Below are positions 1-64,000 of a stretch of 64,000 nucleotides of DNA, one piece after another. Both the position numbers and the translations under genes were made by a program. Below the pieces are notes generated by a model. The model was not told the DNA's origin, did not search any database, and worked only from the letters and a program-made list of their open reading frames with translations. Location of the stretch: NCBI GenBank assembly GCA_002162685.1, contig MAAQ01000022.1, positions 62,001 to 126,000 of the forward strand. The letters run 5' to 3'. This stretch comes from Flavobacteriales bacterium 33_180_T64 (GTDB lineage: Bacteria > Bacteroidota > Bacteroidia > Flavobacteriales > Flavobacteriaceae). Every line of letters starts with the position of its first letter. The first letter of the stretch is position 1.

Positions 1-2277
1 ATGCATAATATGCTGCAAATAAATAATGGTAATGGTTTTTTTAGCGAGATCAGTCAATTTTCTGGAATTGCCAAAACCGATTGGAGTTGGGCTTGTTTAG
101 GTGCCGATTTTGATAACGATGGTTTTAGAGACCTATTTATAACCAACGGATTTAGACGTGATGCATTTGATAAAGATGTTACCAATGAATTTTTAAAGTA
201 TGTAACCTCTAAAGAAAAAAAGCAGCGGTCAAAAAGAGAAAACGTCAAGCATATTGTAAATATGTTTAACGAAAATAAAATTCATAATTACATTTACAAA
301 AATGATGGTGATCTTAAATTTACTTCAAAAGTTAAAGATTGGGGTTTTGAAGATGCCAGCTTCTCTAACGGTGCTGCCATTGGAGATCTTGATAACGACG
401 GAGACTTAGATTTGGTAGTTAACAATATTAACGATAAAGCCTTTATATATTGTAATAATACCGAAAAAACAGGACGGAACTTTATTAAAATTAAACTGAA
501 AGGTCCTAAACAGAATCGTTTAGGATTGGGTGCTAAAATCACGCTATACATTAAGGATAGTATCCAATATTATGAGATGAAAAATGTACGAGGTTATCTA
601 TCATCTGTAGAGCCGATCGCACATTTTGGATTAGGATCACATCAGGTTATTGATTCCCTTCATGTGGTTTGGCCAGATCAAAAAACGAGTCGCATTTACA
701 ATACAAAAGCCAATATGACCCAAGTTATAAGGTATAGTAATGCTACAAAAATCATTACAAAAAAGAACAGAGATATTGAACAGCCTCTGTTTGTAGACAT
801 CACCAAAACAGCCTTTTTAAACTCTCCATTTTCACATTGTGAAAATACTTTTAACGATTTCAAGGATCAAACTCTATTACCACATAAACTCTCTACAGAA
901 GGGCCTTGTATCGCAGTTGCAGACATCAATGAGGATGGACTGGAAGATTTTTTTGTTGGAGGCGCTTCACAGCAATCAGGAAAAATCTTTATTCAAAAAG
1001 AAGGAAATCGTTTTATCGAATTACCACAAAAGGATCTTCTGAATGACAAAAATCATGAAGATACTGCGGCTGTTTTTTTTGATGCAAATGATGATGGGTA
1101 TAAGGATCTCTACGTCGTTAGCGGTGGCAATGAATTTCCAGAGAATTCTGAGCAATATCAAGATCGATTATATTTAAATGATGGAAAGGGACATTTTTCT
1201 AAAAGTAATAGTTTACCAAAAATATTAAGTAGCGGTAGCTGCGTAATCCCATTAGATTATGATAAAGATGGTGACTTGGATCTATTTATTGGTGGTCGAC
1301 TTATTCCTAAAAAATACCCATTAGCTCCTAAAAGCTATATCCTTAACAACGACTCAGGAAAATTTACAGATGTAACAGAACAAATAGCTCCAGAGCTAGA
1401 ACACCTTGGTATGGTTACAGATGCCTCTTGGCAAGACATAGATGGCGATTCTAACAATGAATTACTCATTGTTGGTGAATGGATGCCGATCACCGTTTTT
1501 CAATTAACACAAGGACAATTTACTCGAAAAATAATGTCTAGTTTAGAAAAAACCAATGGCTGGTGGAACACCATTGAAGCTAAAGATTTGGATGGCGATG
1601 GCGATCTAGATTTTGTATTAGGCAACCTTGGAGACAATTACAAATTTAAAGCTAGTAAAGAGAAACCATTTTATGTCTTTGCTTCAGATTACGATAAGAA
1701 CGGCACCAACGATATTTTTCTAGCTAAAAACTATAAGGATAAAATAGTCCCAATTCGTGGTAAAGAATGCGCTACAGAGCAACTCCCCCATTTGTCTAAA
1801 AAATTTAAAACCTATAGCGAGTTTTCAAAAACCGATATTGGTGGTCTTTTAGGAGATATCGATCCAACATCACAGAAACAAGAGGCATTTATATTTCAAT
1901 CTACCTTTTTAATTAATGACCAAGGAAATTTAATGCTTAAACCAATGCCTAATGAAGCACAATACTCTACGATACAAAGTGTAGTGATTGCCGATTTCAC
2001 TAATGATGGTAAGCCTGATATTCTTGTCGCCGGAAACAAATTTAATGTTGAAATAGAAACGACCAGAGCCGATGCTTCCATTGGAATATTCTTCAAAGGA
2101 AATGAAGCCTTTAATTTCGAAGCAACAGGTCCGACTTTCAGCGGCATCTTTCTTCCTTATAATGTAAAAGATCTTCAAATGATTCGTTTAGGCAAAAAAG
2201 GAAGTACTCATGAAAGCAAAGGTGTTCTAGTAGGGATCAATAATAAACCCTTGCAACTGTTAAGAGGCAAGCATTAG
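1..2277 (+). CDS. ASPIC/UnbV domain VCBS (FG-GAP) repeat protein, 5' truncated
   Basis: The frame is open at the window edge, so the true start lies upstream; the visible 758 residues are the C-terminal part. Calcium-binding-like FG-GAP/VCBS motifs of the DxDxDGxxD type recur (for example DFDNDGFRD near residue 38, DLDNDGDLDLVV near 130, DYDKDGDLDLFIGG near 420, DLDGDGDLDFVLGN near 530), as expected of an integrin-like beta-propeller. An ASPIC/UnbV domain sits at about residues 170-245 (GLGAKITLYIKD, RGYLSSVEPIAHFGLG, VVWPD). Family members in Bacteroidota are often around 1,100 residues, exported, and encoded near SusC/SusD pairs, so roughly a third is probably missing here. Role inferred: cell-surface or periplasmic binding protein; the ligand cannot be told from sequence. 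It ends before a bidirectional terminator. Confidence 0.9.
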   Translation: MHNMLQINNGNGFFSEISQFSGIAKTDWSWACLGADFDNDGFRDLFITNGFRRDAFDKDVTNEFLKYVTSKEKKQRSKRENVKHIVNMFNENKIHNYIYKNDGDLKFTSKVKDWGFEDASFSNGAAIGDLDNDGDLDLVVNNINDKAFIYCNNTEKTGRNFIKIKLKGPKQNRLGLGAKITLYIKDSIQYYEMKNVRGYLSSVEPIAHFGLGSHQVIDSLHVVWPDQKTSRIYNTKANMTQVIRYSNATKIITKKNRDIEQPLFVDITKTAFLNSPFSHCENTFNDFKDQTLLPHKLSTEGPCIAVADINEDGLEDFFVGGASQQSGKIFIQKEGNRFIELPQKDLLNDKNHEDTAAVFFDANDDGYKDLYVVSGGNEFPENSEQYQDRLYLNDGKGHFSKSNSLPKILSSGSCVIPLDYDKDGDLDLFIGGRLIPKKYPLAPKSYILNNDSGKFTDVTEQIAPELEHLGMVTDASWQDIDGDSNNELLIVGEWMPITVFQLTQGQFTRKIMSSLEKTNGWWNTIEAKDLDGDGDLDFVLGNLGDNYKFKASKEKPFYVFASDYDKNGTNDIFLAKNYKDKIVPIRGKECATEQLPHLSKKFKTYSEFSKTDIGGLLGDIDPTSQKQEAFIFQSTFLINDQGNLMLKPMPNEAQYSTIQSVVIADFTNDGKPDILVAGNKFNVEIETTRADASIGIFFKGNEAFNFEATGPTFSGIFLPYNVKDLQMIRLGKKGSTHESKGVLVGINNKPLQLLRGKH

Positions 2278-2689
2278 TTAGACTGCCTTCTATATCATAA
2301 AAATATTCATGGTTATCAAAGATTAAGTATCTTAGACTCATAAAAACTACCAATAAAATTGATTAAGAAAAGTAATATTACTTCCCGATACACTAAGTAA
2401 TTTCGTCTTGTATATTTGAATTCCTAGAAAGAAGGAAAAAATTTAAGACAACTGGAATTCAGAATAATTAACAATGTATTCATCCAAGCATTGATTATAG
2501 TTTCAATTCGTTCATCATGTTTCTAAGGTATTTATTTAACAACAAACATCCATATATTTTGTGTTTCAGTAAATATCATAGCAGCATTTTTTTTGAAACA
2601 AGTTAGACAAACAAAAACCCTTTCGATAATCGGAAGGGTTTTCTTTGTCAAATATGATAGAAAATCTCTAAGTCTAGATTTAAAGGCTT
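2278..2689. other. Intergenic region with one bidirectional terminator
   Basis: This 412-nt AT-rich stretch separates two convergent genes. I see no coding-like frame, RNA gene or repeat in it apart from the hairpin at 2614-2642. Confidence 0.6.
2614..2642. terminator. Bidirectional rho-independent terminator
   Basis: The arms AAAACCCTT and AAGGGTTTT pair perfectly. A G-U pair and CGA/TCG extend the stem to 13 bp around a TAA loop. T-rich tracts follow on both strands, so it can serve the plus gene ending at 2277 and the minus gene ending at 2690. Confidence 0.85.
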
Positions 2690-5509
2690 CTATTTGATCA
2701 CAAACAAATGTGTTTCATTTTCACCTTTTTGATTTGCGATTCTCACAAAGTACATACCTGGCTTCAGATCATTAAGATTTAAGGTGACATCGCTTAAAAC
2801 TGAAACTTTTTCTTGGTTAAATAACGTTGTTCCTGAAAAATCTAGAACACTAATATTTACAAGAGAGTTATTTCCATTTTTCTCCAAGACGCTCACGCTT
2901 AACATCCCTTTTGAAGGGTTAGGGTAAATCATAAATTTCTCAACAGGTTCACCAATTTCTTTCTTATGACTACCATCGGTAAATGGTAACACGCTGGCAT
3001 CAATTCGTTCCATATAATAGTCAAAATCGACACTTTCTGGTAGTCCGTTAATTAATGGTGAGGTACTTCTATAGATCCCAACAAGATAAATATCGTTACC
3101 TCTTCGTGTTACTTCTGGTACATAGATTCCTGCAAAAGAACCTGTCAAGGTTTCTGCAAGTTCCCATACTGGTACACCAAGTGTTTTATCAAACATACGT
3201 AGGTGTTCTTCATTACCTTCTTCACCGAAAGTAGCCACAAGTAAAGTTTCAGATTCATAATCAAAAAACATATCATTCAAAGTAGTTCCTCCTAAGGCAG
3301 CGCTAAAGGTGAGTGCATTTAGATCCTCATCAAAGACATCAATTTGATTGTTGTTTCCAGCATACAAATAATTATCCTGTTCGTTAAATTCTAAATTAGT
3401 ATACCATTGATTACTAAATACTAGAATATCAGGCTGCAGGACATTACCAACAATATTGAATTTCGCAATAAACATAGACGTAGTTGGAGGTATCGTATAG
3501 ATGATTCCGTTAAAGTTAATTGTAGATCCAGCACCTGAACCTAAACGATGCATAAAAAATACCTGATCTCCAACCACCTCAATATTATCCCCAATAATAG
3601 GTCCAAAACTTGAGGAGCCTGATATTGTATTATCAAATACATATGGTGTAAATGGTACTCCTGTTGTTGTATTTACTAGTGTTAAAATTGGACCTTTCTT
3701 TTGTATTGGCTGAGGCGTAACAATAAAATTCCCATTAAAACGAGCATCAGTCGATCCATAACCATAAACCAAATGTGATGTTCCTGTTGGAACAGGAGCC
3801 TGATTATCGTTTATATTTATATTTCCTTGGTATGTAATCGATATGTCCTGATTAAAAAGAACATTTAAATTCTCATCTAGCTTTATAAACTTATCGTTTT
3901 GCATCGCAGTTAAATACAGATTATCTTCATTATCAATTTGTAAATCCCCATAATGAGACCCAAAATTGGGCGATATTGGTATTTCAATATAATCTACCAA
4001 ACACTCATCGTCATCAAACTTTAATATAAATGCGCCATCTGTAAAATCTGTGTTTTGTAAAGCCGTTAATTCGGGAGATTGTTCATAAAGGTCATCTAGG
4101 TATACAAACGTATCTCCAGAAGTACTCACAACCACATTGCTAACACGTCTTTGTGAGCGGTTTGTATATCCAAAATTTAAGGGGAATGCGCCACCAACAC
4201 AACAATTCTGAAATGTAATATCTGGACCAACATTAGTTGATTGATCTTGTAATGTGATGGTATAAGGAGTGACATTGCATAAGGTTTGATAATTTGCCAC
4301 AACTCTAAGTTCAAAGTCGTCCATTAAATTAGGCATGGCAGATTCTGGTAGGGTAAAACAAAAAGTAGTACCTGCTAATGTTGGTATTGAACTCACTTCG
4401 GTTGGGAAACCAAATTGATCTACAATATAGAGCGTCATATCTAGTAACTCTGTATCTAAAGGCGCATTATAAGTACCGCAAACTTCAATTGGAAATGTAG
4501 GACAACTACCGTTGATTTCATCTAAATTGATATGTCCAAAGTCACTATCTGTACAGGCAAATTGACATGCATCATCTATATAAACATAACCATAATGTCC
4601 TGAATGTCCACAATCTGCAATACTATATTCTACCGTTACAGTTTGTCCGATTAGAGCTTGTGTATCTAATACAAAGCAGGACCATTCTGAATATAAAGGC
4701 GAATTACTATCTTGAGGGTCTGTATCAATAAAAACACAGTTGGTAGCATCAGAAACGACACATGCTTCAACAGCAACCTCTCCAGTACTGTCTAAAATTC
4801 TAACCTGAAAAAAAGGCTGTTCATTATCGTGATTACTAGGGTTTTGCATTACAGCTGCAAAATCGAAAACAAATAGCCCGTCAGTAATAGTAACTAACTG
4901 CTGCATGGTGACAATATCTGCTCCTCCCATATTAGAATTTAGTCGCATAGCAAAATCTCCTTCGCTTGTACGATTTAATTGAACCCCATATGGTAATAGA
5001 GAAGGATCGAATCCAGTACCATCGACAATTGAGGCATCTGCACTTATATCGTTTGTTGCTCCTGGGAAAACTGGAATGTTCTGATTAATGTCCATATCAC
5101 AATCGTTAAATTGTTCTGATATAGGTCCAGGACCGTATTCATGTTTAGCAAAAGCAAATCCCAGAGTTCCATTTTCGAAACCATCATTGAAACATGAATT
5201 TAAGCTTAATTGATATGCTTGATAAAATTGTTTGTATTCTGGATAAATTTCGAAAAAAGCAATTCGTAATGTCGTTCGTTTACGTTGATACAATAGCTGA
5301 TATTTTTCCCATGATGATAAATGTTGCTGATCTGCCAATTCTTCAAAAGTAAAAGACACTTGGGTACTGGCTTGATTATTTTGATAATAGACTTCAAAAA
5401 GTGCTTCTACTTCTTCGGCAGAAGAGGGCGCTACAGCATCACCTTGTGTATATGCTGTGATTGTAAATAGCATGCATGTTAGCAGCATTAATAACGTTGT
5501 TTTTTTCAT
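2690..5509 (-). CDS. Secreted T9SS type A sorting-domain protein (939 aa)
   Basis: The N-terminus is a Sec signal peptide (MKKTTLLMLLTCMLFTITAYTQ). The last ~80 residues form a T9SS type A sorting domain, beginning near FMIYPNPSKGMLSV and ending in MYFVRIANQKG. Between them are a Cys-containing beta-rich region (about residues 100-480) and a section from about 490 to 840 with repeated short beta-strand units suggestive of a propeller (YLTAMQNDKFIKLDEN, YLYAGNNNQIDVFDE). No catalytic motif is visible. The protein is expected to cross the outer membrane through the T9SS and become anchored or released. The start is followed by a typical signal peptide and no upstream in-frame start is needed. 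Function unknown; adhesin or extracellular binding is a guess. Confidence 0.88.
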   Translation of the reverse strand: MKKTTLLMLLTCMLFTITAYTQGDAVAPSSAEEVEALFEVYYQNNQASTQVSFTFEELADQQHLSSWEKYQLLYQRKRTTLRIAFFEIYPEYKQFYQAYQLSLNSCFNDGFENGTLGFAFAKHEYGPGPISEQFNDCDMDINQNIPVFPGATNDISADASIVDGTGFDPSLLPYGVQLNRTSEGDFAMRLNSNMGGADIVTMQQLVTITDGLFVFDFAAVMQNPSNHDNEQPFFQVRILDSTGEVAVEACVVSDATNCVFIDTDPQDSNSPLYSEWSCFVLDTQALIGQTVTVEYSIADCGHSGHYGYVYIDDACQFACTDSDFGHINLDEINGSCPTFPIEVCGTYNAPLDTELLDMTLYIVDQFGFPTEVSSIPTLAGTTFCFTLPESAMPNLMDDFELRVVANYQTLCNVTPYTITLQDQSTNVGPDITFQNCCVGGAFPLNFGYTNRSQRRVSNVVVSTSGDTFVYLDDLYEQSPELTALQNTDFTDGAFILKFDDDECLVDYIEIPISPNFGSHYGDLQIDNEDNLYLTAMQNDKFIKLDENLNVLFNQDISITYQGNININDNQAPVPTGTSHLVYGYGSTDARFNGNFIVTPQPIQKKGPILTLVNTTTGVPFTPYVFDNTISGSSSFGPIIGDNIEVVGDQVFFMHRLGSGAGSTINFNGIIYTIPPTTSMFIAKFNIVGNVLQPDILVFSNQWYTNLEFNEQDNYLYAGNNNQIDVFDEDLNALTFSAALGGTTLNDMFFDYESETLLVATFGEEGNEEHLRMFDKTLGVPVWELAETLTGSFAGIYVPEVTRRGNDIYLVGIYRSTSPLINGLPESVDFDYYMERIDASVLPFTDGSHKKEIGEPVEKFMIYPNPSKGMLSVSVLEKNGNNSLVNISVLDFSGTTLFNQEKVSVLSDVTLNLNDLKPGMYFVRIANQKGENETHLFVIK

Positions 5510-5814
5510 TTTAGCGTGTATTAAAAATCAAGTAGATGAAACTATACTACTAAGGTTCATTTCTATAAGACGTGGTTATCTAATCAAATGTGCTCTATTT
5601 TTATTATCTAATCAATAGGTAGTAAAGAAGTGAAGGAAAGCATTTCAAATGCGTTTGGAGAAGATGTAAAAGTGAAAAACGCATAATTATTTTTGAACTT
5701 ACAAACGGGTTTAAAAATAATAAGCAACAAAGCCTCACTGTTATATGAGGCTTTGCCTTATCTTTCCAAGCTCATTTTTTTAATACTTCATAAAAAAGAC
5801 ATGTTAGAATCGAT
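5510..5814. other. Intergenic region with terminator and a short coding-like relic
   Basis: This stretch of about 305 nt holds the terminator at 5728-5755. On the plus strand, 5612-5686 is a short open frame that reads like the tail of a protein (SKEVKESISNAFGEDVKVKNA split over 24 codons, then TAA) but has no start codon. No immunity-type gene is present downstream of the RHS giant. Confidence 0.5.
5728..5755. terminator. Rho-independent terminator after the RHS giant
   Basis: A perfect 10-bp stem, CAAAGCCTCA / TGAGGCTTTG, closes an 8-nt loop. On the minus strand it is followed by a T-rich stretch (TTGCTTATTATTTTT), so it terminates the minus-strand gene ending at 5815. The arrangement could also act on the plus strand. 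Confidence 0.75.
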
Positions 5815-8800
5815 TTATTCTTTCGTTTTCCATCCAATTTTCAAATTCGCGTTTATTCCAATAATTATTGCAACTCCAAGTCCAAAATCTAATCCATAAA
5901 ATCCTTCAGTATTAGGTGAAGCTTTAACTTTTGTTGGCATTTTATAAAGACCCACATTTTGAAAAGCTTTGCTATTCTCTGAGTTTTTTATTTTCGCCAA
6001 TGGTATTATAAAATAGATTCCACCTTCCTCAGCAACCTGCTCAGAAGAGCTATCATGCCCACGATGAACCGATTTGTAATTACCCCCTATAATTTCTTTA
6101 CCACCAATACCAACAATGACGTCAATTCCTGTTTCATATTTAACACCTTTACCATCTCCGTTTAAAATATGTTCAACCATATATGACTCAGCTTTACCGG
6201 GGTTTGTTAGGTCAACTTTGCCATTTATCAGTTCAAAACTTACGACATCCAATTTTCCTTTTACATCTATGACACCATATATTTTACCATTAACACCGAT
6301 TTGTAAACCAATATCTGCTTTAGCAGATCCATCCAAAACAAATTCCTTATCGTCGAACCAACCATTATCCAAATCATCCATAATTTTACTCCAGTCATAT
6401 TTTACATCTTCCCAAGTATCTTTCAACCAAATCTTCCATTTAGGTGGATCTCCTGGTCCATTCGGCATCATTCCATCTGGATCAATTAGATTGATAGGAT
6501 TCTGCATGGTATAATTATACGAATTCCAAGATGGCATGGCATCAGCCATAGGGTCGACACTTAACCAAACACTTGTGCTTGGGTTATAATAACGAGCTCC
6601 ATAATAATAGAGTCCTGTTTCTGTATCTAACTCTTTCCCATTAAACTTATAACGGTTTTCATAATCATCAGGGACTTCAGTATTTTTCTGCTCGATCATA
6701 GTTTCCCCAAAAGGCAAATTTGCAAAGAATTGATAAGCATCTCCTGATGCATCTGTAATAAAACTCGCCGAACCTAAGTGATCTCCATGAAAGAAATAAA
6801 TGTTTCCAGGTGCCGATTCTGAGGGTTTATCACCTTTTTGAACCTCATCGTTCTCTAAGTCATTTACTTCCAAAGCATCTTCTTTAGAAACATACTTTTT
6901 AAATTCAACCGTTCCAACACCAGATTTTATAGTTGTTTTTTGGAGATCCTGAATCTGACGTTGTTGTATCGATTTTAATTTTCCAATTAATGTCCCATCA
7001 CCAGATATTGGTGTTGCAAAATCTATATCACCATCACCTATACGACTTAAAATACGCTGACCTCCTGAAAAATAATGCTTCGTATATTCTCCATCTGGTT
7101 TCACGACAATTAAACTACTTGGGTAAGTTGTATAATTTTCAAAGGTTACACTTTGTGACTCTACTGGACTACCATTTTCATAAATCGCCGTAGGATCAGA
7201 ACTTGATTTAAAAATTCTTTGATTTGAAGCATCGTAAATATAATGGTGCATACGCATGGTTGCAATATCATGCACTACACGTAAACGATTAGATTCATCC
7301 CAATAATAATTTGAATTATTCCCATTGGTATCATTTACATTAGTTATGTTTCCATTTACATCATAGTCAAAGTTCATCGCAAAACCACTACCTACGACTG
7401 TAACAGCTGGTTCTTCTATCTTTTCTAATTTATGCGTGCCCTCTATATAAGTATATATTCTATTATATGTGTTTTTATCTACAGCGGTATTATTAATATT
7501 ATGCTGCTGTTTTTTATTGGCAATGCCATGAGAATTATTGTATTCCATAGTTAGAGAATACGAACTATTAAACGCCTCTGGATGTGAGAAACCATTCCCA
7601 TTAAATCCACCACTTGCCTCAGAAAGTCTATTTAGAATATCGTAACTGTAATTATGTGTGTAATTTCCGCCCATTTCATATTCATTATTAGAACCAGCAA
7701 GATTTTTGATTCGAGTTACATTACTTGCCTTATTATAGGTATAATGATTGTCTAGAAGTTTTGTATTGGCTCCATCAAATAATACAGCTCTACTTAAACG
7801 TCGCAGTTCAGGTTCATAGGTATAGGTTGCTCGAGTACCATTACCAAACTCCTTAGAAGTGGTTTGACCAAAATAATCATAATTGGTGTTTTTTATATAC
7901 ATATATTCACTACCATCTATGCCTCCTTGTACATTGTTTAACTGACCTCCAAGATTATAATTATAATTCACAAGTTCTCCATCAGGATATTGCACGTTCA
8001 ACACCCTATTCCAACTATCATATGCAAAGCTTGTATCAAAAGTACGTGCAGGAAGACTTGGCGCAATAACTGTTCTTGTGTTATGAACAAGTTCTCCCAT
8101 GTTTCCGTAGGTAAATGTTTGGATGCCTGTGCCATCAGTCTGTTCTATAATTCGCCCCGTTTCAAACCCTGAGTTTGCAGCCCCATAAGAAATAGTAACA
8201 TTAGCTATATTTTCTTCACCTCCAGGACCATCAGGAAAATTAGACTTTATTAAGCGATTAAATTCGTAATCGTATGTGATGAATTCGTCTGCAATAGCCA
8301 TTTTTTCTGTTTGCATCTTAATCAGGTTATTCGCATTATCGAAGAAAAATTCTGTTACACCATTATCTGGGTGAATACGACGAATCTTCCTTCCTAATAA
8401 ATCATAATCAAAATAAGTAGTAATATTATCGGCATCTGTATAGGCTTCTAATTCGTTTATTGCATTATATGTAAACAAAGTCTCTAAATTTCCATCAGGA
8501 CCTACTTGAATCGTTTTTACTTTTCGCCCTCGAGCATCAGAAAATGACATTGAAGTTATCTCATTTGCATCATTTTGCTCTATACGAGATGTCGACTTAT
8601 GTAAATTATTGCTTACCGTGTAACTAGAAAATGATTTGTTACCAGCAGCATCAATAGTCTCTTTTACACGATCTAGTTGATCATATATTGTCTCAGAGAA
8701 ATAATTAATGTTCTGATAATTATTTAGCTGATAATTCAAATCTGGAGCTGTATTCTCATGCCAAGGGTGGTATGTTTGTATAGCACGCCCTAAATGATCA

Positions 8801-11800
8801 TAAGTTACTTTTCCTGTAATGGACATCTTTTCATTTCCAGAGCCTGGACCTGGAACACCAAAAGACTCGTATTCTATATCTTTTTTAACCTGAACAATAC
8901 GTGACAAACCATCAATGAAGGTAATTGTCTTAATAGTATTATCTGGGTGTTGAACATCGAAATGTTCTGTTACACCAACAGGCATAAAGGCCTCTTCAGG
9001 AATATTAGCCACTCCAGTAAGTTGATCATGCTTGGTATAATAACGGTACTGAATTGTAAAATCTGTTCCGGGATTTTCAATTTCCTTAGGTCCAATAATC
9101 TTAGTCGTTCTACCAAAAGCATCATACTCATATTGCATAGGAGAATTAGTGATATCGATAGTTTGCAAAATTGTATCAAATTCTGGATCATAACTTGCCG
9201 AAGATGTATACCCAAATGCATCTTGTGTTTGCACTCTATATTTACCTTCTTGATCATAAGTATAGCTGTAGCTCATACGTTCTCCACTAGCATTCTCAGG
9301 ATATGTGATAGAAGATAAGTTACCAAATTCATCATAGGTCATATCTGATTCTGAAAAGAGATCATCATTATTTATTCTTGCCTTTATCCTTCCTACTGTT
9401 CCTGTGTTAAGATCGATATTTGTAGTGAAACGTTCTCTCATTTCTTCATTACCTACCGAAACTATAGTACTTTTAGGTATGTTTATTAGATTCTTATCTA
9501 ATAAAACAGCATCATCATGATAAGTTACTGTTGTTGTATATTCATCTGGTTCCGATCCTTGGTCTACATCACCATGGTTCGTGAAACTCGAAACTCTGGC
9601 TAGGTCATCATACTCCATGGTCACTTCGGAAACAATTTCATTAGCTGTACGTTCAATAATACGATTGGTTGTTTTAGTTAGCACAGCTACAGCAGATCCT
9701 CTCCCTTCTGTTCCTCCAACATCGTAAGACTCATCTAGAACATTAGTCAAATCTAAGTGTTGATTATCAGTCTGAAGACCATAAATCGTGTATTCATTTT
9801 CTGTTTCGGTAAATCGGTTATCTGGAATATCGACAGAAAAACCACTTAAGTCACTACTCCCTCCAGATTTTACATTCTTAAGTTTTACAAGACCTTGTAA
9901 ATAATAATTTTTGTTATGGTATTGCGTCGTTGTTGTACGATATACGTCTGTTAGATTTTCGTCCCTATAGTCAAATACCTTGACAGTTTCAAAACCATAG
10001 AATTCACGTTCTCTTCTATCATATTTTGCATCGTCATATCTAAATTCGGTTACGTATTGATCTTCTCCATCGTTAACAATATCATGGTACCCATCATCTA
10101 CAGTAACGCTTTTCATTACCCATTTTGAATTTGGGTTATCTGCAGTTTTTGGATTAGGATTATAATCAACACTAAAAGAACCTCCTAAAGGATTATTCAC
10201 TGTACGAAGTTTATTAGTTCTTCCTATGGCCGAATAATAAACAACTAAATCATCTCCTGAGTCTTTCACATAATCGAGATAACCATCGCCATTCATATCT
10301 TTAAATGCCTTTTCTGTATCTGTAATTGACAGACTCATGCTTCCACCAAGTGTTACTCCAAACTTCAAGTGAACTGTAGGAACAGGGCCGCAGCATACTG
10401 GGAAACCAAAATAAATTCCTGCATCAATTGCAGCTCCTACACCTCTGCTTCTCGAATCTTGTTTAAGATTTGGGTTTCCAAAAATGGGAGAAGGTGTTGT
10501 TAAACTAGTTATTGGTCCAAATTTGTTCCCTAAATTGAAACGCACTTTTCCATCATTACCATCAGATATAAGCACATCTTGAAGCCCATCTCCATTTACA
10601 TCCTGAAATGTAGAACGCGTCGTCCCATTTGATCCAGTTACACCAATATTAAAATCGATTGACCCAGAAAGAATGTTTGATGTCGCAGGGTTATTTCCAA
10701 AAATTGTTGTAAAATCTACACCCCCAGGTAATCCTACATTGACATCAAAAGTGCCTGGTTCTGATCTTCCTCCTGTGAAGAGATTAGGAAATATCTCTGA
10801 AGTACTTTCATTTATATTAAATCCTCCTTTATTAAGACGATACTTAAAAGAACCTCCTTCTTCAGCAACACGATCAACTAAACCATCTCCATTAATATCT
10901 AAGAAAATTGCTGTTTGCTCACTATCTGCTTCTATATTAACATTGATGCCTAAAGTTGCCATTGGTGGCCCTGTCGTAACGGTATTCAAATTACCCTTAG
11001 CATTAGCTTTGGGTGCTGGAGCACTTTCCGAAGCGTTAGATTTGTCTGGTCTAAGATCATTGGTACTTCCAGATAAAGAAATAGATTGACCAGAACTATA
11101 CATGTTTCCAGGCTCGCCAAACAAATGTTGTTCCAACATATTTTTATGTCCACCAGTCATATTAGACTTAGTTACTACTTGTGGATAAACCGCATCTGGA
11201 TAACGATCTCCATTAATATCAATAAAGTCTGAAACCGTATTGTTATAATCATCTGTTTCGGTATTATTAAGTGCAACAGGACCATAGCCTCCTGCTAGTG
11301 TTTTTGAAGAACTTTTTTGCACTTTATTAATAGCATGCATTCCTGTCGTTCCATTGGCATCACCCCAATCTCCTTCATCGTCTTCATCCTGAATTATTCC
11401 ACTGAATGGACCACTATTTCCACCATCATTATTTCCTCCACCAGCATAATTTACCGTTCTATAAGTTCTTGCAGCCGAAAATTGAGCTTCTGAGAGTCCT
11501 ATCCATTTTTCAGAATCTAATGATTCCATGCGTTGCGCCTTACCAGGAACAAAACTAATTTCTGGATATTCAAAATTACTTGGGTCTAGCATACCATCTA
11601 GATTTCCAAATAGATTATCTAAATCGCCAGCGGTTATTACTGTCCCTTCGCTTGGTAAATTTAAACTTTGCTGTACACACTGTGCATAATTTTCATCTTG
11701 AGGACAATTAACACCAGGAATTGAAAACGTGTGATTTAATTCTGGGTTTTCAACAATATCCTTATTTATTAGGTTTCCAAAAACATCACCTGCCATGCCT

Positions 11801-14800
11801 CCGCCATCGTAATTTTCGTTATAAAAGAACTGTCCCCAACCTCTATAGAGAGGACCTAAATGAGGCATTTCATTATTATAGTACTCATGAGCGCCAGTCG
11901 TATACATTGCATTCGGGTTTGACCAGTTATAGCTAACTTCAACACTTTGATTTATTCCAGCAGCATCAATATATTTTCGGAGTAATTCTTTATTATTCTT
12001 ACCGATTGAATAATACCCAATAAAAGACACTATAGTTCCCGGCAGAGGTATATCTAGGTCTCCATCAAATATCCCAATAGGAATAGTACTTTCTGGGGTA
12101 ATCACACCATCGATCACATCAATTCTAATCTTACCTTTTGTGTAATTCGGTAATTTCACAACAAAAACGAAAGTCCCGTTGTCCTCATTTGTAAACCCAG
12201 CTGGTGTACCTGACAAAATCGCTGGGCGTGCTTCACAAGAGTTATTCCCTGATGGAGGAATTGCCGGAGATTGCCAATTCTCTTCGGCAAGAACATGACC
12301 ATAAGGAATATCGTAATTTGTTGCTCTATAAATAGGATAATCTGGTACAATATGTCTGGTTATTTCCATATCTGGAATACCTTGATTTTCGATAGCATCT
12401 TGATTAGGTTGATAAATAAAGTCCATATTCCATCTAAAAGCAGACCATTCTAAAGCATTAGAATCTGACAAAGCTTCAAAACTTATTGTAGAAAAATAGG
12501 CGCTATTTAAGTGAGGTAGAGGCTGTTGCAAATCGGCATTGCTAATAACCGTAGTTTGTAAATTTAATGCGACTTTGTTCATTAATTGATGTTCACTGAT
12601 CAAATCGCCATCAGTATTCCAAAAGCGTTGCACAACTTCAAATGTGATATCATCTGTAGGTCGTACAGTAATTGTTGGCATAGACAAAGCACCTATCCCT
12701 GTTCCTGGAAACGCCACACCTGTATTATCATCTAAACAGAAATCCTTTGCGAACTCATATACTTCTTCTTTCTTACCTATTTCATCTCCCCCTGAAGGTC
12801 CATCATCATAAACTATTCTTGGTGAAGAGTTTATTTCTGGATTATTATTTCCAGAGTGCACTCTAAAATATAATTTTTGCCCTTTGTCAACCACAATAGG
12901 GCCTGATGGAACGCCTAATCCTAATGGTGCTCCATTTTCATATTCATGCAAAGTGACATCTTGAGACGATGTGTTTATATATGTAAAAAACATTCTAAAA
13001 GGATCTCCATTATTTAATGAAGGTTTCGACGTCTCTATTGTGTATACGACATTTCCAGGGGTTAAACTTTGAATTTTATCTGTAATCGCGACCGTACCAT
13101 CTCTCGGAGCTATCCATACTCTCACTGCATCAAAATCAAGGAGTGCCTGTTGAACCTGATCTTGTGGATCTGGGTCATCTGGAAGACCAGGAATACTAGA
13201 ATCGGTTATGACCATATTTTCAGATTCGGCGCTTGAGCTAACAAAACTTCTCCCTCCAGTAGCTTCGTCCAGTGTATTGAAATATACCACTTCATCTTTT
13301 ACAATATCCATTATATTATCGCCATTCCCATCTACAAAATAGACTGTAGACTCCGACTTCGTCTTAACACGCTTTTTCGACCCAAAAAATCCAAAAGCAT
13401 ACAGGTCGTATGATTCTCCAAATATTGTTTTAGAGAACCCTTTACTTCTATAATAATCTGAAGCATTGTTTATAGGTAAAGCATTACTTGGTGTATCAGT
13501 CAGAAAGGTATATTCAAATCTATTTTCAAATTGGTCGCTAAGTTCCAATTGACCTCTAAAATATTCTAATCCGTTGCCTGTTCTGTAAATGAGGTCATCT
13601 AATCCATCTCCATCAATGTCAGAGAGTGTAACCTTTCCTTTATTTTTAAATGAATTTTCGCCAAAAGGCGCTCCAAAAGTTACATGTCTTCTTTTGTTCT
13701 GAGAATGTACTGCAGGTCTTATTTCAATTCCAGCAGAAATACTAGCCCTAAACCCAGTTTCTATGCTTTGATTTGCGCTAATCTCTGATCGATCTATTAA
13801 TCCACCTAAGCTATTTGCAAAGCTTGGACTATAGTCTGGAAGTTCTATAGTTTGAGGCGCAGTATATAAATTGCCTCCATTCAATTCTTGTACGTCGTCA
13901 TAATATTGGAAATCATGACGATAAAATTCGTTGCCTTCTTTATCTTTTTCAGCTACCCATTCTAAGAGGTTTTTAGTAAAACGACCTTCAATATAATCAA
14001 GTTCATATGATCTTATTAGGTTATTGTTATAACTAATTTCAATGTTTTTAAGCAAATATGGATCAATCCATTTTAAACCTAATTTAGCATTAATGTTGAC
14101 ATCAAGTTTCACATTACTTTCATCAAGTATAAATTGTACTTTATATGCTCCATTTGTTGTATTATGTCCAGTATAAATGACACTATCGCAATAAAAATAC
14201 GTTCCATTCGATAAATTATCACCAGTGGCTCCTATATTTTCATTTGTATAGGTATATACCATATTGTTTCCGAACACATCTTCAACTTTATACAAAGCCC
14301 AATGTACAATGTTATTGGCATCATTCCTTACAATAGTATTATCGATAAGATTTCCGTCGTATCCACCATACCAACTTACAGTTCCTGATGCATCTGTGGT
14401 TTTCCAATAGTAATTTTCAGGTGTTGTTCCGTACCGCTCAATCTTAGCAAATCCACCTTGTTTTCTTGGTGTAAATATCTTTGCGCCATCATTTATATAT
14501 TCGGTTCTATTTTGAAGAGATGTATCATACCCACTAACCTCATCACCAGCGTGTCTATGTGGTAAGAAATTGTTTGGATACATTAACATTTCTCCATTGA
14601 GGTTATATAATTCTGACTCTCCAGTTGTATCGAAAATTGGCGCTCCCCAACGTGTATCAAGATTTACAGAAGGCATATTCATACTCCAACCAAGGCCCAA
14701 CCAGCCATTACCCCCTTCACTGCTATAGCGCAACCCAACATTAGGTTGCATTCCGTTTCTTCCAGCTGGAATTCGAATAGGATAGGAAATATTAGCATCT

Positions 14801-16377
14801 CCTCTTTGCGATACAACAGGAGGTGTAATTAAGGTCATTGCTGCTGAAGGATCAACAGCCTTAATATCATTCATCATTGTTGGCATGAACGAACTTGTCG
14901 ATGATGCCTCTGGAGTTTGAATTATTCCGTTTATATAATCTGTACCATTGTTGATGTCATCAATTTTTAAATAGGAAATAAGTCTATTTTTTTTGACATC
15001 TAAAGAATCCTTTATCAACGCCTTCCAACCTTTTTCTTTTTTATCAAAATAAAAAGTTCTTATATCTTTTTTAGAATAACCCTCTGGAATCATTTCTGGA
15101 TTAAACTCTAATTCCAATTTAAAAGGTTTTTCAGTATTAATTCTATTGGTTGAATTAACTCTATATGCATGAGCATTTTTAGTTACATTTCGCATCCCAG
15201 ATTCAAATGGTGCAATATCTATTGCTCTTAAAGAGGTTATTGCGATACTTTCTTTTGCTGAGGTATCTTCATAAGTATTTACTGCTATTCCAAAAGCTTC
15301 ATTCCGTTCAGCGACCAAAGCACTTACAGTTGCACGATACTTTGTAGTTTGCAAATCATAAAGGTGATCGGCTTCCATTAAATAATCTTCTACAAATATC
15401 ACTTCTTGCCCTAATAAACCAGAAGAATCTGTTGCGATAACACGTAAAATATTACTTGCGTTTTGCCATTCTTTAATGGGCACTAGACCTTCAAACTCTC
15501 CATCTGAAACTTGTAATGGTGTCGTTCCTGCTATAACATTAAGATTTCCGGAAATGGTTCCTTTTACAAATCCCTTAATATATATATTATTGTCTTTTGT
15601 AAGTTGAACTTGATCTTGTTGAAGCACTAGAAGAGAAGGTACTTTTTCTGTATCTCCTGATTTTATTTCAATCTGTACATTTTTAATGGTATATTGATGG
15701 TGCATTGAGGACGGAATTGTAAACAACACTTCATTTTCACCTTCCATTAACCAATTTTTATTCAATTCCTCCTCTTGAGTGGTCCAACCTTTTGTAGCTT
15801 TCACCATATATCCTCCAAATGCAGAGCGTCCATTGATACTTCGAGAAACAGCATATTGTCCTTGTACACCTTCCAGTTCGTATTTCAGGATCACTTTATC
15901 TGTTATTTTTAATTGCGGCAAATCGTCAATCTGAATCACAAATAAATTATCTGATGGATTGTCCATTGGCATTTGCTTTGATACACCAACATGCCCTTGT
16001 ACTAGGTCTGCTTTAAAAATTCCGCCTTCAAAAAGAGATTTTATTTTCGATAATGACGCTTTAGAACTTATTGGTGGCTCTTTTTTATCTGATGTGACTG
16101 TGTTGATTGTTTCCGAATCTAAATTCGCACTATTTTCCTTCTCTGAAGATGTCTCTAATGAAATAAAATCTAAGGTATACTCTTCTAATCCTCTTTCTAG
16201 ATTGGTTTCAAAAAAATTATTTAAACGATCACCATAAAGGTCGATTACTGGCCCTAAAATTGGTTGCGCTGGAAGAACAAAAATCCAATGTAATGCTGTT
16301 ATTAATATAACGCGATAAGCGAATTTTTTGAACCGTCTATTTGTTGTAAACGATAAAGGTGTCGTATTAGTTTTCAT
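5815..16377 (-). CDS. Giant SpvB/TcdB-like RHS-repeat protein (about 3,520 aa)
   Basis: The open frame reaches 16473, but I choose the ATG at 16377: it lies 40 nt after the upstream gene's stop and begins a signal-anchor-like N-terminus (a basic stretch, then VILITALHWIFVLPAQP). Order of parts, counted from that start: a unique N-terminal region; an SpvB-type domain near 520-620 (PVVSQRGDANISYPIRIPAG, then GGNGWLGLGWSM); TcdB-like FG-GAP motifs near 920, 1016, 1720, 1829, 1926 and 2030 (for example FQDVNGDGLQDVLISDG); a long run of YD/RHS repeats from about 2150 to 3100 (YDAFGRTTKI, YDHLGRAIQTY); the RHS core near 3196-3300 (HGDHLGSASFITDASG, GLYYYGARYYNPS, NPINLIDPDG); and a C-terminal tip of about 208 residues. 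It probably forms a hollow TcB/TcC-like shell. The tip is Gly/Val-rich with no nuclease or ADP-ribosyltransferase motif I recognise, and no immunity gene follows. Toxin or surface-adhesin roles are both possible. Confidence 0.9.
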   Translation of the reverse strand: MKTNTTPLSFTTNRRFKKFAYRVILITALHWIFVLPAQPILGPVIDLYGDRLNNFFETNLERGLEEYTLDFISLETSSEKENSANLDSETINTVTSDKKEPPISSKASLSKIKSLFEGGIFKADLVQGHVGVSKQMPMDNPSDNLFVIQIDDLPQLKITDKVILKYELEGVQGQYAVSRSINGRSAFGGYMVKATKGWTTQEEELNKNWLMEGENEVLFTIPSSMHHQYTIKNVQIEIKSGDTEKVPSLLVLQQDQVQLTKDNNIYIKGFVKGTISGNLNVIAGTTPLQVSDGEFEGLVPIKEWQNASNILRVIATDSSGLLGQEVIFVEDYLMEADHLYDLQTTKYRATVSALVAERNEAFGIAVNTYEDTSAKESIAITSLRAIDIAPFESGMRNVTKNAHAYRVNSTNRINTEKPFKLELEFNPEMIPEGYSKKDIRTFYFDKKEKGWKALIKDSLDVKKNRLISYLKIDDINNGTDYINGIIQTPEASSTSSFMPTMMNDIKAVDPSAAMTLITPPVVSQRGDANISYPIRIPAGRNGMQPNVGLRYSSEGGNGWLGLGWSMNMPSVNLDTRWGAPIFDTTGESELYNLNGEMLMYPNNFLPHRHAGDEVSGYDTSLQNRTEYINDGAKIFTPRKQGGFAKIERYGTTPENYYWKTTDASGTVSWYGGYDGNLIDNTIVRNDANNIVHWALYKVEDVFGNNMVYTYTNENIGATGDNLSNGTYFYCDSVIYTGHNTTNGAYKVQFILDESNVKLDVNINAKLGLKWIDPYLLKNIEISYNNNLIRSYELDYIEGRFTKNLLEWVAEKDKEGNEFYRHDFQYYDDVQELNGGNLYTAPQTIELPDYSPSFANSLGGLIDRSEISANQSIETGFRASISAGIEIRPAVHSQNKRRHVTFGAPFGENSFKNKGKVTLSDIDGDGLDDLIYRTGNGLEYFRGQLELSDQFENRFEYTFLTDTPSNALPINNASDYYRSKGFSKTIFGESYDLYAFGFFGSKKRVKTKSESTVYFVDGNGDNIMDIVKDEVVYFNTLDEATGGRSFVSSSAESENMVITDSSIPGLPDDPDPQDQVQQALLDFDAVRVWIAPRDGTVAITDKIQSLTPGNVVYTIETSKPSLNNGDPFRMFFTYINTSSQDVTLHEYENGAPLGLGVPSGPIVVDKGQKLYFRVHSGNNNPEINSSPRIVYDDGPSGGDEIGKKEEVYEFAKDFCLDDNTGVAFPGTGIGALSMPTITVRPTDDITFEVVQRFWNTDGDLISEHQLMNKVALNLQTTVISNADLQQPLPHLNSAYFSTISFEALSDSNALEWSAFRWNMDFIYQPNQDAIENQGIPDMEITRHIVPDYPIYRATNYDIPYGHVLAEENWQSPAIPPSGNNSCEARPAILSGTPAGFTNEDNGTFVFVVKLPNYTKGKIRIDVIDGVITPESTIPIGIFDGDLDIPLPGTIVSFIGYYSIGKNNKELLRKYIDAAGINQSVEVSYNWSNPNAMYTTGAHEYYNNEMPHLGPLYRGWGQFFYNENYDGGGMAGDVFGNLINKDIVENPELNHTFSIPGVNCPQDENYAQCVQQSLNLPSEGTVITAGDLDNLFGNLDGMLDPSNFEYPEISFVPGKAQRMESLDSEKWIGLSEAQFSAARTYRTVNYAGGGNNDGGNSGPFSGIIQDEDDEGDWGDANGTTGMHAINKVQKSSSKTLAGGYGPVALNNTETDDYNNTVSDFIDINGDRYPDAVYPQVVTKSNMTGGHKNMLEQHLFGEPGNMYSSGQSISLSGSTNDLRPDKSNASESAPAPKANAKGNLNTVTTGPPMATLGINVNIEADSEQTAIFLDINGDGLVDRVAEEGGSFKYRLNKGGFNINESTSEIFPNLFTGGRSEPGTFDVNVGLPGGVDFTTIFGNNPATSNILSGSIDFNIGVTGSNGTTRSTFQDVNGDGLQDVLISDGNDGKVRFNLGNKFGPITSLTTPSPIFGNPNLKQDSRSRGVGAAIDAGIYFGFPVCCGPVPTVHLKFGVTLGGSMSLSITDTEKAFKDMNGDGYLDYVKDSGDDLVVYYSAIGRTNKLRTVNNPLGGSFSVDYNPNPKTADNPNSKWVMKSVTVDDGYHDIVNDGEDQYVTEFRYDDAKYDRREREFYGFETVKVFDYRDENLTDVYRTTTTQYHNKNYYLQGLVKLKNVKSGGSSDLSGFSVDIPDNRFTETENEYTIYGLQTDNQHLDLTNVLDESYDVGGTEGRGSAVAVLTKTTNRIIERTANEIVSEVTMEYDDLARVSSFTNHGDVDQGSEPDEYTTTVTYHDDAVLLDKNLINIPKSTIVSVGNEEMRERFTTNIDLNTGTVGRIKARINNDDLFSESDMTYDEFGNLSSITYPENASGERMSYSYTYDQEGKYRVQTQDAFGYTSSASYDPEFDTILQTIDITNSPMQYEYDAFGRTTKIIGPKEIENPGTDFTIQYRYYTKHDQLTGVANIPEEAFMPVGVTEHFDVQHPDNTIKTITFIDGLSRIVQVKKDIEYESFGVPGPGSGNEKMSITGKVTYDHLGRAIQTYHPWHENTAPDLNYQLNNYQNINYFSETIYDQLDRVKETIDAAGNKSFSSYTVSNNLHKSTSRIEQNDANEITSMSFSDARGRKVKTIQVGPDGNLETLFTYNAINELEAYTDADNITTYFDYDLLGRKIRRIHPDNGVTEFFFDNANNLIKMQTEKMAIADEFITYDYEFNRLIKSNFPDGPGGEENIANVTISYGAANSGFETGRIIEQTDGTGIQTFTYGNMGELVHNTRTVIAPSLPARTFDTSFAYDSWNRVLNVQYPDGELVNYNYNLGGQLNNVQGGIDGSEYMYIKNTNYDYFGQTTSKEFGNGTRATYTYEPELRRLSRAVLFDGANTKLLDNHYTYNKASNVTRIKNLAGSNNEYEMGGNYTHNYSYDILNRLSEASGGFNGNGFSHPEAFNSSYSLTMEYNNSHGIANKKQQHNINNTAVDKNTYNRIYTYIEGTHKLEKIEEPAVTVVGSGFAMNFDYDVNGNITNVNDTNGNNSNYYWDESNRLRVVHDIATMRMHHYIYDASNQRIFKSSSDPTAIYENGSPVESQSVTFENYTTYPSSLIVVKPDGEYTKHYFSGGQRILSRIGDGDIDFATPISGDGTLIGKLKSIQQRQIQDLQKTTIKSGVGTVEFKKYVSKEDALEVNDLENDEVQKGDKPSESAPGNIYFFHGDHLGSASFITDASGDAYQFFANLPFGETMIEQKNTEVPDDYENRYKFNGKELDTETGLYYYGARYYNPSTSVWLSVDPMADAMPSWNSYNYTMQNPINLIDPDGMMPNGPGDPPKWKIWLKDTWEDVKYDWSKIMDDLDNGWFDDKEFVLDGSAKADIGLQIGVNGKIYGVIDVKGKLDVVSFELINGKVDLTNPGKAESYMVEHILNGDGKGVKYETGIDVIVGIGGKEIIGGNYKSVHRGHDSSSEQVAEEGGIYFIIPLAKIKNSENSKAFQNVGLYKMPTKVKASPNTEGFYGLDFGLGVAIIIGINANLKIGWKTKE

Positions 16378-16417
16378 AAGATGTGCGTTTAATAAAATAT
16401 TATGTGACTTTGGTATT

Positions 16418-18319
16418 TTACTTAACCAAGAGTTTGAAGGTTCTACTCGTTTGAGCTGTTTCGACAGACACAAAATAAATTCCCGAATTTGATAGTTTAT
16501 TTTGATAAGTGATCTGTTGTCTATTCAACAATTGTTCTGAAGCTACGAGTTGGCCGTTTATATTGAAAATGCGAATTATCACCTTAGATGGTTGCTTTAA
16601 ATTCATACTCAATGTAAACGATTGATTAATTTCTACCGGATTCGGAAATAGTTCCGAACTTCCGTTATCAAAAGCATTATTTCCAATTACTTCTATAGGA
16701 AATCGTGTTTCACATCCATTGGCTGTGATTACTACAAATTCATAATTTCCCTTCGATCGAAAGACAAATTGTTGAGTTGTGGCCAGTTTGGTTGTACTAT
16801 CATACCAGGCATATGTTAAGTCTAAATTTTTATGTGCTGTTACATATGGCAATACATGTACTTGACCATTGGCATCTAACTGCCAAACAGGTGCAATTTC
16901 TACTACTGGAGTATTTTGAACATCAAGTTTTACAGACGTTTCGAAAACTTGATTAAGTGCATCGGTTATTATTATGTTGTGGGTTCCAGCTTCTAAATTT
17001 AAATTAAAATGAGCGTCATTAGTTTCGTGTATTGTTATACCATTTTCAGACGTTGTTTCAATGTTAAATGGAGCTTGTCCTCCTTCAAGTTTCAATTCTA
17101 CTAAAGACGATGTTGTATTGACACAATTGGTTGCAGTAACTTTGGTTTGTGCAAAAAAAGCAGGTGCAGCAAAAAATGTGAAATAGCGAAACTCTTTATC
17201 AGTAATCTCCCAAGGAATATCTTTAAAAACCATAATTCCAGTTTCGGTATTTACTGAAGGGTATATTATAGCCGTTTCAAAATCGAAAGATCCCTTATAA
17301 TTATCCTGAACTGCAAGCCATAATTTAAAAGGGGTATCACCTGGAGCAGGTAATTTCATTTCCATATCCTTCAGGTTGACATGTAATTCTATGCTTTGTT
17401 GGTTTAAATCTTCTAGCCCATTACTGGTTTGTACTTTCCATACACGTTCCATTTTTCGAAACGTATCATTTGCATTATTCAATAGTTCTGTGCCTGCGTT
17501 ATTATTTCCCCAAACTAGAAAGAAGCCATTAGATACTTTAGTTTTATTTTTAGTATTTGATGTTTCTATTGTATCAAAACCAATAATAAGACCATCATTC
17601 AAGGCATTACCTGATTGTTTTTGATCTAATTTATGTTCATCATCTCTACCTATACCTGTAACATTATGAGTAAATTCTTTATTCTTTTTATACGACCAGA
17701 TGGTATCGTTCTGTGAAGTGATATAGCTCTTTTTACCAATAAGGCTAATGCCATATTTAATAGATAAATACGACTCTACTTTAGAACGCTCTAGTAGGTT
17801 GAGGATCTTTGGGAAATATAAAACTTCAACCAATTGATTATTTTCTGGATCTTCATTAATACGTTTATAGAAATCCTTAAATGACAAGCTATTTTTTTTA
17901 GAAAAATGCTTCATTCTGGTCATGTAGGATAAAATCATTCCATTATTCGGGTCTGATTTATCATATTCTAAACCTTCATCTTTATCGATAAAAGTACTTG
18001 TTACTTTAATTTTATTTTTTCGAGTAGATAGTTTAAAGACATTTTCTTCACTATTGTCATTGGTCTTAAAAACTGTGAAAATGGAAAAATATTCATCTAG
18101 TAGATTTTTATAAACTGCTTTTTCTTTCATAATATCTACCACAGGATTGTAATTATACAACACCTCCTTGTTTCTCGTTCGATTTTCGGAATTCTGTTGT
18201 ATAATACTGTCTCCTCTTAACCAAAGTTTATTTTCAGAGAACCCTACTGTTTGTTGCCCATAGGTTACCTCAAGACAAATAAAATATATTGCAAAAGCTA
18301 AAAATAATAGTCTATTCAT
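16418..18319 (-). CDS. T9SS-sorted surface protein, upstream partner of the RHS giant (633 aa)
   Basis: A signal peptide (MNRLLFLAFAIYFICLEVTYG) is followed by a region near residues 180-270 with the Bacteroidota pattern SYLSIKYGISL...IWSYKKNKEFTHNVTGIGRDD (split here), which I associate with surface proteins annotated as DUF8202 or LamG-like. Residues 395-530 look like Ig/PKD-like repeats. The last ~70 residues form a T9SS type A sorting domain (ELFPNPVEINQSF ... GIYFVSVETAQ). The stop lies 40 nt before the chosen start of the RHS giant, so the two are very likely co-transcribed. The giant has no T9SS domain of its own, so this protein may be a surface partner or a display factor; that is inference from position only. 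Confidence 0.85.
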   Translation of the reverse strand: MNRLLFLAFAIYFICLEVTYGQQTVGFSENKLWLRGDSIIQQNSENRTRNKEVLYNYNPVVDIMKEKAVYKNLLDEYFSIFTVFKTNDNSEENVFKLSTRKNKIKVTSTFIDKDEGLEYDKSDPNNGMILSYMTRMKHFSKKNSLSFKDFYKRINEDPENNQLVEVLYFPKILNLLERSKVESYLSIKYGISLIGKKSYITSQNDTIWSYKKNKEFTHNVTGIGRDDEHKLDQKQSGNALNDGLIIGFDTIETSNTKNKTKVSNGFFLVWGNNNAGTELLNNANDTFRKMERVWKVQTSNGLEDLNQQSIELHVNLKDMEMKLPAPGDTPFKLWLAVQDNYKGSFDFETAIIYPSVNTETGIMVFKDIPWEITDKEFRYFTFFAAPAFFAQTKVTATNCVNTTSSLVELKLEGGQAPFNIETTSENGITIHETNDAHFNLNLEAGTHNIIITDALNQVFETSVKLDVQNTPVVEIAPVWQLDANGQVHVLPYVTAHKNLDLTYAWYDSTTKLATTQQFVFRSKGNYEFVVITANGCETRFPIEVIGNNAFDNGSSELFPNPVEINQSFTLSMNLKQPSKVIIRIFNINGQLVASEQLLNRQQITYQNKLSNSGIYFVSVETAQTSRTFKLLVK

Positions 18320-18582
18320 AATTTAAGATTTAGAATACATGTAGATATTCAAAATGAATACCTGACTCAAATGTGATTCCAATAATTAGATATTACAATA
18401 GCTACTATTAATTCGAGAGAATTAATTTCAAAAACGTCATAGAATAATACAAAAGCGCGTTTTAGTCATATCCTTCAAAATTCTTGATCGATACATTAAA
18501 GAGTACAGATGATATATTAAAACGTTTGATAAGCTATTATCGACTAGAAAGTTTCTTAACGGAAAGGCTAGAGGAAGGAAAA

Positions 18583-19025
18583 CTAAAATTTTGATGACAA
18601 ATTATATACGCATGGAGTATTTTCAGATATTTCACTTTTAGTATGTGTCTTTTTGTCAAAATAATAACCAGTTACTTTTTCATCAAAATTAAGTCCCCTA
18701 TCTCTTTGTTGATTATATGAAGAGTGGTACATAGGTTTAAGGTTATTTATATGAGCAATAGTAATGTCAAACCATTTTGTTTTAGCTTGATTCATTTTAA
18801 CAGAGGTTATTATTAAAACGTTATTCTTAATTTTTTTATCTCTGTTTTAATTTTTCCGATTTCTATTTTGGAAGTGTCTTATACGATAGACCAAGTCATT
18901 TCATAATTCTCATTTTTGATTAACTCTGAATCAAAAGAATTGTTTAATGGAGTGATCGTAGAATCTTGTGCAAATGAACTCAGAGAGATCAGTATTGAAA
19001 GAATAGTGAAAAGAATATTTTTTAT
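18583..19025 (-). pseudogene. Eroded paralogue of the secreted protein at 19729-20466
   Basis: Reading the minus strand gives KNILFTILSISLISLSSFAQ (a signal peptide whose start codon is now ATA at 19025-19023), then DSTITPLNN...EMTWSIV, an in-frame TAA, DTSKIEIGKIKTEIKK, several further stops, and finally MYHSSYNQQRDRGLNFDEKV...GYYFDKKT. The intact neighbour reads EMNWFMLQDTLKVQIGKVKTEIQK and KYHSSYNQQRDMVLKFGEKITGYYLDKKT at the same places. So the relic has lost its start, gained stops, carries at least one frame disruption, and is truncated relative to the paralogue's C-terminal third. It is not expected to make protein. It probably arose by tandem duplication. Confidence 0.85.
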
Positions 19026-19129
19026 AAATTATTTTTTAAATGCTATGTTAATTTTGATCATGATGAGATAGTTAAACCAAAAAGACATCATAATTTTAAA
19101 CTATCTTTTTGGTTTAGATTTGGTATCAC

Positions 19130-19687
19130 TTAAAACTTATATCCCAATGAAATTTGAAATACACTGTTTCTAATATCAGGGTTTTCTCCAACTGTTGTAA
19201 TACCGTAATTATAGCGTACTTGCGCAAATAAATGAGAACTGAAATTATATCCAACACCAACATTAAGTCCAAAATCAAAACTTGAGGCATCAATCTCAGA
19301 ATCAGCAATTGACCCATCATTAAATTCGGCTTTATCATTAATCAAAAATGACGCTTGCGGCCCTACTTCTATACTAAATTTTTCAGACAGGTAATATTTT
19401 GCCATCAATGGGATTACTAGATAATCTACTTTGATTTTTGCTAAATTTTCAGCCTCTGAACCCTGTGTGGAATACAATAATTCTGGTTGAAGTGAAAAAT
19501 TTTCGTTTATCTTAAATTCGGCAAATCCACCAATATGAAAACCGAATAAGCTATTCCTATCAGCGTCACCTCCAGTAAAGTTTGAAATGTTAAGGCCTGT
19601 TTTTAATCCAAAATTGACATTTTGTGCCATCATTGAATTTGTCATTCCTAAAATGACAATAGTTGATACTAGCAATAGTTTTTTCAT
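19130..19687 (-). CDS. Outer-membrane beta-barrel protein (porin-family like, 185 aa)
   Basis: A signal peptide ending in SMMAQ is followed by the pattern of small Bacteroidota beta-barrels (OMP_b-brl_2 type): NVNFGLKTGLNISNFTGGDA, FGFHIGGFAEFKINENFSL, QPELLYSTQG, amphipathic strands, and the typical aromatic C-terminus FQISLGYKF. About eight strands are expected. It starts 41 nt after the stop of the secreted protein gene upstream, so both could be in one transcript. The specific cargo or role is unknown; members of this family are usually structural or unassigned outer-membrane proteins. Confidence 0.85.
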   Translation of the reverse strand: MKKLLLVSTIVILGMTNSMMAQNVNFGLKTGLNISNFTGGDADRNSLFGFHIGGFAEFKINENFSLQPELLYSTQGSEAENLAKIKVDYLVIPLMAKYYLSEKFSIEVGPQASFLINDKAEFNDGSIADSEIDASSFDFGLNVGVGYNFSSHLFAQVRYNYGITTVGENPDIRNSVFQISLGYKF

Positions 19688-19728
19688 AATAGTTTTGTTT
19701 TAATTTTTGTTTGTGTTTTTTATGTTAT

Positions 19729-20466
19729 TTACTCTACTAATTCCATGACCATTTTTCTGCCACCAAAATCAATTTCTTGTTTCAGTATTTTTCTAGTTGT
19801 CGTGTCAATATAATATGTGCTTACAGCAGAATTGTTTGAAATATCATCTGTGGTTTCAACTTTCCAGACGCTTCTTTTCTTTTCATTAAAATTTAGAGTT
19901 GTTTCTTCTGTATTTTTGATGGTTGCAGTAATTAGTCCTATTTCAGCTTTAGGATTATAGTCAAAAATTGAAATAGTATTTGAGTATCCATTTTTTAGGG
20001 GAAGAAATCTTATGAATTGAGGATAAAAATTACTATCAAAAAAAGAAGTCTCAGCTTCTTCAGAAATTTCTGTTTTCATTTCTGTTTTTTTATCTAAATA
20101 ATAGCCCGTAATTTTTTCTCCAAATTTTAATACCATATCTCTTTGTTGATTGTATGACGAATGATATTTAGGGGCAAAATTCTGTGTTCCAACAACCGTA
20201 CTGTCAATCCATTTTGCAGGTGAATGTACCATATCAACTGTTGTTATAATATATATATTCTCTTTTCTCTTCTGTATTTCTGTTTTTACTTTTCCTATTT
20301 GTACCTTCAGCGTATCTTGAAGCATAAACCAATTCATCTCTGATGTTTCGGATAAAACTAGGTTTTTGATAGCTGGATTATTTATTGGACTTAATACTGT
20401 TTCTTGACTAAATACCCGAAAGGATGTTACAAGAGTAATTAGTATAATGTAAAGTGTATATTTCAT
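19729..20466 (-). CDS. Secreted protein of unknown function (245 aa)
   Basis: An upstream start at 20502 would add 12 residues. I prefer the ATG at 20466 because it begins a clean signal peptide (MKYTLYIILITLVTSFRVFSQ) nearly identical to that of the next gene upstream. The mature part contains TTVDMVHSPAKWIDST, KYHSSYNQQRDM and GYYLDKKT and is predicted to be beta-rich. No catalytic signature is visible. A broken copy lies at 18583-19025, so this family has expanded locally. The leader region is a near-copy of that of the gene at 20542-21195 (see repeat entries). Probably periplasmic. Confidence 0.75.
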   Translation of the reverse strand: MKYTLYIILITLVTSFRVFSQETVLSPINNPAIKNLVLSETSEMNWFMLQDTLKVQIGKVKTEIQKRKENIYIITTVDMVHSPAKWIDSTVVGTQNFAPKYHSSYNQQRDMVLKFGEKITGYYLDKKTEMKTEISEEAETSFFDSNFYPQFIRFLPLKNGYSNTISIFDYNPKAEIGLITATIKNTEETTLNFNEKKRSVWKVETTDDISNNSAVSTYYIDTTTRKILKQEIDFGGRKMVMELVE

Positions 20467-20474
20467 TTGTTTAA
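20405..20474. repeat. Leader/signal-peptide repeat, copy 1
   Basis: About 70 bp, roughly 90% identical to 21134-21203 (shared core GTTACAAGAGTAATTAGTAT on the plus strand). It covers the signal-peptide codons and the start of the gene ending at 19729. It indicates local duplication or gene conversion between two adjacent genes whose mature parts differ. Confidence 0.85.
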
Positions 20475-20541
20475 GGATTTGAAATGTAAAGTGCGTTTGC
20501 ATTTTTGTATTTGAACAGAGTTATTTTTTAACTATTGAAAA

Positions 20542-21195
20542 CTATTCACCAATTTTCATGTATTCTTTCGGAGGTGTCAAACTAAACTTTTTGTCTGATA
20601 CAGGCTCACTTACTATTTTTACTACTTCTGATATGCTTTGGGTCTGACCTTCAGAGGTGACTTTTCTATATAAAATAAATCCTACTTTTAACTCCAAACG
20701 CAATGTTTTATTATTATTCAAATAAGTGGTGCTAAATTCTTTTGTACTATATATTTCAAATTGAGTAGACTCATTAACTTTTATTATATATTGTTGACAA
20801 TTATAACCTAGAATTTTTCTTTTTTTGTTTCCTAAAACAACTTCATATTTTTCTTTTTGATCTTCCCTAGAATTCCTTTTTGCAAGACTAAATGTTTTAC
20901 CATAGTACGGATGATCTGTAAGAGTTAGAATTTCTTTAGTTTTAACATCAACAATAAGTATAGTTTGTCCACTGCCAACGTAATAAGGCGATTCTGCCCT
21001 TATTTTATTATTCTTGAAATATGTAATCGAATTTAAGGTGTCAGGTTCTAAATTAATTTTTTGGGTGATTTTTGAAACAAAATAGCCTTCATTAAATATT
21101 TTAACTTGTGACTTTTCTTTATTAAGTTTTTCCTGGCTAAATACCTGTATAAATGTTACAAGAGTAATTAGTATAATGTAACGTGTATATTTCAT
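20542..21195 (-). CDS. Secreted DUF4412/GLPGLI-like protein (217 aa)
   Basis: The signal peptide is MKYTRYIILITLVTFIQVFSQ. The mature region has the pattern seen in DUF4412/GLPGLI-type envelope proteins: YFKNNKIRAESPYY, a TILIVDVKTKEILTL strand pair, KRKILGYNCQQYIIKV (the LGYxCxxY signature), then EIYSTKEF and KVGFILYRKV. These proteins are thought to sit in the periplasm; no enzyme activity is known to me. It is followed after about 75 nt by the gene with the duplicated signal peptide, so a two-gene transcript is plausible. Confidence 0.75.
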   Translation of the reverse strand: MKYTRYIILITLVTFIQVFSQEKLNKEKSQVKIFNEGYFVSKITQKINLEPDTLNSITYFKNNKIRAESPYYVGSGQTILIVDVKTKEILTLTDHPYYGKTFSLAKRNSREDQKEKYEVVLGNKKRKILGYNCQQYIIKVNESTQFEIYSTKEFSTTYLNNNKTLRLELKVGFILYRKVTSEGQTQSISEVVKIVSEPVSDKKFSLTPPKEYMKIGE

Positions 21196-21203
21196 TTGTT
21201 TAA
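21134..21203. repeat. Leader/signal-peptide repeat, copy 2
   Basis: This is the partner of 20405-20474, offset by 729 bp and in the same orientation. The similarity stops a few codons inside the mature part of each protein. Confidence 0.85.
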
Positions 21204-21290
21204 ATATTAAGTGCGTGTTTTTATTTTGTTTCCTTATATTTTTAGTTTAGATATAAGAAATACCAAAAGCTTACAAGTTATTTTTTAATT

Positions 21291-21445
21291 ATTGCTAACG
21301 ATGTTGTACATGAGCTGTAGCATATTTCGGCACGAACATTTCCTGATAAAAACCTAACTTTGTAAGTACATTCAAAACTGAAAATCTTTACAGAATTTCA
21401 AAAGCAGAAAACAACAATCATTATTTATAGCCAATGTTATATGCT
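21291..21445. repeat. Dispersed intergenic repeat element (MITE- or attC-like), copy
   Basis: It begins TTGCTAACGATGTTG on the plus strand and ends TTATAGCCAATGTTATATGC. Read on the other strand, its ends (ATATAACATTGGCTATAAA and AACATCGTTAGCAA) match those of the element at 29675-29842 (ATACAACGTTTCGGCTAT and AACGTTGTTAGCAA). A degenerate partial copy with its flank lies near 24115-24210. No coding frame is visible inside. Confidence 0.5.
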
Positions 21446-21451
21446 TTTTTT

Positions 21452-21991
21452 TTAAAACTTATATTGAAAAATTATATTTCCAGAATATATATTCACTAAA
21501 GAGTTTAGATTCATATTTGGGTTTATTCCTATTCCAAAATGCTTACTTGTATAAAAAATTAGTTTTACTCTAAACGGAAAACCAATAGTCGACTCTTTTT
21601 CTGTTTTCCAGTCAGTTGAACGATTTTTAACACTGTAATTAAAAAAACCCAATCCTATATGCCCTTCTACTTTTATCCAACTATTCAATTCAATCTCTCT
21701 TCCATAAGTTGCATTTATTTCAGTATATTCCTCCTCTGCCCCTGCATCAAACACCTTAAGTTGAGAACCTGAATTCAAATAGAAAGAAATAAGATTTTTA
21801 TTCAACTTAGTAGAAATATCTAAACTTATATTAAATCCACCTCTAGAATTATCAAATGATGAATCGATTAAGCCGACACCTAAACTTAAAGAGCTAGAAT
21901 TCAACTTTAATTTACTTTCTTGCGCAAAAGTAAAAGTTGAATTCAGAAAAATTAAAATAATTACTATGATAGTTGAAGTCAATTTATTCAT
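21452..21991 (-). CDS. Small secreted, probably outer-membrane beta-barrel protein (179 aa)
   Basis: The signal peptide (MNKLTSTIIVIILIFLNSTFTFAQ) is followed by alternating amphipathic strands: SLSLGVGLIDSSF, RGGFNISLDISTKL, SFYLNSGSQL, EGHIGLGFFNYSV, GFPFRVKLIFYTSKHFGIG, ending in GNIIFQYKF with the terminal aromatic typical of outer-membrane barrels. No named family is recognised. Its transcript should start near 22090: a perfect copy of the palindrome shared with the Crp/Fnr gene lies at 22124-22137, with a -7-like box 22 nt further on. It is therefore a predicted member of that regulon although it lies about 13 kb away. Confidence 0.75.
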   Translation of the reverse strand: MNKLTSTIIVIILIFLNSTFTFAQESKLKLNSSSLSLGVGLIDSSFDNSRGGFNISLDISTKLNKNLISFYLNSGSQLKVFDAGAEEEYTEINATYGREIELNSWIKVEGHIGLGFFNYSVKNRSTDWKTEKESTIGFPFRVKLIFYTSKHFGIGINPNMNLNSLVNIYSGNIIFQYKF

Positions 21992-22093
21992 AATTTATCG
22001 TATTTTAATTATTATTTGATTTTTGGTTCTATAATTAACTATTGATTCTCTTTGTCTGAACTTTCCTCTTTTTAAGTTAATAAATCCATGCTG

Positions 22094-22137
22094 CGAAAAT
22101 AAGAAGAGTCATTTGCTAAAATATTGTCTTATGACAA
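22094..22137 (-). promoter_or_regulatory. Crp/Fnr-type operator and -7 box (site 1)
   Basis: A perfect palindrome TTGTCATAAGACAA (minus-strand reading) lies at 22124-22137. After exactly 22 nt comes TATTTTCG at 22094-22101, one mismatch from TAnnTTTG. It drives the envelope gene starting at 21991. The same spacing is seen at four other genes. Confidence 0.75.
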
Positions 22138-22149
22138 CCTTTTTAAGTT

Positions 22150-22190
22150 TCTAATTTTTCGTATTTGTTTAATACTCTTATGTTTACCGA
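22150..22190. repeat. Short dispersed repeat copy A (KSIKQIRKLK-type)
   Basis: Plus-strand TCGTATTTGTTTAATACTCT recurs with variation at 23363-23404 and 24095-24130. On the minus strand all three read as (N)K(S/C)IKQIR(K/E)(I/L), so they may be copies of one eroded coding end rather than a non-coding repeat. Confidence 0.45.
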
Positions 22191-22217
22191 TATTTCTTCT
22201 AATTCTCCAAGTTGGAA

Positions 22218-22367
22218 CTATGGATAAGTTATCCACTTTTTTTTTGAGGCGCGATCATATCCAAAGTCGAGAAGTAAATCGTCTGAACGAAAACTTGTTT
22301 TAAGAGAAAAGAAATTTCCGCTATTGTGATCTATTCGTTTTAACTTATTTACGTGTTTTTCTATCAT
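22218..22367 (-). CDS. Small ORF (49 aa) overlapping the upstream stop codon
   Basis: Start and stop of adjacent frames overlap as TAATG: the ATG at 22367-22365 shares one base with the stop of the gene ending at 22367. The peptide begins MIEKHVNKLKRIDHNSGNFF, contains SLKTSFRSDDLLLDFGYDR and ends KKKWITYP. It has no signal peptide, is basic, and looks coding-like in composition. I recognise no family. It could be a real translationally coupled small protein or the frame-shifted remainder of a larger C-terminal region of the upstream protein. Confidence 0.5.
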   Translation of the reverse strand: MIEKHVNKLKRIDHNSGNFFSLKTSFRSDDLLLDFGYDRASKKKWITYP

Positions 22368-23032
22368 TATATTCTTAATCTAATATCATTAATTACACTA
22401 AAATCTAATTTTATAGAAAAAATTTCATTAGAATTTACTTCCATTAAATGAATTAGCGCATATCCTTCTAATAACTGAGAACCAATTTTAAAATTACCAG
22501 TAGCATCATTTTCAAGCTCTTTCCTATCTTCTACTTTTTCAATAATTAATTTATTATCAGAATTTGAATGGAAAACAAATTTATCTTTAAGCTCGTCAAT
22601 TTTATCTAAATATTTTAAGACTTCATACTTTTGAATACTTAAAACATTAACAATAGCAAACGTTGTGTTTTCAGGAGAAATGAAAGCGTTTATTATGATT
22701 TCTGGTCCAGCTAAACTAAAAGAGCCAACTTTAAATTTTGGGTTCTTTGTTTGTCTTGTAATTTGCAGACTTAAATCAAAATTTTTCGCAGCTTCAAATT
22801 TACCAAGAGGAGAAGCAAGTTTAGATGTTATAAAACCTTCTTTAAGGGTAATGGTATTAAAACTAGCATTTTTAACTTGTTCAGATGTCGTACTAAAAAC
22901 ATTACTATTTGATATTTGATAAGTTATTAAATTTTGATTTACATTATCATCGACATTAGTTTTAAGACTAGTATCATTCGAACAAACCACTGTTCCTAAA
23001 ACAATTAATGTTAATAAAAAGATTTTTTTCAT
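22367..23032 (-). CDS. Exported protein of unknown function (221 aa)
   Basis: The N-terminus MKKIFLLTLIVLGTVVCSND is hydrophobic and ends in a cysteine, resembling a lipoprotein signal with an atypical residue before Cys (V instead of A/G/S), so either lipidation or ordinary Sec export is possible. The mature part has beta-strand-like stretches such as FDLSLQITRQTKNPKFKVG and GPEIIINAFISPEN, then a Lys/Glu-rich helix. No known domain is recognised. It overlaps a 49-residue frame downstream by one base. Confidence 0.65.
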   Translation of the reverse strand: MKKIFLLTLIVLGTVVCSNDTSLKTNVDDNVNQNLITYQISNSNVFSTTSEQVKNASFNTITLKEGFITSKLASPLGKFEAAKNFDLSLQITRQTKNPKFKVGSFSLAGPEIIINAFISPENTTFAIVNVLSIQKYEVLKYLDKIDELKDKFVFHSNSDNKLIIEKVEDRKELENDATGNFKIGSQLLEGYALIHLMEVNSNEIFSIKLDFSVINDIRLRI

Positions 23033-23129
23033 TTTTCGTAGTTTTATATTTTTGCACGACGTCCCTTATATACTTCGTTTGCATCCCGAGGTGTGTACAT
23101 GCATTGTACAAATTGATATGCTCTTTTAT

Positions 23130-23414
23130 TTTTCTTAGTTCAACTCTTCTGTTTTTAGCCTTTCCCTTTCCGAGTAAATTGTCTTCTACAGGTTTGGTTT
23201 ACCCAATGCTTTTACTTTTCAGTTTGGATTCATGAATACCCACATCAGTACATGCCATAAGAACAAATTTTGTTCTATTTTTAGACAACTTCATATTAGA
23301 TTTACCGGCATTATCAGTATGACCTTCTACCCAAATTTTTCTTCTGGCTCTTTTAAGTTCTCGTATCTGTTTAATGCTCTTATAGTTTTTATTTAAATAC
23401 AATCGATACCACAA
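23130..23414 (-). pseudogene. OmpA-like C-terminal domain fragment
   Basis: Minus-strand reading gives IWVEGHTDNAGKSNMKLSKN, then R, a VLMACTDVGI segment, KLKSKSIG, an in-frame TAA, then TKPVEDNLLGKGKAKNRRVE. This is the peptidoglycan-binding core of an OmpA domain (GHTDN...LSxNR...NRRVE). The N-terminal body is missing, an internal stop interrupts it, and no proper start is present. It abuts the decayed araC copy at 23414. Probably a relic of an outer-membrane lipoprotein gene. Confidence 0.8.
23363..23404. repeat. Short dispersed repeat copy B, left of the decayed araC copy
   Basis: Contains TCGTATCTGTTTAATGCTCT. It sits immediately next to one end of the araC relic, with the same orientation as copy C at the other end. 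Confidence 0.45.
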
Positions 23415-24098
23415 AGTTACTTATTAGGGATGATAGAAATTTGTAAGAATCGGTCGTTTTCGTTATTTGATAGATTTTTCGAAGTAGTTTTGGCTTGACA
23501 ATAAATCTCCTTTTTTGATGTCTTTGAATAATGCCGAACATCGTAATATATTACAATAGGCTATTAGTGAAAGCCCTAACAATTTATTAAAATATCTATT
23601 GGTTTACCTACTGGATCAAAATACGTTATCAGCAAAATAGCTCACGCTGTGATTGCCTTTGGTTTTGCTCAATAAGCTGAATAGATTAAGTTTTCGATTG
23701 TCTAAATTATTTTCTTTATTGATTTCCTGACTTATTATTAAACTGAACGTATCAATCGCATCTAATTTTTAGAAAAAGTCAAATAAATTTAGATTCCAAA
23801 AGCATTGGGTATTTTTTTTTCAGATTTTAATAACGGAGCAATACTTTCGCAGAATATATATTCCACAGCCTGTAATTTGAATTGTATTCCGAAAAGTTGA
23901 TAATTTGGAGGAATTACCACTTCAACCTCTTTTGTATATAGTCCTGTTAGCACGGCACTTTGGTATTTATAATTTCAAAGCGAACGATAATATCAAAAAA
24001 CCGTCAGATAAAATGGTGTAATCAAGATTTTCTGATGTACGGTTTCAAAACCTCATTGGAGGCTTGTTGATAGTAGTTCACGTTATATATTTAAGTTT
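23414..24098 (-). pseudogene. Decayed duplicate of the AraC-family gene at 28893-29642
   Basis: Alignment by eye to 28890-29659 shows high identity across the whole length. Two deletions explain most of the length difference: 50 bp lost between TCG repeats (joined near 23481) and 32 bp lost between CTGATG repeats (near 24037). The former start codon reads GTG, an in-frame TAA replaces a Glu codon (TTTTTAG against TTTTTCG on the plus strand near 23768), and both deletions shift the frame. The similarity covers the gene and about 17 bp beyond its start, so the copied unit was essentially one gene. It cannot encode a working regulator. Confidence 0.9.
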
Positions 24099-24200
24099 TC
24101 GGATTTGTTTAATACACTTATTATTTAGATACAGGGAATGCTAAAATTTTACATTATATTTTTTTAATTATTACCAAGGTGTTCGTGTATGGTTAGTTGC
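24095..24200. repeat. Short dispersed repeat copy C plus partial copy of the 21.2-kb intergenic element
   Basis: 24095-24130 (TCGGATTTGTTTAATACACT) matches copies A and B. The following bases to about 24200 match 21235-21330 (shared TTTTTTAATTATT, then a diverged CTAAxGxTGTT and TTTCGG). Confidence 0.45.
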
Positions 24201-24482
24201 ATTTACTAGGTTTCGGTCTTGCATGAAATTCCTTTTCATTGACTTTACTGGAATTTAAAATTTCCTAGCTAGGTCCAAGTTGAGTATTCACTAATATTCA
24301 CGCTAGTTTTATCGATGATTGAACTCAATTGAAACTATGTCAAATATCTTTCATTATCTAAAAATAATTAAAAACAAACTAAAAAGTAATTTTGATACTC
24401 TGGTAATATTCATGTTTTAATTTTTGTTGAAATTAAGAGGTTTATAACTCTAAACTTTTGACCTATGTCAAATAATTACTCT
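24201..24482. other. Non-coding AT-rich stretch
   Basis: Downstream of the GH113-like gene; apart from the repeat at its left side I see no frame, hairpin or promoter worth naming. Confidence 0.5.
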
Positions 24483-25856
24483 TTAAGGCTTAAAATGTTT
24501 TGCAATAAGATTTAAAGATGGCTTACCTTCAATAGTGAAATTGGTATTATTCCCACTTGACGTACCACGACTTTGCCATTCCCAGATATGAATACCATGA
24601 AACCATGGCTCCTCCCATATGGTATTAAAAAAAGCCTGATAACATAAAAGCTGTTCTTTTTTAGAAATTTTTGAATACGTATTCATTATACCATTCCACT
24701 CCCATGGTTTTTTAGAAGTACCTCGAATAGACTTATAACCTAATTCTGTAAAAAGTATGGGTTTGTTAAACTTTGAGCTAACCAATACTATCTCTTCTGC
24801 ATGTTTTCTCCAATAGTTTTCTAACTCCAAAAGTGCTGGGTCGTCTTTCACACTTATCGGAAAGTAGGCTTGGATTCCTATATAATCTAACTCGCCCCAA
24901 AAAGGCACTTTCTTATACTCATTATCCCAATTAGCTGCATATGTCAGTTTTCCTTTATAGATTGCTCTAACTTTTTGTATTAGGGCTTTCCATTGATCAG
25001 GTTTTTCATAAACAGTAGTTTCTAACTCTGTGCCTATACAGAATTGTTCCATCTGTAATTGTTCTGCAAGTTCTGCATATTTTATGATGGTTTGATTATA
25101 ATTTTCAAACCAAGTATTCCAATCTTGCTCAGTTTCCATTTCAATATCAGATCGCCATTTCCCGTTTTCAATTTTTGATAGCCAGATATGAGGTTTTAAC
25201 ATTATTTTTATTCCATAGCTATCACATTCTTCCTTTATGACTTTATAATGTTTTAGCATATTTTCATAGCTATCATCAGAAATTAATCTTAACGTGGGTT
25301 TATTATAATCGCCCTGATTTATAAATGGTGTAAGAGTAATCCATTCAAAATTATTAGTCTTAAGCAGTTCAATGTCCTCTAAATCTTTACTTATATTGAA
25401 TACATGAATGCCTCTTTGCTTATTATCGATACTATAATAATTGTTTACTTTAGTCGAATTGTTTTCTATAGTAGTATCCCAAGTATAGTTTAGCACTTCA
25501 GATAATCGATAATTCTGCAACGCTTTATTTCCTATAAAAAGAATCATAACAGGAATAGCTATTTTAAAAAAAACACTTTTTAATAAGCCTTTAATTTTAT
25601 TTCGTTTGTAGTCGTAAATAATATTTTTAATAAATAAAAAAAGAAAATATGGTATCGTAGTTATTACATAAAATGAGGGGCTGGTAAACAGATTACCCAC
25701 AAAATCTTTAAAAAACAAAACTGTAGTAGCTACTGCATATTTGTTTTTAAATAGAATTAATAAAAACATGAATACCAATAGAATAAAAATTATACTACTG
25801 TAAAACCAGAGAAAATGCTTTACTACCGATGCTTTTGTCTTTATTTTGTTTGTCAT
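24483..25856 (-). CDS. Membrane-anchored GH113-like glycoside hydrolase (457 aa)
   Basis: Two or three hydrophobic segments at the N-terminus (about residues 12-35, 52-70 and 88-105) precede a TIM-barrel region of about 310 residues: RGIHVFNISKDLEDI, NNFEWITLTPF, KIMLKPHIWLS, MEQFCIGTELETTV, LDYIGIQAYFPI, ILFTELGYKS, WFHGIHIWEW. GH113 (beta-mannanase-type) enzymes use two Glu residues of this clan GH-A arrangement; the candidates here are Glu in GTELE (near 276) and in FTELGY (near 370). Substrate is inferred only (mannan or related glucan). The barrel would lie on one face of the inner membrane. It stands alone, flanked by relics, in the accessory island. Confidence 0.75.
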   Translation of the reverse strand: MTNKIKTKASVVKHFLWFYSSIIFILLVFMFLLILFKNKYAVATTVLFFKDFVGNLFTSPSFYVITTIPYFLFLFIKNIIYDYKRNKIKGLLKSVFFKIAIPVMILFIGNKALQNYRLSEVLNYTWDTTIENNSTKVNNYYSIDNKQRGIHVFNISKDLEDIELLKTNNFEWITLTPFINQGDYNKPTLRLISDDSYENMLKHYKVIKEECDSYGIKIMLKPHIWLSKIENGKWRSDIEMETEQDWNTWFENYNQTIIKYAELAEQLQMEQFCIGTELETTVYEKPDQWKALIQKVRAIYKGKLTYAANWDNEYKKVPFWGELDYIGIQAYFPISVKDDPALLELENYWRKHAEEIVLVSSKFNKPILFTELGYKSIRGTSKKPWEWNGIMNTYSKISKKEQLLCYQAFFNTIWEEPWFHGIHIWEWQSRGTSSGNNTNFTIEGKPSLNLIAKHFKP

Positions 25857-25954
25857 ACAATTTCTTGAATTTACAATGGGAGAAACGCCCTTTCATTAGT
25901 CAAATAACAGAATATATCCTTACACCTGGGACTCTCTGTTTTTATAATCAATTT

Positions 25955-26179
25955 TTATGTTTTTAAATAAGAAGCCCCATTTACATCAATGATTGTTCCT
26001 GATGAATACAATGCCTATTTTGATGCGAGAAATAGTATAGCATGTGCTACTTCAAAGGGTTCTGCCATTCTTTTAAAAGGAGATTCAAGTAGTAACCTTT
26101 CTTTCTCTGCAAAAGCTATAGCCGTAGCTTTTCCAATGCCTTTGGAGCCTCTCATGATTAGCACATTCTTGTTTTTAAA
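25955..26179 (-). pseudogene. Internally deleted short-chain dehydrogenase (SDR) relic
   Basis: The minus strand reads KNKNVLIMRGSKGIGKATAI AFAEKE (the Rossmann GxxxGIG start of an SDR), then jumps directly to SPFKRMAEPFEVAHAILFLA, an in-frame TAG, and SGTIIDVNGASYL (the SDR C-terminus). About 150 residues with the Ser-Tyr-Lys catalytic core are missing, there is no start codon, and a stop lies just upstream. An open frame on the opposite strand here is only a shadow of this relic. Confidence 0.85.
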
Positions 26180-26190
26180 TTTTTAAATAA

Positions 26191-27327
26191 TTATAGTGAG
26201 CAAAAAAAAGTCATAATATCAGAAGCTAACAATACTGGCTTTTCCATAGCAGCAAAATGACCTCCTTTTGGCATATTTGTCCATTGGGTTACATTATATC
26301 CTTTTGACATATATACTTTAGGTGGTTTAGATAATTCCTTAGGGAAATTAGCATATGCAACAGGTGGTTTCACGAAATCATTTGCTCCAAATTTCATTGG
26401 ATTTTTACTGTTTTCATTATATATTCTTATGGATGAATGGATGGATTGTGTCACCCAGTAAAGAGTAATATTGGCTAAAATTTCATCTTTTGTAAATATG
26501 TTTTCAATGTCCCCTTCATTATCACTCCAACTATTGAATTTTTCGACTATCCAAGCGCATAACCCAATAGGTGAATCATTTAATCCGTATCCCAATGTTA
26601 TTGGTTTCGTGCTCTGTATATAAGCATATCCAGCTTCTTTTGAAGCCCATTCTTCAAGTCCTTGATTGTATTTTATCACATCTTCAGAAAGTTCTTCTTC
26701 TGTCATATAGGGTTGAAAAGAATCCGACACATAATTAAGATGTATTCCTATTATATGGTCGGGATATTTCATTGCTAGTCGCGTACTAATACCAGAACCT
26801 ATATCTCCTCCCTGGGCACCATATTTTTTATAACCAAGTTTGAGCATTAGCTTATGCCATATCTCTGCTACATAGGCATTATCACATCCGCTTTCTACAT
26901 ACTTGCTAGAAAATCCAAACCCAATAACTGAAGGAATTATCAAATCAAAAGAAAAATTCTCATCATTAGTTAACAGTGGAATCAGCTTTAACATCTCTAT
27001 AAATGACCCTGGCCATCCATGTGTGATGATTAAAGGTATAGATTTTTTACCCTTACCTTTTATATGCAAAAAATGGATTTGATGACCATCAATATCTGCC
27101 ATAAAATTTGGGAATGCATTAATCTTTTTTTCAACTTTTTTCCAACTAAAATCATTGAGCCAGTAGTTACTTAATTCTTTCATATAAGAAAGGTTGGTAC
27201 CATAATTCCAATTGGAGTTGTTTATTTCATCAGGCCAGCGCGTGTTTTGAATTCTTAAATTCAAATCATCAATAATTTCTTGGTGCACATTTACTAAATA
27301 GGGTTTTATCATACTTTTTAGATACAT
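26191..27327 (-). CDS. Epoxide hydrolase (EHN-domain alpha/beta hydrolase, 378 aa)
   Basis: The N-terminal EHN region contains DLNLRIQNTRWPDE and WNYGTNLSYMKELSNYWL. The alpha/beta-hydrolase core has the oxyanion-hole motif THGWPGSF, the nucleophile Asp in QGGDIGSG (near residue 174), and the catalytic His in GGHFAAMEKP (near 356). Juvenile-hormone/microsomal-type epoxide hydrolases share this layout and length. The reaction expected is hydration of an epoxide to a vicinal diol through a covalent Asp-ester. The first Met and a second at residue 6 are both possible starts. It lies beside an SDR relic and upstream of a haloalkane-dehalogenase-like gene, giving a group of small-molecule hydrolases. 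Confidence 0.88.
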   Translation of the reverse strand: MYLKSMIKPYLVNVHQEIIDDLNLRIQNTRWPDEINNSNWNYGTNLSYMKELSNYWLNDFSWKKVEKKINAFPNFMADIDGHQIHFLHIKGKGKKSIPLIITHGWPGSFIEMLKLIPLLTNDENFSFDLIIPSVIGFGFSSKYVESGCDNAYVAEIWHKLMLKLGYKKYGAQGGDIGSGISTRLAMKYPDHIIGIHLNYVSDSFQPYMTEEELSEDVIKYNQGLEEWASKEAGYAYIQSTKPITLGYGLNDSPIGLCAWIVEKFNSWSDNEGDIENIFTKDEILANITLYWVTQSIHSSIRIYNENSKNPMKFGANDFVKPPVAYANFPKELSKPPKVYMSKGYNVTQWTNMPKGGHFAAMEKPVLLASDIMTFFCSL

Positions 27328-27463
27328 TTTTTTCTTTGACTTGTAATAAATATCTTTAACCAGTTATATTATTTCTCTCTAATAAGGATGAATTTATATA
27401 AACAATTATTATTCTGTAATGATTAAATTCCTTATCAGTATTTCAGATCTATTATTTAGAGTT

Positions 27464-27871
27464 TCAAAACTTAGGTTTCTGTCTCCTTGTAAACACATGC
27501 GATAGTATTAAAAATAGGAACGCTATGCCAAATCCTAAAATTCCAATATTAATTCCTAATACAATCTTTTCACTTCCATCTAAATATTTCATAGAACCAC
27601 CATACCCATCTTTTAAGAAGAATGCTAATAAAAACCCTCCCATAACGATGAGACTTAATAAAGTACTTAATCGAACTTCTTTTTTATACCAAACTAACCA
27701 CAAGCATAATACTCCAATACTTGAGTTAGTAACTAATTGCCAAACTTCATGAATTCGTGCATGAGGCGTCCAATCTGGATTCCAAACATGCGTTTCATTG
27801 ATGTCCAAAAAAGGGACGACAATGGCATATAGAATTACACTAAATGTTATTGCTATTTTTTTTATCATCAC
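27464..27871 (-). CDS. Four-helix membrane protein of unknown function (135 aa)
   Basis: Four hydrophobic segments are visible (about residues 5-20, 48-62, 70-86, 106-126). Between the first two is a conserved-looking motif, ETHVWNPDWTPHARIHEVWQ, rich in His and Trp. I recall similar small membrane proteins annotated as DUF families with an HxVWxxxWTPHARFH motif but cannot name one with certainty. No signal peptide beyond helix 1. It sits between two hydrolase genes in the same orientation, with 79 nt to the upstream gene, so co-transcription is possible. Confidence 0.7.
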   Translation of the reverse strand: MMIKKIAITFSVILYAIVVPFLDINETHVWNPDWTPHARIHEVWQLVTNSSIGVLCLWLVWYKKEVRLSTLLSLIVMGGFLLAFFLKDGYGGSMKYLDGSEKIVLGINIGILGFGIAFLFLILSHVFTRRQKPKF

Positions 27872-27950
27872 TATTTATTTTTAGATTATACACAACTAAT
27901 GTTATATGACGTATTTCATTTCAAGCATTCTCAAGTTTCAGAAAACCTTT

Positions 27951-28859
27951 TTAATCAAGAGAGTTGTCGTTAATGTTTTTTTGAATTTCGTTTCTAAATT
28001 CTTGATAATATGACAAAACCCCACTTGGGTCCTCAATTTGTGGCCAATGTCCAATGTCTTGTCCTAGTAGCTTTACGTTAGGGCTGGGAATCAGTTCCTT
28101 ATATCGATTAGCCATATGGATACCAGAATTAGGATCAAATGGACCATTTATAAAGCACATGGAAACCTTCGTCTTTTGCATTGCACTTATCCATCTTTTT
28201 TGATGGTTTAATTTGTCAAAAACCAGCCTACCAATCAAATATGCGATCGATTTGCCATCGTTATAATTTAAAATATCCCAGAATTGATTTATGAGTTGGT
28301 TCGTGGGTTGGGTGTTAGGACCAAAAATTGGTTGTATTGATTTTTTCAATTTCTCTTTAGTGAGCAACTTGCTCAACAATTTCCCAATAGGCTTGGGAGA
28401 TTGTGAAAGCAATCGCTGTATCATTCTAGGTTTGTAACTATCCATAAACAAACCACCGTTCATATATACTAACGATTGTATTTTAAAGCAGTTTTGTGAA
28501 GCTATGTCTCTAGCTAATAACTCTTGAGCAATACTGACTCCTAGATCATGTGACAGGATATGGGTTTGTTTAATACCCCAAAATTCAATTAGAAAATTAA
28601 CCATTTCGCAATGTTCATGAAAGCTATAGTCATGATTTTTGGGTTTATCTGAAAAACCCATACCCAAATAATCAAATGTAAAAACGGTGTAATCTTTTAC
28701 TAGATATTCCCAAACAGATCTCCACTCGAAAGTATTAAAAGGATAGCCGTGAAGTATTAAAAGGTTAGGGCCGCTACCTTCCTTGATATAAAATACTTGA
28801 TGGCTGTTTACATTTATTGTTTGACCCTTGTTTTTCCAATCAACCACTTCTTTGTCCAT
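27951..28859 (-). CDS. Alpha/beta hydrolase, haloalkane-dehalogenase/epoxide-hydrolase type (302 aa)
   Basis: The core fold is clear: ILHGYPFNTFEWRSV (HGxP oxyanion loop with the Asn/Trp position typical of haloalkane dehalogenase relatives), FDYLGMGFSDKP, nucleophile Asp in LSHDLGVSIAQELL (near residue 104), and catalytic His in GQDIGHWPQIEDP (near 270). An Asp nucleophile indicates ester-intermediate chemistry (dehalogenase or epoxide hydrolase) rather than a Ser esterase. The substrate is not deducible. An AraC-family regulator gene lies immediately upstream, 33 nt away and in the same orientation, and may control it. Confidence 0.85.
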   Translation of the reverse strand: MDKEVVDWKNKGQTINVNSHQVFYIKEGSGPNLLILHGYPFNTFEWRSVWEYLVKDYTVFTFDYLGMGFSDKPKNHDYSFHEHCEMVNFLIEFWGIKQTHILSHDLGVSIAQELLARDIASQNCFKIQSLVYMNGGLFMDSYKPRMIQRLLSQSPKPIGKLLSKLLTKEKLKKSIQPIFGPNTQPTNQLINQFWDILNYNDGKSIAYLIGRLVFDKLNHQKRWISAMQKTKVSMCFINGPFDPNSGIHMANRYKELIPSPNVKLLGQDIGHWPQIEDPSGVLSYYQEFRNEIQKNINDNSLD

Positions 28860-28892
28860 TCCTAGTTTATCATGGTTAGTAATATTGCGAAG

Positions 28893-29642
28893 TTACTTAT
28901 TAGGGATGATAGAAATTTGTAAGAATCGGTCGTTTTCGTTATTTGATAGATTTTTCGGAGTGTGGTTGGTATACTTTTTTATTTCTTTATTAAAATGAGA
29001 TCTGTCGAAGTAGTTTTGGTTTGACAATAAATCTCCTTTTTTGATGTCTTTGAATGATGCCGAACATCGTAATATATTACAATAGCTTTTTAGTGAAAGG
29101 CCAAACATTTTATTAAAATATCTATTGATTTGCCTACTAGACCAAAATACGTTATCAGCAAAATAGCTCACGCTGTGATTGCCTTTGGTTTTGCTCAATA
29201 AGCTGAATAGATTAAGTTTTCGATTGTCTAAATTATTTTCTTTATTGACTTCTTTACTTATTATTGAACTTAACGTATCAATCGTATCTAATTTTTCGAA
29301 AAAGTCAAATGAATTTAGATTCCAAAAAACATTGGGTATTTTTTTTTCAGAATTTAATAACGGAGCAATACTTTCGCAGAATATATATTCCACAGCCTGT
29401 AACTTGAATTGTATTCCGAAAAATTGATGATTTGGAGGAATTACCACTTCAACCTCTTTTGTATATAGTCCTGTTAGCACGGTACTTTGGTATTTGTAAT
29501 TTTCAAAGCGAACGATAATATCAAAAAAACCGTCAGGTAAAATGGTGTAATCAAGATTTTCTGATGAATCATTGTCTAACCACCAAAAACATCTGATGTA
29601 CGGTTTCAAAACCTCATTAGAGGCTTGTTGGTAGTAGTTCAT
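28893..29642 (-). CDS. AraC-family transcriptional regulator (249 aa)
   Basis: The N-terminal half matches the DUF6597-type sensor found in AraC regulators: PYIRCFWWLDND, LDYTILPDGFFDIIVRF, LTGLYTKEVEVVIPPNHQFF, GIQFKLQAVEYIF. The C-terminal half carries the AraC helix-turn-helix pair: VSYFADNVFWSSRQINRYFN, then LSLKSYCNILR and a degenerate second helix with FDRSHFNKEIKKYTNHTPKN. It is transcribed toward a haloalkane-dehalogenase-like gene 33 nt away, a likely target. A decayed full-length copy of the gene sits 5 kb away at 23414-24098. Confidence 0.88.
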   Translation of the reverse strand: MNYYQQASNEVLKPYIRCFWWLDNDSSENLDYTILPDGFFDIIVRFENYKYQSTVLTGLYTKEVEVVIPPNHQFFGIQFKLQAVEYIFCESIAPLLNSEKKIPNVFWNLNSFDFFEKLDTIDTLSSIISKEVNKENNLDNRKLNLFSLLSKTKGNHSVSYFADNVFWSSRQINRYFNKMFGLSLKSYCNILRCSASFKDIKKGDLLSNQNYFDRSHFNKEIKKYTNHTPKNLSNNENDRFLQISIIPNK

Positions 29643-29674
29643 GTTATATATTTAAGTTTATGTCAAGATTACAT

Positions 29675-29842
29675 ACAACGTTTCGGCTATGAAATATAGC
29701 GTGCAAACAGATGCCAATTTTTTATGTTTTGTTCTCACTCTTTCTATTTTAAAAGCCAAATTTAAAAATTTGACGGTCTTTGTAAATAAACCACAACCTT
29801 TCGGAAAGCAATTATGAGCTATATTTTATAAACGTTGTTAGC
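29675..29842. repeat. Inverted-repeat element (MITE- or attC-like)
   Basis: About 165 bp. Left arm ACAACGTTT-CGGCT-ATGAAATATAGC (29675-29700) pairs with right arm GCTATATTTTATAAACGTTGT (29818-29838), giving 9+12 paired bases with a 5-nt bulge. The interior is AT-rich and non-coding. The right edge abuts the stop codon of the lipoprotein gene at 29848. Confidence 0.6.
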
Positions 29843-29846
29843 AAAA
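29833..29846. repeat. Left member of an inverted repeat flanking the lipoprotein gene
   Basis: GTTGTTAGCAAAA at 29834-29846 is the exact reverse complement of TTTTGCTAACAAC at 30621-30633. The two bracket only the gene at 29848-30594, a cassette-like arrangement. Confidence 0.65.
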
Positions 29847-29847
29847 G

Positions 29848-30594
29848 TTACTTCCATGGGTTAGTAGTGTAATTTTCTAAATGTAATTTAATTTCACCAC
29901 TATCATAAAACTGATATGTAATTCTTGTTCCATAGTAACTTCCTGAAGCAGTTTTATTTTTTTTCTTAAATCTTTTAATTTCTTTTGATTTTTTATAGGG
30001 TCTTAAATCTAAGGTTTTAGTGAACTTTAGAGAGTCAATAGGTATTTGTGTTTTACAATGAGATTTTGAATAGTATGTTTTTGCTATTTTAAGTTCTTTT
30101 TCAAATTGTTTTAAAACACTTTCCTTGGTAATTTTCTTATTTACCATTGAAGCTAAAGTGGCTCTACCCATTGATTTTTTAAGATAAAAATTAGCTTTTT
30201 CTTCGCTCATTTCTATAATATCCCCTTTCTCTATTGGTTTGGAATCACTAATAAAAATTAACTTTACCGTTTTCGTTGTTCTAGAATTATTACAATCAGA
30301 TAGTTGTATGTATTGATATTCAAATGTTAAATAATTAGGAAGTTTTGATTGCGGTATCTGTTTAGAGTTTCGCAATGAAGTACTATTGCTGAATGATCCA
30401 GGGATTGAGGGGTTCACATTAATACTATCTGTAATCAGATTTACAGGTACTTCTACTTTATTATGTGGTGTTATTTTAGTAACTATAACACCATAACCCC
30501 TTTCAGAAACACTCATCATTTGTGAGTCGAATTTACTAGGGATAGAACAACTAACAAATAACAATCCAATTATTAATAGCAATATTTTTCTCAT
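29848..30594 (-). CDS. Putative lipoprotein of unknown function (248 aa)
   Basis: The N-terminus MRKILLLIIGLLFVSCSIPS ends in a good lipobox (FVSC). The mature part includes RGYGVIVTKITPHNKVEVPV, a central Lys/Glu-rich helix (near 145-175) and a basic stretch KKSKEIKRFKKKNK, ending in GTRITYQFYDSGEIKLHLEN. No known domain is recognised; membrane attachment after lipidation is expected. The gene is bracketed by a perfect 13-bp inverted repeat and flanked by palindromic elements on both sides, so it may have arrived as a single mobile unit. Confidence 0.7.
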   Translation of the reverse strand: MRKILLLIIGLLFVSCSIPSKFDSQMMSVSERGYGVIVTKITPHNKVEVPVNLITDSINVNPSIPGSFSNSTSLRNSKQIPQSKLPNYLTFEYQYIQLSDCNNSRTTKTVKLIFISDSKPIEKGDIIEMSEEKANFYLKKSMGRATLASMVNKKITKESVLKQFEKELKIAKTYYSKSHCKTQIPIDSLKFTKTLDLRPYKKSKEIKRFKKKNKTASGSYYGTRITYQFYDSGEIKLHLENYTTNPWK

Positions 30595-30620
30595 AATGTA
30601 TCGAAGGAGTTGTTTTTAAT

Positions 30621-30672
30621 TTTTGCTAACAACTGAATAAACTTACTAGTAGACTTATTCAGTTGTTGTAGC
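30621..30672. repeat. Long hairpin with GCTAACAAC ends
   Basis: Arms GCTAACAACTGAATAA (30625-30640) and TTATTCAGTTGTTGTAGC (30655-30672) pair over 14 bp plus the GCTA/TAGC ends, interrupted by a 2-nt bulge. No T-tract follows on either strand, so it is not a convincing terminator. It contains the right inverted repeat of the lipoprotein cassette. Confidence 0.6.
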
Positions 30673-30864
30673 GATTTTATAATAAATAATCCAGCGCTCA
30701 TTGACTATTGAATCTTATTAACATCATACTAAACGTATAATAAATATTTACAAACGATTAACTATACACGTATGGACAATATCTTTTCTACTTTTCTGTT
30801 TTTGTCGGATTAGCTAAAAATATATATACAATATTAAAGTGCTCTACTGTATGCCGTATTTTTT

Positions 30865-31275
30865 TCACAATCGCTTATCTTTTTCTTGTATTTCAAGATC
30901 ATTAATACTGGCATATCTTTTTTCCATTAGACCATTTTTGTCAAATTCCCAGTTCTCATTACCGTATGCTCTGAACCATCTTCCATTTTTGTTTTTATAT
31001 TCGTATTCAAATCTAACAGCTATTCTATTTTCTGAATGTGCCCAATATTCTTTCTTTAATTTATAATCTAACTCGTTTTTCCATTTTTCCGACAAAAAAG
31101 TTGCAATTTCATCTCGCCCTTTAATAAATGTATTTCGATTTCGCCATTCACTATTAACAGTATATGCCAAACTTACTTTTTCTGGATTTTGAGAATTCCA
31201 AGCATCTTCTGCCATTTGAATTTTTTGTTTCGCAGTTTCCAACGTAAATGGTGGAAGAGGATGTTTTTGTTTCAT
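30865..31275 (-). CDS. DUF1348/SnoaL-like (NTF2-fold) protein (136 aa)
   Basis: The sequence is typical of the DUF1348 branch of NTF2-like proteins: [101 protein letters not shown]. The usual length is about 150 residues and the fold is a cone-shaped alpha+beta barrel that can bind small molecules. The activity is unknown. The gene follows two DJ-1/PfpI genes with an 11-nt gap and should share their transcript. Confidence 0.88.
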
Positions 31276-31286
31276 AGTTTAAGTAT

Positions 31287-31985
31287 TTAATCCACTAATA
31301 AATCTATCATTTTAAGTGCTACGCCAACTGACGATGTTGGGTTTTGACCAGTTACCAAATTGCCATCTGTGATAATATAGGAGGTAAAATCATTGCCTTT
31401 ACTATAAATACTTCCTAATTCTTTTAGTTTGGTTTCTAAAAGGAAAGGTACAACTTCTTGGGCACCGACTGCAACTTCTTCTGAATTTGAAAATGATGTT
31501 AATTTTTTTCCCTTTATAAAAGGTTCTCCCTTGCTATTCAAAGCATCAACTAAAACTGCAACACCATGACACAGCGCACCAATAGTCTTATCTTGAATGA
31601 TAAAATCATTTAAAAGTTTAGTTAATGTTTCATTATTCACAAAGTCCCACATTGGCCCATGACCACCTGGAAAATATATTTGATCATAATTCTCACTATT
31701 TAATTCATTAAGTTTTAAACTATGATTAAGATAATCCATCGCGATGCTATCGTTTTTAAACTGAATCGTATCTTCAGTTTCCCATTCTGGTAGTTCACTT
31801 ATTGGATCAATTGGAATTTCTCCTCCTTTTATTGATGCAATGTCAATATCAAATCCTGCATTTTTAAAAGCATAATATGGAGTTGCTACTTCTTCAAACC
31901 AAACCCCAGTTTTTAATCCTGAATTACCCAATTCATCATGAGATGTGGTAATAAACAGCACTTTTGATTTTCTCATTTTTTTCAA
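31287..31985 (-). CDS. DJ-1/PfpI-family protein (232 aa)
   Basis: Class I glutamine-amidotransferase-like fold of the large DJ-1/PfpI branch: KVLFITTSHDELGNSGLKTG, VWFEEVATPYYAFKNAGFDI, IYFPGGHGPMWDF, the nucleophile elbow GALCHGVAVL (Cys near residue 137), then LVTGQNPTSSVGVA. Members include Hsp31/YhbO-like glyoxalase III or deglycase-type proteins; the chemistry is debated in the family. It starts 2 nt after the stop of a paralogous DJ-1 gene, so the two are translationally close. Likely role: handling of reactive aldehydes or electrophiles. Confidence 0.88.
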   Translation of the reverse strand: MKKMRKSKVLFITTSHDELGNSGLKTGVWFEEVATPYYAFKNAGFDIDIASIKGGEIPIDPISELPEWETEDTIQFKNDSIAMDYLNHSLKLNELNSENYDQIYFPGGHGPMWDFVNNETLTKLLNDFIIQDKTIGALCHGVAVLVDALNSKGEPFIKGKKLTSFSNSEEVAVGAQEVVPFLLETKLKELGSIYSKGNDFTSYIITDGNLVTGQNPTSSVGVALKMIDLLVD

Positions 31986-31987
31986 TT

Positions 31988-32656
31988 TTAAATTAGCTTT
32001 ATCATTTCAATAGCTACTCCAGATGCGGATGCCGGATTTTGACCAGTCACTATGTTTCCGTCTGCAACAACATATGATTCAAAAGGTGACGTATGCGAAA
32101 ATATTGCCCCTTGTTTTATCAATTCTTTATCAAGCATAAACGGGATTACATCTCCTAATAAATGGGTATCAATATCCTCCTCTTCTTTAGTAAACGAATT
32201 AATTTTTTTTCCTTCTAATAAGTTACTACCGTCAGATAGAATAACATTGAGTAGAGCACTTGGCCCGTGACATACTGCACCTATAACATTTTTATTCTCA
32301 TAGGCCTCTTTAATGATTTTTTTAACCAATGGATTATCAACCATATCTGTCATTAATCCTAAACCTCCTGGAAAGAAAATGGCATCATAAGCAGAGATAT
32401 TAACGTCATCTAATTTATGACTAAAATTAAGTCTCTTAAACCCGTTACTTTCTTTAAATTTCTTACTGGATTTTTGAGATGAATCATAGCCCACAAATGG
32501 CGGATGTCCACCAAGAATACTTGAAAAATCAACGGTATATCCTTTGTTCGTGAATTCAAAATAGGGGTCGGCTATTTCCGAAAATTCATATCCTGCAGCG
32601 TGTTTTCCAGTACCTGTTATATTAGTACTTGTTACAATAAAAAGTATGTGTTTCAT
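31988..32656 (-). CDS. DJ-1/PfpI-family protein (222 aa)
   Basis: Paralogue of the next gene: HILFIVTSTNITGTGKHAAG, YEFSEIADPYFEFTNKGYTV, AIFFPGGLGLMTDM, nucleophile Cys in GAVCHGPSALL (near residue 127), then IVTGQNPASASGVAIEM. The family is as above; two different DJ-1 copies in tandem suggest related but distinct substrates. It is preceded by an intrinsic terminator at 32679-32711, so its expression comes either from read-through of the regulated tautomerase transcript or from a promoter I cannot see. Confidence 0.88.
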   Translation of the reverse strand: MKHILFIVTSTNITGTGKHAAGYEFSEIADPYFEFTNKGYTVDFSSILGGHPPFVGYDSSQKSSKKFKESNGFKRLNFSHKLDDVNISAYDAIFFPGGLGLMTDMVDNPLVKKIIKEAYENKNVIGAVCHGPSALLNVILSDGSNLLEGKKINSFTKEEEDIDTHLLGDVIPFMLDKELIKQGAIFSHTSPFESYVVADGNIVTGQNPASASGVAIEMIKLI

Positions 32657-32678
32657 TTTTAATATTTTGAATTGAGAA

Positions 32679-32711
32679 AATAACCTTGAACAGTTAGGTC
32701 AAGGTTATTTT
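32679..32711 (-). terminator. Rho-independent terminator after the tautomerase gene
   Basis: The arms AAATAACCTTGA and TCAAGGTTATTT form a perfect 12-bp stem with a 9-nt loop; a T-rich run follows on the minus strand. It lies between the tautomerase gene and the DJ-1 pair and may act as an attenuator. Confidence 0.8.
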
Positions 32712-32731
32712 AGTTTGAATCTTAGTTATAA

Positions 32732-33148
32732 TTATCCTTTGCTAATTTCTGCACCTAATTCGTCATTCGTCATTGCTTTTCCATTTAAATTCCATCCACC
32801 GTCTACAGCATGAAGAACATTTACGTAGATATTATCTTTAGGTTGTGTTTTTCCTGATAATTGATGAATAATTTCGGTTGCATCTGCAAAAAACTGTTTC
32901 TGAACATTTCTATCAGCAAGTGCAAATGATGGAACTTTCCATTCAACCCATGCTCCAGAAAATTCTTTTCCACCTGAAAAAGTTGAACTTTTAGGCAGTA
33001 CTGATACATGGGCAGTTATGTTTGGTGTCATTACTTTATTTCCTGTTAAACCGTGATTCTTCAAGAAAGCATCAGTAATTTGTGCTACAGCTTCTTTCTC
33101 TTTTCCGATTGGTAAAACACCTTCAGTTAATGTTAATGTTAATGGCAT
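32732..33148 (-). CDS. Tautomerase-superfamily protein (138 aa)
   Basis: The mature N-terminus would begin with Pro (MPLTLTLTEG), the catalytic base of 4-oxalocrotonate-tautomerase-like and MIF-like enzymes. Two beta-alpha-beta halves are visible: LTLTEGVLPIGKEKEAVAQI TDAFL... and NVQKQFFADATEIIHQLSG...DNIYVNVLHAVDGGWNLNG. It probably catalyses keto-enol tautomerisation or a related Pro1 reaction; the substrate is unknown. Its promoter region has a perfect Crp/Fnr-type palindrome (33224-33237), and the surrounding ~90 bp are nearly a copy of the promoter of the alpha/beta hydrolase at 33405-34130. Confidence 0.85.
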   Translation of the reverse strand: MPLTLTLTEGVLPIGKEKEAVAQITDAFLKNHGLTGNKVMTPNITAHVSVLPKSSTFSGGKEFSGAWVEWKVPSFALADRNVQKQFFADATEIIHQLSGKTQPKDNIYVNVLHAVDGGWNLNGKAMTNDELGAEISKG

Positions 33149-33193
33149 AATATATTAATTTTAAATTGTGAACTTCGTTGCTCAACAACATTA

Positions 33194-33237
33194 CAAAGTT
33201 GCGATATAACTAAAGCTTTAATGTTGTCTTATGACAA
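33194..33237 (-). promoter_or_regulatory. Crp/Fnr-type operator and -7 box (site 2)
   Basis: Palindrome TTGTCATAAGACAA at 33224-33237 (minus-strand reading), exactly 22 nt, then CAACTTTG at 33194-33201. It controls the tautomerase gene starting at 33148. Confidence 0.8.
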
Positions 33238-33345
33238 TGGTTTAAGAGATATCATGCTATCATCAACCTTCAATTTTACGAGTTATAGGGTTTTGTAGCT
33301 GGGCAATTTAATTCGTCAAATATGCCTGATAATTATAAATTAATA

Positions 33346-33378
33346 AGCCTACTTCCCAATAAATTAGATAAGTAGGCT
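33346..33378 (-). terminator. Rho-independent terminator after the alpha/beta hydrolase
   Basis: Arms AGCCTACTT and AAGTAGGCT pair over 9 bp; on the minus strand a weak T-rich tract (TTATTAATTTAT) follows. It lies 27 nt beyond the stop of the gene ending at 33405. Confidence 0.7.
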
Positions 33379-33404
33379 CACTCAAAGCAAATGTTCTAAT
33401 TTAA

Positions 33405-34130
33405 TTAGGATACTTCCATCAAAGCATTCGCAAGTTCTTCGGGTGTTGTTACTAAGGGAACATGACCCGTATCTAAAAGAACCGACTCTGTAATTCCAGT
33501 CTCTTTTTGTAACATTCTTTGTGCATTTAGACTCAATACACGGTCATATTTTGTTTCGATATATGCTTTTGGAACGCTACCAAAATTCTTTTCTGTAGTC
33601 TCTACAGACTCAAAGAAAGGTTTTGTTGCTTGCTCAACTAATTGTGGAATTACTTCATCAATTTGTGCATCAGTTGCTCCACCAAAAACGATATTTTTAA
33701 TGGTTTCTCTATTCATGGTTGCACTACTCTGGTCATCAGAAAATATTAAATTAGCAAGGAATTCACTTTCTTTATCTTCTTCAAATATTTTAATTGCTGG
33801 CTTACCATTATAAGGAACAGCAGATGCAATAAAAATTAATTTTTCTATTTTTTGGGGCACTTCTTCCGCAACCTTTGAAATTACATAACCCGCAAAACTA
33901 TGTGCTACTAAAACTACTGGATCAGAAAATTTATCTAATTCCGTTTTAACTCTATTAGCATAAAGATCTAAATTAATTTCAGAAATAGGTGTTTCATCAT
34001 CTCCATGACCAGGAAGGTCTATAGAAATTACTGTATTGCCTTTACTTTCTAAAAATTCGGTAGTTTCTTTCCACGCCCAAGCACCTTCCCAAGCTCCATG
34101 AATTAATAAAAATGTTTTTGATGTGCTCAT
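33405..34130 (-). CDS. Alpha/beta hydrolase, methylesterase-like (241 aa)
   Basis: FLLIHGAWEGAWAWKETTEF opens the fold, followed by VISIDLPGHGDDETP, the Ser nucleophile in LVAHSFAGYV (near residue 78), the acid region AYIETKYDRVLS, and catalytic His in LDTGHVPLVTTP (near 222). This resembles the plant-type methylesterase/hydroxynitrile-lyase branch of short esterases. Substrate unknown. It has its own regulated promoter: the Crp/Fnr-type palindrome at 34205-34218 overlaps the stop codon of the exporter gene just upstream, so the two genes are separate transcription units under one regulator. Confidence 0.87.
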   Translation of the reverse strand: MSTSKTFLLIHGAWEGAWAWKETTEFLESKGNTVISIDLPGHGDDETPISEINLDLYANRVKTELDKFSDPVVLVAHSFAGYVISKVAEEVPQKIEKLIFIASAVPYNGKPAIKIFEEDKESEFLANLIFSDDQSSATMNRETIKNIVFGGATDAQIDEVIPQLVEQATKPFFESVETTEKNFGSVPKAYIETKYDRVLSLNAQRMLQKETGITESVLLDTGHVPLVTTPEELANALMEVS

Positions 34131-34174
34131 TCTTTATATTTTTAAGTTGCAAACTTTATTGTTCAACAACATTC

Positions 34175-34218
34175 CAAAGTTGCGATGTTTTTAAAATTTA
34201 AATGTTGTCTTATGACAA
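34175..34218 (-). promoter_or_regulatory. Crp/Fnr-type operator and -7 box (site 3)
   Basis: Palindrome TTGTCATAAGACAA at 34205-34218, then exactly 22 nt, then CAACTTTG at 34175-34182. It overlaps the end of the upstream exporter gene (stop at 34210-34212). The region 34145-34225 is nearly identical in layout to the promoter at 33160-33240. Confidence 0.8.
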
Positions 34219-35103
34219 TGGTTTATGGCCTTTAGAATTAGTGTTTTTTTTTCTTGTTATGAGCATCCCTATAATAATTAATAAACCTCCAATAAGATGA
34301 TACGTATGTAAGCTCTCGCCAAAAAAGATAGCGAGTACTGCTGCTGATAATGGAACAATATTCATATAAATTCCTGCTTTATCTGCGCCAGTAATCTGAA
34401 CTCCTTTTTGCCACAAAAAATAGGCTAGTGCTGTGCCTAGGCATCCAATTCCAAATACAGCCATCCAATAACCATATGTGTGTGTTGTTACCAGTGTCAT
34501 TCCGCTAATTGGTAATAAGACCAAGAAACCTATCAGACAACATGTACTCGTTAAAAGTGTGAAATTTAAATTTGAAATTGTTGTACCATACTTTTTAACC
34601 CAAACGTGATGCAATGCAAAAAATACATTAGCAATTAATATGAGAATATCTCCATAATTAAATTGAAGGTTATTAAAGTTAGTAATTTTTCCATTTAAGA
34701 TAACGTATGTAACTCCTATAAAAGCAATGACAATACCAAGTAACTGTTTTTTTTTAATGGATGTTTTCAATATTTTATGAGAAAAAAGAATCGTCAACGC
34801 AGGGTTTAAACTTACAATGAGAGCAGCATTAACTGCTGAGCTGTTCATTAAACCTAAAAAGAAGAATATATTGAACCCAAATAGTCCTATAAAACCTGTC
34901 AAAGAAATGCCTTTTATGTTTTTAGCGATTAATTGTAAATTGGGTATTTTATTTAGTCCTAAAAGAACTAATGTTCCAACTCCAAATAAAAAACGCCAAA
35001 AACCAGCTTCAATAAAACCTACTTCTTTTAATATTATTTTTGCTAAGTGAAAATTTAACTCTAAAAAAATAGTTGCAAGAATTAAGTAAAGTGTTGCTTT
35101 CAT
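34210..35103 (-). CDS. EamA-family (DMT superfamily) exporter (297 aa)
   Basis: Ten hydrophobic segments in two five-helix EamA halves are visible: an N-terminal half with AGFWRFLFGVGTLVLLGLNK and SLTGFIGLFGFNIFFFLGLM NSSAVNAAL, and a C-terminal half with WMAVFGIGCLGTALAYFLWQ and GIYMNIVPLSAAVLAIFFGE. Drug/metabolite transporters of this type usually export amino acids, purines or toxic metabolites from the cytoplasm. It is predicted to be under the Crp/Fnr regulator encoded just upstream (operator at 35163-35176). Confidence 0.9.
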   Translation of the reverse strand: MKATLYLILATIFLELNFHLAKIILKEVGFIEAGFWRFLFGVGTLVLLGLNKIPNLQLIAKNIKGISLTGFIGLFGFNIFFFLGLMNSSAVNAALIVSLNPALTILFSHKILKTSIKKKQLLGIVIAFIGVTYVILNGKITNFNNLQFNYGDILILIANVFFALHHVWVKKYGTTISNLNFTLLTSTCCLIGFLVLLPISGMTLVTTHTYGYWMAVFGIGCLGTALAYFLWQKGVQITGADKAGIYMNIVPLSAAVLAIFFGESLHTYHLIGGLLIIIGMLITRKKNTNSKGHKPLS

Positions 35104-35132
35104 TGATTAAATATCCTACAATTATAAAAGTG

Positions 35133-35176
35133 TAAAATTAAAAGTGCTTGAAATAATAAAAATTGTGCTATGACAA
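35133..35176 (-). promoter_or_regulatory. Crp/Fnr-type operator and -7 box (site 4)
   Basis: TTGTCATAGCACAA at 35163-35176 (one half-site mismatch to the consensus palindrome), exactly 22 nt, then TAATTTTA at 35133-35140, one mismatch from TAnnTTTG. It drives the EamA exporter. Confidence 0.75.
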
Positions 35177-35179
35177 CAT

Positions 35180-35758
35180 TTACATATTATTTAATTTTGC
35201 TCGTAATTTACTCAACGTAGAATTAGTCATACCTAAATAAGATGCAACTGCCTTACTCGAAATACGGGATAGTAATTTAGGCTCGTGCTCTATGACCCAT
35301 TTGAGTTTATCAATTCCTTCCATACCTAAAAAACTATAAATTCTCATTTGTGAATGAATAAAGGCAAATTCCATAAATTTATGATAAACATTTGCAAATT
35401 GTGGTACAGTAGCCACTAACTTAAAAAAATCATCTCTATAAATTGCCAGCAATTCTGATGCTTCATGAGATACTAAAGAGTCTCTTGAGGGTTTTTGTAA
35501 AACAAAACTTGTTATAGCTGACATGATACTATCTTCTAATGCGAAATAACCTGTAACTTCATTTCCTTTGTTATCAACTTCATACATTCGTAAACAACCT
35601 TTATTTATAAAATAAAAATATTTACAGGTTTGGCCAATATTACACAACATCTCATTTCTATCTGTTTTCAAAGGTTTAAAACAGGCAGTTATTTCCTGTA
35701 GTTCTTTTTGGCCTATTTTTCCGTGACTTATTATGTATTTTTCTAGTTCTTGATACAC
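35180..35758 (-). CDS. Crp/Fnr-family transcriptional regulator (192 aa)
   Basis: The cNMP-binding-like beta-roll is recognisable: CFKPLKTDRNEMLCNIGQ, YFYFINKGCLRMYEVDNKGN, GYFALEDSIMSAITSFV, ELLAIYRDDFFKLV. The C-terminal part reads LLSRISSKAVASYLGMTNST LSKLRAKL, a helix-turn-helix of the Crp/Fnr C-terminus. No Cys cluster for an Fe-S centre is present, and the phosphate-binding cassette of true CRP is not conserved, so the ligand is unknown. The start is GTG (35758-35756): an in-frame stop lies just upstream and the next Met would remove part of the sensor. An operator-like site lies 63 nt upstream, so autoregulation is likely. Confidence 0.88.
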   Translation of the reverse strand: MYQELEKYIISHGKIGQKELQEITACFKPLKTDRNEMLCNIGQTCKYFYFINKGCLRMYEVDNKGNEVTGYFALEDSIMSAITSFVLQKPSRDSLVSHEASELLAIYRDDFFKLVATVPQFANVYHKFMEFAFIHSQMRIYSFLGMEGIDKLKWVIEHEPKLLSRISSKAVASYLGMTNSTLSKLRAKLNNM

Positions 35759-35790
35759 TTTTAATTTTTAAGGTTAATTAATATGTGTGG

Positions 35791-35834
35791 TGAAGGTAAG
35801 AAGTATCATTTGTGTAATTATTGCTTTATGACAA
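35791..35834 (-). promoter_or_regulatory. Crp/Fnr-type operator and -7 box (site 5, autoregulatory)
   Basis: TTGTCATAAAGCAA at 35821-35834 has one intact and one degenerate half. After exactly 22 nt comes TACCTTCA (35791-35798), a weak -7 box. It lies upstream of the Crp/Fnr gene itself. Confidence 0.65.
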
Positions 35835-35974
35835 TCTTTTTAAATTTCAAATTATTCTTGTTTTCTAAATTTCGCCTGGCACTTTCATAAATTCCAATTA
35901 TATATTTTTTTAAATCAGTTAGTTGTTCTTTTAAGTCTTTTAGTTGAGCAATTAATTTAAGTAATAGGTAATTG

Positions 35975-36883
35975 TTATTTATACCCACTCATTTCTAATA
36001 GTTTTTCGGAACTTAGGTTTGTCCAATTTTCTACGCTCTTTATTGTGTTTTTCAATGCTTTTTGAACTATGTCATAACCGAGTGTGTAACCGCCTGAAAA
36101 AGGGAAATTTCTGGAGCCAAACATAACTTCCATTTGAAAAGGAATATCTTCGCTTTGTAATTTTGGTTTTATCTTATTCCATAAGTCCTTTTTATTTTTT
36201 TCATTCAGTGCAGAAGTCCAAGGCGCTTTTACTTTTGGGTATAATAAATGAGCAAATGAATCGCCTCTACCTTCAAAAATCAAGTAATCGAGTAGAGTCC
36301 ATTTGGTAGACTTTCCGAAATTTAAATTTGTCCAATATGTATGATTGAATTCGTGTGCGACAGCATACTCAAGCATTTCTTCCCAACCTACTATTTCAGG
36401 TTCAATTGTTAACAGAATCTGTTTGCTTCCTGCCGTTAAACCCATAATCCCACTCATACTCTGCATAATTGCTTTGTTGTCTGGGTTTGCTGGTAGGATA
36501 TAAATAGTTAAGCTATCATTTTTTATATAGGTGTTGCTTTTTTTTAATGCTGAAGTAATTTTACTTTCAATCTTTTTTTTATTGACGTTAATCCTTTCGA
36601 TTGCTTGTTTTAATTCGGTTGTGTTTTGGATTGGTGCAGACAGAAAGTTATTTACAATATCAGAATATTCACTTTTTAAAAAGTAACTGTTAAAAATAGC
36701 AGTTTGAATTTTTTCTTTGTAAAGATTATCTCGATTTGCAATGTCATTTTCAGCAGTGTCTGCATAAGATGAATAATAATCATTTAAAAAAATTATTTTG
36801 TTACGTGGATTTTGCCCAAACACATTGCCTAATGATATCAAAAGTATCAATGTTAACAATTTGAATTTTATATTTTTTTTCAT
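35975..36883 (-). CDS. Exported DUF2268-type putative zinc protease (302 aa)
   Basis: The open frame starts at 36922, but the ATG at 36883 begins a proper signal peptide (MKKNIKFKLLTLILLISLGN VFGQ); 36895 is also possible. The key motif is VAHEFNHTYWT (HExxH, near residue 177 from the chosen start), followed about 20 residues later by LIFEGRGDSFAHLLYP, the third-ligand region of DUF2268 predicted Zn-dependent proteases. The DPETVGWEEM-like stretch before it (EPEIVGWEEMLEYA) also fits. The mature enzyme would be periplasmic; substrate unknown. Confidence 0.85.
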   Translation of the reverse strand: MKKNIKFKLLTLILLISLGNVFGQNPRNKIIFLNDYYSSYADTAENDIANRDNLYKEKIQTAIFNSYFLKSEYSDIVNNFLSAPIQNTTELKQAIERINVNKKKIESKITSALKKSNTYIKNDSLTIYILPANPDNKAIMQSMSGIMGLTAGSKQILLTIEPEIVGWEEMLEYAVAHEFNHTYWTNLNFGKSTKWTLLDYLIFEGRGDSFAHLLYPKVKAPWTSALNEKNKKDLWNKIKPKLQSEDIPFQMEVMFGSRNFPFSGGYTLGYDIVQKALKNTIKSVENWTNLSSEKLLEMSGYK

Positions 36884-37026
36884 GTTTCGTTTCATTTTAA
36901 TTAAAGTTTTGATTGTATACATTTTTCTTCAGTTGTAAAATTTATTACTCTTGGGTAAGTTGTAAAATTTCAGTCCAATTCATTTAATTTCTCTAGTAAC
37001 TTTTAAGATTTCGCTTCAATAATATT

Positions 37027-38235
37027 TTATTTATTCGAATTGATAAATAAGCTAGCTATTTTATGTGGAAGACTAAAGAATACGTTTTTTGTTTCTTGTG
37101 TTGATGCGTTCCTATTCATTGTTATAGCTACTGTCAAATTATATTCTGGTAACAAAATCAGCATTGCAGTTGAACCCATTGCTACTCCTCCGTGATGAAT
37201 AATGTTCACATCATGACCATCTTTATGGATATTTTTATACATATCGTTTCTCCAGCCCATACCATAATTTTGGCTATTTATTTTGCCCGAATTAAGTTTT
37301 ATTGGTTCAAATAATTTTGCGGTAGTTAAGGAGTCTAATAAGCTGTAATTGAGAACTGCATTCCCTAATTTCACCAAATCATTTGGTGTTGAAAGAAATC
37401 CACCTCCGGCCCATTTTACGCTGTTATTTACCTCGTATGATTCTTTAATTTTCCCATCGCTCACCTCGTAAAACTTGGCTGTATTCTCTTTGTTTTGATT
37501 CTTTTTGTCGGCTTTGGTCTGAGTCATTTGTAAAGGTTGAAATACTTTATCTTGCATGAAGGGTAGAAACTTTTTTTCTGAAGCTGTTTCCATCATTGCG
37601 CTCAACAATGTATAGTTATATGAGCTATAGCTAAAGTTCGTACTCGGTTCAAAAAGTAATTCATCATTGTTAAAAACAGCCACACTTTCTTCAATTGATT
37701 CATATTCATGGTTGTCGTAATATTCCCAAAAGGGAAAACAATAGCAGGTTCCATAATTCCTAATTCCTGAAGTATGTAAAGCTATTTGACGTAATGTTAA
37801 TTCAGATAAGTTATTACTCACATATGGTACGAAGTCTCTTACTAAAGATTGAGTTTTAAGTTTTTTATTCTGAATTAAAATACCTAAACCAACGGATGTT
37901 AATGCCTTTGACGTACTGCCAATTCTAAATTTGGTAAGAGAATCTGCAATGATTCGGTTATCAATATCGGCATATCCAATTGTATTTGACCAAACAAGGG
38001 TATCATTAATTCCTATGGAAGCCGATAGAGCAGGAGTATTAAGTTTATTAAATTCTGATATTAATAAACTATCAGCTTGTTTTTTAATTTGTTTACTGTA
38101 TTTAATATTTGGCTGTAAATGGCTTAAATCCACTAGTTTTTCTCTTCCAAAGTTATATATAACAATGGGTTCGAAAAGGAAGTAGCAAAGAATTATGATA
38201 AGTGTAACGACAACTGCAATAATTATTTTTTTCAT
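37027..38235 (-). CDS. Serine hydrolase, class C beta-lactamase fold (402 aa)
   Basis: An N-terminal signal or anchor segment (IIIAVVVTLIIILCYFLFEP) precedes a beta-lactamase/PBP4-type domain. The SxxK motif is FRIGSTSKALTSVG (near residue 108), the Tyr-x-Asn motif is in NFSYSSYNYTLLSAMM, and the third box is IIHHGGVAMGSTAM. The family covers esterases, D-aminopeptidases and PBP-like enzymes; true beta-lactamase activity is not implied. It is likely periplasmic. The gene lies downstream of a membrane AraC regulator on the same strand, with a 91-nt gap. Confidence 0.87.
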   Translation of the reverse strand: MKKIIIAVVVTLIIILCYFLFEPIVIYNFGREKLVDLSHLQPNIKYSKQIKKQADSLLISEFNKLNTPALSASIGINDTLVWSNTIGYADIDNRIIADSLTKFRIGSTSKALTSVGLGILIQNKKLKTQSLVRDFVPYVSNNLSELTLRQIALHTSGIRNYGTCYCFPFWEYYDNHEYESIEESVAVFNNDELLFEPSTNFSYSSYNYTLLSAMMETASEKKFLPFMQDKVFQPLQMTQTKADKKNQNKENTAKFYEVSDGKIKESYEVNNSVKWAGGGFLSTPNDLVKLGNAVLNYSLLDSLTTAKLFEPIKLNSGKINSQNYGMGWRNDMYKNIHKDGHDVNIIHHGGVAMGSTAMLILLPEYNLTVAITMNRNASTQETKNVFFSLPHKIASLFINSNK

Positions 38236-38326
38236 ATAAAATTATAACTAACTGAATATTTTGTAAACTAACAGTTAATTATAATTACCATCGACCGAAC
38301 TTATAAGATCAGACAAATTTGGAGGT

Positions 38327-39457
38327 TTATTTTTTGTTTTTTATATATTCAGAAGGTGTTTGATTAGTCAGTTTTTTAAATACACTATTAAAGGTAGCTT
38401 TACTATTAAACCCCGATTCTAAAGCAATAGCAAGTAATGTTTTGGTTTTATATTGCTTATCATCTAACAATTCTTTGAGGTGTTTTACTCTATAAGAATT
38501 AACAAAGTCATAGAAATTTTGACTGTGCTCTTCATTTATTATTTGCGACAGAATGTGTGCTGACATTTCTAATTCTATGGAGAGTTGTTTTAGAGTGAGT
38601 CGAGGTTCTAAATACGGTTCTTCGGCTGACATATAATCAATCAGCTTAGTATTCAGAAGTTCCCTTTTATTGCTATTTATTTTAGAATTTTCATATCGTT
38701 TCCCATTTTTTGAACTTCCCTCTTCAAAAATAATATTTGAAAAAATTGTGGTGTCTTTTAACGCAATAAAGGCGATTAACAGAATTCCTATAACGTATAT
38801 AACTCTATAACTTAATTGAAAAACTGCTGTGGGAATAGTTGGTGACATTATCGAAGCAAAATAACTCAGTAATATAATGGATAATGACGTTATGTATATC
38901 ATAAACAAAGCTCTCACCCATTTTCTATTCATTTTTTCATAATTGGACACTTGCTGCTTCAAATTTGCATCATAAGATTTTAACATTCTATAAAACCATA
39001 ATAGATATATCGGTCCGGTAAGTACGAAAGCAAGGGCAAAGATCAGCCAAACAATTGATAATTGATCATTAATGTAAATAAAGCCGTTATAAATTTGAGT
39101 ATTTGTATTCGGAAATACATTATGGAAATAATAGAAATAAAATATTCCATAAACTAAAAAAGGTAAAATATTTATGAAGCATATTTTTTTAGATAAATAG
39201 CTGTTTTTTGTGAGGGAATAAATATAAAAACAAAATAATGGCCCTTCAAGTAATATGAGTCCGTTGCCTAATCCCCAAATTAGTTCATTTGTATGAATTT
39301 CGCCGCTATAATCTAGGTAAAAAAATAATTGATGTAAAATTGAAAGGCTTAGATATGGTAATAAAACATAATCTACCTTATTTTTTATTTTTTTAAAGAT
39401 TAAAAGTGTCAATAAAAAACTTGATAGAATAACACCTATGAGGACAACGAAAATCAT
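38327..39457 (-). CDS. Membrane-bound AraC-family regulator (376 aa)
   Basis: Seven hydrophobic segments fill about residues 1-235 (MIFVVLIGVILSSFLLTLLI at the start). A cytoplasmic AraC-type DNA-binding domain follows at about 290-374: LTLKQLSIELEMSAHILSQI, FYDFVNSYRVKHLKELL, TLLAIALESGFNSKATFNSV FKKLTNQTPSEY. This 7TM-AraC layout is common in Flavobacteriia. It probably senses a membrane or periplasmic signal and controls neighbouring genes such as the serine hydrolase. Its start codon overlaps the stop (ATGA) of an uncharacterised coding-like relic upstream. Confidence 0.9.
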   Translation of the reverse strand: MIFVVLIGVILSSFLLTLLIFKKIKNKVDYVLLPYLSLSILHQLFFYLDYSGEIHTNELIWGLGNGLILLEGPLFCFYIYSLTKNSYLSKKICFINILPFLVYGIFYFYYFHNVFPNTNTQIYNGFIYINDQLSIVWLIFALAFVLTGPIYLLWFYRMLKSYDANLKQQVSNYEKMNRKWVRALFMIYITSLSIILLSYFASIMSPTIPTAVFQLSYRVIYVIGILLIAFIALKDTTIFSNIIFEEGSSKNGKRYENSKINSNKRELLNTKLIDYMSAEEPYLEPRLTLKQLSIELEMSAHILSQIINEEHSQNFYDFVNSYRVKHLKELLDDKQYKTKTLLAIALESGFNSKATFNSVFKKLTNQTPSEYIKNKK

Positions 39458-39648
39458 ACTGCAAAATAAAATTTAATCTTTAAAATATGCTTCAAAAATC
39501 TAATTAATCTTTTGTTAAAATTGTGTGCGGTTATTATTCCATAATTTTCATTAAAACTACCTTCTCTAAATTTTCGTAAAGCGATAGCAAGATCAGACCA
39601 TCCGGGTTTTCCGGTAGAATTATTAAGTTGTCTTGAGCCAATTATTTA
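39454..39648 (-). pseudogene. Unidentified coding-like remnant without start codon
   Basis: The minus strand reads IIGSRQLNNSTGKPGWSDLA, then IALRKFREGSFNENYGIITA, HNFNKRLIRFLKHILKIKFY and FAV before a TGA that overlaps the ATG of the AraC-like gene. A stop lies directly before the first Ile and no ATG or GTG start is in frame. Composition looks coding (mixed charged and hydrophobic residues, no low-complexity), but I recognise no family. It could be the tail of a disrupted gene. Confidence 0.4.
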
Positions 39649-39666
39649 GATTTGAATAATTCAAGA

Positions 39667-39704
39667 CCTCATTTGGAATATTAATTTTAGTAATCCAAAT
39701 GAGG
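39667..39704. terminator. Intergenic hairpin (possible terminator of the lipoprotein gene)
   Basis: CCTCATTTGGA and TCCAAATGAGG pair perfectly over 11 bp with a 16-nt loop. The T-tract is weak. A second, less perfect palindrome (AATTATT...AATAATT) lies just to the left. Confidence 0.5.
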
Positions 39705-39829
39705 TTAATTATAACTTTAAATATTTAAGTTTTAATTACCATAAACCTATTTTAGTACAAGTATGAATCCTGAAGTTCTCACTTCTAATACTAGAATCTG
39801 TAAATATAACTATAACCTATGTTTTAAAA

Positions 39830-40366
39830 TCACTCGAAACCAAGAGCACTTAGAAGCCCTGCAGGACAACCGAAACACGTGGTATGACTAAGGTAGAAAG
39901 TACCATCAGCTCTCTGATAATAGTAATAAATTTTTACTTGACTACCACCACATCGACACGGTCTTACACGTGGTCCTGCAAGTGATACATCCTCTCCAGA
40001 CCCCTCAATTTCTTCTATTGGGTAATATTGGACAATAGGAGCACTTTCTAAATTTTGTCCAGTGATCTTAAAAAGATGGAAATCATTATACCTAACAACA
40101 TCCATCTTTTCAATACTATTAAACTCCTCTTCAAAGTTATGACTCACTTCATCAATGTAATCAGAAGAAAGCTCATAAACAAGATTTTCTCCTGCTGAAA
40201 TAAATTCGTTAAACCTGTCGGAATCAGTTTGAGATTCCCGGTTGGGAGTTTTATTTTCCAACTTTGTATAGGATTCTGTATTAAATTCGTTGAGAGTACT
40301 TTCTTTATCACACGACACAATAATAAAACACAATAATAGTGCAAAACTTAACTTGTAAATTTTCAT
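39830..40366 (-). CDS. Cys-containing lipoprotein, candidate member of the CHAT module (178 aa)
   Basis: A lipobox ends the signal peptide (MKIYKLSFALLLCFIIVSCD). Residues 20-125 are acidic and helix-prone (SRKTPNRESQTDSDRF-like, then DYIDEVSHNFEEEFNSIEKM). The C-terminal ~50 residues form a compact Cys-rich end: VRPCRCGGSQVKIYYYYQ and then TTCFGCPAGLLSALGFE, with two CxC/CxxC pairs that could bind metal or form disulfides. No named family. Upstream (40446-40476) is the same bipartite promoter-like sequence found upstream of the subtilisin gene, TTTGGGTAAT and AATACTA 14 nt apart, so it should be co-regulated with the proteases; it is a possible substrate or sensor. Confidence 0.75.
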   Translation of the reverse strand: MKIYKLSFALLLCFIIVSCDKESTLNEFNTESYTKLENKTPNRESQTDSDRFNEFISAGENLVYELSSDYIDEVSHNFEEEFNSIEKMDVVRYNDFHLFKITGQNLESAPIVQYYPIEEIEGSGEDVSLAGPRVRPCRCGGSQVKIYYYYQRADGTFYLSHTTCFGCPAGLLSALGFE

Positions 40367-40445
40367 TTTAATAAATTTTTAATTTTTCCTACTCTATTTA
40401 TAATTAGGCTTTTCAGATACCACCTTGTTAGATTAATCTATAAAG

Positions 40446-40476
40446 TAGTATTAGAAATAAGAATTCATTACCCAAA
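40446..40476 (-). promoter_or_regulatory. ECF-like promoter upstream of the Cys-containing lipoprotein
   Basis: On the minus strand: TTTGGGTAAT (40476-40467), 14 nt, AATACTA (40452-40446). The same two blocks at identical spacing occur upstream of the subtilisin gene. Allowing for the flanking bases, GGGTAA and TACTA are 17 nt apart, a normal ECF -35/-10 distance. Confidence 0.65.
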
Positions 40477-40526
40477 AAATGAGAGTAATCGTATAGAAAA
40501 TAAAAAATAAGAGTCTATTGGTGAAA

Positions 40527-43253
40527 TTAGCGAACTGCCTTTTTTCGTTTAAGTACTATAAAAAGTATTAAAATGACAAGAAGAATTAATATTAATTGCA
40601 TAATATAATTATCTGTAGGTTTTATAACTGGTTCAATATTGCCAGTAAGTGTCATTGCTGCCCAAAAATAGGGTGAAGAGTCGTATAAATCGCTAGTGTT
40701 TAAGTGGTCTAATTTTGCGTTATGCAGTGCTTTAGATTTTGTTTTTCCTTTTTGTAATTCTTTGAAAAATGTGTTTAGAATTTTAGTATTAAATCTTTCG
40801 TTCACCTTTCGTTGCGATGCAATTACACTTCGAGTACCATTATAAAAAAACCCTCGTGACAAACTCATTATACCTTCTCCTCTTTCTTGTTTTCCTAAAG
40901 CAGTTTCACAAGCATCAAGAATAACAAGTTCTGCTTCATTATCTAATTTGTACAGTTCACTTAGGGTTAATTTTTCATCAAAAAATGCTATCCAAGGCTC
41001 ACCAGTATTTTCATTAATTCCAGCGTGCGTATTTATATATATAATATCATGATTTTTTAAATTAGCGATAAAAGACTTTTTTGTTGCTTTTTCTTTAAGC
41101 AATATTTTTGATGAAAGAGATGTAAAGATGCTTCGCATGTTATTTTTTTGTAATGATGGTAAAGAATCATAATTAAAAATCACTGGTGCGTAGCTTATTA
41201 ATGTTTGCTCTTTTTTAAATTTGTCTTTTTCTAATTTATTGAAAACAGAAACAGATTGTAAATATGAAATTTCAGTTTCTTGGATTAAATAATTGGGCTT
41301 AAAATCACCTATGACCTTTTTTAAGGTTAACGCTTCAAAAGGAAAATTTAGCAATTCACTGTCAGATATCACAGTTAATTTTTTGTTTGATAACTGTTTT
41401 ATATTTTCTTTAAACGGAAATAGTCTATTAAAAACTGAATATGCCAATTTGTTATATTCATCAAACTCTACTTGGTACTTAAAGGGTTTACTAATCATTA
41501 CTTTTAGATACTTTACATCTTCAAATAATTGAAACGTATTTGCTATTTCAAAAAACTGAACGCCTTCTTCACCACTAAAAATACCATAGCCATTCTCGTT
41601 ATTAAAAATATATTCTACAAAACAGGATTGTTTTGATACGTGTTTGTTTGTCGCATTGTTTAATGTAAGGATTTTTACATCTTTATTCATATTAGTATAC
41701 GAAGGATAATTACTCTCTAAAGAATCTAAAAAGTTGGTGTAATTTTCTTTTAATATTGAATATTCAATTTGTAAACTTTTATTTTTTGGTTTTTGTTTTA
41801 TATCTCGTTCTATATCTAGTAGTTGGTGTTTTAAACTATACTTTCTGTTTTTTAGCTTTTCAGGTACTTGCAAACCCATTTCAATCTGTTGCTTATTAAG
41901 ATTTTCTAGTAATAATAGTGCTTTGTTTTTCTCCATAAAATAAAACGCTTCTTCTTGCTTATTTAATAAATAACAAACTTTTACAGCAAGCATATACGTA
42001 TTTACTCCTCTTTTAATCCAATACAGTTTAGAATTGTCTGCTTCACTCTCCATTCTAATAAGAGATATTAATTCATCAATTAAGTATAATGTTTCTTTAG
42101 CATATTTTAAATACTCGGTTTTTTGCTCTTCTTCAAAACTTACAACCCAATTATTGGCTTTATCAATTAAATAACCTAATACATCAAGTTTATATTCGGA
42201 GTCTTTAATATCTTTAATTGTAGGTAATGAAATTAAGTTCGTTGAATCGTTTGGAATCTCTAAAACAGTATATATTGCTTTTTGATAATAATAGGTTTTA
42301 TCAAACGCTTTATTGGTTTTAAGATAATATCCCAAATTATCATAAACAAAAGAGTTTGCATATGGGGAATTAGTACCCTTTAATGATTTCTTATAATAAT
42401 CATTTGCTAAATCATCTTTATTTTGCATTGAATATAAGGCCCCAATATTATTATATAACAAGCTAGCATTAATAGAATCATTTAATTCTAAAGATAATTT
42501 TAATGCATATTCGTTATATTTAATTGCTCTGTCGTTTTCTCCTTTTCTTTCATAAATTTTTCCAAGATTTCCATTTACAATATAGCTAGTTTTGGCATCA
42601 TTTTGAATTAGTTTATCAAGTTCCTTCTTGTAATTCAATACAATATCCATTTTACTTTCAGGCACTTTTTCCATTAAACTATATATATAAATGCTTTCCA
42701 TGTAACATTTAAGTAAAAGTTTTTGCTCATTATGTTTCTCAAAATATGTTTTTGCAATATTTACATAATCTAATCCTTTAAAAAAATCACCTGATTCGCC
42801 ATATAATATTCCTAATCTAAAATAAGCGTAATAGTTGTATTTATTTTTCTTATCACTTTTAATTATTCTTTCTAAAACTTTTTTAGAGTTTTCTTTATCT
42901 TTTGCTTTGTTATAATATTTATACGCTTTGTATAAACTATTGTCTAATTTATAACTAGCATTTGGAATTTTTTCTCTTATTTCTATAGCTTTTGATATTT
43001 CTACAATTGCATTTTTATAATTTCTTATTTTATAATTATAACTTCCTAATTGATGATATATATCACTTTGCTTTTCTAAATTATTTACAAAATTATCATG
43101 CTCTAAAAGTAACTTGGTTTGTTCAATTTTTTCATGAGTTGGCATTGAAGAATCTTTAATAACACCAATCAGATCTGCCTCTATATTTTGAGCTTGCAAT
43201 ACATAACAATGGCTAATAAAAAATAATAATTTCATCAATACTTTCATAAACAT
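40527..43253 (-). CDS. Exported TPR-CHAT protease (908 aa)
   Basis: An N-terminal signal peptide (MKVLMKLLFFISHCYVLQAQ from the second Met) is followed by about ten TPR-like helix pairs (residues 35-360; clear ones are YNYKIRNYKNAIVEISKAIE and NLGKIYERKGENDRAIKYNE). After a helical linker comes a CHAT domain (about 620-860), a caspase-like cysteine protease fold: His in DIIYINTHAGINENTG (near 741) and Cys in LVILDACETALGKQERGEGI (near 780), then SPYFWAAMTLTGN. A C-terminal helix (YIMQLILILLVILILFIVLK) with a basic tail should anchor it in the inner membrane with TPR and CHAT in the periplasm. It follows a subtilisin gene across an intrinsic terminator. Substrate unknown; the adjacent anti-sigma is a natural candidate. 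Confidence 0.9.
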   Translation of the reverse strand: MFMKVLMKLLFFISHCYVLQAQNIEADLIGVIKDSSMPTHEKIEQTKLLLEHDNFVNNLEKQSDIYHQLGSYNYKIRNYKNAIVEISKAIEIREKIPNASYKLDNSLYKAYKYYNKAKDKENSKKVLERIIKSDKKNKYNYYAYFRLGILYGESGDFFKGLDYVNIAKTYFEKHNEQKLLLKCYMESIYIYSLMEKVPESKMDIVLNYKKELDKLIQNDAKTSYIVNGNLGKIYERKGENDRAIKYNEYALKLSLELNDSINASLLYNNIGALYSMQNKDDLANDYYKKSLKGTNSPYANSFVYDNLGYYLKTNKAFDKTYYYQKAIYTVLEIPNDSTNLISLPTIKDIKDSEYKLDVLGYLIDKANNWVVSFEEEQKTEYLKYAKETLYLIDELISLIRMESEADNSKLYWIKRGVNTYMLAVKVCYLLNKQEEAFYFMEKNKALLLLENLNKQQIEMGLQVPEKLKNRKYSLKHQLLDIERDIKQKPKNKSLQIEYSILKENYTNFLDSLESNYPSYTNMNKDVKILTLNNATNKHVSKQSCFVEYIFNNENGYGIFSGEEGVQFFEIANTFQLFEDVKYLKVMISKPFKYQVEFDEYNKLAYSVFNRLFPFKENIKQLSNKKLTVISDSELLNFPFEALTLKKVIGDFKPNYLIQETEISYLQSVSVFNKLEKDKFKKEQTLISYAPVIFNYDSLPSLQKNNMRSIFTSLSSKILLKEKATKKSFIANLKNHDIIYINTHAGINENTGEPWIAFFDEKLTLSELYKLDNEAELVILDACETALGKQERGEGIMSLSRGFFYNGTRSVIASQRKVNERFNTKILNTFFKELQKGKTKSKALHNAKLDHLNTSDLYDSSPYFWAAMTLTGNIEPVIKPTDNYIMQLILILLVILILFIVLKRKKAVR

Positions 43254-43280
43254 AAATTTGCTTTTAAATTAAGCATAAAA

Positions 43281-43309
43281 AATCGCCTAAAGAAATATTT
43301 TAGGCGATT
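43281..43309 (-). terminator. Strong terminator between the subtilisin and CHAT genes
   Basis: AATCGCCTAAA and TTTAGGCGATT make a perfect 11-bp stem with a 7-nt loop, followed on the minus strand by TTTTTT. It lies inside the 78-nt gap, so the CHAT gene is probably expressed by partial read-through, giving less CHAT than subtilisin. Confidence 0.85.
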
Positions 43310-43331
43310 CCAATCTATATTTTTATCACTT

Positions 43332-44573
43332 TTATTCTATGACTTTTGAGTATTTAGTGGCTCTTGAAAAATTTGCTGCTGGAGTTCCATTACTATCAAG
43401 ATAATCTATTAATTCTGCTGGAGAATAACTCATATTTGATTGGTATAATACCGCTGCTGCTCTAGCAGCTACATATGAAGCCGAAAATGAAGTACCACTT
43501 AACTCTGTATCATAAAAAAGAATACCTTCTCCTTTTGCGTAGAAATCAACACTTATACCTCCATAATTCGAAAATGAAGCTATATCACTAGAGTTTGTAT
43601 TAGAGGCAGCAACTGCTATAATATTTTCGTGAGTATAAGATGATGGGTAATGTTGCAAAATATCATTATCATTTTCATTATTCCCAGCAGAGGTAACAAC
43701 TAAAACATTTGGGTGATTTTCAAATATACTTGAAAGAATATCACCTTTTAAATTTCCTGAACCATCATCATGCCATCCAAAAGCCTCTGTCACTATATCT
43801 GCATTTTCACAAGCATATTGTGTACCACAAACCACGTCAGAGTATCTACCATTGCCATCATTATTAAGAACTTTTACTCCTAGTAAATTATAAAATATAT
43901 TATTATATAATTCTTCATGTATAATAGAGCTTACTTGAGTACCATGTCCGCTATAATCATAGATATTGTTATCATTATTTACAAAATTCCATCCAGATGG
44001 CATTATTGAAGAATTTCCGTTATATAAAAATTGGGCTTGGTTAAATACTGGATGATTTGAATCAATTCCAGAATCTACAACCGCTATTGTAACCCCTTGA
44101 TTTACACTGACTAAATTCGATAAATAATTTATATTTGAAGCCCCTTGGAACCCATCACTAGAATAGTTTGAAGAAAATTCAAACTGATTATCGATGTGCT
44201 TTACTAAAATCCCATCATCATCATCATCATCATCATCATCAGATGATTTAAGAGATGCTGTTGCATGTTCTGCTTGTATTACTTCCTCAAACGTCCATAT
44301 TTCAATGTCATTAGAACAAAAACAAACTTCATAACTTAAAACATTATATTCTAATCTTAATTCTTCTTTTTGAATTTCTGTTATTTCAGCTACATACTGT
44401 AAAACAAGTTCGTTTTCTATAATGGTAGTATTATTTTGAAGTTCACTTGCTTCTCTCGAGAAAGCAGTTTTATTTTTGTTTAAATTTTCATCATTAAAGA
44501 ACTCTTCATCTTTTTGTGAGCATGAGAAAACAACTAGGATTACAAGAATAAAAGGTGAGATTAATTTTTTCAT
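43332..44573 (-). CDS. Subtilisin-family (S8) serine protease lipoprotein (413 aa)
   Basis: The lipobox is in LVILVVFSCSQKDE. A propeptide-like region (residues 45-105) ends in a run of nine Asp (about 112-120), then the S8 domain: Asp in IAVVDSGIDSNHPVF (near 166), His in YSGHGTQVSSI (near 207), oxyanion Asn in VVTSAGNNEND, Ser in LSGTSFSASYVAA (near 360). All catalytic residues are present. It should be a membrane-attached periplasmic or surface protease. It is the first gene of an operon with the TPR-CHAT gene and is divergent from the sigma gene; the promoter at 44669-44699 is shared in form with that of the lipoprotein at 40366. Confidence 0.9.
   Translation of the reverse strand: MKKLISPFILVILVVFSCSQKDEEFFNDENLNKNKTAFSREASELQNNTTIIENELVLQYVAEITEIQKEELRLEYNVLSYEVCFCSNDIEIWTFEEVIQAEHATASLKSSDDDDDDDDDGILVKHIDNQFEFSSNYSSDGFQGASNINYLSNLVSVNQGVTIAVVDSGIDSNHPVFNQAQFLYNGNSSIMPSGWNFVNNDNNIYDYSGHGTQVSSIIHEELYNNIFYNLLGVKVLNNDGNGRYSDVVCGTQYACENADIVTEAFGWHDDGSGNLKGDILSSIFENHPNVLVVTSAGNNENDNDILQHYPSSYTHENIIAVAASNTNSSDIASFSNYGGISVDFYAKGEGILFYDTELSGTSFSASYVAARAAAVLYQSNMSYSPAELIDYLDSNGTPAANFSRATKYSKVIE
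44214..44240. repeat. Trinucleotide microsatellite, (ATC)9
   Basis: Nine identical ATC units on the plus strand encode nine consecutive Asp (GAT) in the subtilisin between its propeptide-like region and catalytic domain. Unit-length slippage would keep the frame and only change the Asp count. Confidence 0.9.
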
Positions 44574-44668
44574 TTTTTACATTTTTTAATTAATAATTTA
44601 AGTATACATTTCATATCTTCACGATAATGCTTACCGGTTTTTTATAACATTAGTGAGATATTATATAT

Positions 44669-44699
44669 TAGTATTAAATACTAAAAAATATTACCCAAA
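44669..44699 (-). promoter_or_regulatory. ECF-like promoter upstream of the subtilisin-CHAT operon
   Basis: On the minus strand: TTTGGGTAAT (44699-44690), 14 nt, AATACTA (44675-44669), matching the element at 40446-40476 in sequence and spacing. The -10-like part lies in a perfect palindrome TTAGTATT-T-AATACTAA. It lies between the subtilisin gene and the divergent sigma gene. Confidence 0.65.
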
Positions 44700-44728
44700 T
44701 CATCTAAAAATTAATTGTTAAAATAAAA

Positions 44729-45286
44729 ATGTTACAATCAGAAAGATATTTAAACGGTCTTATAGAAAAAGACAATGTTGTGACTTTAAAAATTTATAAA
44801 AAAAATTTCCCAAAAATAGAGTTATATATATTAAGAAATAATGGAGAGAGAGAAGATGCTAAAGATGTGTTTCATGATGCTTTACTATATTTAATCATTA
44901 AACATAAAGAAAAGCCTTTGAAAATAAATTCTTTTGAAGCCTATTTATTTACAACATGCAAAAATATATGGAGAACTAAATTAAAAAACAAAAAAGAATG
45001 GGTAATAAAAGACAATAGTGTTCCACTAATTTCTAAAGAAGACGATTTAAGCCTATTTATTTTAAAAGAAGAATATTTAGATTTGTATCGTGATATGTTT
45101 CAGTTGCTTTCAGAGAATTGTAAAGAAATTTTAGGGAAATATTTTAGCGGACAAAGTTACGAAGATATTCTTAATGATCTATCATATAGCTCAATTAACA
45201 CAGTAAGACAAAGAGTTTTTAAATGTAAATCGAAAATCATTAAATTGATAAAAGCAGATTCACGCTTTCTAAAATTAAATAAATGA
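44729..45286 (+). CDS. ECF-type sigma-70 family RNA polymerase sigma factor (185 aa)
   Basis: Region 2 is recognisable at about residues 30-95 (LRNNGEREDAKDVFHDALLY LIIKHK, then NSFEAYLFTTCKNIWRTKLK) and region 4 at about 120-175 (LSENCKEILGKYFSGQSYED ILNDLSYSSINTVRQRVFKC). The length is typical of ECF factors. The stop overlaps the next start (ATGA), the classic sigma/anti-sigma coupling. It is divergent from the subtilisin-CHAT operon with a 155-nt gap. The shared promoter motif of that operon and the lipoprotein gene is a plausible target, but the motif is not seen in front of the sigma gene itself. Confidence 0.88.
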   Translation: MLQSERYLNGLIEKDNVVTLKIYKKNFPKIELYILRNNGEREDAKDVFHDALLYLIIKHKEKPLKINSFEAYLFTTCKNIWRTKLKNKKEWVIKDNSVPLISKEDDLSLFILKEEYLDLYRDMFQLLSENCKEILGKYFSGQSYEDILNDLSYSSINTVRQRVFKCKSKIIKLIKADSRFLKLNK

Positions 45287-46074
45287 ATTTAGAAGATATA
45301 AATATTCAAAATAAAATTGAAGCGTACATTCTCGGCAAAATGGGTGCTAACGAAAAAAAAGCATTTAAAAAACTTATTAGCACAACACCTTTACTTAAAG
45401 AAGAAGTTAATATTCAACAATCTTTGCATTCAGTTTTTAATGAAAATATAAAATTTAAATTTGATAAAAATAAAGTTAATAAAATTAAAGTACAATTAAA
45501 AAATAATGAATTTCAAGAGCTATCTGATCATATAAAGAATACTCATAAGGTTTTTGAAAAAAATAGAAATAATAAAATATCCTTCTATAAATATGCTTCA
45601 GTTGCTGTAGCTGCCATTTTCATTCTATTTATTATAATTTTTAATCCAAATGATTTAAATGATTATTATAATGAATATGAAAATTGGGAAGATTTACCTT
45701 CTTATATTGAACAAGGAAATAATGAAACAGATAATCTATATAAAATTGAAAGGTATTATAATGAAGAAAGATATCATGAAATTATCAAGTTAATTAATTC
45801 AAATCTTAATGAAGAAACTAATATTAACCCTGAAAAATTGATCTATCTAGGTGCTTCTTATTTTAAAGTTAATGATACTAAAAAAGCTTTAAAAACGTTT
45901 GATGAACTAACAATATCTGGCCATGTTTTAAATTCTAGAGGCTATTGGTATAAATTGCTTATATATTTAAAAACAAATAACGCAAAAAAAACTAGTGAAA
46001 TATTAGAAATTATAACCTCAAATCCATCGTATTATAAACACAAAGAAGCAATAAAAATACATGAAAGTTTATAA
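45283..46074 (+). CDS. Membrane anti-sigma factor with periplasmic TPR-like domain (263 aa)
   Basis: The cytoplasmic N-terminus (about residues 1-98) has the anti-sigma pattern IEAYILGKMGANEKKAFKKL followed by EEVNIQQSLHSVF, without a zinc-binding HxxxCxxC motif. One transmembrane helix follows (KYASVAVAAIFILFIIIFNP, about 103-122). The periplasmic part (about 140-263) has TPR-like helix pairs, such as YNEERYHEIIKLINSNL and LIYLGASYFKVNDTKKALKT FDEL. The gene overlaps the sigma gene by 4 nt (ATGA). It presumably holds the sigma factor at the membrane until the periplasmic part is cut or bound; the TPR may dock onto the TPR-CHAT protease. Confidence 0.8.
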   Translation: MNLEDINIQNKIEAYILGKMGANEKKAFKKLISTTPLLKEEVNIQQSLHSVFNENIKFKFDKNKVNKIKVQLKNNEFQELSDHIKNTHKVFEKNRNNKISFYKYASVAVAAIFILFIIIFNPNDLNDYYNEYENWEDLPSYIEQGNNETDNLYKIERYYNEERYHEIIKLINSNLNEETNINPEKLIYLGASYFKVNDTKKALKTFDELTISGHVLNSRGYWYKLLIYLKTNNAKKTSEILEIITSNPSYYKHKEAIKIHESL

Positions 46075-46481
46075 TGTGAAAGTTTAGATAATTGGTAATT
46101 AATTGTTGAATTCAAAATATCCTACAATCATATTATAAGATTTACATTTTCGTTCTTTTTCAAATCTAATCTTTTGAATAATATAATAAAGATTAACTCT
46201 TAACTACTAATGAAGATTCTTTATTAGCTGTTCTCTTTCTTTTGAAGTATTTGATGTTGAGTAGATATATAGGCTTAAAGATTACTTTTTACACTTTTGA
46301 TTGGTTTTTGGAAGATAATAATCTAAGAGTAAACTTTCTTGACCGTCTTTCATTTTACGCTTTCTAATTGCTATATTCATATCAAATTTTTTGTGTCACA
46401 AATAAAAAAAGGCAAACAAACAAAAACTAAATTTTCATGTATTTGATTTTTAGTTAATTATATTAATGTAGTTTATACTAG
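46075..46481. other. Intergenic region holding an integrase relic
   Basis: About 400 nt. The only structured content I see is the tyrosine-recombinase remnant at 46207-46380; the rest is AT-rich with no gene. Confidence 0.6.
46207..46380 (-). pseudogene. Tyrosine-recombinase (integrase) N-terminal arm-domain remnant
   Basis: From an ATG at 46380 the minus strand reads MNIAIRKRKMKDGQESLLLD YYLPKTNQKCKK, an in-frame TAA, then SLSLYIYSTSNTSKEREQLI KNLH and TAG TAG. This matches the start of Bacteroidota tyrosine recombinases (KxRKxKxGxxSLxLDYYxP...KxRKxExLGLYLYxxPxTxxEKxxN). The core-binding and catalytic domains are absent, so it is dead. It lies about 100 nt from the 3' end of mnmE. Confidence 0.8.
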
Positions 46482-47873
46482 TTACTTTCCAATACAGAAA
46501 TTAGCAAAGATATTACCAAGTAAATCATCGTTGGTGATTTCTCCTGTAATTTCCCCAAAATGGTAGAGAGCTTGTCTGATATCTATAGCTAATAAGTCTC
46601 CAGACAATCCTGTTTCAAGACCACTTTTAACTTTTTGAATTTCTTCAAACGCTTTTAATAACGCATCATAATGACGAGAATTCGTAACAATAGTTTCGTT
46701 ATTACGTAAGGCACCTGTATTTATTAATTCTAAAAGCGAATTGGTTAATTGCTCAACACCAAAACCTGTTTTTGCAGACAATAACTTTATTTCAGGTATT
46801 TCAGACTGTATTTTTGAGATTAAAATATCATCTACCTTATCTATCTTGTTTGCAATAACAATAAGTGGCTTTTGCGGATATTTATTCTTAATTTTCTCTA
46901 GTTCAACTTTTAACGCCGAACGCTGTTTTTTAAAATCATCTGCATCAAACAAGTAAATCACTACTTGTGCTTGATCTATTTTTTCAAATGTTTTTTTAAT
47001 CCCAATAGTTTCTACAATATCTTCCGTTTCTCTAATACCAGCAGTATCAATAAAACGAAATCCGATACCTCCAATTGAAATTTCATCTTCTATTGCATCT
47101 CTCGTTGTTCCTGCAATTTCAGAAACAATAGCACGCTCTTCATTCAATAATGCATTTAATAAGGTAGACTTCCCAACATTAGGTTCTCCAACAATAGCAA
47201 CAGGAATTCCATTTTTTATTACATTACCTACAGCGAACGAATCAATTAAACGCTTAAGAACAAAAGTGATTCTATCTACTAATTCTTTAAACTGTGAGCG
47301 ATCTGCAAATTCTACATCTTCTTCAGCAAAATCTAGTTCAAGCTCAATCAACGATGCAAAATTGAGAAGCTCTTCTCTAAGCTTTGCTATTTCCGAAGAA
47401 AAACCTCCACGCATTTGTTGCATTGCAATTTGATGTGAAGCTTCATTATCACTAGCTATTAAATCGGCAACCGCTTCAGCTTGAGACAAATCTAATTTAC
47501 CATTTAAAAAAGCTCTTAAAGTAAACTCTCCTGCATTTGCCATTCGGCAACCTTTCCGAAGAAATAATTGTATAATTTCTTGCTGAATATAATTTGACCC
47601 ATGACAGGATATTTCAATGACATCTTCTCCTGTATATGAATTTGGATTCTTAAATACTGAAACTAAAACCTCATCTATAACTCTTACATTATCAACAACA
47701 TGACCTAAATGAATCGTATGTGTATCTTGATTGCTTAGTCTTTTTTTATTTTTTACAGACTGAAAACAATTATCAGCTATTGTAATAGCGTTATGACCAG
47801 AAAGTCTTATAACGGCAATTGCTCCACTTCCTGAAGCAGTAGCTAAAGCGACAATTGTATCTTGATGCATCAT
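46482..47873 (-). CDS. mnmE: tRNA uridine-34 modification GTPase MnmE
   Basis: A near-complete MnmE of normal length (463 aa). The N-terminal tetrahydrofolate-binding domain starts DTIVALATASGSGAIAVIRL SG. The inserted G domain has G1 in VGEPNVGKSTLLNALL (near residue 227), G2/G3 in GTTRDAIEDE and DTAGIRETEDIVE, and G4 NKID. The C-terminus is FCIGK, with the essential Cys of MnmE. It acts with MnmG to place cnm5/cmnm5-type groups on U34 of certain tRNAs. Two Met codons in a row at the start; a perfect -7 box TACTTTTG lies at 47898-47891. The neighbouring integrase relic marks it as the right border of the accessory region. Confidence 0.97.
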   Translation of the reverse strand: MMHQDTIVALATASGSGAIAVIRLSGHNAITIADNCFQSVKNKKRLSNQDTHTIHLGHVVDNVRVIDEVLVSVFKNPNSYTGEDVIEISCHGSNYIQQEIIQLFLRKGCRMANAGEFTLRAFLNGKLDLSQAEAVADLIASDNEASHQIAMQQMRGGFSSEIAKLREELLNFASLIELELDFAEEDVEFADRSQFKELVDRITFVLKRLIDSFAVGNVIKNGIPVAIVGEPNVGKSTLLNALLNEERAIVSEIAGTTRDAIEDEISIGGIGFRFIDTAGIRETEDIVETIGIKKTFEKIDQAQVVIYLFDADDFKKQRSALKVELEKIKNKYPQKPLIVIANKIDKVDDILISKIQSEIPEIKLLSAKTGFGVEQLTNSLLELINTGALRNNETIVTNSRHYDALLKAFEEIQKVKSGLETGLSGDLLAIDIRQALYHFGEITGEITNDDLLGNIFANFCIGK

Positions 47874-47890
47874 TGCGTATTATTTTTTTA

Positions 47891-47898
47891 CAAAAGTA
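47891..47898 (-). promoter_or_regulatory. -7 box of mnmE
   Basis: Minus-strand TACTTTTG matches the Bacteroidota -7 consensus TAnnTTTG exactly and lies about 18 nt before the mnmE start. No clear -33 TTG is at the usual distance. Confidence 0.6.
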
Positions 47899-47985
47899 TT
47901 GCAATTTTATTTTTATTGAATGTTTTGCAAGGGTTCTTTATATTTTTATTACTAATCTCTATAGATTTTCTTGTCTCTAACTTGT

Positions 47986-47993
47986 TATATTTG
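47986..47993 (+). promoter_or_regulatory. -7 box of the TlpA-like gene
   Basis: TATATTTG is a perfect TAnnTTTG match, about 80 nt before the start at 48074; the -33 element is not evident. Confidence 0.55.
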
Positions 47994-48073
47994 TAGAAGC
48001 AAAATTAAAAACTTAGAAACACTCATAATTATAGCATGACTGTTCTATTAGAAAATAAAAACAATTTAAACAG

Positions 48074-49225
48074 ATGAAAAAGATAATTACAATTTTATTA
48101 GTAAGTGTTTTATTAGTTGCATGTAAAGCTGAAGAAAAACAAAGCAATAGAGATGGCTACCTTATTTCTGGAGATGCTCCTGGAGTTTATAATGGTATTA
48201 GAGTTTATCTTGAAGCTCCAGGCGAACGTGGCAAATCAATTAATATTGATACTGCGATTGTGATGAATGAAAAATTTACATTTGATGGTAAAGTAGCCAA
48301 CCCACAACTTTTAAATTTAATAGTAAATAGTGTTAAAGGAAAGATTCCAATTATTCTAGAAAATAAAGATATTGCAATACAAATTGACAAAGATAATCTC
48401 ATTAACTCTAAAATTTCTGGAACAAAAGCTAATGACGATTTAAATGCGTATAGCTCTAAGCTAAGCAGTCTAGTTACTCAAATAAAAGCATTAAGAAATA
48501 AAATTGATGCGACTACAGACAACCAAGAAAAAAGTAAATTATCTCTTGAGTACAACAACTTGAATAAACAATATGTAAATCTACCTGTGACTTATATTGA
48601 AGAAAATAAAGGAAGTTTATATGCACTAGTATTATTAGACAACTTACAAAAAGCTAGAAATGCAGATCTTGATAATGTTGCTAGTCTTTATAATACTTTA
48701 GATGAATCTATTAAAAACACCTCATTAGGAATAAAAATAAGTACTAATATAGAGAAACTTAAAAAACAAAAAGAACTTACTCGAGCAACAGAAATAGGCA
48801 AAAAAGCACCTGTATTTACAGCACCAACTCCTGAGGGAGAACAGCTTTCACTTAAAGATGCAATGGGAAAAGTAACTATTATTGATTTTTGGGCATCTTG
48901 GTGTGGACCATGTAGAAGAGAAAACCCAAATGTTGTTAAAATCTATAATAAATATCATAGTAAAGGACTAGAAATTATTGGGGTTTCTCTTGATGGAACA
49001 ACAAGACAAAAAAACCCTAAAGACGCTTGGATAAAAGCTATTGCAAAAGATAAATTAACATGGAATCATGTTTCTAATCTTAATTATTTTAATGATCAAG
49101 TTGCTAAAGCTTACAACATTAGATCTATCCCAGCCACGTTTATCTTGGATGAAAACGGAACGATTATCGCAAAAAACTTAAGAGGAGCAGAATTAGAAGC
49201 TAAAATAGCAGAATTACTTAACTAG
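48074..49225 (+). CDS. TlpA-family thioredoxin lipoprotein with DUF4369 domain (383 aa)
   Basis: The lipobox is in VSVLLVACKAEE. The N-terminal part (residues 25-135) fits DUF4369 (GYLISGDAPGVYNGIRVYLE, FDGKVANPQLLNLIV). Residues 240-383 are an AhpC/TSA-Redoxin thioredoxin domain with the active site FWASWCGPCRRENPNVVK (Cys near 276 and 279) and the cis-Pro loop RSIPATFILDENG. This is a very common Bacteroidota membrane-anchored periplasmic disulfide reductase, probably supplying electrons to periplasmic thiol proteins or cytochrome c maturation. A good terminator follows. Confidence 0.92.
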   Translation: MKKIITILLVSVLLVACKAEEKQSNRDGYLISGDAPGVYNGIRVYLEAPGERGKSINIDTAIVMNEKFTFDGKVANPQLLNLIVNSVKGKIPIILENKDIAIQIDKDNLINSKISGTKANDDLNAYSSKLSSLVTQIKALRNKIDATTDNQEKSKLSLEYNNLNKQYVNLPVTYIEENKGSLYALVLLDNLQKARNADLDNVASLYNTLDESIKNTSLGIKISTNIEKLKKQKELTRATEIGKKAPVFTAPTPEGEQLSLKDAMGKVTIIDFWASWCGPCRRENPNVVKIYNKYHSKGLEIIGVSLDGTTRQKNPKDAWIKAIAKDKLTWNHVSNLNYFNDQVAKAYNIRSIPATFILDENGTIIAKNLRGAELEAKIAELLN

Positions 49226-49245
49226 TAGTAGCAGCCTTAAAAATT

Positions 49246-49281
49246 AAAGCCTTCACTCATTTTAGACTGAAGGCTTTTTCA
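49246..49281 (+). terminator. Rho-independent terminator after the TlpA-like gene
   Basis: AAAGCCTTCA and TGAAGGCTTT form a perfect 10-bp stem with a 12-nt loop, followed by TTTTT on the plus strand. It can also serve the minus-strand rhomboid gene that ends at 49306. Confidence 0.85.
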
Positions 49282-49305
49282 TAAGATTATACGACACAAA
49301 TAGCA

Positions 49306-49956
49306 TTAAATCTTTCCTAGTTTATGCATAGCAAGTAAAATAATAATTGGAATAGCTAATAGACCTACCATTAGTAAATCGGTTTCAAATAAAGACGGTT
49401 GCAATATCAAGGTCACCAAATAACCACCAATTGCACCACCAAAATGAGCATCGTGACCAATATTACCAACTCGGTTTTTCATTCCATAGATTGAGTATAA
49501 TAGATACACAATTCCAAAAAGATAAGCAGGAATAGGTATTGGGATAAAAATCATATAAATACTCTTATTAGGATCTAATAATATCGCTGCATATAAAATC
49601 CCCATCACTGCTCCACTTGCTCCTACTGCACTATAATGGTATTCATCTTTATGAAAATACAACGATAATAAACTACCTAATGCCAAACTACAGACGTATA
49701 CAATTAAAAAGTTCACACCTCCTAAATGGTAAATCACACGATCTGCAAAAAAATATAGCGTTAGCATATTAAAAAGCAGGTGCTGCATATCGGCATGAAG
49801 AAACCCAGAACTAAATAGTCTAAACTGCTCACCACGTTTTATACCACCTACATTAAATTTATAACGCTCAAAAAAGCCATAATCATTAAACCCTTTGTAT
49901 GATGTTAATGCATTTACTGCAATTATGATAATCGTAAATAAACTTAAATTACCCAT
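49306..49956 (-). CDS. Rhomboid-family intramembrane serine protease (216 aa)
   Basis: Six hydrophobic segments are visible. The catalytic Ser is in the GASGAVMG motif (near residue 114) and the catalytic His is in IGHDAHFGGAIGGYL (near 168-171); the GFLHADMQHLLFNMLTLYF segment is the usual helix-2 region. Rhomboids cut transmembrane substrates within the membrane. The native substrate is unknown. The gene is divergent from a lipid-A-type acyltransferase gene 57 nt away. Being only a few kb from the anti-sigma gene, it may be considered as a site-2-like partner, but nothing in sequence shows that. Confidence 0.93.
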   Translation of the reverse strand: MGNLSLFTIIIIAVNALTSYKGFNDYGFFERYKFNVGGIKRGEQFRLFSSGFLHADMQHLLFNMLTLYFFADRVIYHLGGVNFLIVYVCSLALGSLLSLYFHKDEYHYSAVGASGAVMGILYAAILLDPNKSIYMIFIPIPIPAYLFGIVYLLYSIYGMKNRVGNIGHDAHFGGAIGGYLVTLILQPSLFETDLLMVGLLAIPIIILLAMHKLGKI

Positions 49957-49981
49957 AGACCTTAAACGTTTTTATTATACA

Positions 49982-49989
49982 TATATTTG
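49982..49989 (+). promoter_or_regulatory. -7 box of the acyltransferase gene
   Basis: TATATTTG matches TAnnTTTG exactly and lies 24 nt before the ATG at 50014, giving a short 5' leader. Confidence 0.6.
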
Positions 49990-50013
49990 CCTCTGCAAAT
50001 CTAATATTTATTA

Positions 50014-50910
50014 ATGCAATTTCTTATTTACATTTTAGTTTATCCATTTTTATGGTTTGTGTCTATACTTCCTTTTAGATTATTATATACGTTTTCAGAT
50101 CTCTTATGCCTGCTTATTTATCATGTTTTTGGGTATAGGAAGAAGACTGTTCAAGCTAATTTAAGATTAGTTTTTCCTGAAAAAGACAAGAAAGAAATTA
50201 ACAGAATTACTAAAAAATTCTATCATCACTTGTGTGATATGATGGTTGAAGCCATTAAATCTTTATCGATTTCCGAAGATGAAATGAAAAAACGCTTCAC
50301 ATTCACTAATGTAGAAATCATGCAAGATTTTGAAAATAAAGATAAAAGTGTTGCTTTAATGTGCGCGCACTACGGAAGTTGGGAATGGATATTCATTTTA
50401 CAGACTTATGTGAAATCTCAAGGAAATGCTGTTTACAAGCGTATTGAAAATAAATATTTTGACCGATTAGTAAAACGTATAAGAGCTAAATATAACAGTC
50501 ATTTAATAACGACAAAAGAAACCATACCTGAGCTTATAAGACTAAAAAGGCAAGGCATTACAACTATTAATGGTTTTGTATCTGACCAAACACCTAAACC
50601 ATGGAAAGCCCTTCACTGGACCGAGTTTATGGGGATTAAAGTCCCAGTACATACAGGAGCTGAAATGTTAGCCAAACGCTTAGATATGCCTGTAGTATTT
50701 TTTAGAGTAAAGCGCTTAAAAAGAGGATTTTATCAAACCACTTTTGAAACCTTAGCAGAAAACCCTAAAGACTATAAAGACTACGAAATTACAGATAAAT
50801 TCTTAAAGCTAGTTGAAAAGCAAATTCATGAAGCTCCTGAATATTATTTATGGACACATAAACGCTGGAAACACAAAGATAAATCTCCTGAAGATTACAA
50901 AAAAGACTAA
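50014..50910 (+). CDS. Lysophospholipid/lipid A acyltransferase, LpxL/HtrB family (298 aa)
   Basis: One N-terminal membrane segment (LIYILVYPFLWFVSILPF) is followed by the LpxL/HtrB acyltransferase fold: KTVQANLRLVFPEKDKKE, the catalytic HxxxxE motif in CAHYGSWEW (near residue 118), a conserved GFVSDQTPKPWKALHWTEFM segment, and VPVHTGAEMLAKRLDMPVVF. It transfers a secondary acyl chain to a lipid A precursor (or a related lipid) at the inner membrane. The stop overlaps the stop of the convergent aminotransferase gene by 3 nt. Length is normal for the family. Confidence 0.92.
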   Translation: MQFLIYILVYPFLWFVSILPFRLLYTFSDLLCLLIYHVFGYRKKTVQANLRLVFPEKDKKEINRITKKFYHHLCDMMVEAIKSLSISEDEMKKRFTFTNVEIMQDFENKDKSVALMCAHYGSWEWIFILQTYVKSQGNAVYKRIENKYFDRLVKRIRAKYNSHLITTKETIPELIRLKRQGITTINGFVSDQTPKPWKALHWTEFMGIKVPVHTGAEMLAKRLDMPVVFFRVKRLKRGFYQTTFETLAENPKDYKDYEITDKFLKLVEKQIHEAPEYYLWTHKRWKHKDKSPEDYKKD

Positions 50911-52412
50911 AGTTTAAACCAAGAATTAATCATCGTATCATCTGAAGTTTTTGAAACTAAAGACTCATGTATAAATTCATTGGTCTTCCCATCATACTGA
51001 TAAGCTTTTGCCCAATCTTTATGATGCTTAGCTAAAGCCTTAATGCTTTTACACACAAAATCCATTTCTTTATTTGTTGTCGTTGGATGAATAGACATCC
51101 GAATCCAACCTGGCTTACGTACTAAATCTCCAATAGAAATCTCATGAGTAAGCTCGTTACTAGTTTGTTGATCTACATGTAGTAAGAAATGCCCATAAGT
51201 TCCTGCACAACTACAACCACCACGTGTTTGTATACCAAAATGATCATTCAACAATTTTACGCCTAAATTGTAATGCATATCATCTATATAAAATGAAATT
51301 ACACCCAACCGGTCTTGATGTTGACCTGCCAGAATTTTTAAATTATCAATAGATCCTAATTCACTAAAAATTGTATGTACTAATTCATGTTCACGTTTGA
51401 GAATATTATCAACGCCCATTTGTTCTTTAAGCTTAATCGTTAAAGCCGTTTTTATGGTTTGAAGAAAACCTGGCGTTCCGCCATCTTCTCTATCTTCAAT
51501 ATTATCAATGTATTTATGTTCTCCCCAAGGATTAGTCCAACTAACTGTTCCTCCTCCTGAACAATCAGGAATCATGTTTTTATACAACTTTTTATTAAAA
51601 ATTAAAACTCCTGAAGTTCCTGGGCCTCCTAAAAATTTATGTGGAGAAAAGAAAATAGCATCCAAGCTCTGGAGTTCATTTTCTGGGTGCATATCAACAT
51701 TTACATAAGGCGCAGAACATGCAAAATCTACAAAACAAACACCATCATGTTTATGCATCAATTCTGCTATATCATAGTAAGGTGTTTGAATTCCTGTAAC
51801 ATTTGAACCACCTATAACAGAGGCTATTTTTAATGTACAATCTTTATATTGTAGTAATAATTTTTCTAGATTTTTTAAACTAAATAAACCATCATCATCT
51901 GGTGGAATCACCTCTACTTTAGCAATGGTTTCTAGCCAAGACGTTTGGTTAGAGTGATGCTCCATATGTGTCAAAAAAACTACAGGACGAATTTCATCAG
52001 GAATCGTTGTGTACTTTCTAAGGTTCTCAGGAACTTTTAGTCCTAAAATGCGTTGAAATTTATTAATAACACCTGTCATTCCATTTCCAGAAACAATCAA
52101 AACATCATCGTCATTGGAATTCACATGTTTTTTAATAATATGCTTTGCCTCATGATAAGCCTTAGTCATCGCTGTCCCTGAAACGGTTGTTTCGGTATGC
52201 GTATTTGCTACAAAAGGCCCAAACTCATTACATAGTTTTTCTTCAATAGGTCTGTATAAACGACCTGAAGCAGTCCAATCTGTATACACAATTTTTTGCG
52301 TTCCAAAAGGGGATTCAAATTCTTGATCTACACCTATAATATGAGCTCTGAATTGATTAAAATGCAATTCGAGTTCTGAAGGTTTCTCTTGTGTAACTTC
52401 CGTAGAAATCAT
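50907..52412 (-). CDS. Class V aminotransferase-fold PLP enzyme (501 aa)
   Basis: Fold type I, NifS/SufS-like: VYTDWTASGRLYRPIEEKL at the start, THTETTVSGTAMTKAYHEAK, LTHMEHHSNQTSW, ASVIGGSNVTGIQTP, FVDFACSAPYVNVDM, and the PLP lysine in FFSPHKFLGGPGTSGVLIF (near residue 256). A Cys-containing loop TRGGCSCAGTYGHFLL lies near 393. The length (about 500) and the TRGGCSCAG motif fit the subgroup of longer class V enzymes in Bacteroidota, possibly a cysteine desulfurase-like or other C-S lyase. The exact substrate is uncertain. It overlaps the 3' end of the convergent acyltransferase and lies 24 nt downstream of glmM on the same strand. Confidence 0.85.
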   Translation of the reverse strand: MISTEVTQEKPSELELHFNQFRAHIIGVDQEFESPFGTQKIVYTDWTASGRLYRPIEEKLCNEFGPFVANTHTETTVSGTAMTKAYHEAKHIIKKHVNSNDDDVLIVSGNGMTGVINKFQRILGLKVPENLRKYTTIPDEIRPVVFLTHMEHHSNQTSWLETIAKVEVIPPDDDGLFSLKNLEKLLLQYKDCTLKIASVIGGSNVTGIQTPYYDIAELMHKHDGVCFVDFACSAPYVNVDMHPENELQSLDAIFFSPHKFLGGPGTSGVLIFNKKLYKNMIPDCSGGGTVSWTNPWGEHKYIDNIEDREDGGTPGFLQTIKTALTIKLKEQMGVDNILKREHELVHTIFSELGSIDNLKILAGQHQDRLGVISFYIDDMHYNLGVKLLNDHFGIQTRGGCSCAGTYGHFLLHVDQQTSNELTHEISIGDLVRKPGWIRMSIHPTTTNKEMDFVCKSIKALAKHHKDWAKAYQYDGKTNEFIHESLVSKTSDDTMINSWFKL

Positions 52413-52435
52413 ATTAAAAACTTTAAATAAAGATA

Positions 52436-53824
52436 CTAAATATTTGCGATTGCCTTAATTTCAGAAATAATACGATCAGCAAGATCATCTGCTTCTTGTT
52501 GACTAGGCGCTTCTGTATAAATTCTGATAATTGGTTCTGTATTACTTTTTCTTAAGTGTACCCATGAATTAGAAAAATCAATCTTAACACCATCAATTGT
52601 TGTTAGGTTTTCATCAGCATATTTTTCTTCCATAGCAATTAACAAACCATCAACATCTAATTCGGGAGTTAATTGGATTTTTTTCTTGCTCATATAATAG
52701 TTTGGATACGACGCTCTTAATTCGCTCACCGTCATATTACCTTCAGCTAGTAGACTTAAAAATAAAGCCACTCCTACGAGTGCATCTCTTCCGTAGTGTG
52801 ACTCAGGATAAATAATTCCACCATTACCTTCTCCACCAATAATAGCATTATTTTTTTTCATTAAATTCACAACATTCACTTCACCTACTGCACTAGCTTG
52901 ATATGTTCCTCCATGCTTCTCTGTGATATCACGAAGCGCTCTCGTAGAACTCATATTACTTACTGTATTTCCAGGGGTTTTACTTAGCACATAATCTGCA
53001 CAAGCTACCAAAGTATATTCTTCCCCAAACATCTCTCCTTTTTCATCCATAAATGCTAAACGATCAACATCTGGATCTACTACAATACCGAAATCGGCAT
53101 GTGCATTAACAACAGCTTCAGACAAATCGGTTAAATGTTCTTTTAAAGGCTCTGGGTTATGAGGAAAGTGTCCATTAGGCTCACAATATAATTTAACAGG
53201 ATGTACTCCTAAAGATTCCAACAACATAGGAATAGCAATCCCTCCTGTTGAATTCACGCCATCTACAACCACTTTAAAGTTTGCTTTTTTAATAGCGTCT
53301 TGGTTTACCAAATCCATAGCTAATACTTCATCAATATGTATATCTATGTAAGCATCATTAATTGTGATTTCACCTAAACTATCTACATCTGCAAATGACA
53401 TATCACTTCCTTCTGCAATTTTTAAAATTTTTGCACCTTCTTCCCCATTTAGGAACTCACCTTTAGCATCTAAAAGCTTTAAGGCATTCCATTGTTTTGG
53501 GTTATGACTAGCTGTTAAAATAATTCCTCCATCTGCATGCTCCATAGGAACAGCAATCTCAACAGTTGGTGTTGTTGACAACCCTAAATCAATGACATGT
53601 ATCCCAAGTCCTACCAAAGTATTCATGACTAAGTTTTGAATCATTTCACCCGAAATTCTCGCATCTCTACCTACGACAACTCTATAATTATCTTTGTTAC
53701 GCTGCTGCTTAATCCAAGTTCCATAAGCTGATGCAAACTTTACAGCATCTATTGGTGTTAAATTATCGCCTACGTTTCCTCCAATAGTTCCACGTATTCC
53801 TGAGATTGATTTTATAAGTGTCAT
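52436..53824 (-). CDS. glmM: Phosphoglucosamine mutase
   Basis: A phosphohexomutase of expected size (462 aa). The start reads MTLIKSISGIRGTIGG, with VVGRDARISGE, the phosphoserine loop ILTASHNPKQWNALKLL (Ser near residue 104), the metal-binding FGIVVDPDVDRLAFMDE, the sugar-binding GGEGNGGIIYPESHYGRDAL, and the C-terminal phosphate-binding HLRKSNTEPIIRIYTEAP. GlmM converts glucosamine-6-phosphate to glucosamine-1-phosphate for UDP-GlcNAc, peptidoglycan and LPS. The gene overlaps the acyltransferase stop by 1 nt (TAATG), so the two are translationally coupled. Confidence 0.92.
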   Translation of the reverse strand: MTLIKSISGIRGTIGGNVGDNLTPIDAVKFASAYGTWIKQQRNKDNYRVVVGRDARISGEMIQNLVMNTLVGLGIHVIDLGLSTTPTVEIAVPMEHADGGIILTASHNPKQWNALKLLDAKGEFLNGEEGAKILKIAEGSDMSFADVDSLGEITINDAYIDIHIDEVLAMDLVNQDAIKKANFKVVVDGVNSTGGIAIPMLLESLGVHPVKLYCEPNGHFPHNPEPLKEHLTDLSEAVVNAHADFGIVVDPDVDRLAFMDEKGEMFGEEYTLVACADYVLSKTPGNTVSNMSSTRALRDITEKHGGTYQASAVGEVNVVNLMKKNNAIIGGEGNGGIIYPESHYGRDALVGVALFLSLLAEGNMTVSELRASYPNYYMSKKKIQLTPELDVDGLLIAMEEKYADENLTTIDGVKIDFSNSWVHLRKSNTEPIIRIYTEAPSQQEADDLADRIISEIKAIANI

Positions 53825-54912
53825 TATCTAAATTTTGTTTTCAGTTTTAAAAAATATGTTTCAAAATATTTATAAGACAAATGTGCCATAAATATTGTTC
53901 CTGCAAAAGTCAATATATAAATTAAAAGTATTGTCATTGAATCATTAAAAATTTTCAGTGCTTGAATTTTCAGCATAAAAAACACGACAAAATTTAAAGT
54001 AATAATATGAAACATATAGATGCCATAAGAGATATGACCCAAGTGGGTTAAAAATCTACTCTTAATTGTTATTCCAAAATTATTATGGGCTAATGTATGT
54101 ACGAACAAAGCAAATAAAATCATAGTTGCCAAATTTCTCATCCATAAGACATCAAATCGAAATAAGTTTGTTGCAAAATATAAAATTATTGCAGCTACAA
54201 TTAGTATTGGAATAACAACTGAACGCTTCAAGAACTCTAAACGTTTTTGTGCTTCAAGAATAGCGATTACACCACCAGAAAACAAGAAAAAATAAACAAA
54301 TGCATAGGTTCGTAATGATGTAACTATGTTTAAATGGAACACAATAAAATAGCTAATCGTTAAGACAGATAAAGCTAATAAAATTCTATTTTTCCGAATA
54401 AGGTAAAGCATAGGTGCTATCATTAAATAAAACTGTTCTTCAATACCTATAGACCAAAGCACTTCTAAAATGCCTCCTGGAGCATGAAGTACACCAAAAA
54501 CATTAGGTAAAAAAAATGTCGTTAATAAGAGCCCTTCTCCTAAATTATAATTATTTTCAAAAGGAATATTTAAAACAGGTAAAACCAGCCAGTAAAACAG
54601 AAATCCGAAAACTACAATTAAATAATACAAAGGGAAAATCCTAAGTATTCTCCTCATATAGAAGCGTTTTATCGAAAAGGAATCGCGCTGTTTATATCGG
54701 TAAATTAATCTGATTATTAAGAAACCACTTAATACAAAAAACATATAAACAGCTTCTGTACCTTTACTAAAAATTGGTACGTCTAAAAAATAAGGAAGCC
54801 CTTGATTTCTGCTTAACAACGGAATATGAAAAAACATAACCAGCGAAGCCAACAAAAAACGTAAGGGATCTAAATTTGGTAATCTATCCAATTTTGAATA
54901 TTTAAAACTCAA
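53824..54912 (-). CDS. Acyltransferase 3 family membrane protein (362 aa)
   Basis: About ten membrane segments are visible. The pattern is that of Acyl_transf_3: LDPLRFLLASLVMFFHIP, YMFFVLSGFLIIRLIYRYKQ, FYMRRILRIFPLYYLIVVFG, LEVLWSIGIEEQFYLMIAPM and HLGHISYGIYMFH. These proteins O-acylate surface sugars such as LPS, capsule or peptidoglycan. Acceptor unknown; coupling to glmM (TAATG overlap) fits an envelope-sugar role. It is divergent from acpH with only 19 nt between the two start codons. Confidence 0.9.
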   Translation of the reverse strand: MSFKYSKLDRLPNLDPLRFLLASLVMFFHIPLLSRNQGLPYFLDVPIFSKGTEAVYMFFVLSGFLIIRLIYRYKQRDSFSIKRFYMRRILRIFPLYYLIVVFGFLFYWLVLPVLNIPFENNYNLGEGLLLTTFFLPNVFGVLHAPGGILEVLWSIGIEEQFYLMIAPMLYLIRKNRILLALSVLTISYFIVFHLNIVTSLRTYAFVYFFLFSGGVIAILEAQKRLEFLKRSVVIPILIVAAIILYFATNLFRFDVLWMRNLATMILFALFVHTLAHNNFGITIKSRFLTHLGHISYGIYMFHIITLNFVVFFMLKIQALKIFNDSMTILLIYILTFAGTIFMAHLSYKYFETYFLKLKTKFR

Positions 54913-54931
54913 AAATACATATATTTATCGA

Positions 54932-55540
54932 ATGAATTTCCTAGCCCATATTTATCTTTCTAATAACAATAATCAAATCACCATAGGCAATTTTATTGCA
55001 GATGGCATTAGAGGAAAACGATATAAAAAGTTTCCTGTAGAAATTCAAAAAGGGATCTTATTACACCGGCAAATAGACACCTTTACAGATGCACACCCTA
55101 CAGTAAGACAAAGCACCAAACGCTTACACAAAAACTATGGCCATTACAGTGGCGTGATTGTCGATATTTTATATGATCACTTTCTAGCTAAGAATTGGAG
55201 CACCTATTCTGAGACGCCTCTAACAGATTATATTGATAACTTCTACGACCTACTAGAAGATAATTTTGAAATTCTACCTACGCGTATTCAAAAAATGATG
55301 CCACATATGATTTCTGATAACTGGTTATTAAGTTATGCTAAGATTGAAGGCATTCAAAAGGTTTTAAACGGAATGAATCGTCGCACTCAAAATAAATCTG
55401 GAATGCATACAGCTACAGTAGAACTCCAAGAATTCTATACTGAATTTGAAACCGAATTCACCTCTTTTTTCGAAGAACTTATAGCGTTTTCAGAACAGAC
55501 TTTACAAGACATTGAAATCAAATTTAAAGATGAAAATTAA
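54932..55540 (+). CDS. acpH: ACP phosphodiesterase (AcpH)
   Basis: The whole protein (202 aa) matches AcpH: MNFLAHIYLSNNNNQITIGN FIADGIRGKRYKKFP, KGILLHRQIDTFTDAHP, SGVIVDILYDHFLAKNW, MSDNWLLSYA-like MISDNWLLSYAKIEGIQ and NRRTQNKSGMHTA. It removes the phosphopantetheine arm from acyl carrier protein. A TATATTTA box ends about 6 nt before the ATG, so the message may be nearly leaderless. It overlaps the next gene's start by 11 nt. Confidence 0.92.
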   Translation: MNFLAHIYLSNNNNQITIGNFIADGIRGKRYKKFPVEIQKGILLHRQIDTFTDAHPTVRQSTKRLHKNYGHYSGVIVDILYDHFLAKNWSTYSETPLTDYIDNFYDLLEDNFEILPTRIQKMMPHMISDNWLLSYAKIEGIQKVLNGMNRRTQNKSGMHTATVELQEFYTEFETEFTSFFEELIAFSEQTLQDIEIKFKDEN

Positions 55541-57248
55541 ACTTACAATCATACTAATTAGTCTTATTGCTTGCTCATGCAAAACAGAGCCATTACAAAA
55601 ACGTGGTGTCACCACTCAAAATGCAATGGTTATTTCAGCACGTAAAGAAGCCTCAAAAATTGGAAGTGATATTTTAGAAAAAGGAGGCAATGCTTTTGAT
55701 GCTATGTTCGCTACAGAAATGGCACTTGCCGTTACCTATCCTTATGCTGGGAATTTAGGAGGTGGTGGTTTTATGGTATATCGTCTTAATAGTGGAGAAA
55801 CTGGAGCTCTAGACTATCGTGAAAAAGCACCTTTAGCCGCATACAAAGACATGTATCTGGACTCTCTCGGAAATGTGATTAAAAACAAAAGCACTGTTGG
55901 TGCTTACGCTGTTGGTATCCCTGGAACTATTGCTGGAATTTTTGCTGCTCACAAAAAATTTGGAAGCCTGCCAATAGAAACCTTATTAAAACCTGTAATA
56001 GAATTAGCAGAAACCGGATTTATAATCACCGAAAAACAACACAAACGTTTTGGTAAATACGACAGTATTATTACTGCTGTTAATGGAAAACAAACGCTAA
56101 TTAATAAAGATGTAGCCGCAAACTCGACATTTAAAAATTTAGCTTTAGCCGAAACTTTGAAGCGCATTTCAAAACATGGCCGTGATGAATTTTATACGGG
56201 TCAAACAGCAACACAACTCGTTCAATTTCTCAATCAACATGGTGGAGTTATTACAACTGAAGATTTAGCACTTTATCAAGCCCAATGGAGAAAACCTATA
56301 ACATTTAAGTATGATAATCTAAATATCATTTCAATGTCACCTCCTTCTTCGGGAGGTTTGTGTTTAGCGCAAATAATGAAAATGATTGAACCTTACCATA
56401 TAAGTCAATATAGTCAAAACGCTATAGAAAGCATTCAAGTACTCGTTGAAGCCGAAAAACAAGCCTACGCAGATCGCAGTTACTATTTAGGTGATCCCGA
56501 CTTTGTAAATATTCCTATTGAAGATTTACTCGATGATACATATCTTAAAAAGAGAATGCAACATTTCTCATTTGATATAGCAACACCTTCCGATTCTATT
56601 TCTTACGGAAACATTCCAAATTATACCATGGAAATCTCTGAACGTATTCAATACCAAGAACACGAAGAAACGACACACTACTCTATTGTTGATCAATTTG
56701 GAAATGCTATAGCAGTTACTACAACCCTAAACGGTGCTTATGGTTCTAAACTTTATGCCGATAACTTAGGCTTTTTCTTAAATAATGAAATGGACGATTT
56801 TAGCAGTAAACCAGGTGTTCCAAATGTTTATGGGCTTATAGGAGGAAAAGCAAATGCTATTGCACCACAAAAACGTATGCTAAGCGCCATGACACCTACT
56901 ATTGTAGAAAAAGACGGTAAGCTTTTTATGGTTGTAGGAACTCCAGGTGGTTCAACCATTATAACTTCTGTATTACAAACCATTTTAAACGTACATGAAT
57001 TTGAAATGACCATGCAAGAAGCTGTTGATGCTCCTCGTTTTCATCACCAATGGTTGCCTGAAGAAATTAGAATAGAACCCAAGCGTTTTAATAAAACACT
57101 ATTAGAACAACTAAAAGCAAAAGGCTATACCATTAATGAAGAACGTACCCCTGTAATTGGAAAAGTAGATGCTATACTTGTTTTAGATGATGGAACGCTT
57201 GAAGGTGGAGCCGATTATCGTGGTGATGATACAGGTATTGGATTTTGA
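55530..57248 (+). CDS. ggt: Gamma-glutamyltransferase lipoprotein (572 aa)
   Basis: I choose the ATG at 55530 rather than one 18 nt upstream: it begins a compact signal peptide with a lipobox (MKIKLTIILISLIACSCK). The catalytic features are clear: AVTYPYAGNLGGGGFMVYR, the autoprocessing/nucleophile Thr in HEETTHYSIVDQFGNAIAVT (first of TTHYS, near residue 381), and GTPGGSTIITSVLQTILN. The family cleaves the gamma-glutamyl bond of glutathione and similar peptides in the periplasm or on the surface, after self-cleavage into two subunits. The overlap with acpH suggests one transcript. Confidence 0.93.
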   Translation: MKIKLTIILISLIACSCKTEPLQKRGVTTQNAMVISARKEASKIGSDILEKGGNAFDAMFATEMALAVTYPYAGNLGGGGFMVYRLNSGETGALDYREKAPLAAYKDMYLDSLGNVIKNKSTVGAYAVGIPGTIAGIFAAHKKFGSLPIETLLKPVIELAETGFIITEKQHKRFGKYDSIITAVNGKQTLINKDVAANSTFKNLALAETLKRISKHGRDEFYTGQTATQLVQFLNQHGGVITTEDLALYQAQWRKPITFKYDNLNIISMSPPSSGGLCLAQIMKMIEPYHISQYSQNAIESIQVLVEAEKQAYADRSYYLGDPDFVNIPIEDLLDDTYLKKRMQHFSFDIATPSDSISYGNIPNYTMEISERIQYQEHEETTHYSIVDQFGNAIAVTTTLNGAYGSKLYADNLGFFLNNEMDDFSSKPGVPNVYGLIGGKANAIAPQKRMLSAMTPTIVEKDGKLFMVVGTPGGSTIITSVLQTILNVHEFEMTMQEAVDAPRFHHQWLPEEIRIEPKRFNKTLLEQLKAKGYTINEERTPVIGKVDAILVLDDGTLEGGADYRGDDTGIGF

Positions 57249-57371
57249 AATAATAAACACATTAAAAAATAAATCATTAAACCCCGAAGATTATTTAGTT
57301 CAAAAAACCTACGCAACCTTTTTGTTTTTTTTAGACTATAGTATAGAACTTAATATTAAACAAAAAATCTT

Positions 57372-57794
57372 ATGAAAAACCACAGCTTCTATTTTATTCT
57401 ACTAGTAATATTTACGCTTACAATAGCTTGTTCAAATGAGGAAGATGACATTTTTATAATTGAAAATTCTAAAAATGCTACTGATTGTGAGCTTACAATA
57501 CTACCAACAACTCTAGTCGCAATATGCATGAATGGTTCTGATTTTGCCTTTCCAAACGAAACATTGACTTACGCTAGTAAATTTGCATCAACCAATTGTG
57601 ACTATTTATGGACTGTTGAGTCTGGAGACATAGAAATTTTGAATGTAGAAAACAGTATAGTAAACAGTTTTACAAAATCTATAGCTACTATTCGATTTGG
57701 TTCAGATTTCTCAGGAGGCGTTATTTCGGTAAAAGCGGAAGACACTCTTAGTGAAGGTATTATTGAATATACTATTGAATTAGAAATTCAATAA
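57372..57794 (+). CDS. Small PKD-like lipoprotein (140 aa)
   Basis: The signal peptide with lipobox is LVIFTLTIACSNEED. The rest (about 110 residues) resembles a PKD or Ig-like beta-sandwich: ETLTYASKFASTNCDYLWTV, GDIEILNVENSIVNSF, IATIRFGSDFSGGVISVKAE. Two Cys pairs could form disulfides. No catalytic site. It lies 124 nt after the gamma-glutamyltransferase gene and may be transcribed with it. Function unknown. Confidence 0.7.
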   Translation: MKNHSFYFILLVIFTLTIACSNEEDDIFIIENSKNATDCELTILPTTLVAICMNGSDFAFPNETLTYASKFASTNCDYLWTVESGDIEILNVENSIVNSFTKSIATIRFGSDFSGGVISVKAEDTLSEGIIEYTIELEIQ

Positions 57795-57883
57795 TATAAC
57801 TAGGTCTAAGGCCTATTTTAGTTAAACGCTTATAGTTCCTCAATACTGCTTTTAGGTGAGCATATAAGTCTAACTTTCTGTAC

Positions 57884-57914
57884 TTGATGTAGAATCTATA
57901 ATTACGTACATTTG
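57884..57914 (+). promoter_or_regulatory. Bacteroidota promoter TTG-N20-TACATTTG
   Basis: TTG at 57884-57886, 20 nt, TACATTTG at 57907-57914 (perfect TAnnTTTG). It places transcription start after 57912 and so supports the ATG at 57930, not the TTG at 57912, as the start of the following gene. Confidence 0.8.
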
Positions 57915-57929
57915 AAAAAACTTCTAAGA

Positions 57930-58655
57930 ATGCCAAAACCTAAAAAGATTTTAAAAATTATTGGAGGGGTTATCGTTTTTTTCACACTTCCTTCTCTTCT
58001 ATTTTTTACTTATTTATATTTAAAATATAACGAAGACTTACCTACAGGTATACAAAATCAAGCTGCAGATCAACTTGCTACTAGAATGCTCGATGTTTTG
58101 GATTACGAGGCCTACAAAACTACAGATTACATCGAGTTTACATTTAAAAAACGTCACCACTACAAATGGTCAAAATCTGAAAACACATGCCAAGTTTACT
58201 GGAAAAACATAAGAGTAAATTTAGATATAGCTAACCATGATAATTCGCAAGTATTTATCTCAGATAAACTATACAACGCAGAAGATGCTCATGAATACAT
58301 CCATAAAGCAACATTTTATTTTAATAATGACACCTTTTGGCTAGTAGCACCTTATAAAGTATTTGATCCAGGTGTAGAACGTAGACTTATAAAAACCTCA
58401 AATAATAAAAATGCTCTTTTAGTGACTTATACTAATGGAGGTTCTACTCCTGGAGATTCGTATCTCTGGCATTTTGATGCTACCGGAAGCCCTATAAGTT
58501 ATCAAATGTGGGTTGACATTTTACCTATTGATGGACTTAAAGCATCTTGGAGTGATTGGACAACTACAGAAACAGGTGCACAATTACCAACGTTTCATAA
58601 ACTAATGTTTTTAGGATTAGAAATTGATGATATAAAAGTTATTAAAAAAGAGTAA
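57930..58655 (+). CDS. Membrane-anchored protein of unknown function (241 aa)
   Basis: The start at 57930 is supported by the promoter just upstream. A basic N-terminus and one transmembrane helix (GGVIVFFTLPSLLFFTYLYL) anchor a soluble domain outside the cytoplasm. That domain has TDYIEFTFKKRHHYKWSKSE, CQVYWKNIRVNLDIANHD, HEYIHKATFYFNNDTFWLVA, and TYTNGGSTPGDSYLWHFDAT; it looks like a beta-sandwich, with some conserved Trp/Tyr. I recognise no named family. No operon partner; the next gene starts 143 nt later. Confidence 0.75.
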   Translation: MPKPKKILKIIGGVIVFFTLPSLLFFTYLYLKYNEDLPTGIQNQAADQLATRMLDVLDYEAYKTTDYIEFTFKKRHHYKWSKSENTCQVYWKNIRVNLDIANHDNSQVFISDKLYNAEDAHEYIHKATFYFNNDTFWLVAPYKVFDPGVERRLIKTSNNKNALLVTYTNGGSTPGDSYLWHFDATGSPISYQMWVDILPIDGLKASWSDWTTTETGAQLPTFHKLMFLGLEIDDIKVIKKE

Positions 58656-58798
58656 ACACTATTAACAATTACACGTCAAATAGTTACTGTTTAAAACTTA
58701 TAGTTATCACTAATGTAGGGATCAAAAAAAAATAGTCACTTAAGTATATTTCTTAATTTTAGCGTTTTATTTTAATTAATTATATAACCTTAACAATT

Positions 58799-61627
58799 AT
58801 GAAAAGAATTACTTTTTTACTTTTTGCCCTACTTTCTTTTTCATTTGGATTTTCCCAAACTTTCACAGATTCGGGTGGTCCTTATGACATTCAAGGATCT
58901 TCAGCAACTTGTGGTACAGCTAATGCTCTAGACTTACCGCTTACTGTTTCTGGTGTTGGTGTTCTTGGAACGACCAATAGTATTGAAAGTGTAACAATGA
59001 ATATTACACATTCCTTTGTTGCCGATCTTGAATTTAGTTTAGTAGATCCAACTGGAACTGTAACAATTATTTTAATGATGGACAATGGTGCTGGTGGTGA
59101 TAATCTTACCAATACTGTTTTTAGTGATTTTGGTGTTACAAGTATTTCAGATGTTGCTGCTGGAGATGCTCCTTTCACAGGAACTTATAGTCCTATTGAA
59201 GCATTAGCAGCTTTTAATACCGCTGGAATTAATGCCGATGGTGATTGGAGATTACTGCTTTGTGATGATGCTGGTGGTGATACAGGGATGGTTGACGATT
59301 GGTCAATTACTTTTGGACCTACGCCTAATTGCCCTAATCCAAATGGATTAACAGCTAATAATGTTGGTGGTTTTTCAGCTGATTTAAGTTGGAATGCTGG
59401 CGGTTCTGAATCTTTATGGAATATAGAATTGATAGATATAACTGCTGGTGGAACTCAAACAATGGCAGCGACAAGCACTGGAGTTACTAACCCATTTGCT
59501 CAAACAGGATTAACACCATCTAACGATTATGAATACTATGTACAGGCAGACTGTGTTGGTAACGGTACTTCAATTTGGATAGGCCCTTTTGCCTTTTCAA
59601 CAACTGTTGCTTGTCCTGATCCTACAGTGCTAAGTGCATCAAACATAACAGCTAATTCGGCCGATTTATCTTGGATTGGTGGATCAGAAATACTGTGGAA
59701 TATAGAACTCGTAGATTTAACTGCTGGTGGAACACAAACGATGACAGCTACAGCTACAGGAGTTGGAAACCCGTATAACCAAACTGGCTTAGTTCAAAAT
59801 AATGCTTATGAATTTTATGCTCAAGCAGACTGTAATCCTAATGGAAATTCAAATTGGGTTGGACCATTTGCATTTACGACTGCATGCGATGCAATAGCTG
59901 CACCATATTCAGAAAACTTTGAAACCTTTACAGTTTCTGCAGCCGATTTTACTAGTGAAAATTGTTGGTCAGGAAATGTTAGTGGAGATGGTTACAATTG
60001 GGAAGTGGCTGCTACTACAGATACATCATCAGGCGGGACAGGGCCAGGAGCTGGTGTTAGTAATGGAAACTATCTATTTACAGAAGCTACAGGTCCAGGA
60101 ACAGCTGCAGTTACTGAGTTATTTTCCCCTATTGTTGATTTATCAACTTTAACAGTGCCTTCTTTGTCATTTGATTACCACATGTTTGGTGACGATATGG
60201 GAACTTTAGACATATTAGTTAATGGAAACTTAGAGTTTACTTTAACTGGACAACAACAACTTGAAGATGATGCTTTTCTTACTACAACTATAGACTTAGC
60301 GGCATATGCAGGTACAACCGTTCAAGTAACTTTTAGAGGAACAAGAGGTGCTGGTTTTGAAAGCGATATGGCTATCGATACCGTTATCTTTGACGAAGCT
60401 CCAACTTGTTTTGCTCCAACTAATCTTACAGCAACAACTATTACAGATACTACTGCAAATTTAGGTTGGACTATAGCCGGTAGTGAAATGTTATGGAATA
60501 TTGAAATCGTAGATATCACTGCTGGTGGAACTCAAACGATGACAGCTACAGCTACTGGAGTTACTAATCCTCATGCTGCTTCTAGTTTAACTCAAAATAA
60601 TGATTATGAATTTTATGTACAAGCAGATTGTGGTGGTGATGGAACTTCTACATGGGTTGGACCATTTGCATTTTCAACACTTGAGACATGCCCAACTCCA
60701 AGCACTTTAACTGTGGATAACATTACGGATAGTACTACTGATTTAGGATGGACCGAAAATGGAGGTGCTATGTCTTGGAATATTGAAATTGTTGATATTA
60801 CTGCAGGAGGCACTCAAACAATGATAGCTACAGCTACTGGTGTTACAAATCCATATACTGCTACTAGCTTAACATCTGAAAATGCATACGAATTTTATGT
60901 ACAAGCAGATTGTGGTGGTGATGTATCGCTTTGGGCTGGACCATTTGCATTCAATACAACACCTTTACCTCCTAGTTGTGGTGGTGTTTATGTAGATTCA
61001 GGAGGAGCTTCAGGAGGCTATTCTGCAAGTGAAGCTACAACAACGACAATAACTCCAGATCTCGCAGGAGATGCTGTTACAATTACATTTACATATGTTG
61101 ATTTAGAATCAGCAACAGGAACAGGAGTACAAGACGGTTGTTATGATTTCTTAACGATTTATAATGGACCAGATACTGCTTCACCTGTTTTAGCGATGAC
61201 GCTTTGTGGCGAGGAAAGTGGTGATGGAGGTGTTTCTGGTACAGCAACTAGTATTCTTAGTATTGGTGATGCTTTTACCTCAACACATCCTTCTGGAGCT
61301 TTAACAATAGTATTCAGTTCTGATAGTTCTGTTCAAGAAACAGGTTGGTCTGCAGATGTAACTTGTGCAACATTATCTACTGAAGAAGTAACTATTAATA
61401 ACTTGTTTAGTTACTATCCAAACCCTGTTAATAATGTACTATCATTACGCGCTCAAAATGATATTTCTAGTGTAACTATCTTAAATACATTAGGACAAGT
61501 CGTTTACAGAAATACACCAAATACAATAGACAACGACATCGATATGTCTAACTTACAATCTGGTGCATATTTTGTGCAAGTAACTATAGGTAATGCTACT
61601 AAAACGGTTAGAATTATTAAGAATTAA
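58799..61627 (+). CDS. T9SS-sorted protein with P-domain, four FnIII-like repeats and CUB (942 aa)
   Basis: After the signal peptide (MKRITFLLFALLSFSFGFSQ), residues 25-175 form a proprotein-convertase P-domain (SVTMNITHSFVADLEFSLVD, NTAGINADGDWRLLLCDDAG). Four FnIII-like units follow, two before and two after a jelly-roll/MAM-like region (about 365-540); each holds WNIE(L/I)(I/V)D(I/L)TAGGTQTM and ends NxYEFYxQADC...GPFAF. A CUB-like domain is at about 735-860 (CYDFLTIYNGPDTASPVLAM, TIVFSSDSSVQETGW). The last ~75 residues are a T9SS type A sorting domain (LFSYYPNPVNNVLSL ... GAYFVQVTIGNATK). Probably a large extracellular adhesin-like or binding protein. A strong terminator follows. Confidence 0.9.
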   Translation: MKRITFLLFALLSFSFGFSQTFTDSGGPYDIQGSSATCGTANALDLPLTVSGVGVLGTTNSIESVTMNITHSFVADLEFSLVDPTGTVTIILMMDNGAGGDNLTNTVFSDFGVTSISDVAAGDAPFTGTYSPIEALAAFNTAGINADGDWRLLLCDDAGGDTGMVDDWSITFGPTPNCPNPNGLTANNVGGFSADLSWNAGGSESLWNIELIDITAGGTQTMAATSTGVTNPFAQTGLTPSNDYEYYVQADCVGNGTSIWIGPFAFSTTVACPDPTVLSASNITANSADLSWIGGSEILWNIELVDLTAGGTQTMTATATGVGNPYNQTGLVQNNAYEFYAQADCNPNGNSNWVGPFAFTTACDAIAAPYSENFETFTVSAADFTSENCWSGNVSGDGYNWEVAATTDTSSGGTGPGAGVSNGNYLFTEATGPGTAAVTELFSPIVDLSTLTVPSLSFDYHMFGDDMGTLDILVNGNLEFTLTGQQQLEDDAFLTTTIDLAAYAGTTVQVTFRGTRGAGFESDMAIDTVIFDEAPTCFAPTNLTATTITDTTANLGWTIAGSEMLWNIEIVDITAGGTQTMTATATGVTNPHAASSLTQNNDYEFYVQADCGGDGTSTWVGPFAFSTLETCPTPSTLTVDNITDSTTDLGWTENGGAMSWNIEIVDITAGGTQTMIATATGVTNPYTATSLTSENAYEFYVQADCGGDVSLWAGPFAFNTTPLPPSCGGVYVDSGGASGGYSASEATTTTITPDLAGDAVTITFTYVDLESATGTGVQDGCYDFLTIYNGPDTASPVLAMTLCGEESGDGGVSGTATSILSIGDAFTSTHPSGALTIVFSSDSSVQETGWSADVTCATLSTEEVTINNLFSYYPNPVNNVLSLRAQNDISSVTILNTLGQVVYRNTPNTIDNDIDMSNLQSGAYFVQVTIGNATKTVRIIKN
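59336..60965 (+). repeat. Four DNA-level FnIII repeats
   Basis: Four units of about 270 bp share ACTGCTGGTGGAACTCAAAC-type cores at about 59441, 59721, 60519 and 60800. The high nucleotide similarity suggests recent duplication or gene conversion within the gene. A MAM/jelly-roll-like insert separates units 2 and 3. Confidence 0.8.
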
Positions 61628-61653
61628 TGCATTAATATTAATTTTTACTTCAT

Positions 61654-61686
61654 AAAAAGCCTTTCTAGAAATAGAAAGGCTTTTTT
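61654..61686 (+). terminator. Strong terminator after the T9SS FnIII gene
   Basis: AAAAAGCCTTTCTA and TAGAAAGGCTTTTT pair perfectly over 14 bp around a GAAA tetraloop, followed by T residues. Confidence 0.9.
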
Positions 61687-61823
61687 ATGTTACAATCAGT
61701 CTTTAATTATAAAATTGCATCAACTAAAGACAATCAATTATTAGTTGCTCTTTTGCCCCGTAAATTGTTGCGATTTCAGTCTAAATAAGACATTAAATGT
61801 TGTTAAGCTTAACAAATACTTAA

Positions 61824-62066
61824 TTAGAAGAGTCTTTAATACAATATCCCAATCCAACTAAAAACACATTTAGTATTGTTACACAACATCTAACTTTAGA
61901 AGAATTAAGCATTTATGATATGCTGGGACGTTTAATTAAAAAAAATGATTTACGACAAGAAACAGAAATTATTACAGTAGATATTTCAGATTTAAATACC
62001 GCCTCTTACCTTTTAGAAATCACAAGTAATCATGGGAAAATTGTAAAGCAATTGATTAAAGAATAA
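61824..62066 (+). pseudogene. Orphan T9SS type A sorting domain without a body
   Basis: The plus strand reads LEESLIQYPNPTKNTFSIVT, then QHLTLEELSIYDMLGRLIKK and DISDLNTASYLLEITSNHGK IVKQLIKE before TAA. This is a complete T9SS C-terminal domain (YPNP...DMLGR...YLLEI...KxVKQL), but there is no start codon and a stop lies directly before it. It has its own terminator at 62088-62119, so it is the tail of a gene whose front part was lost. Confidence 0.85.
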
Positions 62067-62087
62067 AGACTTCATTTTCAAAAACCT

Positions 62088-62122
62088 AAAGACTCCAATA
62101 GAACATTATTGGAGTCTTTTTT
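62088..62122 (+). terminator. Terminator after the orphan T9SS domain
   Basis: AAAGACTCCAATA and TATTGGAGTCTTT form a 13-bp perfect stem with a 6-nt loop, followed by TTTTTT. It still marks the end of the lost gene. Confidence 0.85.
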
Positions 62123-62169
62123 CTAATAGACCTACGCTACTAAGTTTCCTTTTTTTATTGCAGAATTTG

Positions 62170-62177
62170 TACCTTTG
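62170..62177 (+). promoter_or_regulatory. -7 box of uvrA
   Basis: TACCTTTG matches TAnnTTTG exactly, 38 nt before the uvrA ATG. I see no SOS-box-like palindrome between it and the start. Confidence 0.6.
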
Positions 62178-62215
62178 CAACTTTGCTATCTAAATAAAAA
62201 GTTCCAAGTACATTT

Positions 62216-64000
62216 ATGAGTAAATTTGACAATGCCATTGAGGTTAAAGGTGCTAGAGTACATAACCTAAAAAATATTGATGTAACTATTCCACGTGAGC
62301 AACTTGTAGTTATTACAGGGCTATCTGGTAGTGGTAAATCATCACTAGCGTTTGATACTATCTATGCTGAAGGTCAACGTCGTTATATTGAAACATTTTC
62401 TGCTTATGCGCGTCAGTTTTTAGGAGGTTTAGAACGTCCTGATGTTGATAAAATTGATGGCCTTTCTCCTGTGATTGCTATTGAGCAAAAAACAACGAGT
62501 AAATCACCACGATCTACAGTTGGGACCATTACCGAAATTTATGATTTCTTACGACTCTTATTTGCTCGTGCAAGTGATGCCTATAGTTATAATACTGGTG
62601 AGCAAATGGTAAGTTATAATGATGAGCAAATTAAAGCTCTCATCATAAAAAGTTACACAGGAAAAAAGATTAATATCCTCTCTCCTGTTATTCGGTCTCG
62701 TAAAGGACATTATCGTGAATTATTTGAGCAAATTGCTAAACAAGGTTTTGTAAAAGTAAGAACCGATGGTGAAGTTCGTGATTTAGTAAAAGGGATGAAA
62801 CTAGATCGTTATAAAACTCACGATATAGAAATTGTTATCGATAGATTGAAAATTGATGATACTACTAATAATGACAAACGACTTTCTGAAACCATCAATA
62901 CAGCCATGTATCATGGTGATGATGTCCTTATGGTTTTAGATCATGACACCAACGAAACACGCTATTTTAGTCGTAATTTAATGTGTCCGTCTTCTGGAAT
63001 ATCGTATCCAAATCCAGAACCTAATAATTTCTCTTTCAACTCTCCAAAAGGCGCTTGTCAAACATGTAATGGGATTGGAACCTTATACCAAGTTAATGAA
63101 AAGAAAATTGTTCCTGATGAAACGATTTCTATAAAAGCTGGAGCATTAGCACCTCATGGTCCACAAAAAAACAGTTGGATTTTTAAACAATTAGAAACCA
63201 TTGCGCAACGCTTTGATTTTAGCTTAGCAGATGCTTTTAAGGACATACCTGCTGATGCGAAACAAATGATGATGTATGGTGGTAATGATAAATTTTCTGT
63301 AGAAAGTAAAACCTTAGGCGTTACTCGAGAATATAAAATTGATTTTGAAGGTGTCGCTAATTTTATTGAAAGTCAATACCAAAATGCCGAAACTACATCG
63401 CTTAAACGATGGGCGAAAGACTATATGGATAAAGTCTCTTGTCCTACATGCGAAGGCTCTAGATTAAGAAAAGAATCCCTTTATTTCAAAGTCAACGATT
63501 TAAATATAGCAGAATTAGCGCAAAAAGACATTGTTGATTTAGCCGAATGGTTTAAAGATTTACACAAACATTTAAGTGAAAAACAATTCAAAATTGCCGA
63601 GGAAATCATCAAAGAAATCAAAGCAAGATTACAGTTTTTATTAGATGTCGGCTTAAACTACTTATCATTAAATCGAAGCTCTAAATCGCTTTCTGGAGGA
63701 GAAGCACAACGTATTAGACTAGCCACTCAAATTGGCTCACAACTAGTAGGTGTGCTATATATTTTGGATGAGCCAAGTATAGGTTTACATCAACGTGATA
63801 ACGAAAAACTAATCAATTCTCTGGTAGCACTTCGTGATATTGGAAATTCGGTTATTGTTGTAGAGCATGACAAAGACATGATAGAACGTGCCGATTATGT
63901 GATAGATATTGGTCCGAAAGCAGGAAAATATGGTGGTGAAATTATTAGTATCGGTAATCCAAAAGAACTCCTAACGCATGACACTTTAACTGCAGATTAT
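62216..64000 (+). CDS. uvrA: Excinuclease ABC subunit A, 3' truncated by the window
   Basis: Starts at ATG 62216 and stays open to the window end, giving 595 residues of about 940. Signature pieces: [18 protein letters not shown], Walker A in [37 protein letters not shown], the insertion-domain region [20 protein letters not shown], a zinc-finger region [32 protein letters not shown], the second [11 protein letters not shown] motif, and the ABC signature [24 protein letters not shown] with Walker [14 protein letters not shown]. UvrA recognises DNA damage in nucleotide excision repair with UvrB. The first zinc-binding pair reads CPSS rather than CxxC, which I believe is usual for Bacteroidota. 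Confidence 0.97.

Follow-up and report, generated by a model that had tools for sequence, protein, structure and literature searches.

In type III CRISPR systems, CalpL, CalpT and CalpS reportedly join a protease, an anti-sigma factor and a sigma factor in one signalling chain. CalpL is a cytoplasmic SAVED-Lon protease that is activated by cyclic oligoadenylate. The locus analysed here also combines a protease, a putative anti-sigma factor and a sigma factor, although CalpL is not a CHAT enzyme.

In type III-E Craspase, the TPR-CHAT protease Csx29 cuts Csx30, an inhibitor of CASP-sigma (PMC10028731, partial text). As in that system, whose own locus contains strong sigma sites (PMC10028731, partial text), a TPR-CHAT protease, a candidate sigma inhibitor and an ECF-type sigma factor are encoded together here, and predicted sigma sites lie in the locus itself. 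In contrast, the CHAT protein of our locus and its relatives is anchored at the C-terminus and in most cases also begins with a hydrophobic segment, so that by hydropathy it does not resemble a cytoplasmic enzyme, and the putative inhibitor is a TPR protein of the membrane. No gRAMP/Cas7-11 effector was found in the ORF translations covering 16.4–50 kb (minimum lengths 80 and 170 aa) or by Pfam in nine neighbouring proteins, and a phmmer search of the PDB with the CHAT region of the window gave no Csx29 chain among its matches. Because the CHAT protein looks exported and the part of the window read contains no CRISPR effector, the locus at most works like Craspase and is not a member of that group.

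In the RseA-RpoE system with DegS/RseP, a membrane anti-sigma factor with a periplasmic domain undergoes site-1 cleavage outside the membrane (PMC8103513, partial text). Our locus shares a membrane protein with a periplasmic domain as its putative anti-sigma factor, but its candidate site-1 protease is the cassette-encoded CHAT protein and its periplasmic domain is a predicted TPR. A Bacteroidota sigma/anti-sigma pair that responds to envelope attack is known from Phocaeicola vulgatus, where it is induced by BcpT (PMC9308784, partial text). That anti-sigma factor, however, has a predicted outer-membrane beta-barrel as its final part, and the available part of PMC9308784 mentions no CHAT or S8 partner. 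A literature search on CHAT proteins with sigma or anti-sigma factors gave, among the matches listed, CRISPR type III papers and seemingly unrelated ones, and no report of the cassette (subscription papers and some preprints fell outside its scope). Within the literature covered, we rate the cassette as a candidate case of protease-controlled ECF sigma release in an unreported arrangement.

Our preferred reading, to which we assign about even chances, is a self-contained cassette for envelope signalling whose private regulon is small, and in which CHAT cuts the anti-sigma factor and thereby releases the sigma factor. The membrane anti-sigma factor (a cytoplasmic N-terminal part, one hydrophobic segment and a periplasmic TPR domain) would hold the ECF sigma factor, as gene order and topology suggest. 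The periplasmic, membrane-anchored TPR-CHAT protein would most likely be activated by the signal and cut the anti-sigma factor outside the membrane, freeing the sigma factor, a step that we infer by analogy with Csx29 and Csx30. If this is true, control of transcription by caspase-like CHAT proteases extends from CRISPR complexes to the bacterial envelope, and one testable logic is common to the numerous loci of Flavobacteriaceae-type genomes in which sigma, anti-sigma and CHAT genes are paired.

The five-gene locus and its proteins

The window (the whole 64,000-nucleotide stretch analysed) contains the following features.

39830–40366, minus strand: Cys-containing lipoprotein, an orphan and the "cargo" gene of the window copy (ORF, promoter match)
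40446–40476, minus strand: predicted promoter of the lipoprotein, TTTGGGTAAT-N13-TAATACTA (genome pattern search)
40527–43253, minus strand: TPR-CHAT protein, exported, with C-terminal membrane anchor; His743, Cys782 (ORF, Pfam, hydropathy)
40638–41432, minus strand: CHAT domain, residues 608–872 (PF12770)
43332–44573, minus strand: S8 (subtilisin) lipoprotein with complete D167/H210/S362 (ORF, PF00082, model)
44172–44426, minus strand: S8 propeptide-like domain, residues 50–134 (model, kinship to stand-alone lipoproteins)
44669–44699, minus strand: predicted promoter of the S8-CHAT operon, TTTGGGTAAT-N13-TAATACTA (genome pattern search)
44729–45286, plus strand: ECF-type sigma factor, recognition helix YSSINTVRQRVFKCK (ORF, TIGR02937/TIGR02985 below cut-offs, conserved divergent position)
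45283–46074, plus strand: predicted membrane anti-sigma-like protein (ORF, overlap, topology)

All five open reading frames proposed in an earlier, sequence-only reading of this DNA were recovered from the ORF list with these coordinates, and the sigma and anti-sigma frames overlap by 4 bases. For the accessory island at whose edge that reading had placed the module, the analysis covered G+C content, which is low in the sigma gene (0.244) and the anti-sigma gene (0.221), compared with 0.32 for the window. That reading had also placed a dead integrase beside the module; integrase sequence does lie nearby, but only as a short remnant (approximately 46284–46380, minus strand) recognised by eye.

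The CHAT protein belongs to the CHAT peptidases, with a significant match to PF12770 at residues 608–872 (E = 8.6e-46; 157.1 bits against a cut-off of 24), catalytic His and Cys, and TPR repeats N-terminal of the CHAT domain (TPR_12, E = 5.8e-12; Pfam). Its active site, previously put near residues 741 and 780, is complete: the pair His743/Cys782 is conserved in 78/78 aligned CHAT sequences, including that of the window. By hydropathy, a C-terminal hydrophobic segment is present in 78/78 of these sequences and an N-terminal one in 74/78. A PDB sequence search with the CHAT part returned one match only, at chance level, while TPR and designed-repeat proteins were among the best 60 of 184 matches to the whole CHAT profile. 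Judged from the aligned relatives, TPR-CHAT is the constant partner of the cassette.

The subtilisin assignment is similarly firm, with a PF00082 match (E = 6.8e-27; 95 bits against a cut-off of 21.8; Pfam) and a triad, D167/H210/S362, that is invariant in 41/41 sequences; the complete S8 active site read earlier from the letters therefore stands. Scores for the sigma factor lay near but under the curated cut-offs (PF04542, E = 0.0029, 17.8 bits against 24; TIGR02937, E = 2.8e-10, 40.1 bits against 42.9; TIGR02985, E = 1.9e-12, also below its cut-off), and the top-scoring models were Bacteroidota and general ECF models, all under their cut-offs. Gene order, size and the promoter evidence support an ECF identity. 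A PHROGs search matched generic protease and sigma families only.

The structural model of the anti-sigma-like protein comprises N-terminal helices (residues ~6–96), a long hydrophobic helix (~99–120) and a TPR fold (149–263), and TPR models dominate the Pfam matches of its family (48 members). The zinc-finger anti-sigma domain zf-HC2 was absent from the Pfam matches of the window protein and from the 25 listed of the 41 families matched by the 48 members. We infer an anti-sigma role for this membrane TPR protein from gene order and overlap, topology and conserved pairing.

Recurrence of the neighbourhood in related genomes

A search with the window CHAT across 149 genomes of the family gave matches in 83, many of them to the TPR part alone. 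The first set comprised 97 neighbourhoods (94 fetched, the window and two paralogs), of which 80 contained a sigma-labelled frame; the labels for sigma and anti-sigma rest on profiles made from the window proteins, which may pick up other ECF or TPR proteins. According to the layout of the anti-sigma-like gene, 74 were classed as divergent (28), one operon (18) or convergent (28, assigned from the anti-sigma label alone), and 23/97 were left unclassed, some at contig ends.

An alignment of 16 CHAT sequences, used to scan named genomes, yielded 77 loci, hosted by Bizionia, Dokdonia, Lacinutrix, Kordia, Aquimarina, Tenacibaculum, Psychroserpens, Winogradskyella, Flavobacterium and MAGs; L161, L183 and L187, duplicates of L031, L074 and L060, were dropped before counting. 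The sigma and anti-sigma genes were divergent from CHAT in 69 of 78 loci (the 77 named loci plus the second copy of the window genome), and sigma alone was divergent in 3 more. The sequence-only reading had staked its proposal on these genes being neighbours in related genomes, and the neighbourhood indeed recurs, with the divergent pair kept at this frequency.

As the named loci had been picked by CHAT closeness, reverse queries with the anti-sigma and S8 proteins were run on the 149 genomes. Close anti-sigma matches (E = 1.7e-52 or better) numbered 17; 16 of them adjoin CHAT, and the 17th lies at a contig end, inside S8. With S8, 14 of 15 matches (E = 1e-30 or better) adjoin CHAT when coordinates are compared by eye, and the remaining one (G089) is on a different fragment of a broken assembly. 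Close relatives of both proteins thus occur almost only next to CHAT. Among weaker matches, a sigma/anti-sigma pair was present without a CHAT-labelled gene in the stretch read at L233, L237, L238 and L240, as was an anti-sigma gene alone at L234, L236 and L239.

The layouts bear on an alternative, which we consider possible but would not favour, that CHAT and S8 are regulon effectors acting on envelope substrates and that the anti-sigma factor is released by DegS/RseP-like proteolysis or by a signal binding to its TPR domain. This alternative accommodates the position of CHAT and S8 downstream of a sigma-type promoter and the similar sigma/anti-sigma pairs that have no CHAT-labelled gene nearby, and DegS/RseP-type release is an established route for ECF factors (PMC8103513, partial text). 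However, CHAT adjoins the anti-sigma gene in convergent and co-operonic as well as divergent layouts, even without a GGGTAA promoter, which a mere target need not do.

Promoter, recognition helix and cargo genes

Across the 3.75-Mb genome, the pattern TTTGGGTAAT-N13-TAATACTA matches perfectly at two sites, one upstream of S8 and one upstream of the lipoprotein. When up to 3 mismatches were allowed, 24 matches were found genome-wide versus 48 for the reversed pattern; as the loose matches are fewer than those of the control, only the strict form is informative. Within the window alone, 2 matches at up to 3 mismatches were reached in 1/100 shuffles. The form GGGTAATN15-17TACT gave four genome-wide matches (reversed-pattern control, 7), namely the two promoters and two others within long open frames on the opposite strand, so that the window's two are the only intergenic matches. 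The promoter motif that the sequence-only reading had noticed in both the protease operon and the lipoprotein is confirmed. A genome-wide regulon was rejected, given that the extra strict matches fall inside long frames and the loose ones do not exceed the control; by the strict pattern, the predicted regulon of the window genome is small and local.

Relatives carry the same element, and the comparison shows the shared promoter to be real. Between the sigma gene and the operon, GGGTAAN is found on the operon strand in 75/78 loci with the usual helix and on the other strand in 0/78 (the window plus 77 others; helix form ...QR[VI][FHY]KC), the loci without it being L198, L203 and L230. It is also absent from 3/3 divergent loci with an altered helix (L184, L212 and L222), which fall outside the helix count through the search expression and were counted separately. 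In the first set, GGGTAA was present upstream of the CHAT operon in 1/28 convergent and 0/18 operon-type loci, and in 31/503 other upstream gaps (reverse strand, 15/503). On this comparative promoter evidence, the protease operon and the lipoprotein are both very likely under the control of the sigma factor, in support of the earlier suggestion that it raises both. Once freed, it would bind the GGGTAAT-type -35 element and transcribe the S8/propeptide lipoprotein-CHAT operon, forming a predicted positive loop.

A promoter upstream of CHAT would be equally expected if CHAT were a mere member of the regulon, and this counts against the preferred reading, as does the existence of convergent and operon-type relatives without a GGGTAA promoter. 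In the available part of PMC9723704, a CGT -10 box is given for the ECF motif SM6, and no GGGTAA appears. A literature search on GGGTAAC gave nothing relevant among the matches listed.

The seventh base of GGGTAAN varies with the recognition helix. It is T where the fourth helix position is I or V, C where that position is E, D, Q or G, and G where the helix has F instead of R. This rule, derived on 14 loci (14/14), was correct in 52/55 new single-hit loci, a count that leaves out six multi-hit and three no-hit loci; the exceptions are L175, L178 and L211. Treating the 52/55 as independent events was rejected, as the CHAT tree shows 4 changes of the seventh base, together with 2 of helix class and 1 from R to F. 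Because these changes are few, the base-helix match is a clade-level one; the tree offers 3 independent pairs, about 1 in agreement and 2 showing no difference (sign test not significant). The -35 element and the helix-base relation would make the targets of each copy readable from sequence.

A further gene with a promoter of the locus's own base, as given by the helix rule, was found in 45/78 loci (56 genes), and the three other bases together gave 10 hits. These cargo genes lie one or two genes past CHAT in 47/56 cases, on either strand. By a hydropathy rule rather than a signal-peptide predictor, 46/56 cargo products look exported versus 234/603 for other genes. Ten cargoes were picked by eye for Pfam analysis; the promoter base of one, at L211, fits its own operon, not the helix rule. 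The ten include several with a type IX secretion (T9SS) C-terminal domain, an M36 peptidase, a protein with a YadA head, another with a C39/VKOR/thioredoxin architecture and one that no model matched. In nine loci that were read, with labels assigned by eye, a cargo of this last kind is followed by small Cys-rich frames, most with double-glycine (GG) leaders, by an ABC exporter and in most cases by an HlyD-like gene. A search of the 148 other genomes gave no match to the window lipoprotein (39830–40366).

The preferred reading would have the sigma factor transcribe, besides the protease operon, one or two neighbouring and mostly exported cargoes, here presumably the lipoprotein. The switch appears to turn on the protease plus one or two neighbouring exported proteins in many marine flavobacteria, and the variable cargo would offer a handle on its purpose. 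The cargo could instead be the substrate: the proteases would mature it, and the cassette would make, trim and export variable surface proteins or peptides, with the sigma factor merely co-ordinating. The predominance of exported-looking cargo, the T9SS domains, the C39/VKOR/thioredoxin architecture, the by-eye assignments of GG-leader Cys-rich frames with ABC exporter or HlyD-like genes in nine loci, and the match of the S8 model to EpiP among many subtilisins are all in line with such maturation. We nevertheless think it improbable, in that the GG-leader loci carry a small lipoprotein instead of S8, CHAT is constant while the cargo varies, and a dedicated membrane anti-sigma factor would be superfluous.

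The cargo also weighs on the stress or defence role raised by the sequence-only reading. A phage-defence module comparable to Craspase, with CHAT activated by infection, would account for the resemblance of TPR-CHAT plus sigma to type III-E loci (PMC10028731, partial text) and for the integrase remnant nearby. In PADLOC, however, CHAT, sigma, anti-sigma and lipoprotein had 0 matches at E up to 1, and S8 matched only the generic subtilase PDLC03014 and IetS models. Since the same-promoter neighbours are mostly exported-looking and variable, phage defence looks unlikely, and we give this explanation very little credence. Nor should CHAT read cytoplasmic RNA, because by hydropathy it looks exported and membrane-anchored. 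Antagonism between bacteria is a possible role.

The propeptide-like domain and the S8 protease

The predicted structure of the S8 protein has a mean pLDDT of 86.8. Residues 50–134 fold as strand-helix-strand-strand-helix-strand in the model (pLDDT mostly 78–95, with a loop near 60), the same order of elements that precedes the S8 domain in subtilisin propeptides, which we take to be of the I9 type. The longest structural matches were the pro-subtilisins PvSUB1, Tk-SP and pro-subtilisin E (TM by query 0.57–0.63, rmsd 6.6–8.5, 403–435 columns), and the model also matched the leader-processing protease EpiP as one among many subtilisins. Neither the window S8 nor any of the eight small lipoproteins scanned gave a match to a propeptide model in Pfam.

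Among 68 divergent named relatives, the first operon gene encodes a full S8 in 48/68 and a small lipoprotein-like protein in 20/68 (up to 260 residues; "lipoprotein-like" judged by eye). This replacement of the protease is a new observation. The sequence-only reading had allowed for cleavage of the anti-sigma factor by either CHAT or the subtilisin; S8 as the essential anti-sigma protease was rejected because these 20 relatives do without it.

With signal peptides removed, the S8 propeptide and the small lipoproteins gave an alignment of 50 columns (hhalign probability 95.2, E = 2.5e-8, single comparison). A profile of the S8 propeptide found 5/24 small lipoproteins at E <1e-3 and 0/23 control lipoproteins (best control 0.58); the 24 were taken from 28, with L062, L213, L217 and L229 omitted as too divergent. 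Some small lipoproteins thus clearly carry the S8 propeptide-like domain alone, and for the remaining 19 of 24 the kinship is weaker or unproven. Unlike subtilisin propeptides, the domain can therefore stand by itself in cassette relatives, on a lipoprotein next to CHAT.

In the weakest step of the preferred reading, the first operon gene would supply this propeptide-like domain on a lipoprotein, with or without a protease, as a regulator or trigger of CHAT. The stand-alone form suggests a new mode of CHAT protease regulation. An extended version, which we put forward only tentatively, is an exchangeable envelope switch of Flavobacteriaceae-type bacteria. The propeptide-like lipoprotein, protease-less in some lineages, would restrain the exported TPR-CHAT; CHAT would cut the TPR anti-sigma factor; and the private sigma regulon would consist of the switch together with one or two exported cargoes that can be exchanged, in some species a locus for the export of GG-leader peptides. 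Such a switch would correspond to Csx29-Csx30-CASP-sigma, but in the periplasm and free of CRISPR.

The window genome itself contains three copies of the cassette: that of the window, one on contig C23 that is convergent, with no S8 label adjoining, and one on contig C16 that is divergent and includes S8, in the order anti-sigma, sigma, an 878-residue protein, S8 and CHAT.

Conserved residues in the S8 lipoprotein and anti-sigma-like protein

We identified three invariant cysteines in the S8 lipoprotein, C84, C86, and C249 (window numbering), each present in 41 of the 41 aligned sequences (alignment A3). C84 and C86 lie within the propeptide-like domain, while C249 lies within the catalytic domain. 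These residues perhaps form a disulfide or metal site joining the propeptide to the protease. In the anti-sigma-like protein, the alignment consensus revealed a conserved juxtamembrane stretch, YxxYxxWxxLPSxxxKG (residues ~129–150), placed between the TPR domain and the membrane segment. This stretch is a candidate cut or docking site.

CHAT neighbourhoods in relatives

In the sole other member of the window's genus among the 149 genomes searched (G045, contig C8; locus L122), a tandem pair of CHAT genes (1079 and 1094 residues) follows a sigma/anti-sigma pair.

Ten loci (L094, L098, L104, L107, L109, L110, L115, L129, L132, and L136) constituted a second divergent class, with CHAT proteins of ~850–880 residues. 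Here, the sigma/anti-sigma genes face an operon in which the genes for a small protein and a lipoprotein-like protein are joined by those for a PKD protein and CHAT, and each locus carries one to three GGGTAACAA...TATA-type promoters. A Pfam scan of one of the ten, L094, matched PKD, DUF7619, and DUF7849.

Putative peptide export loci were observed downstream of CHAT at L198, L209, L210, L214, L219, L221, L223, L225, and L230. They contain a C39/VKOR/thioredoxin-type protein (architecture scanned for L230), an ABC exporter, an HlyD-like protein, and small frames rich in Cys, the majority of which carry a double-glycine leader. The cassette's promoter precedes their first gene.

Other features of the window

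Two further features were labelled by eye, the first of which sits between mnmE and the anti-sigma gene:

~46284–46380, (−) strand, short tyrosine integrase-like remnant (N-terminus)
5815–16473, (−) strand, RHS-repeat-like protein (3552-residue open frame)
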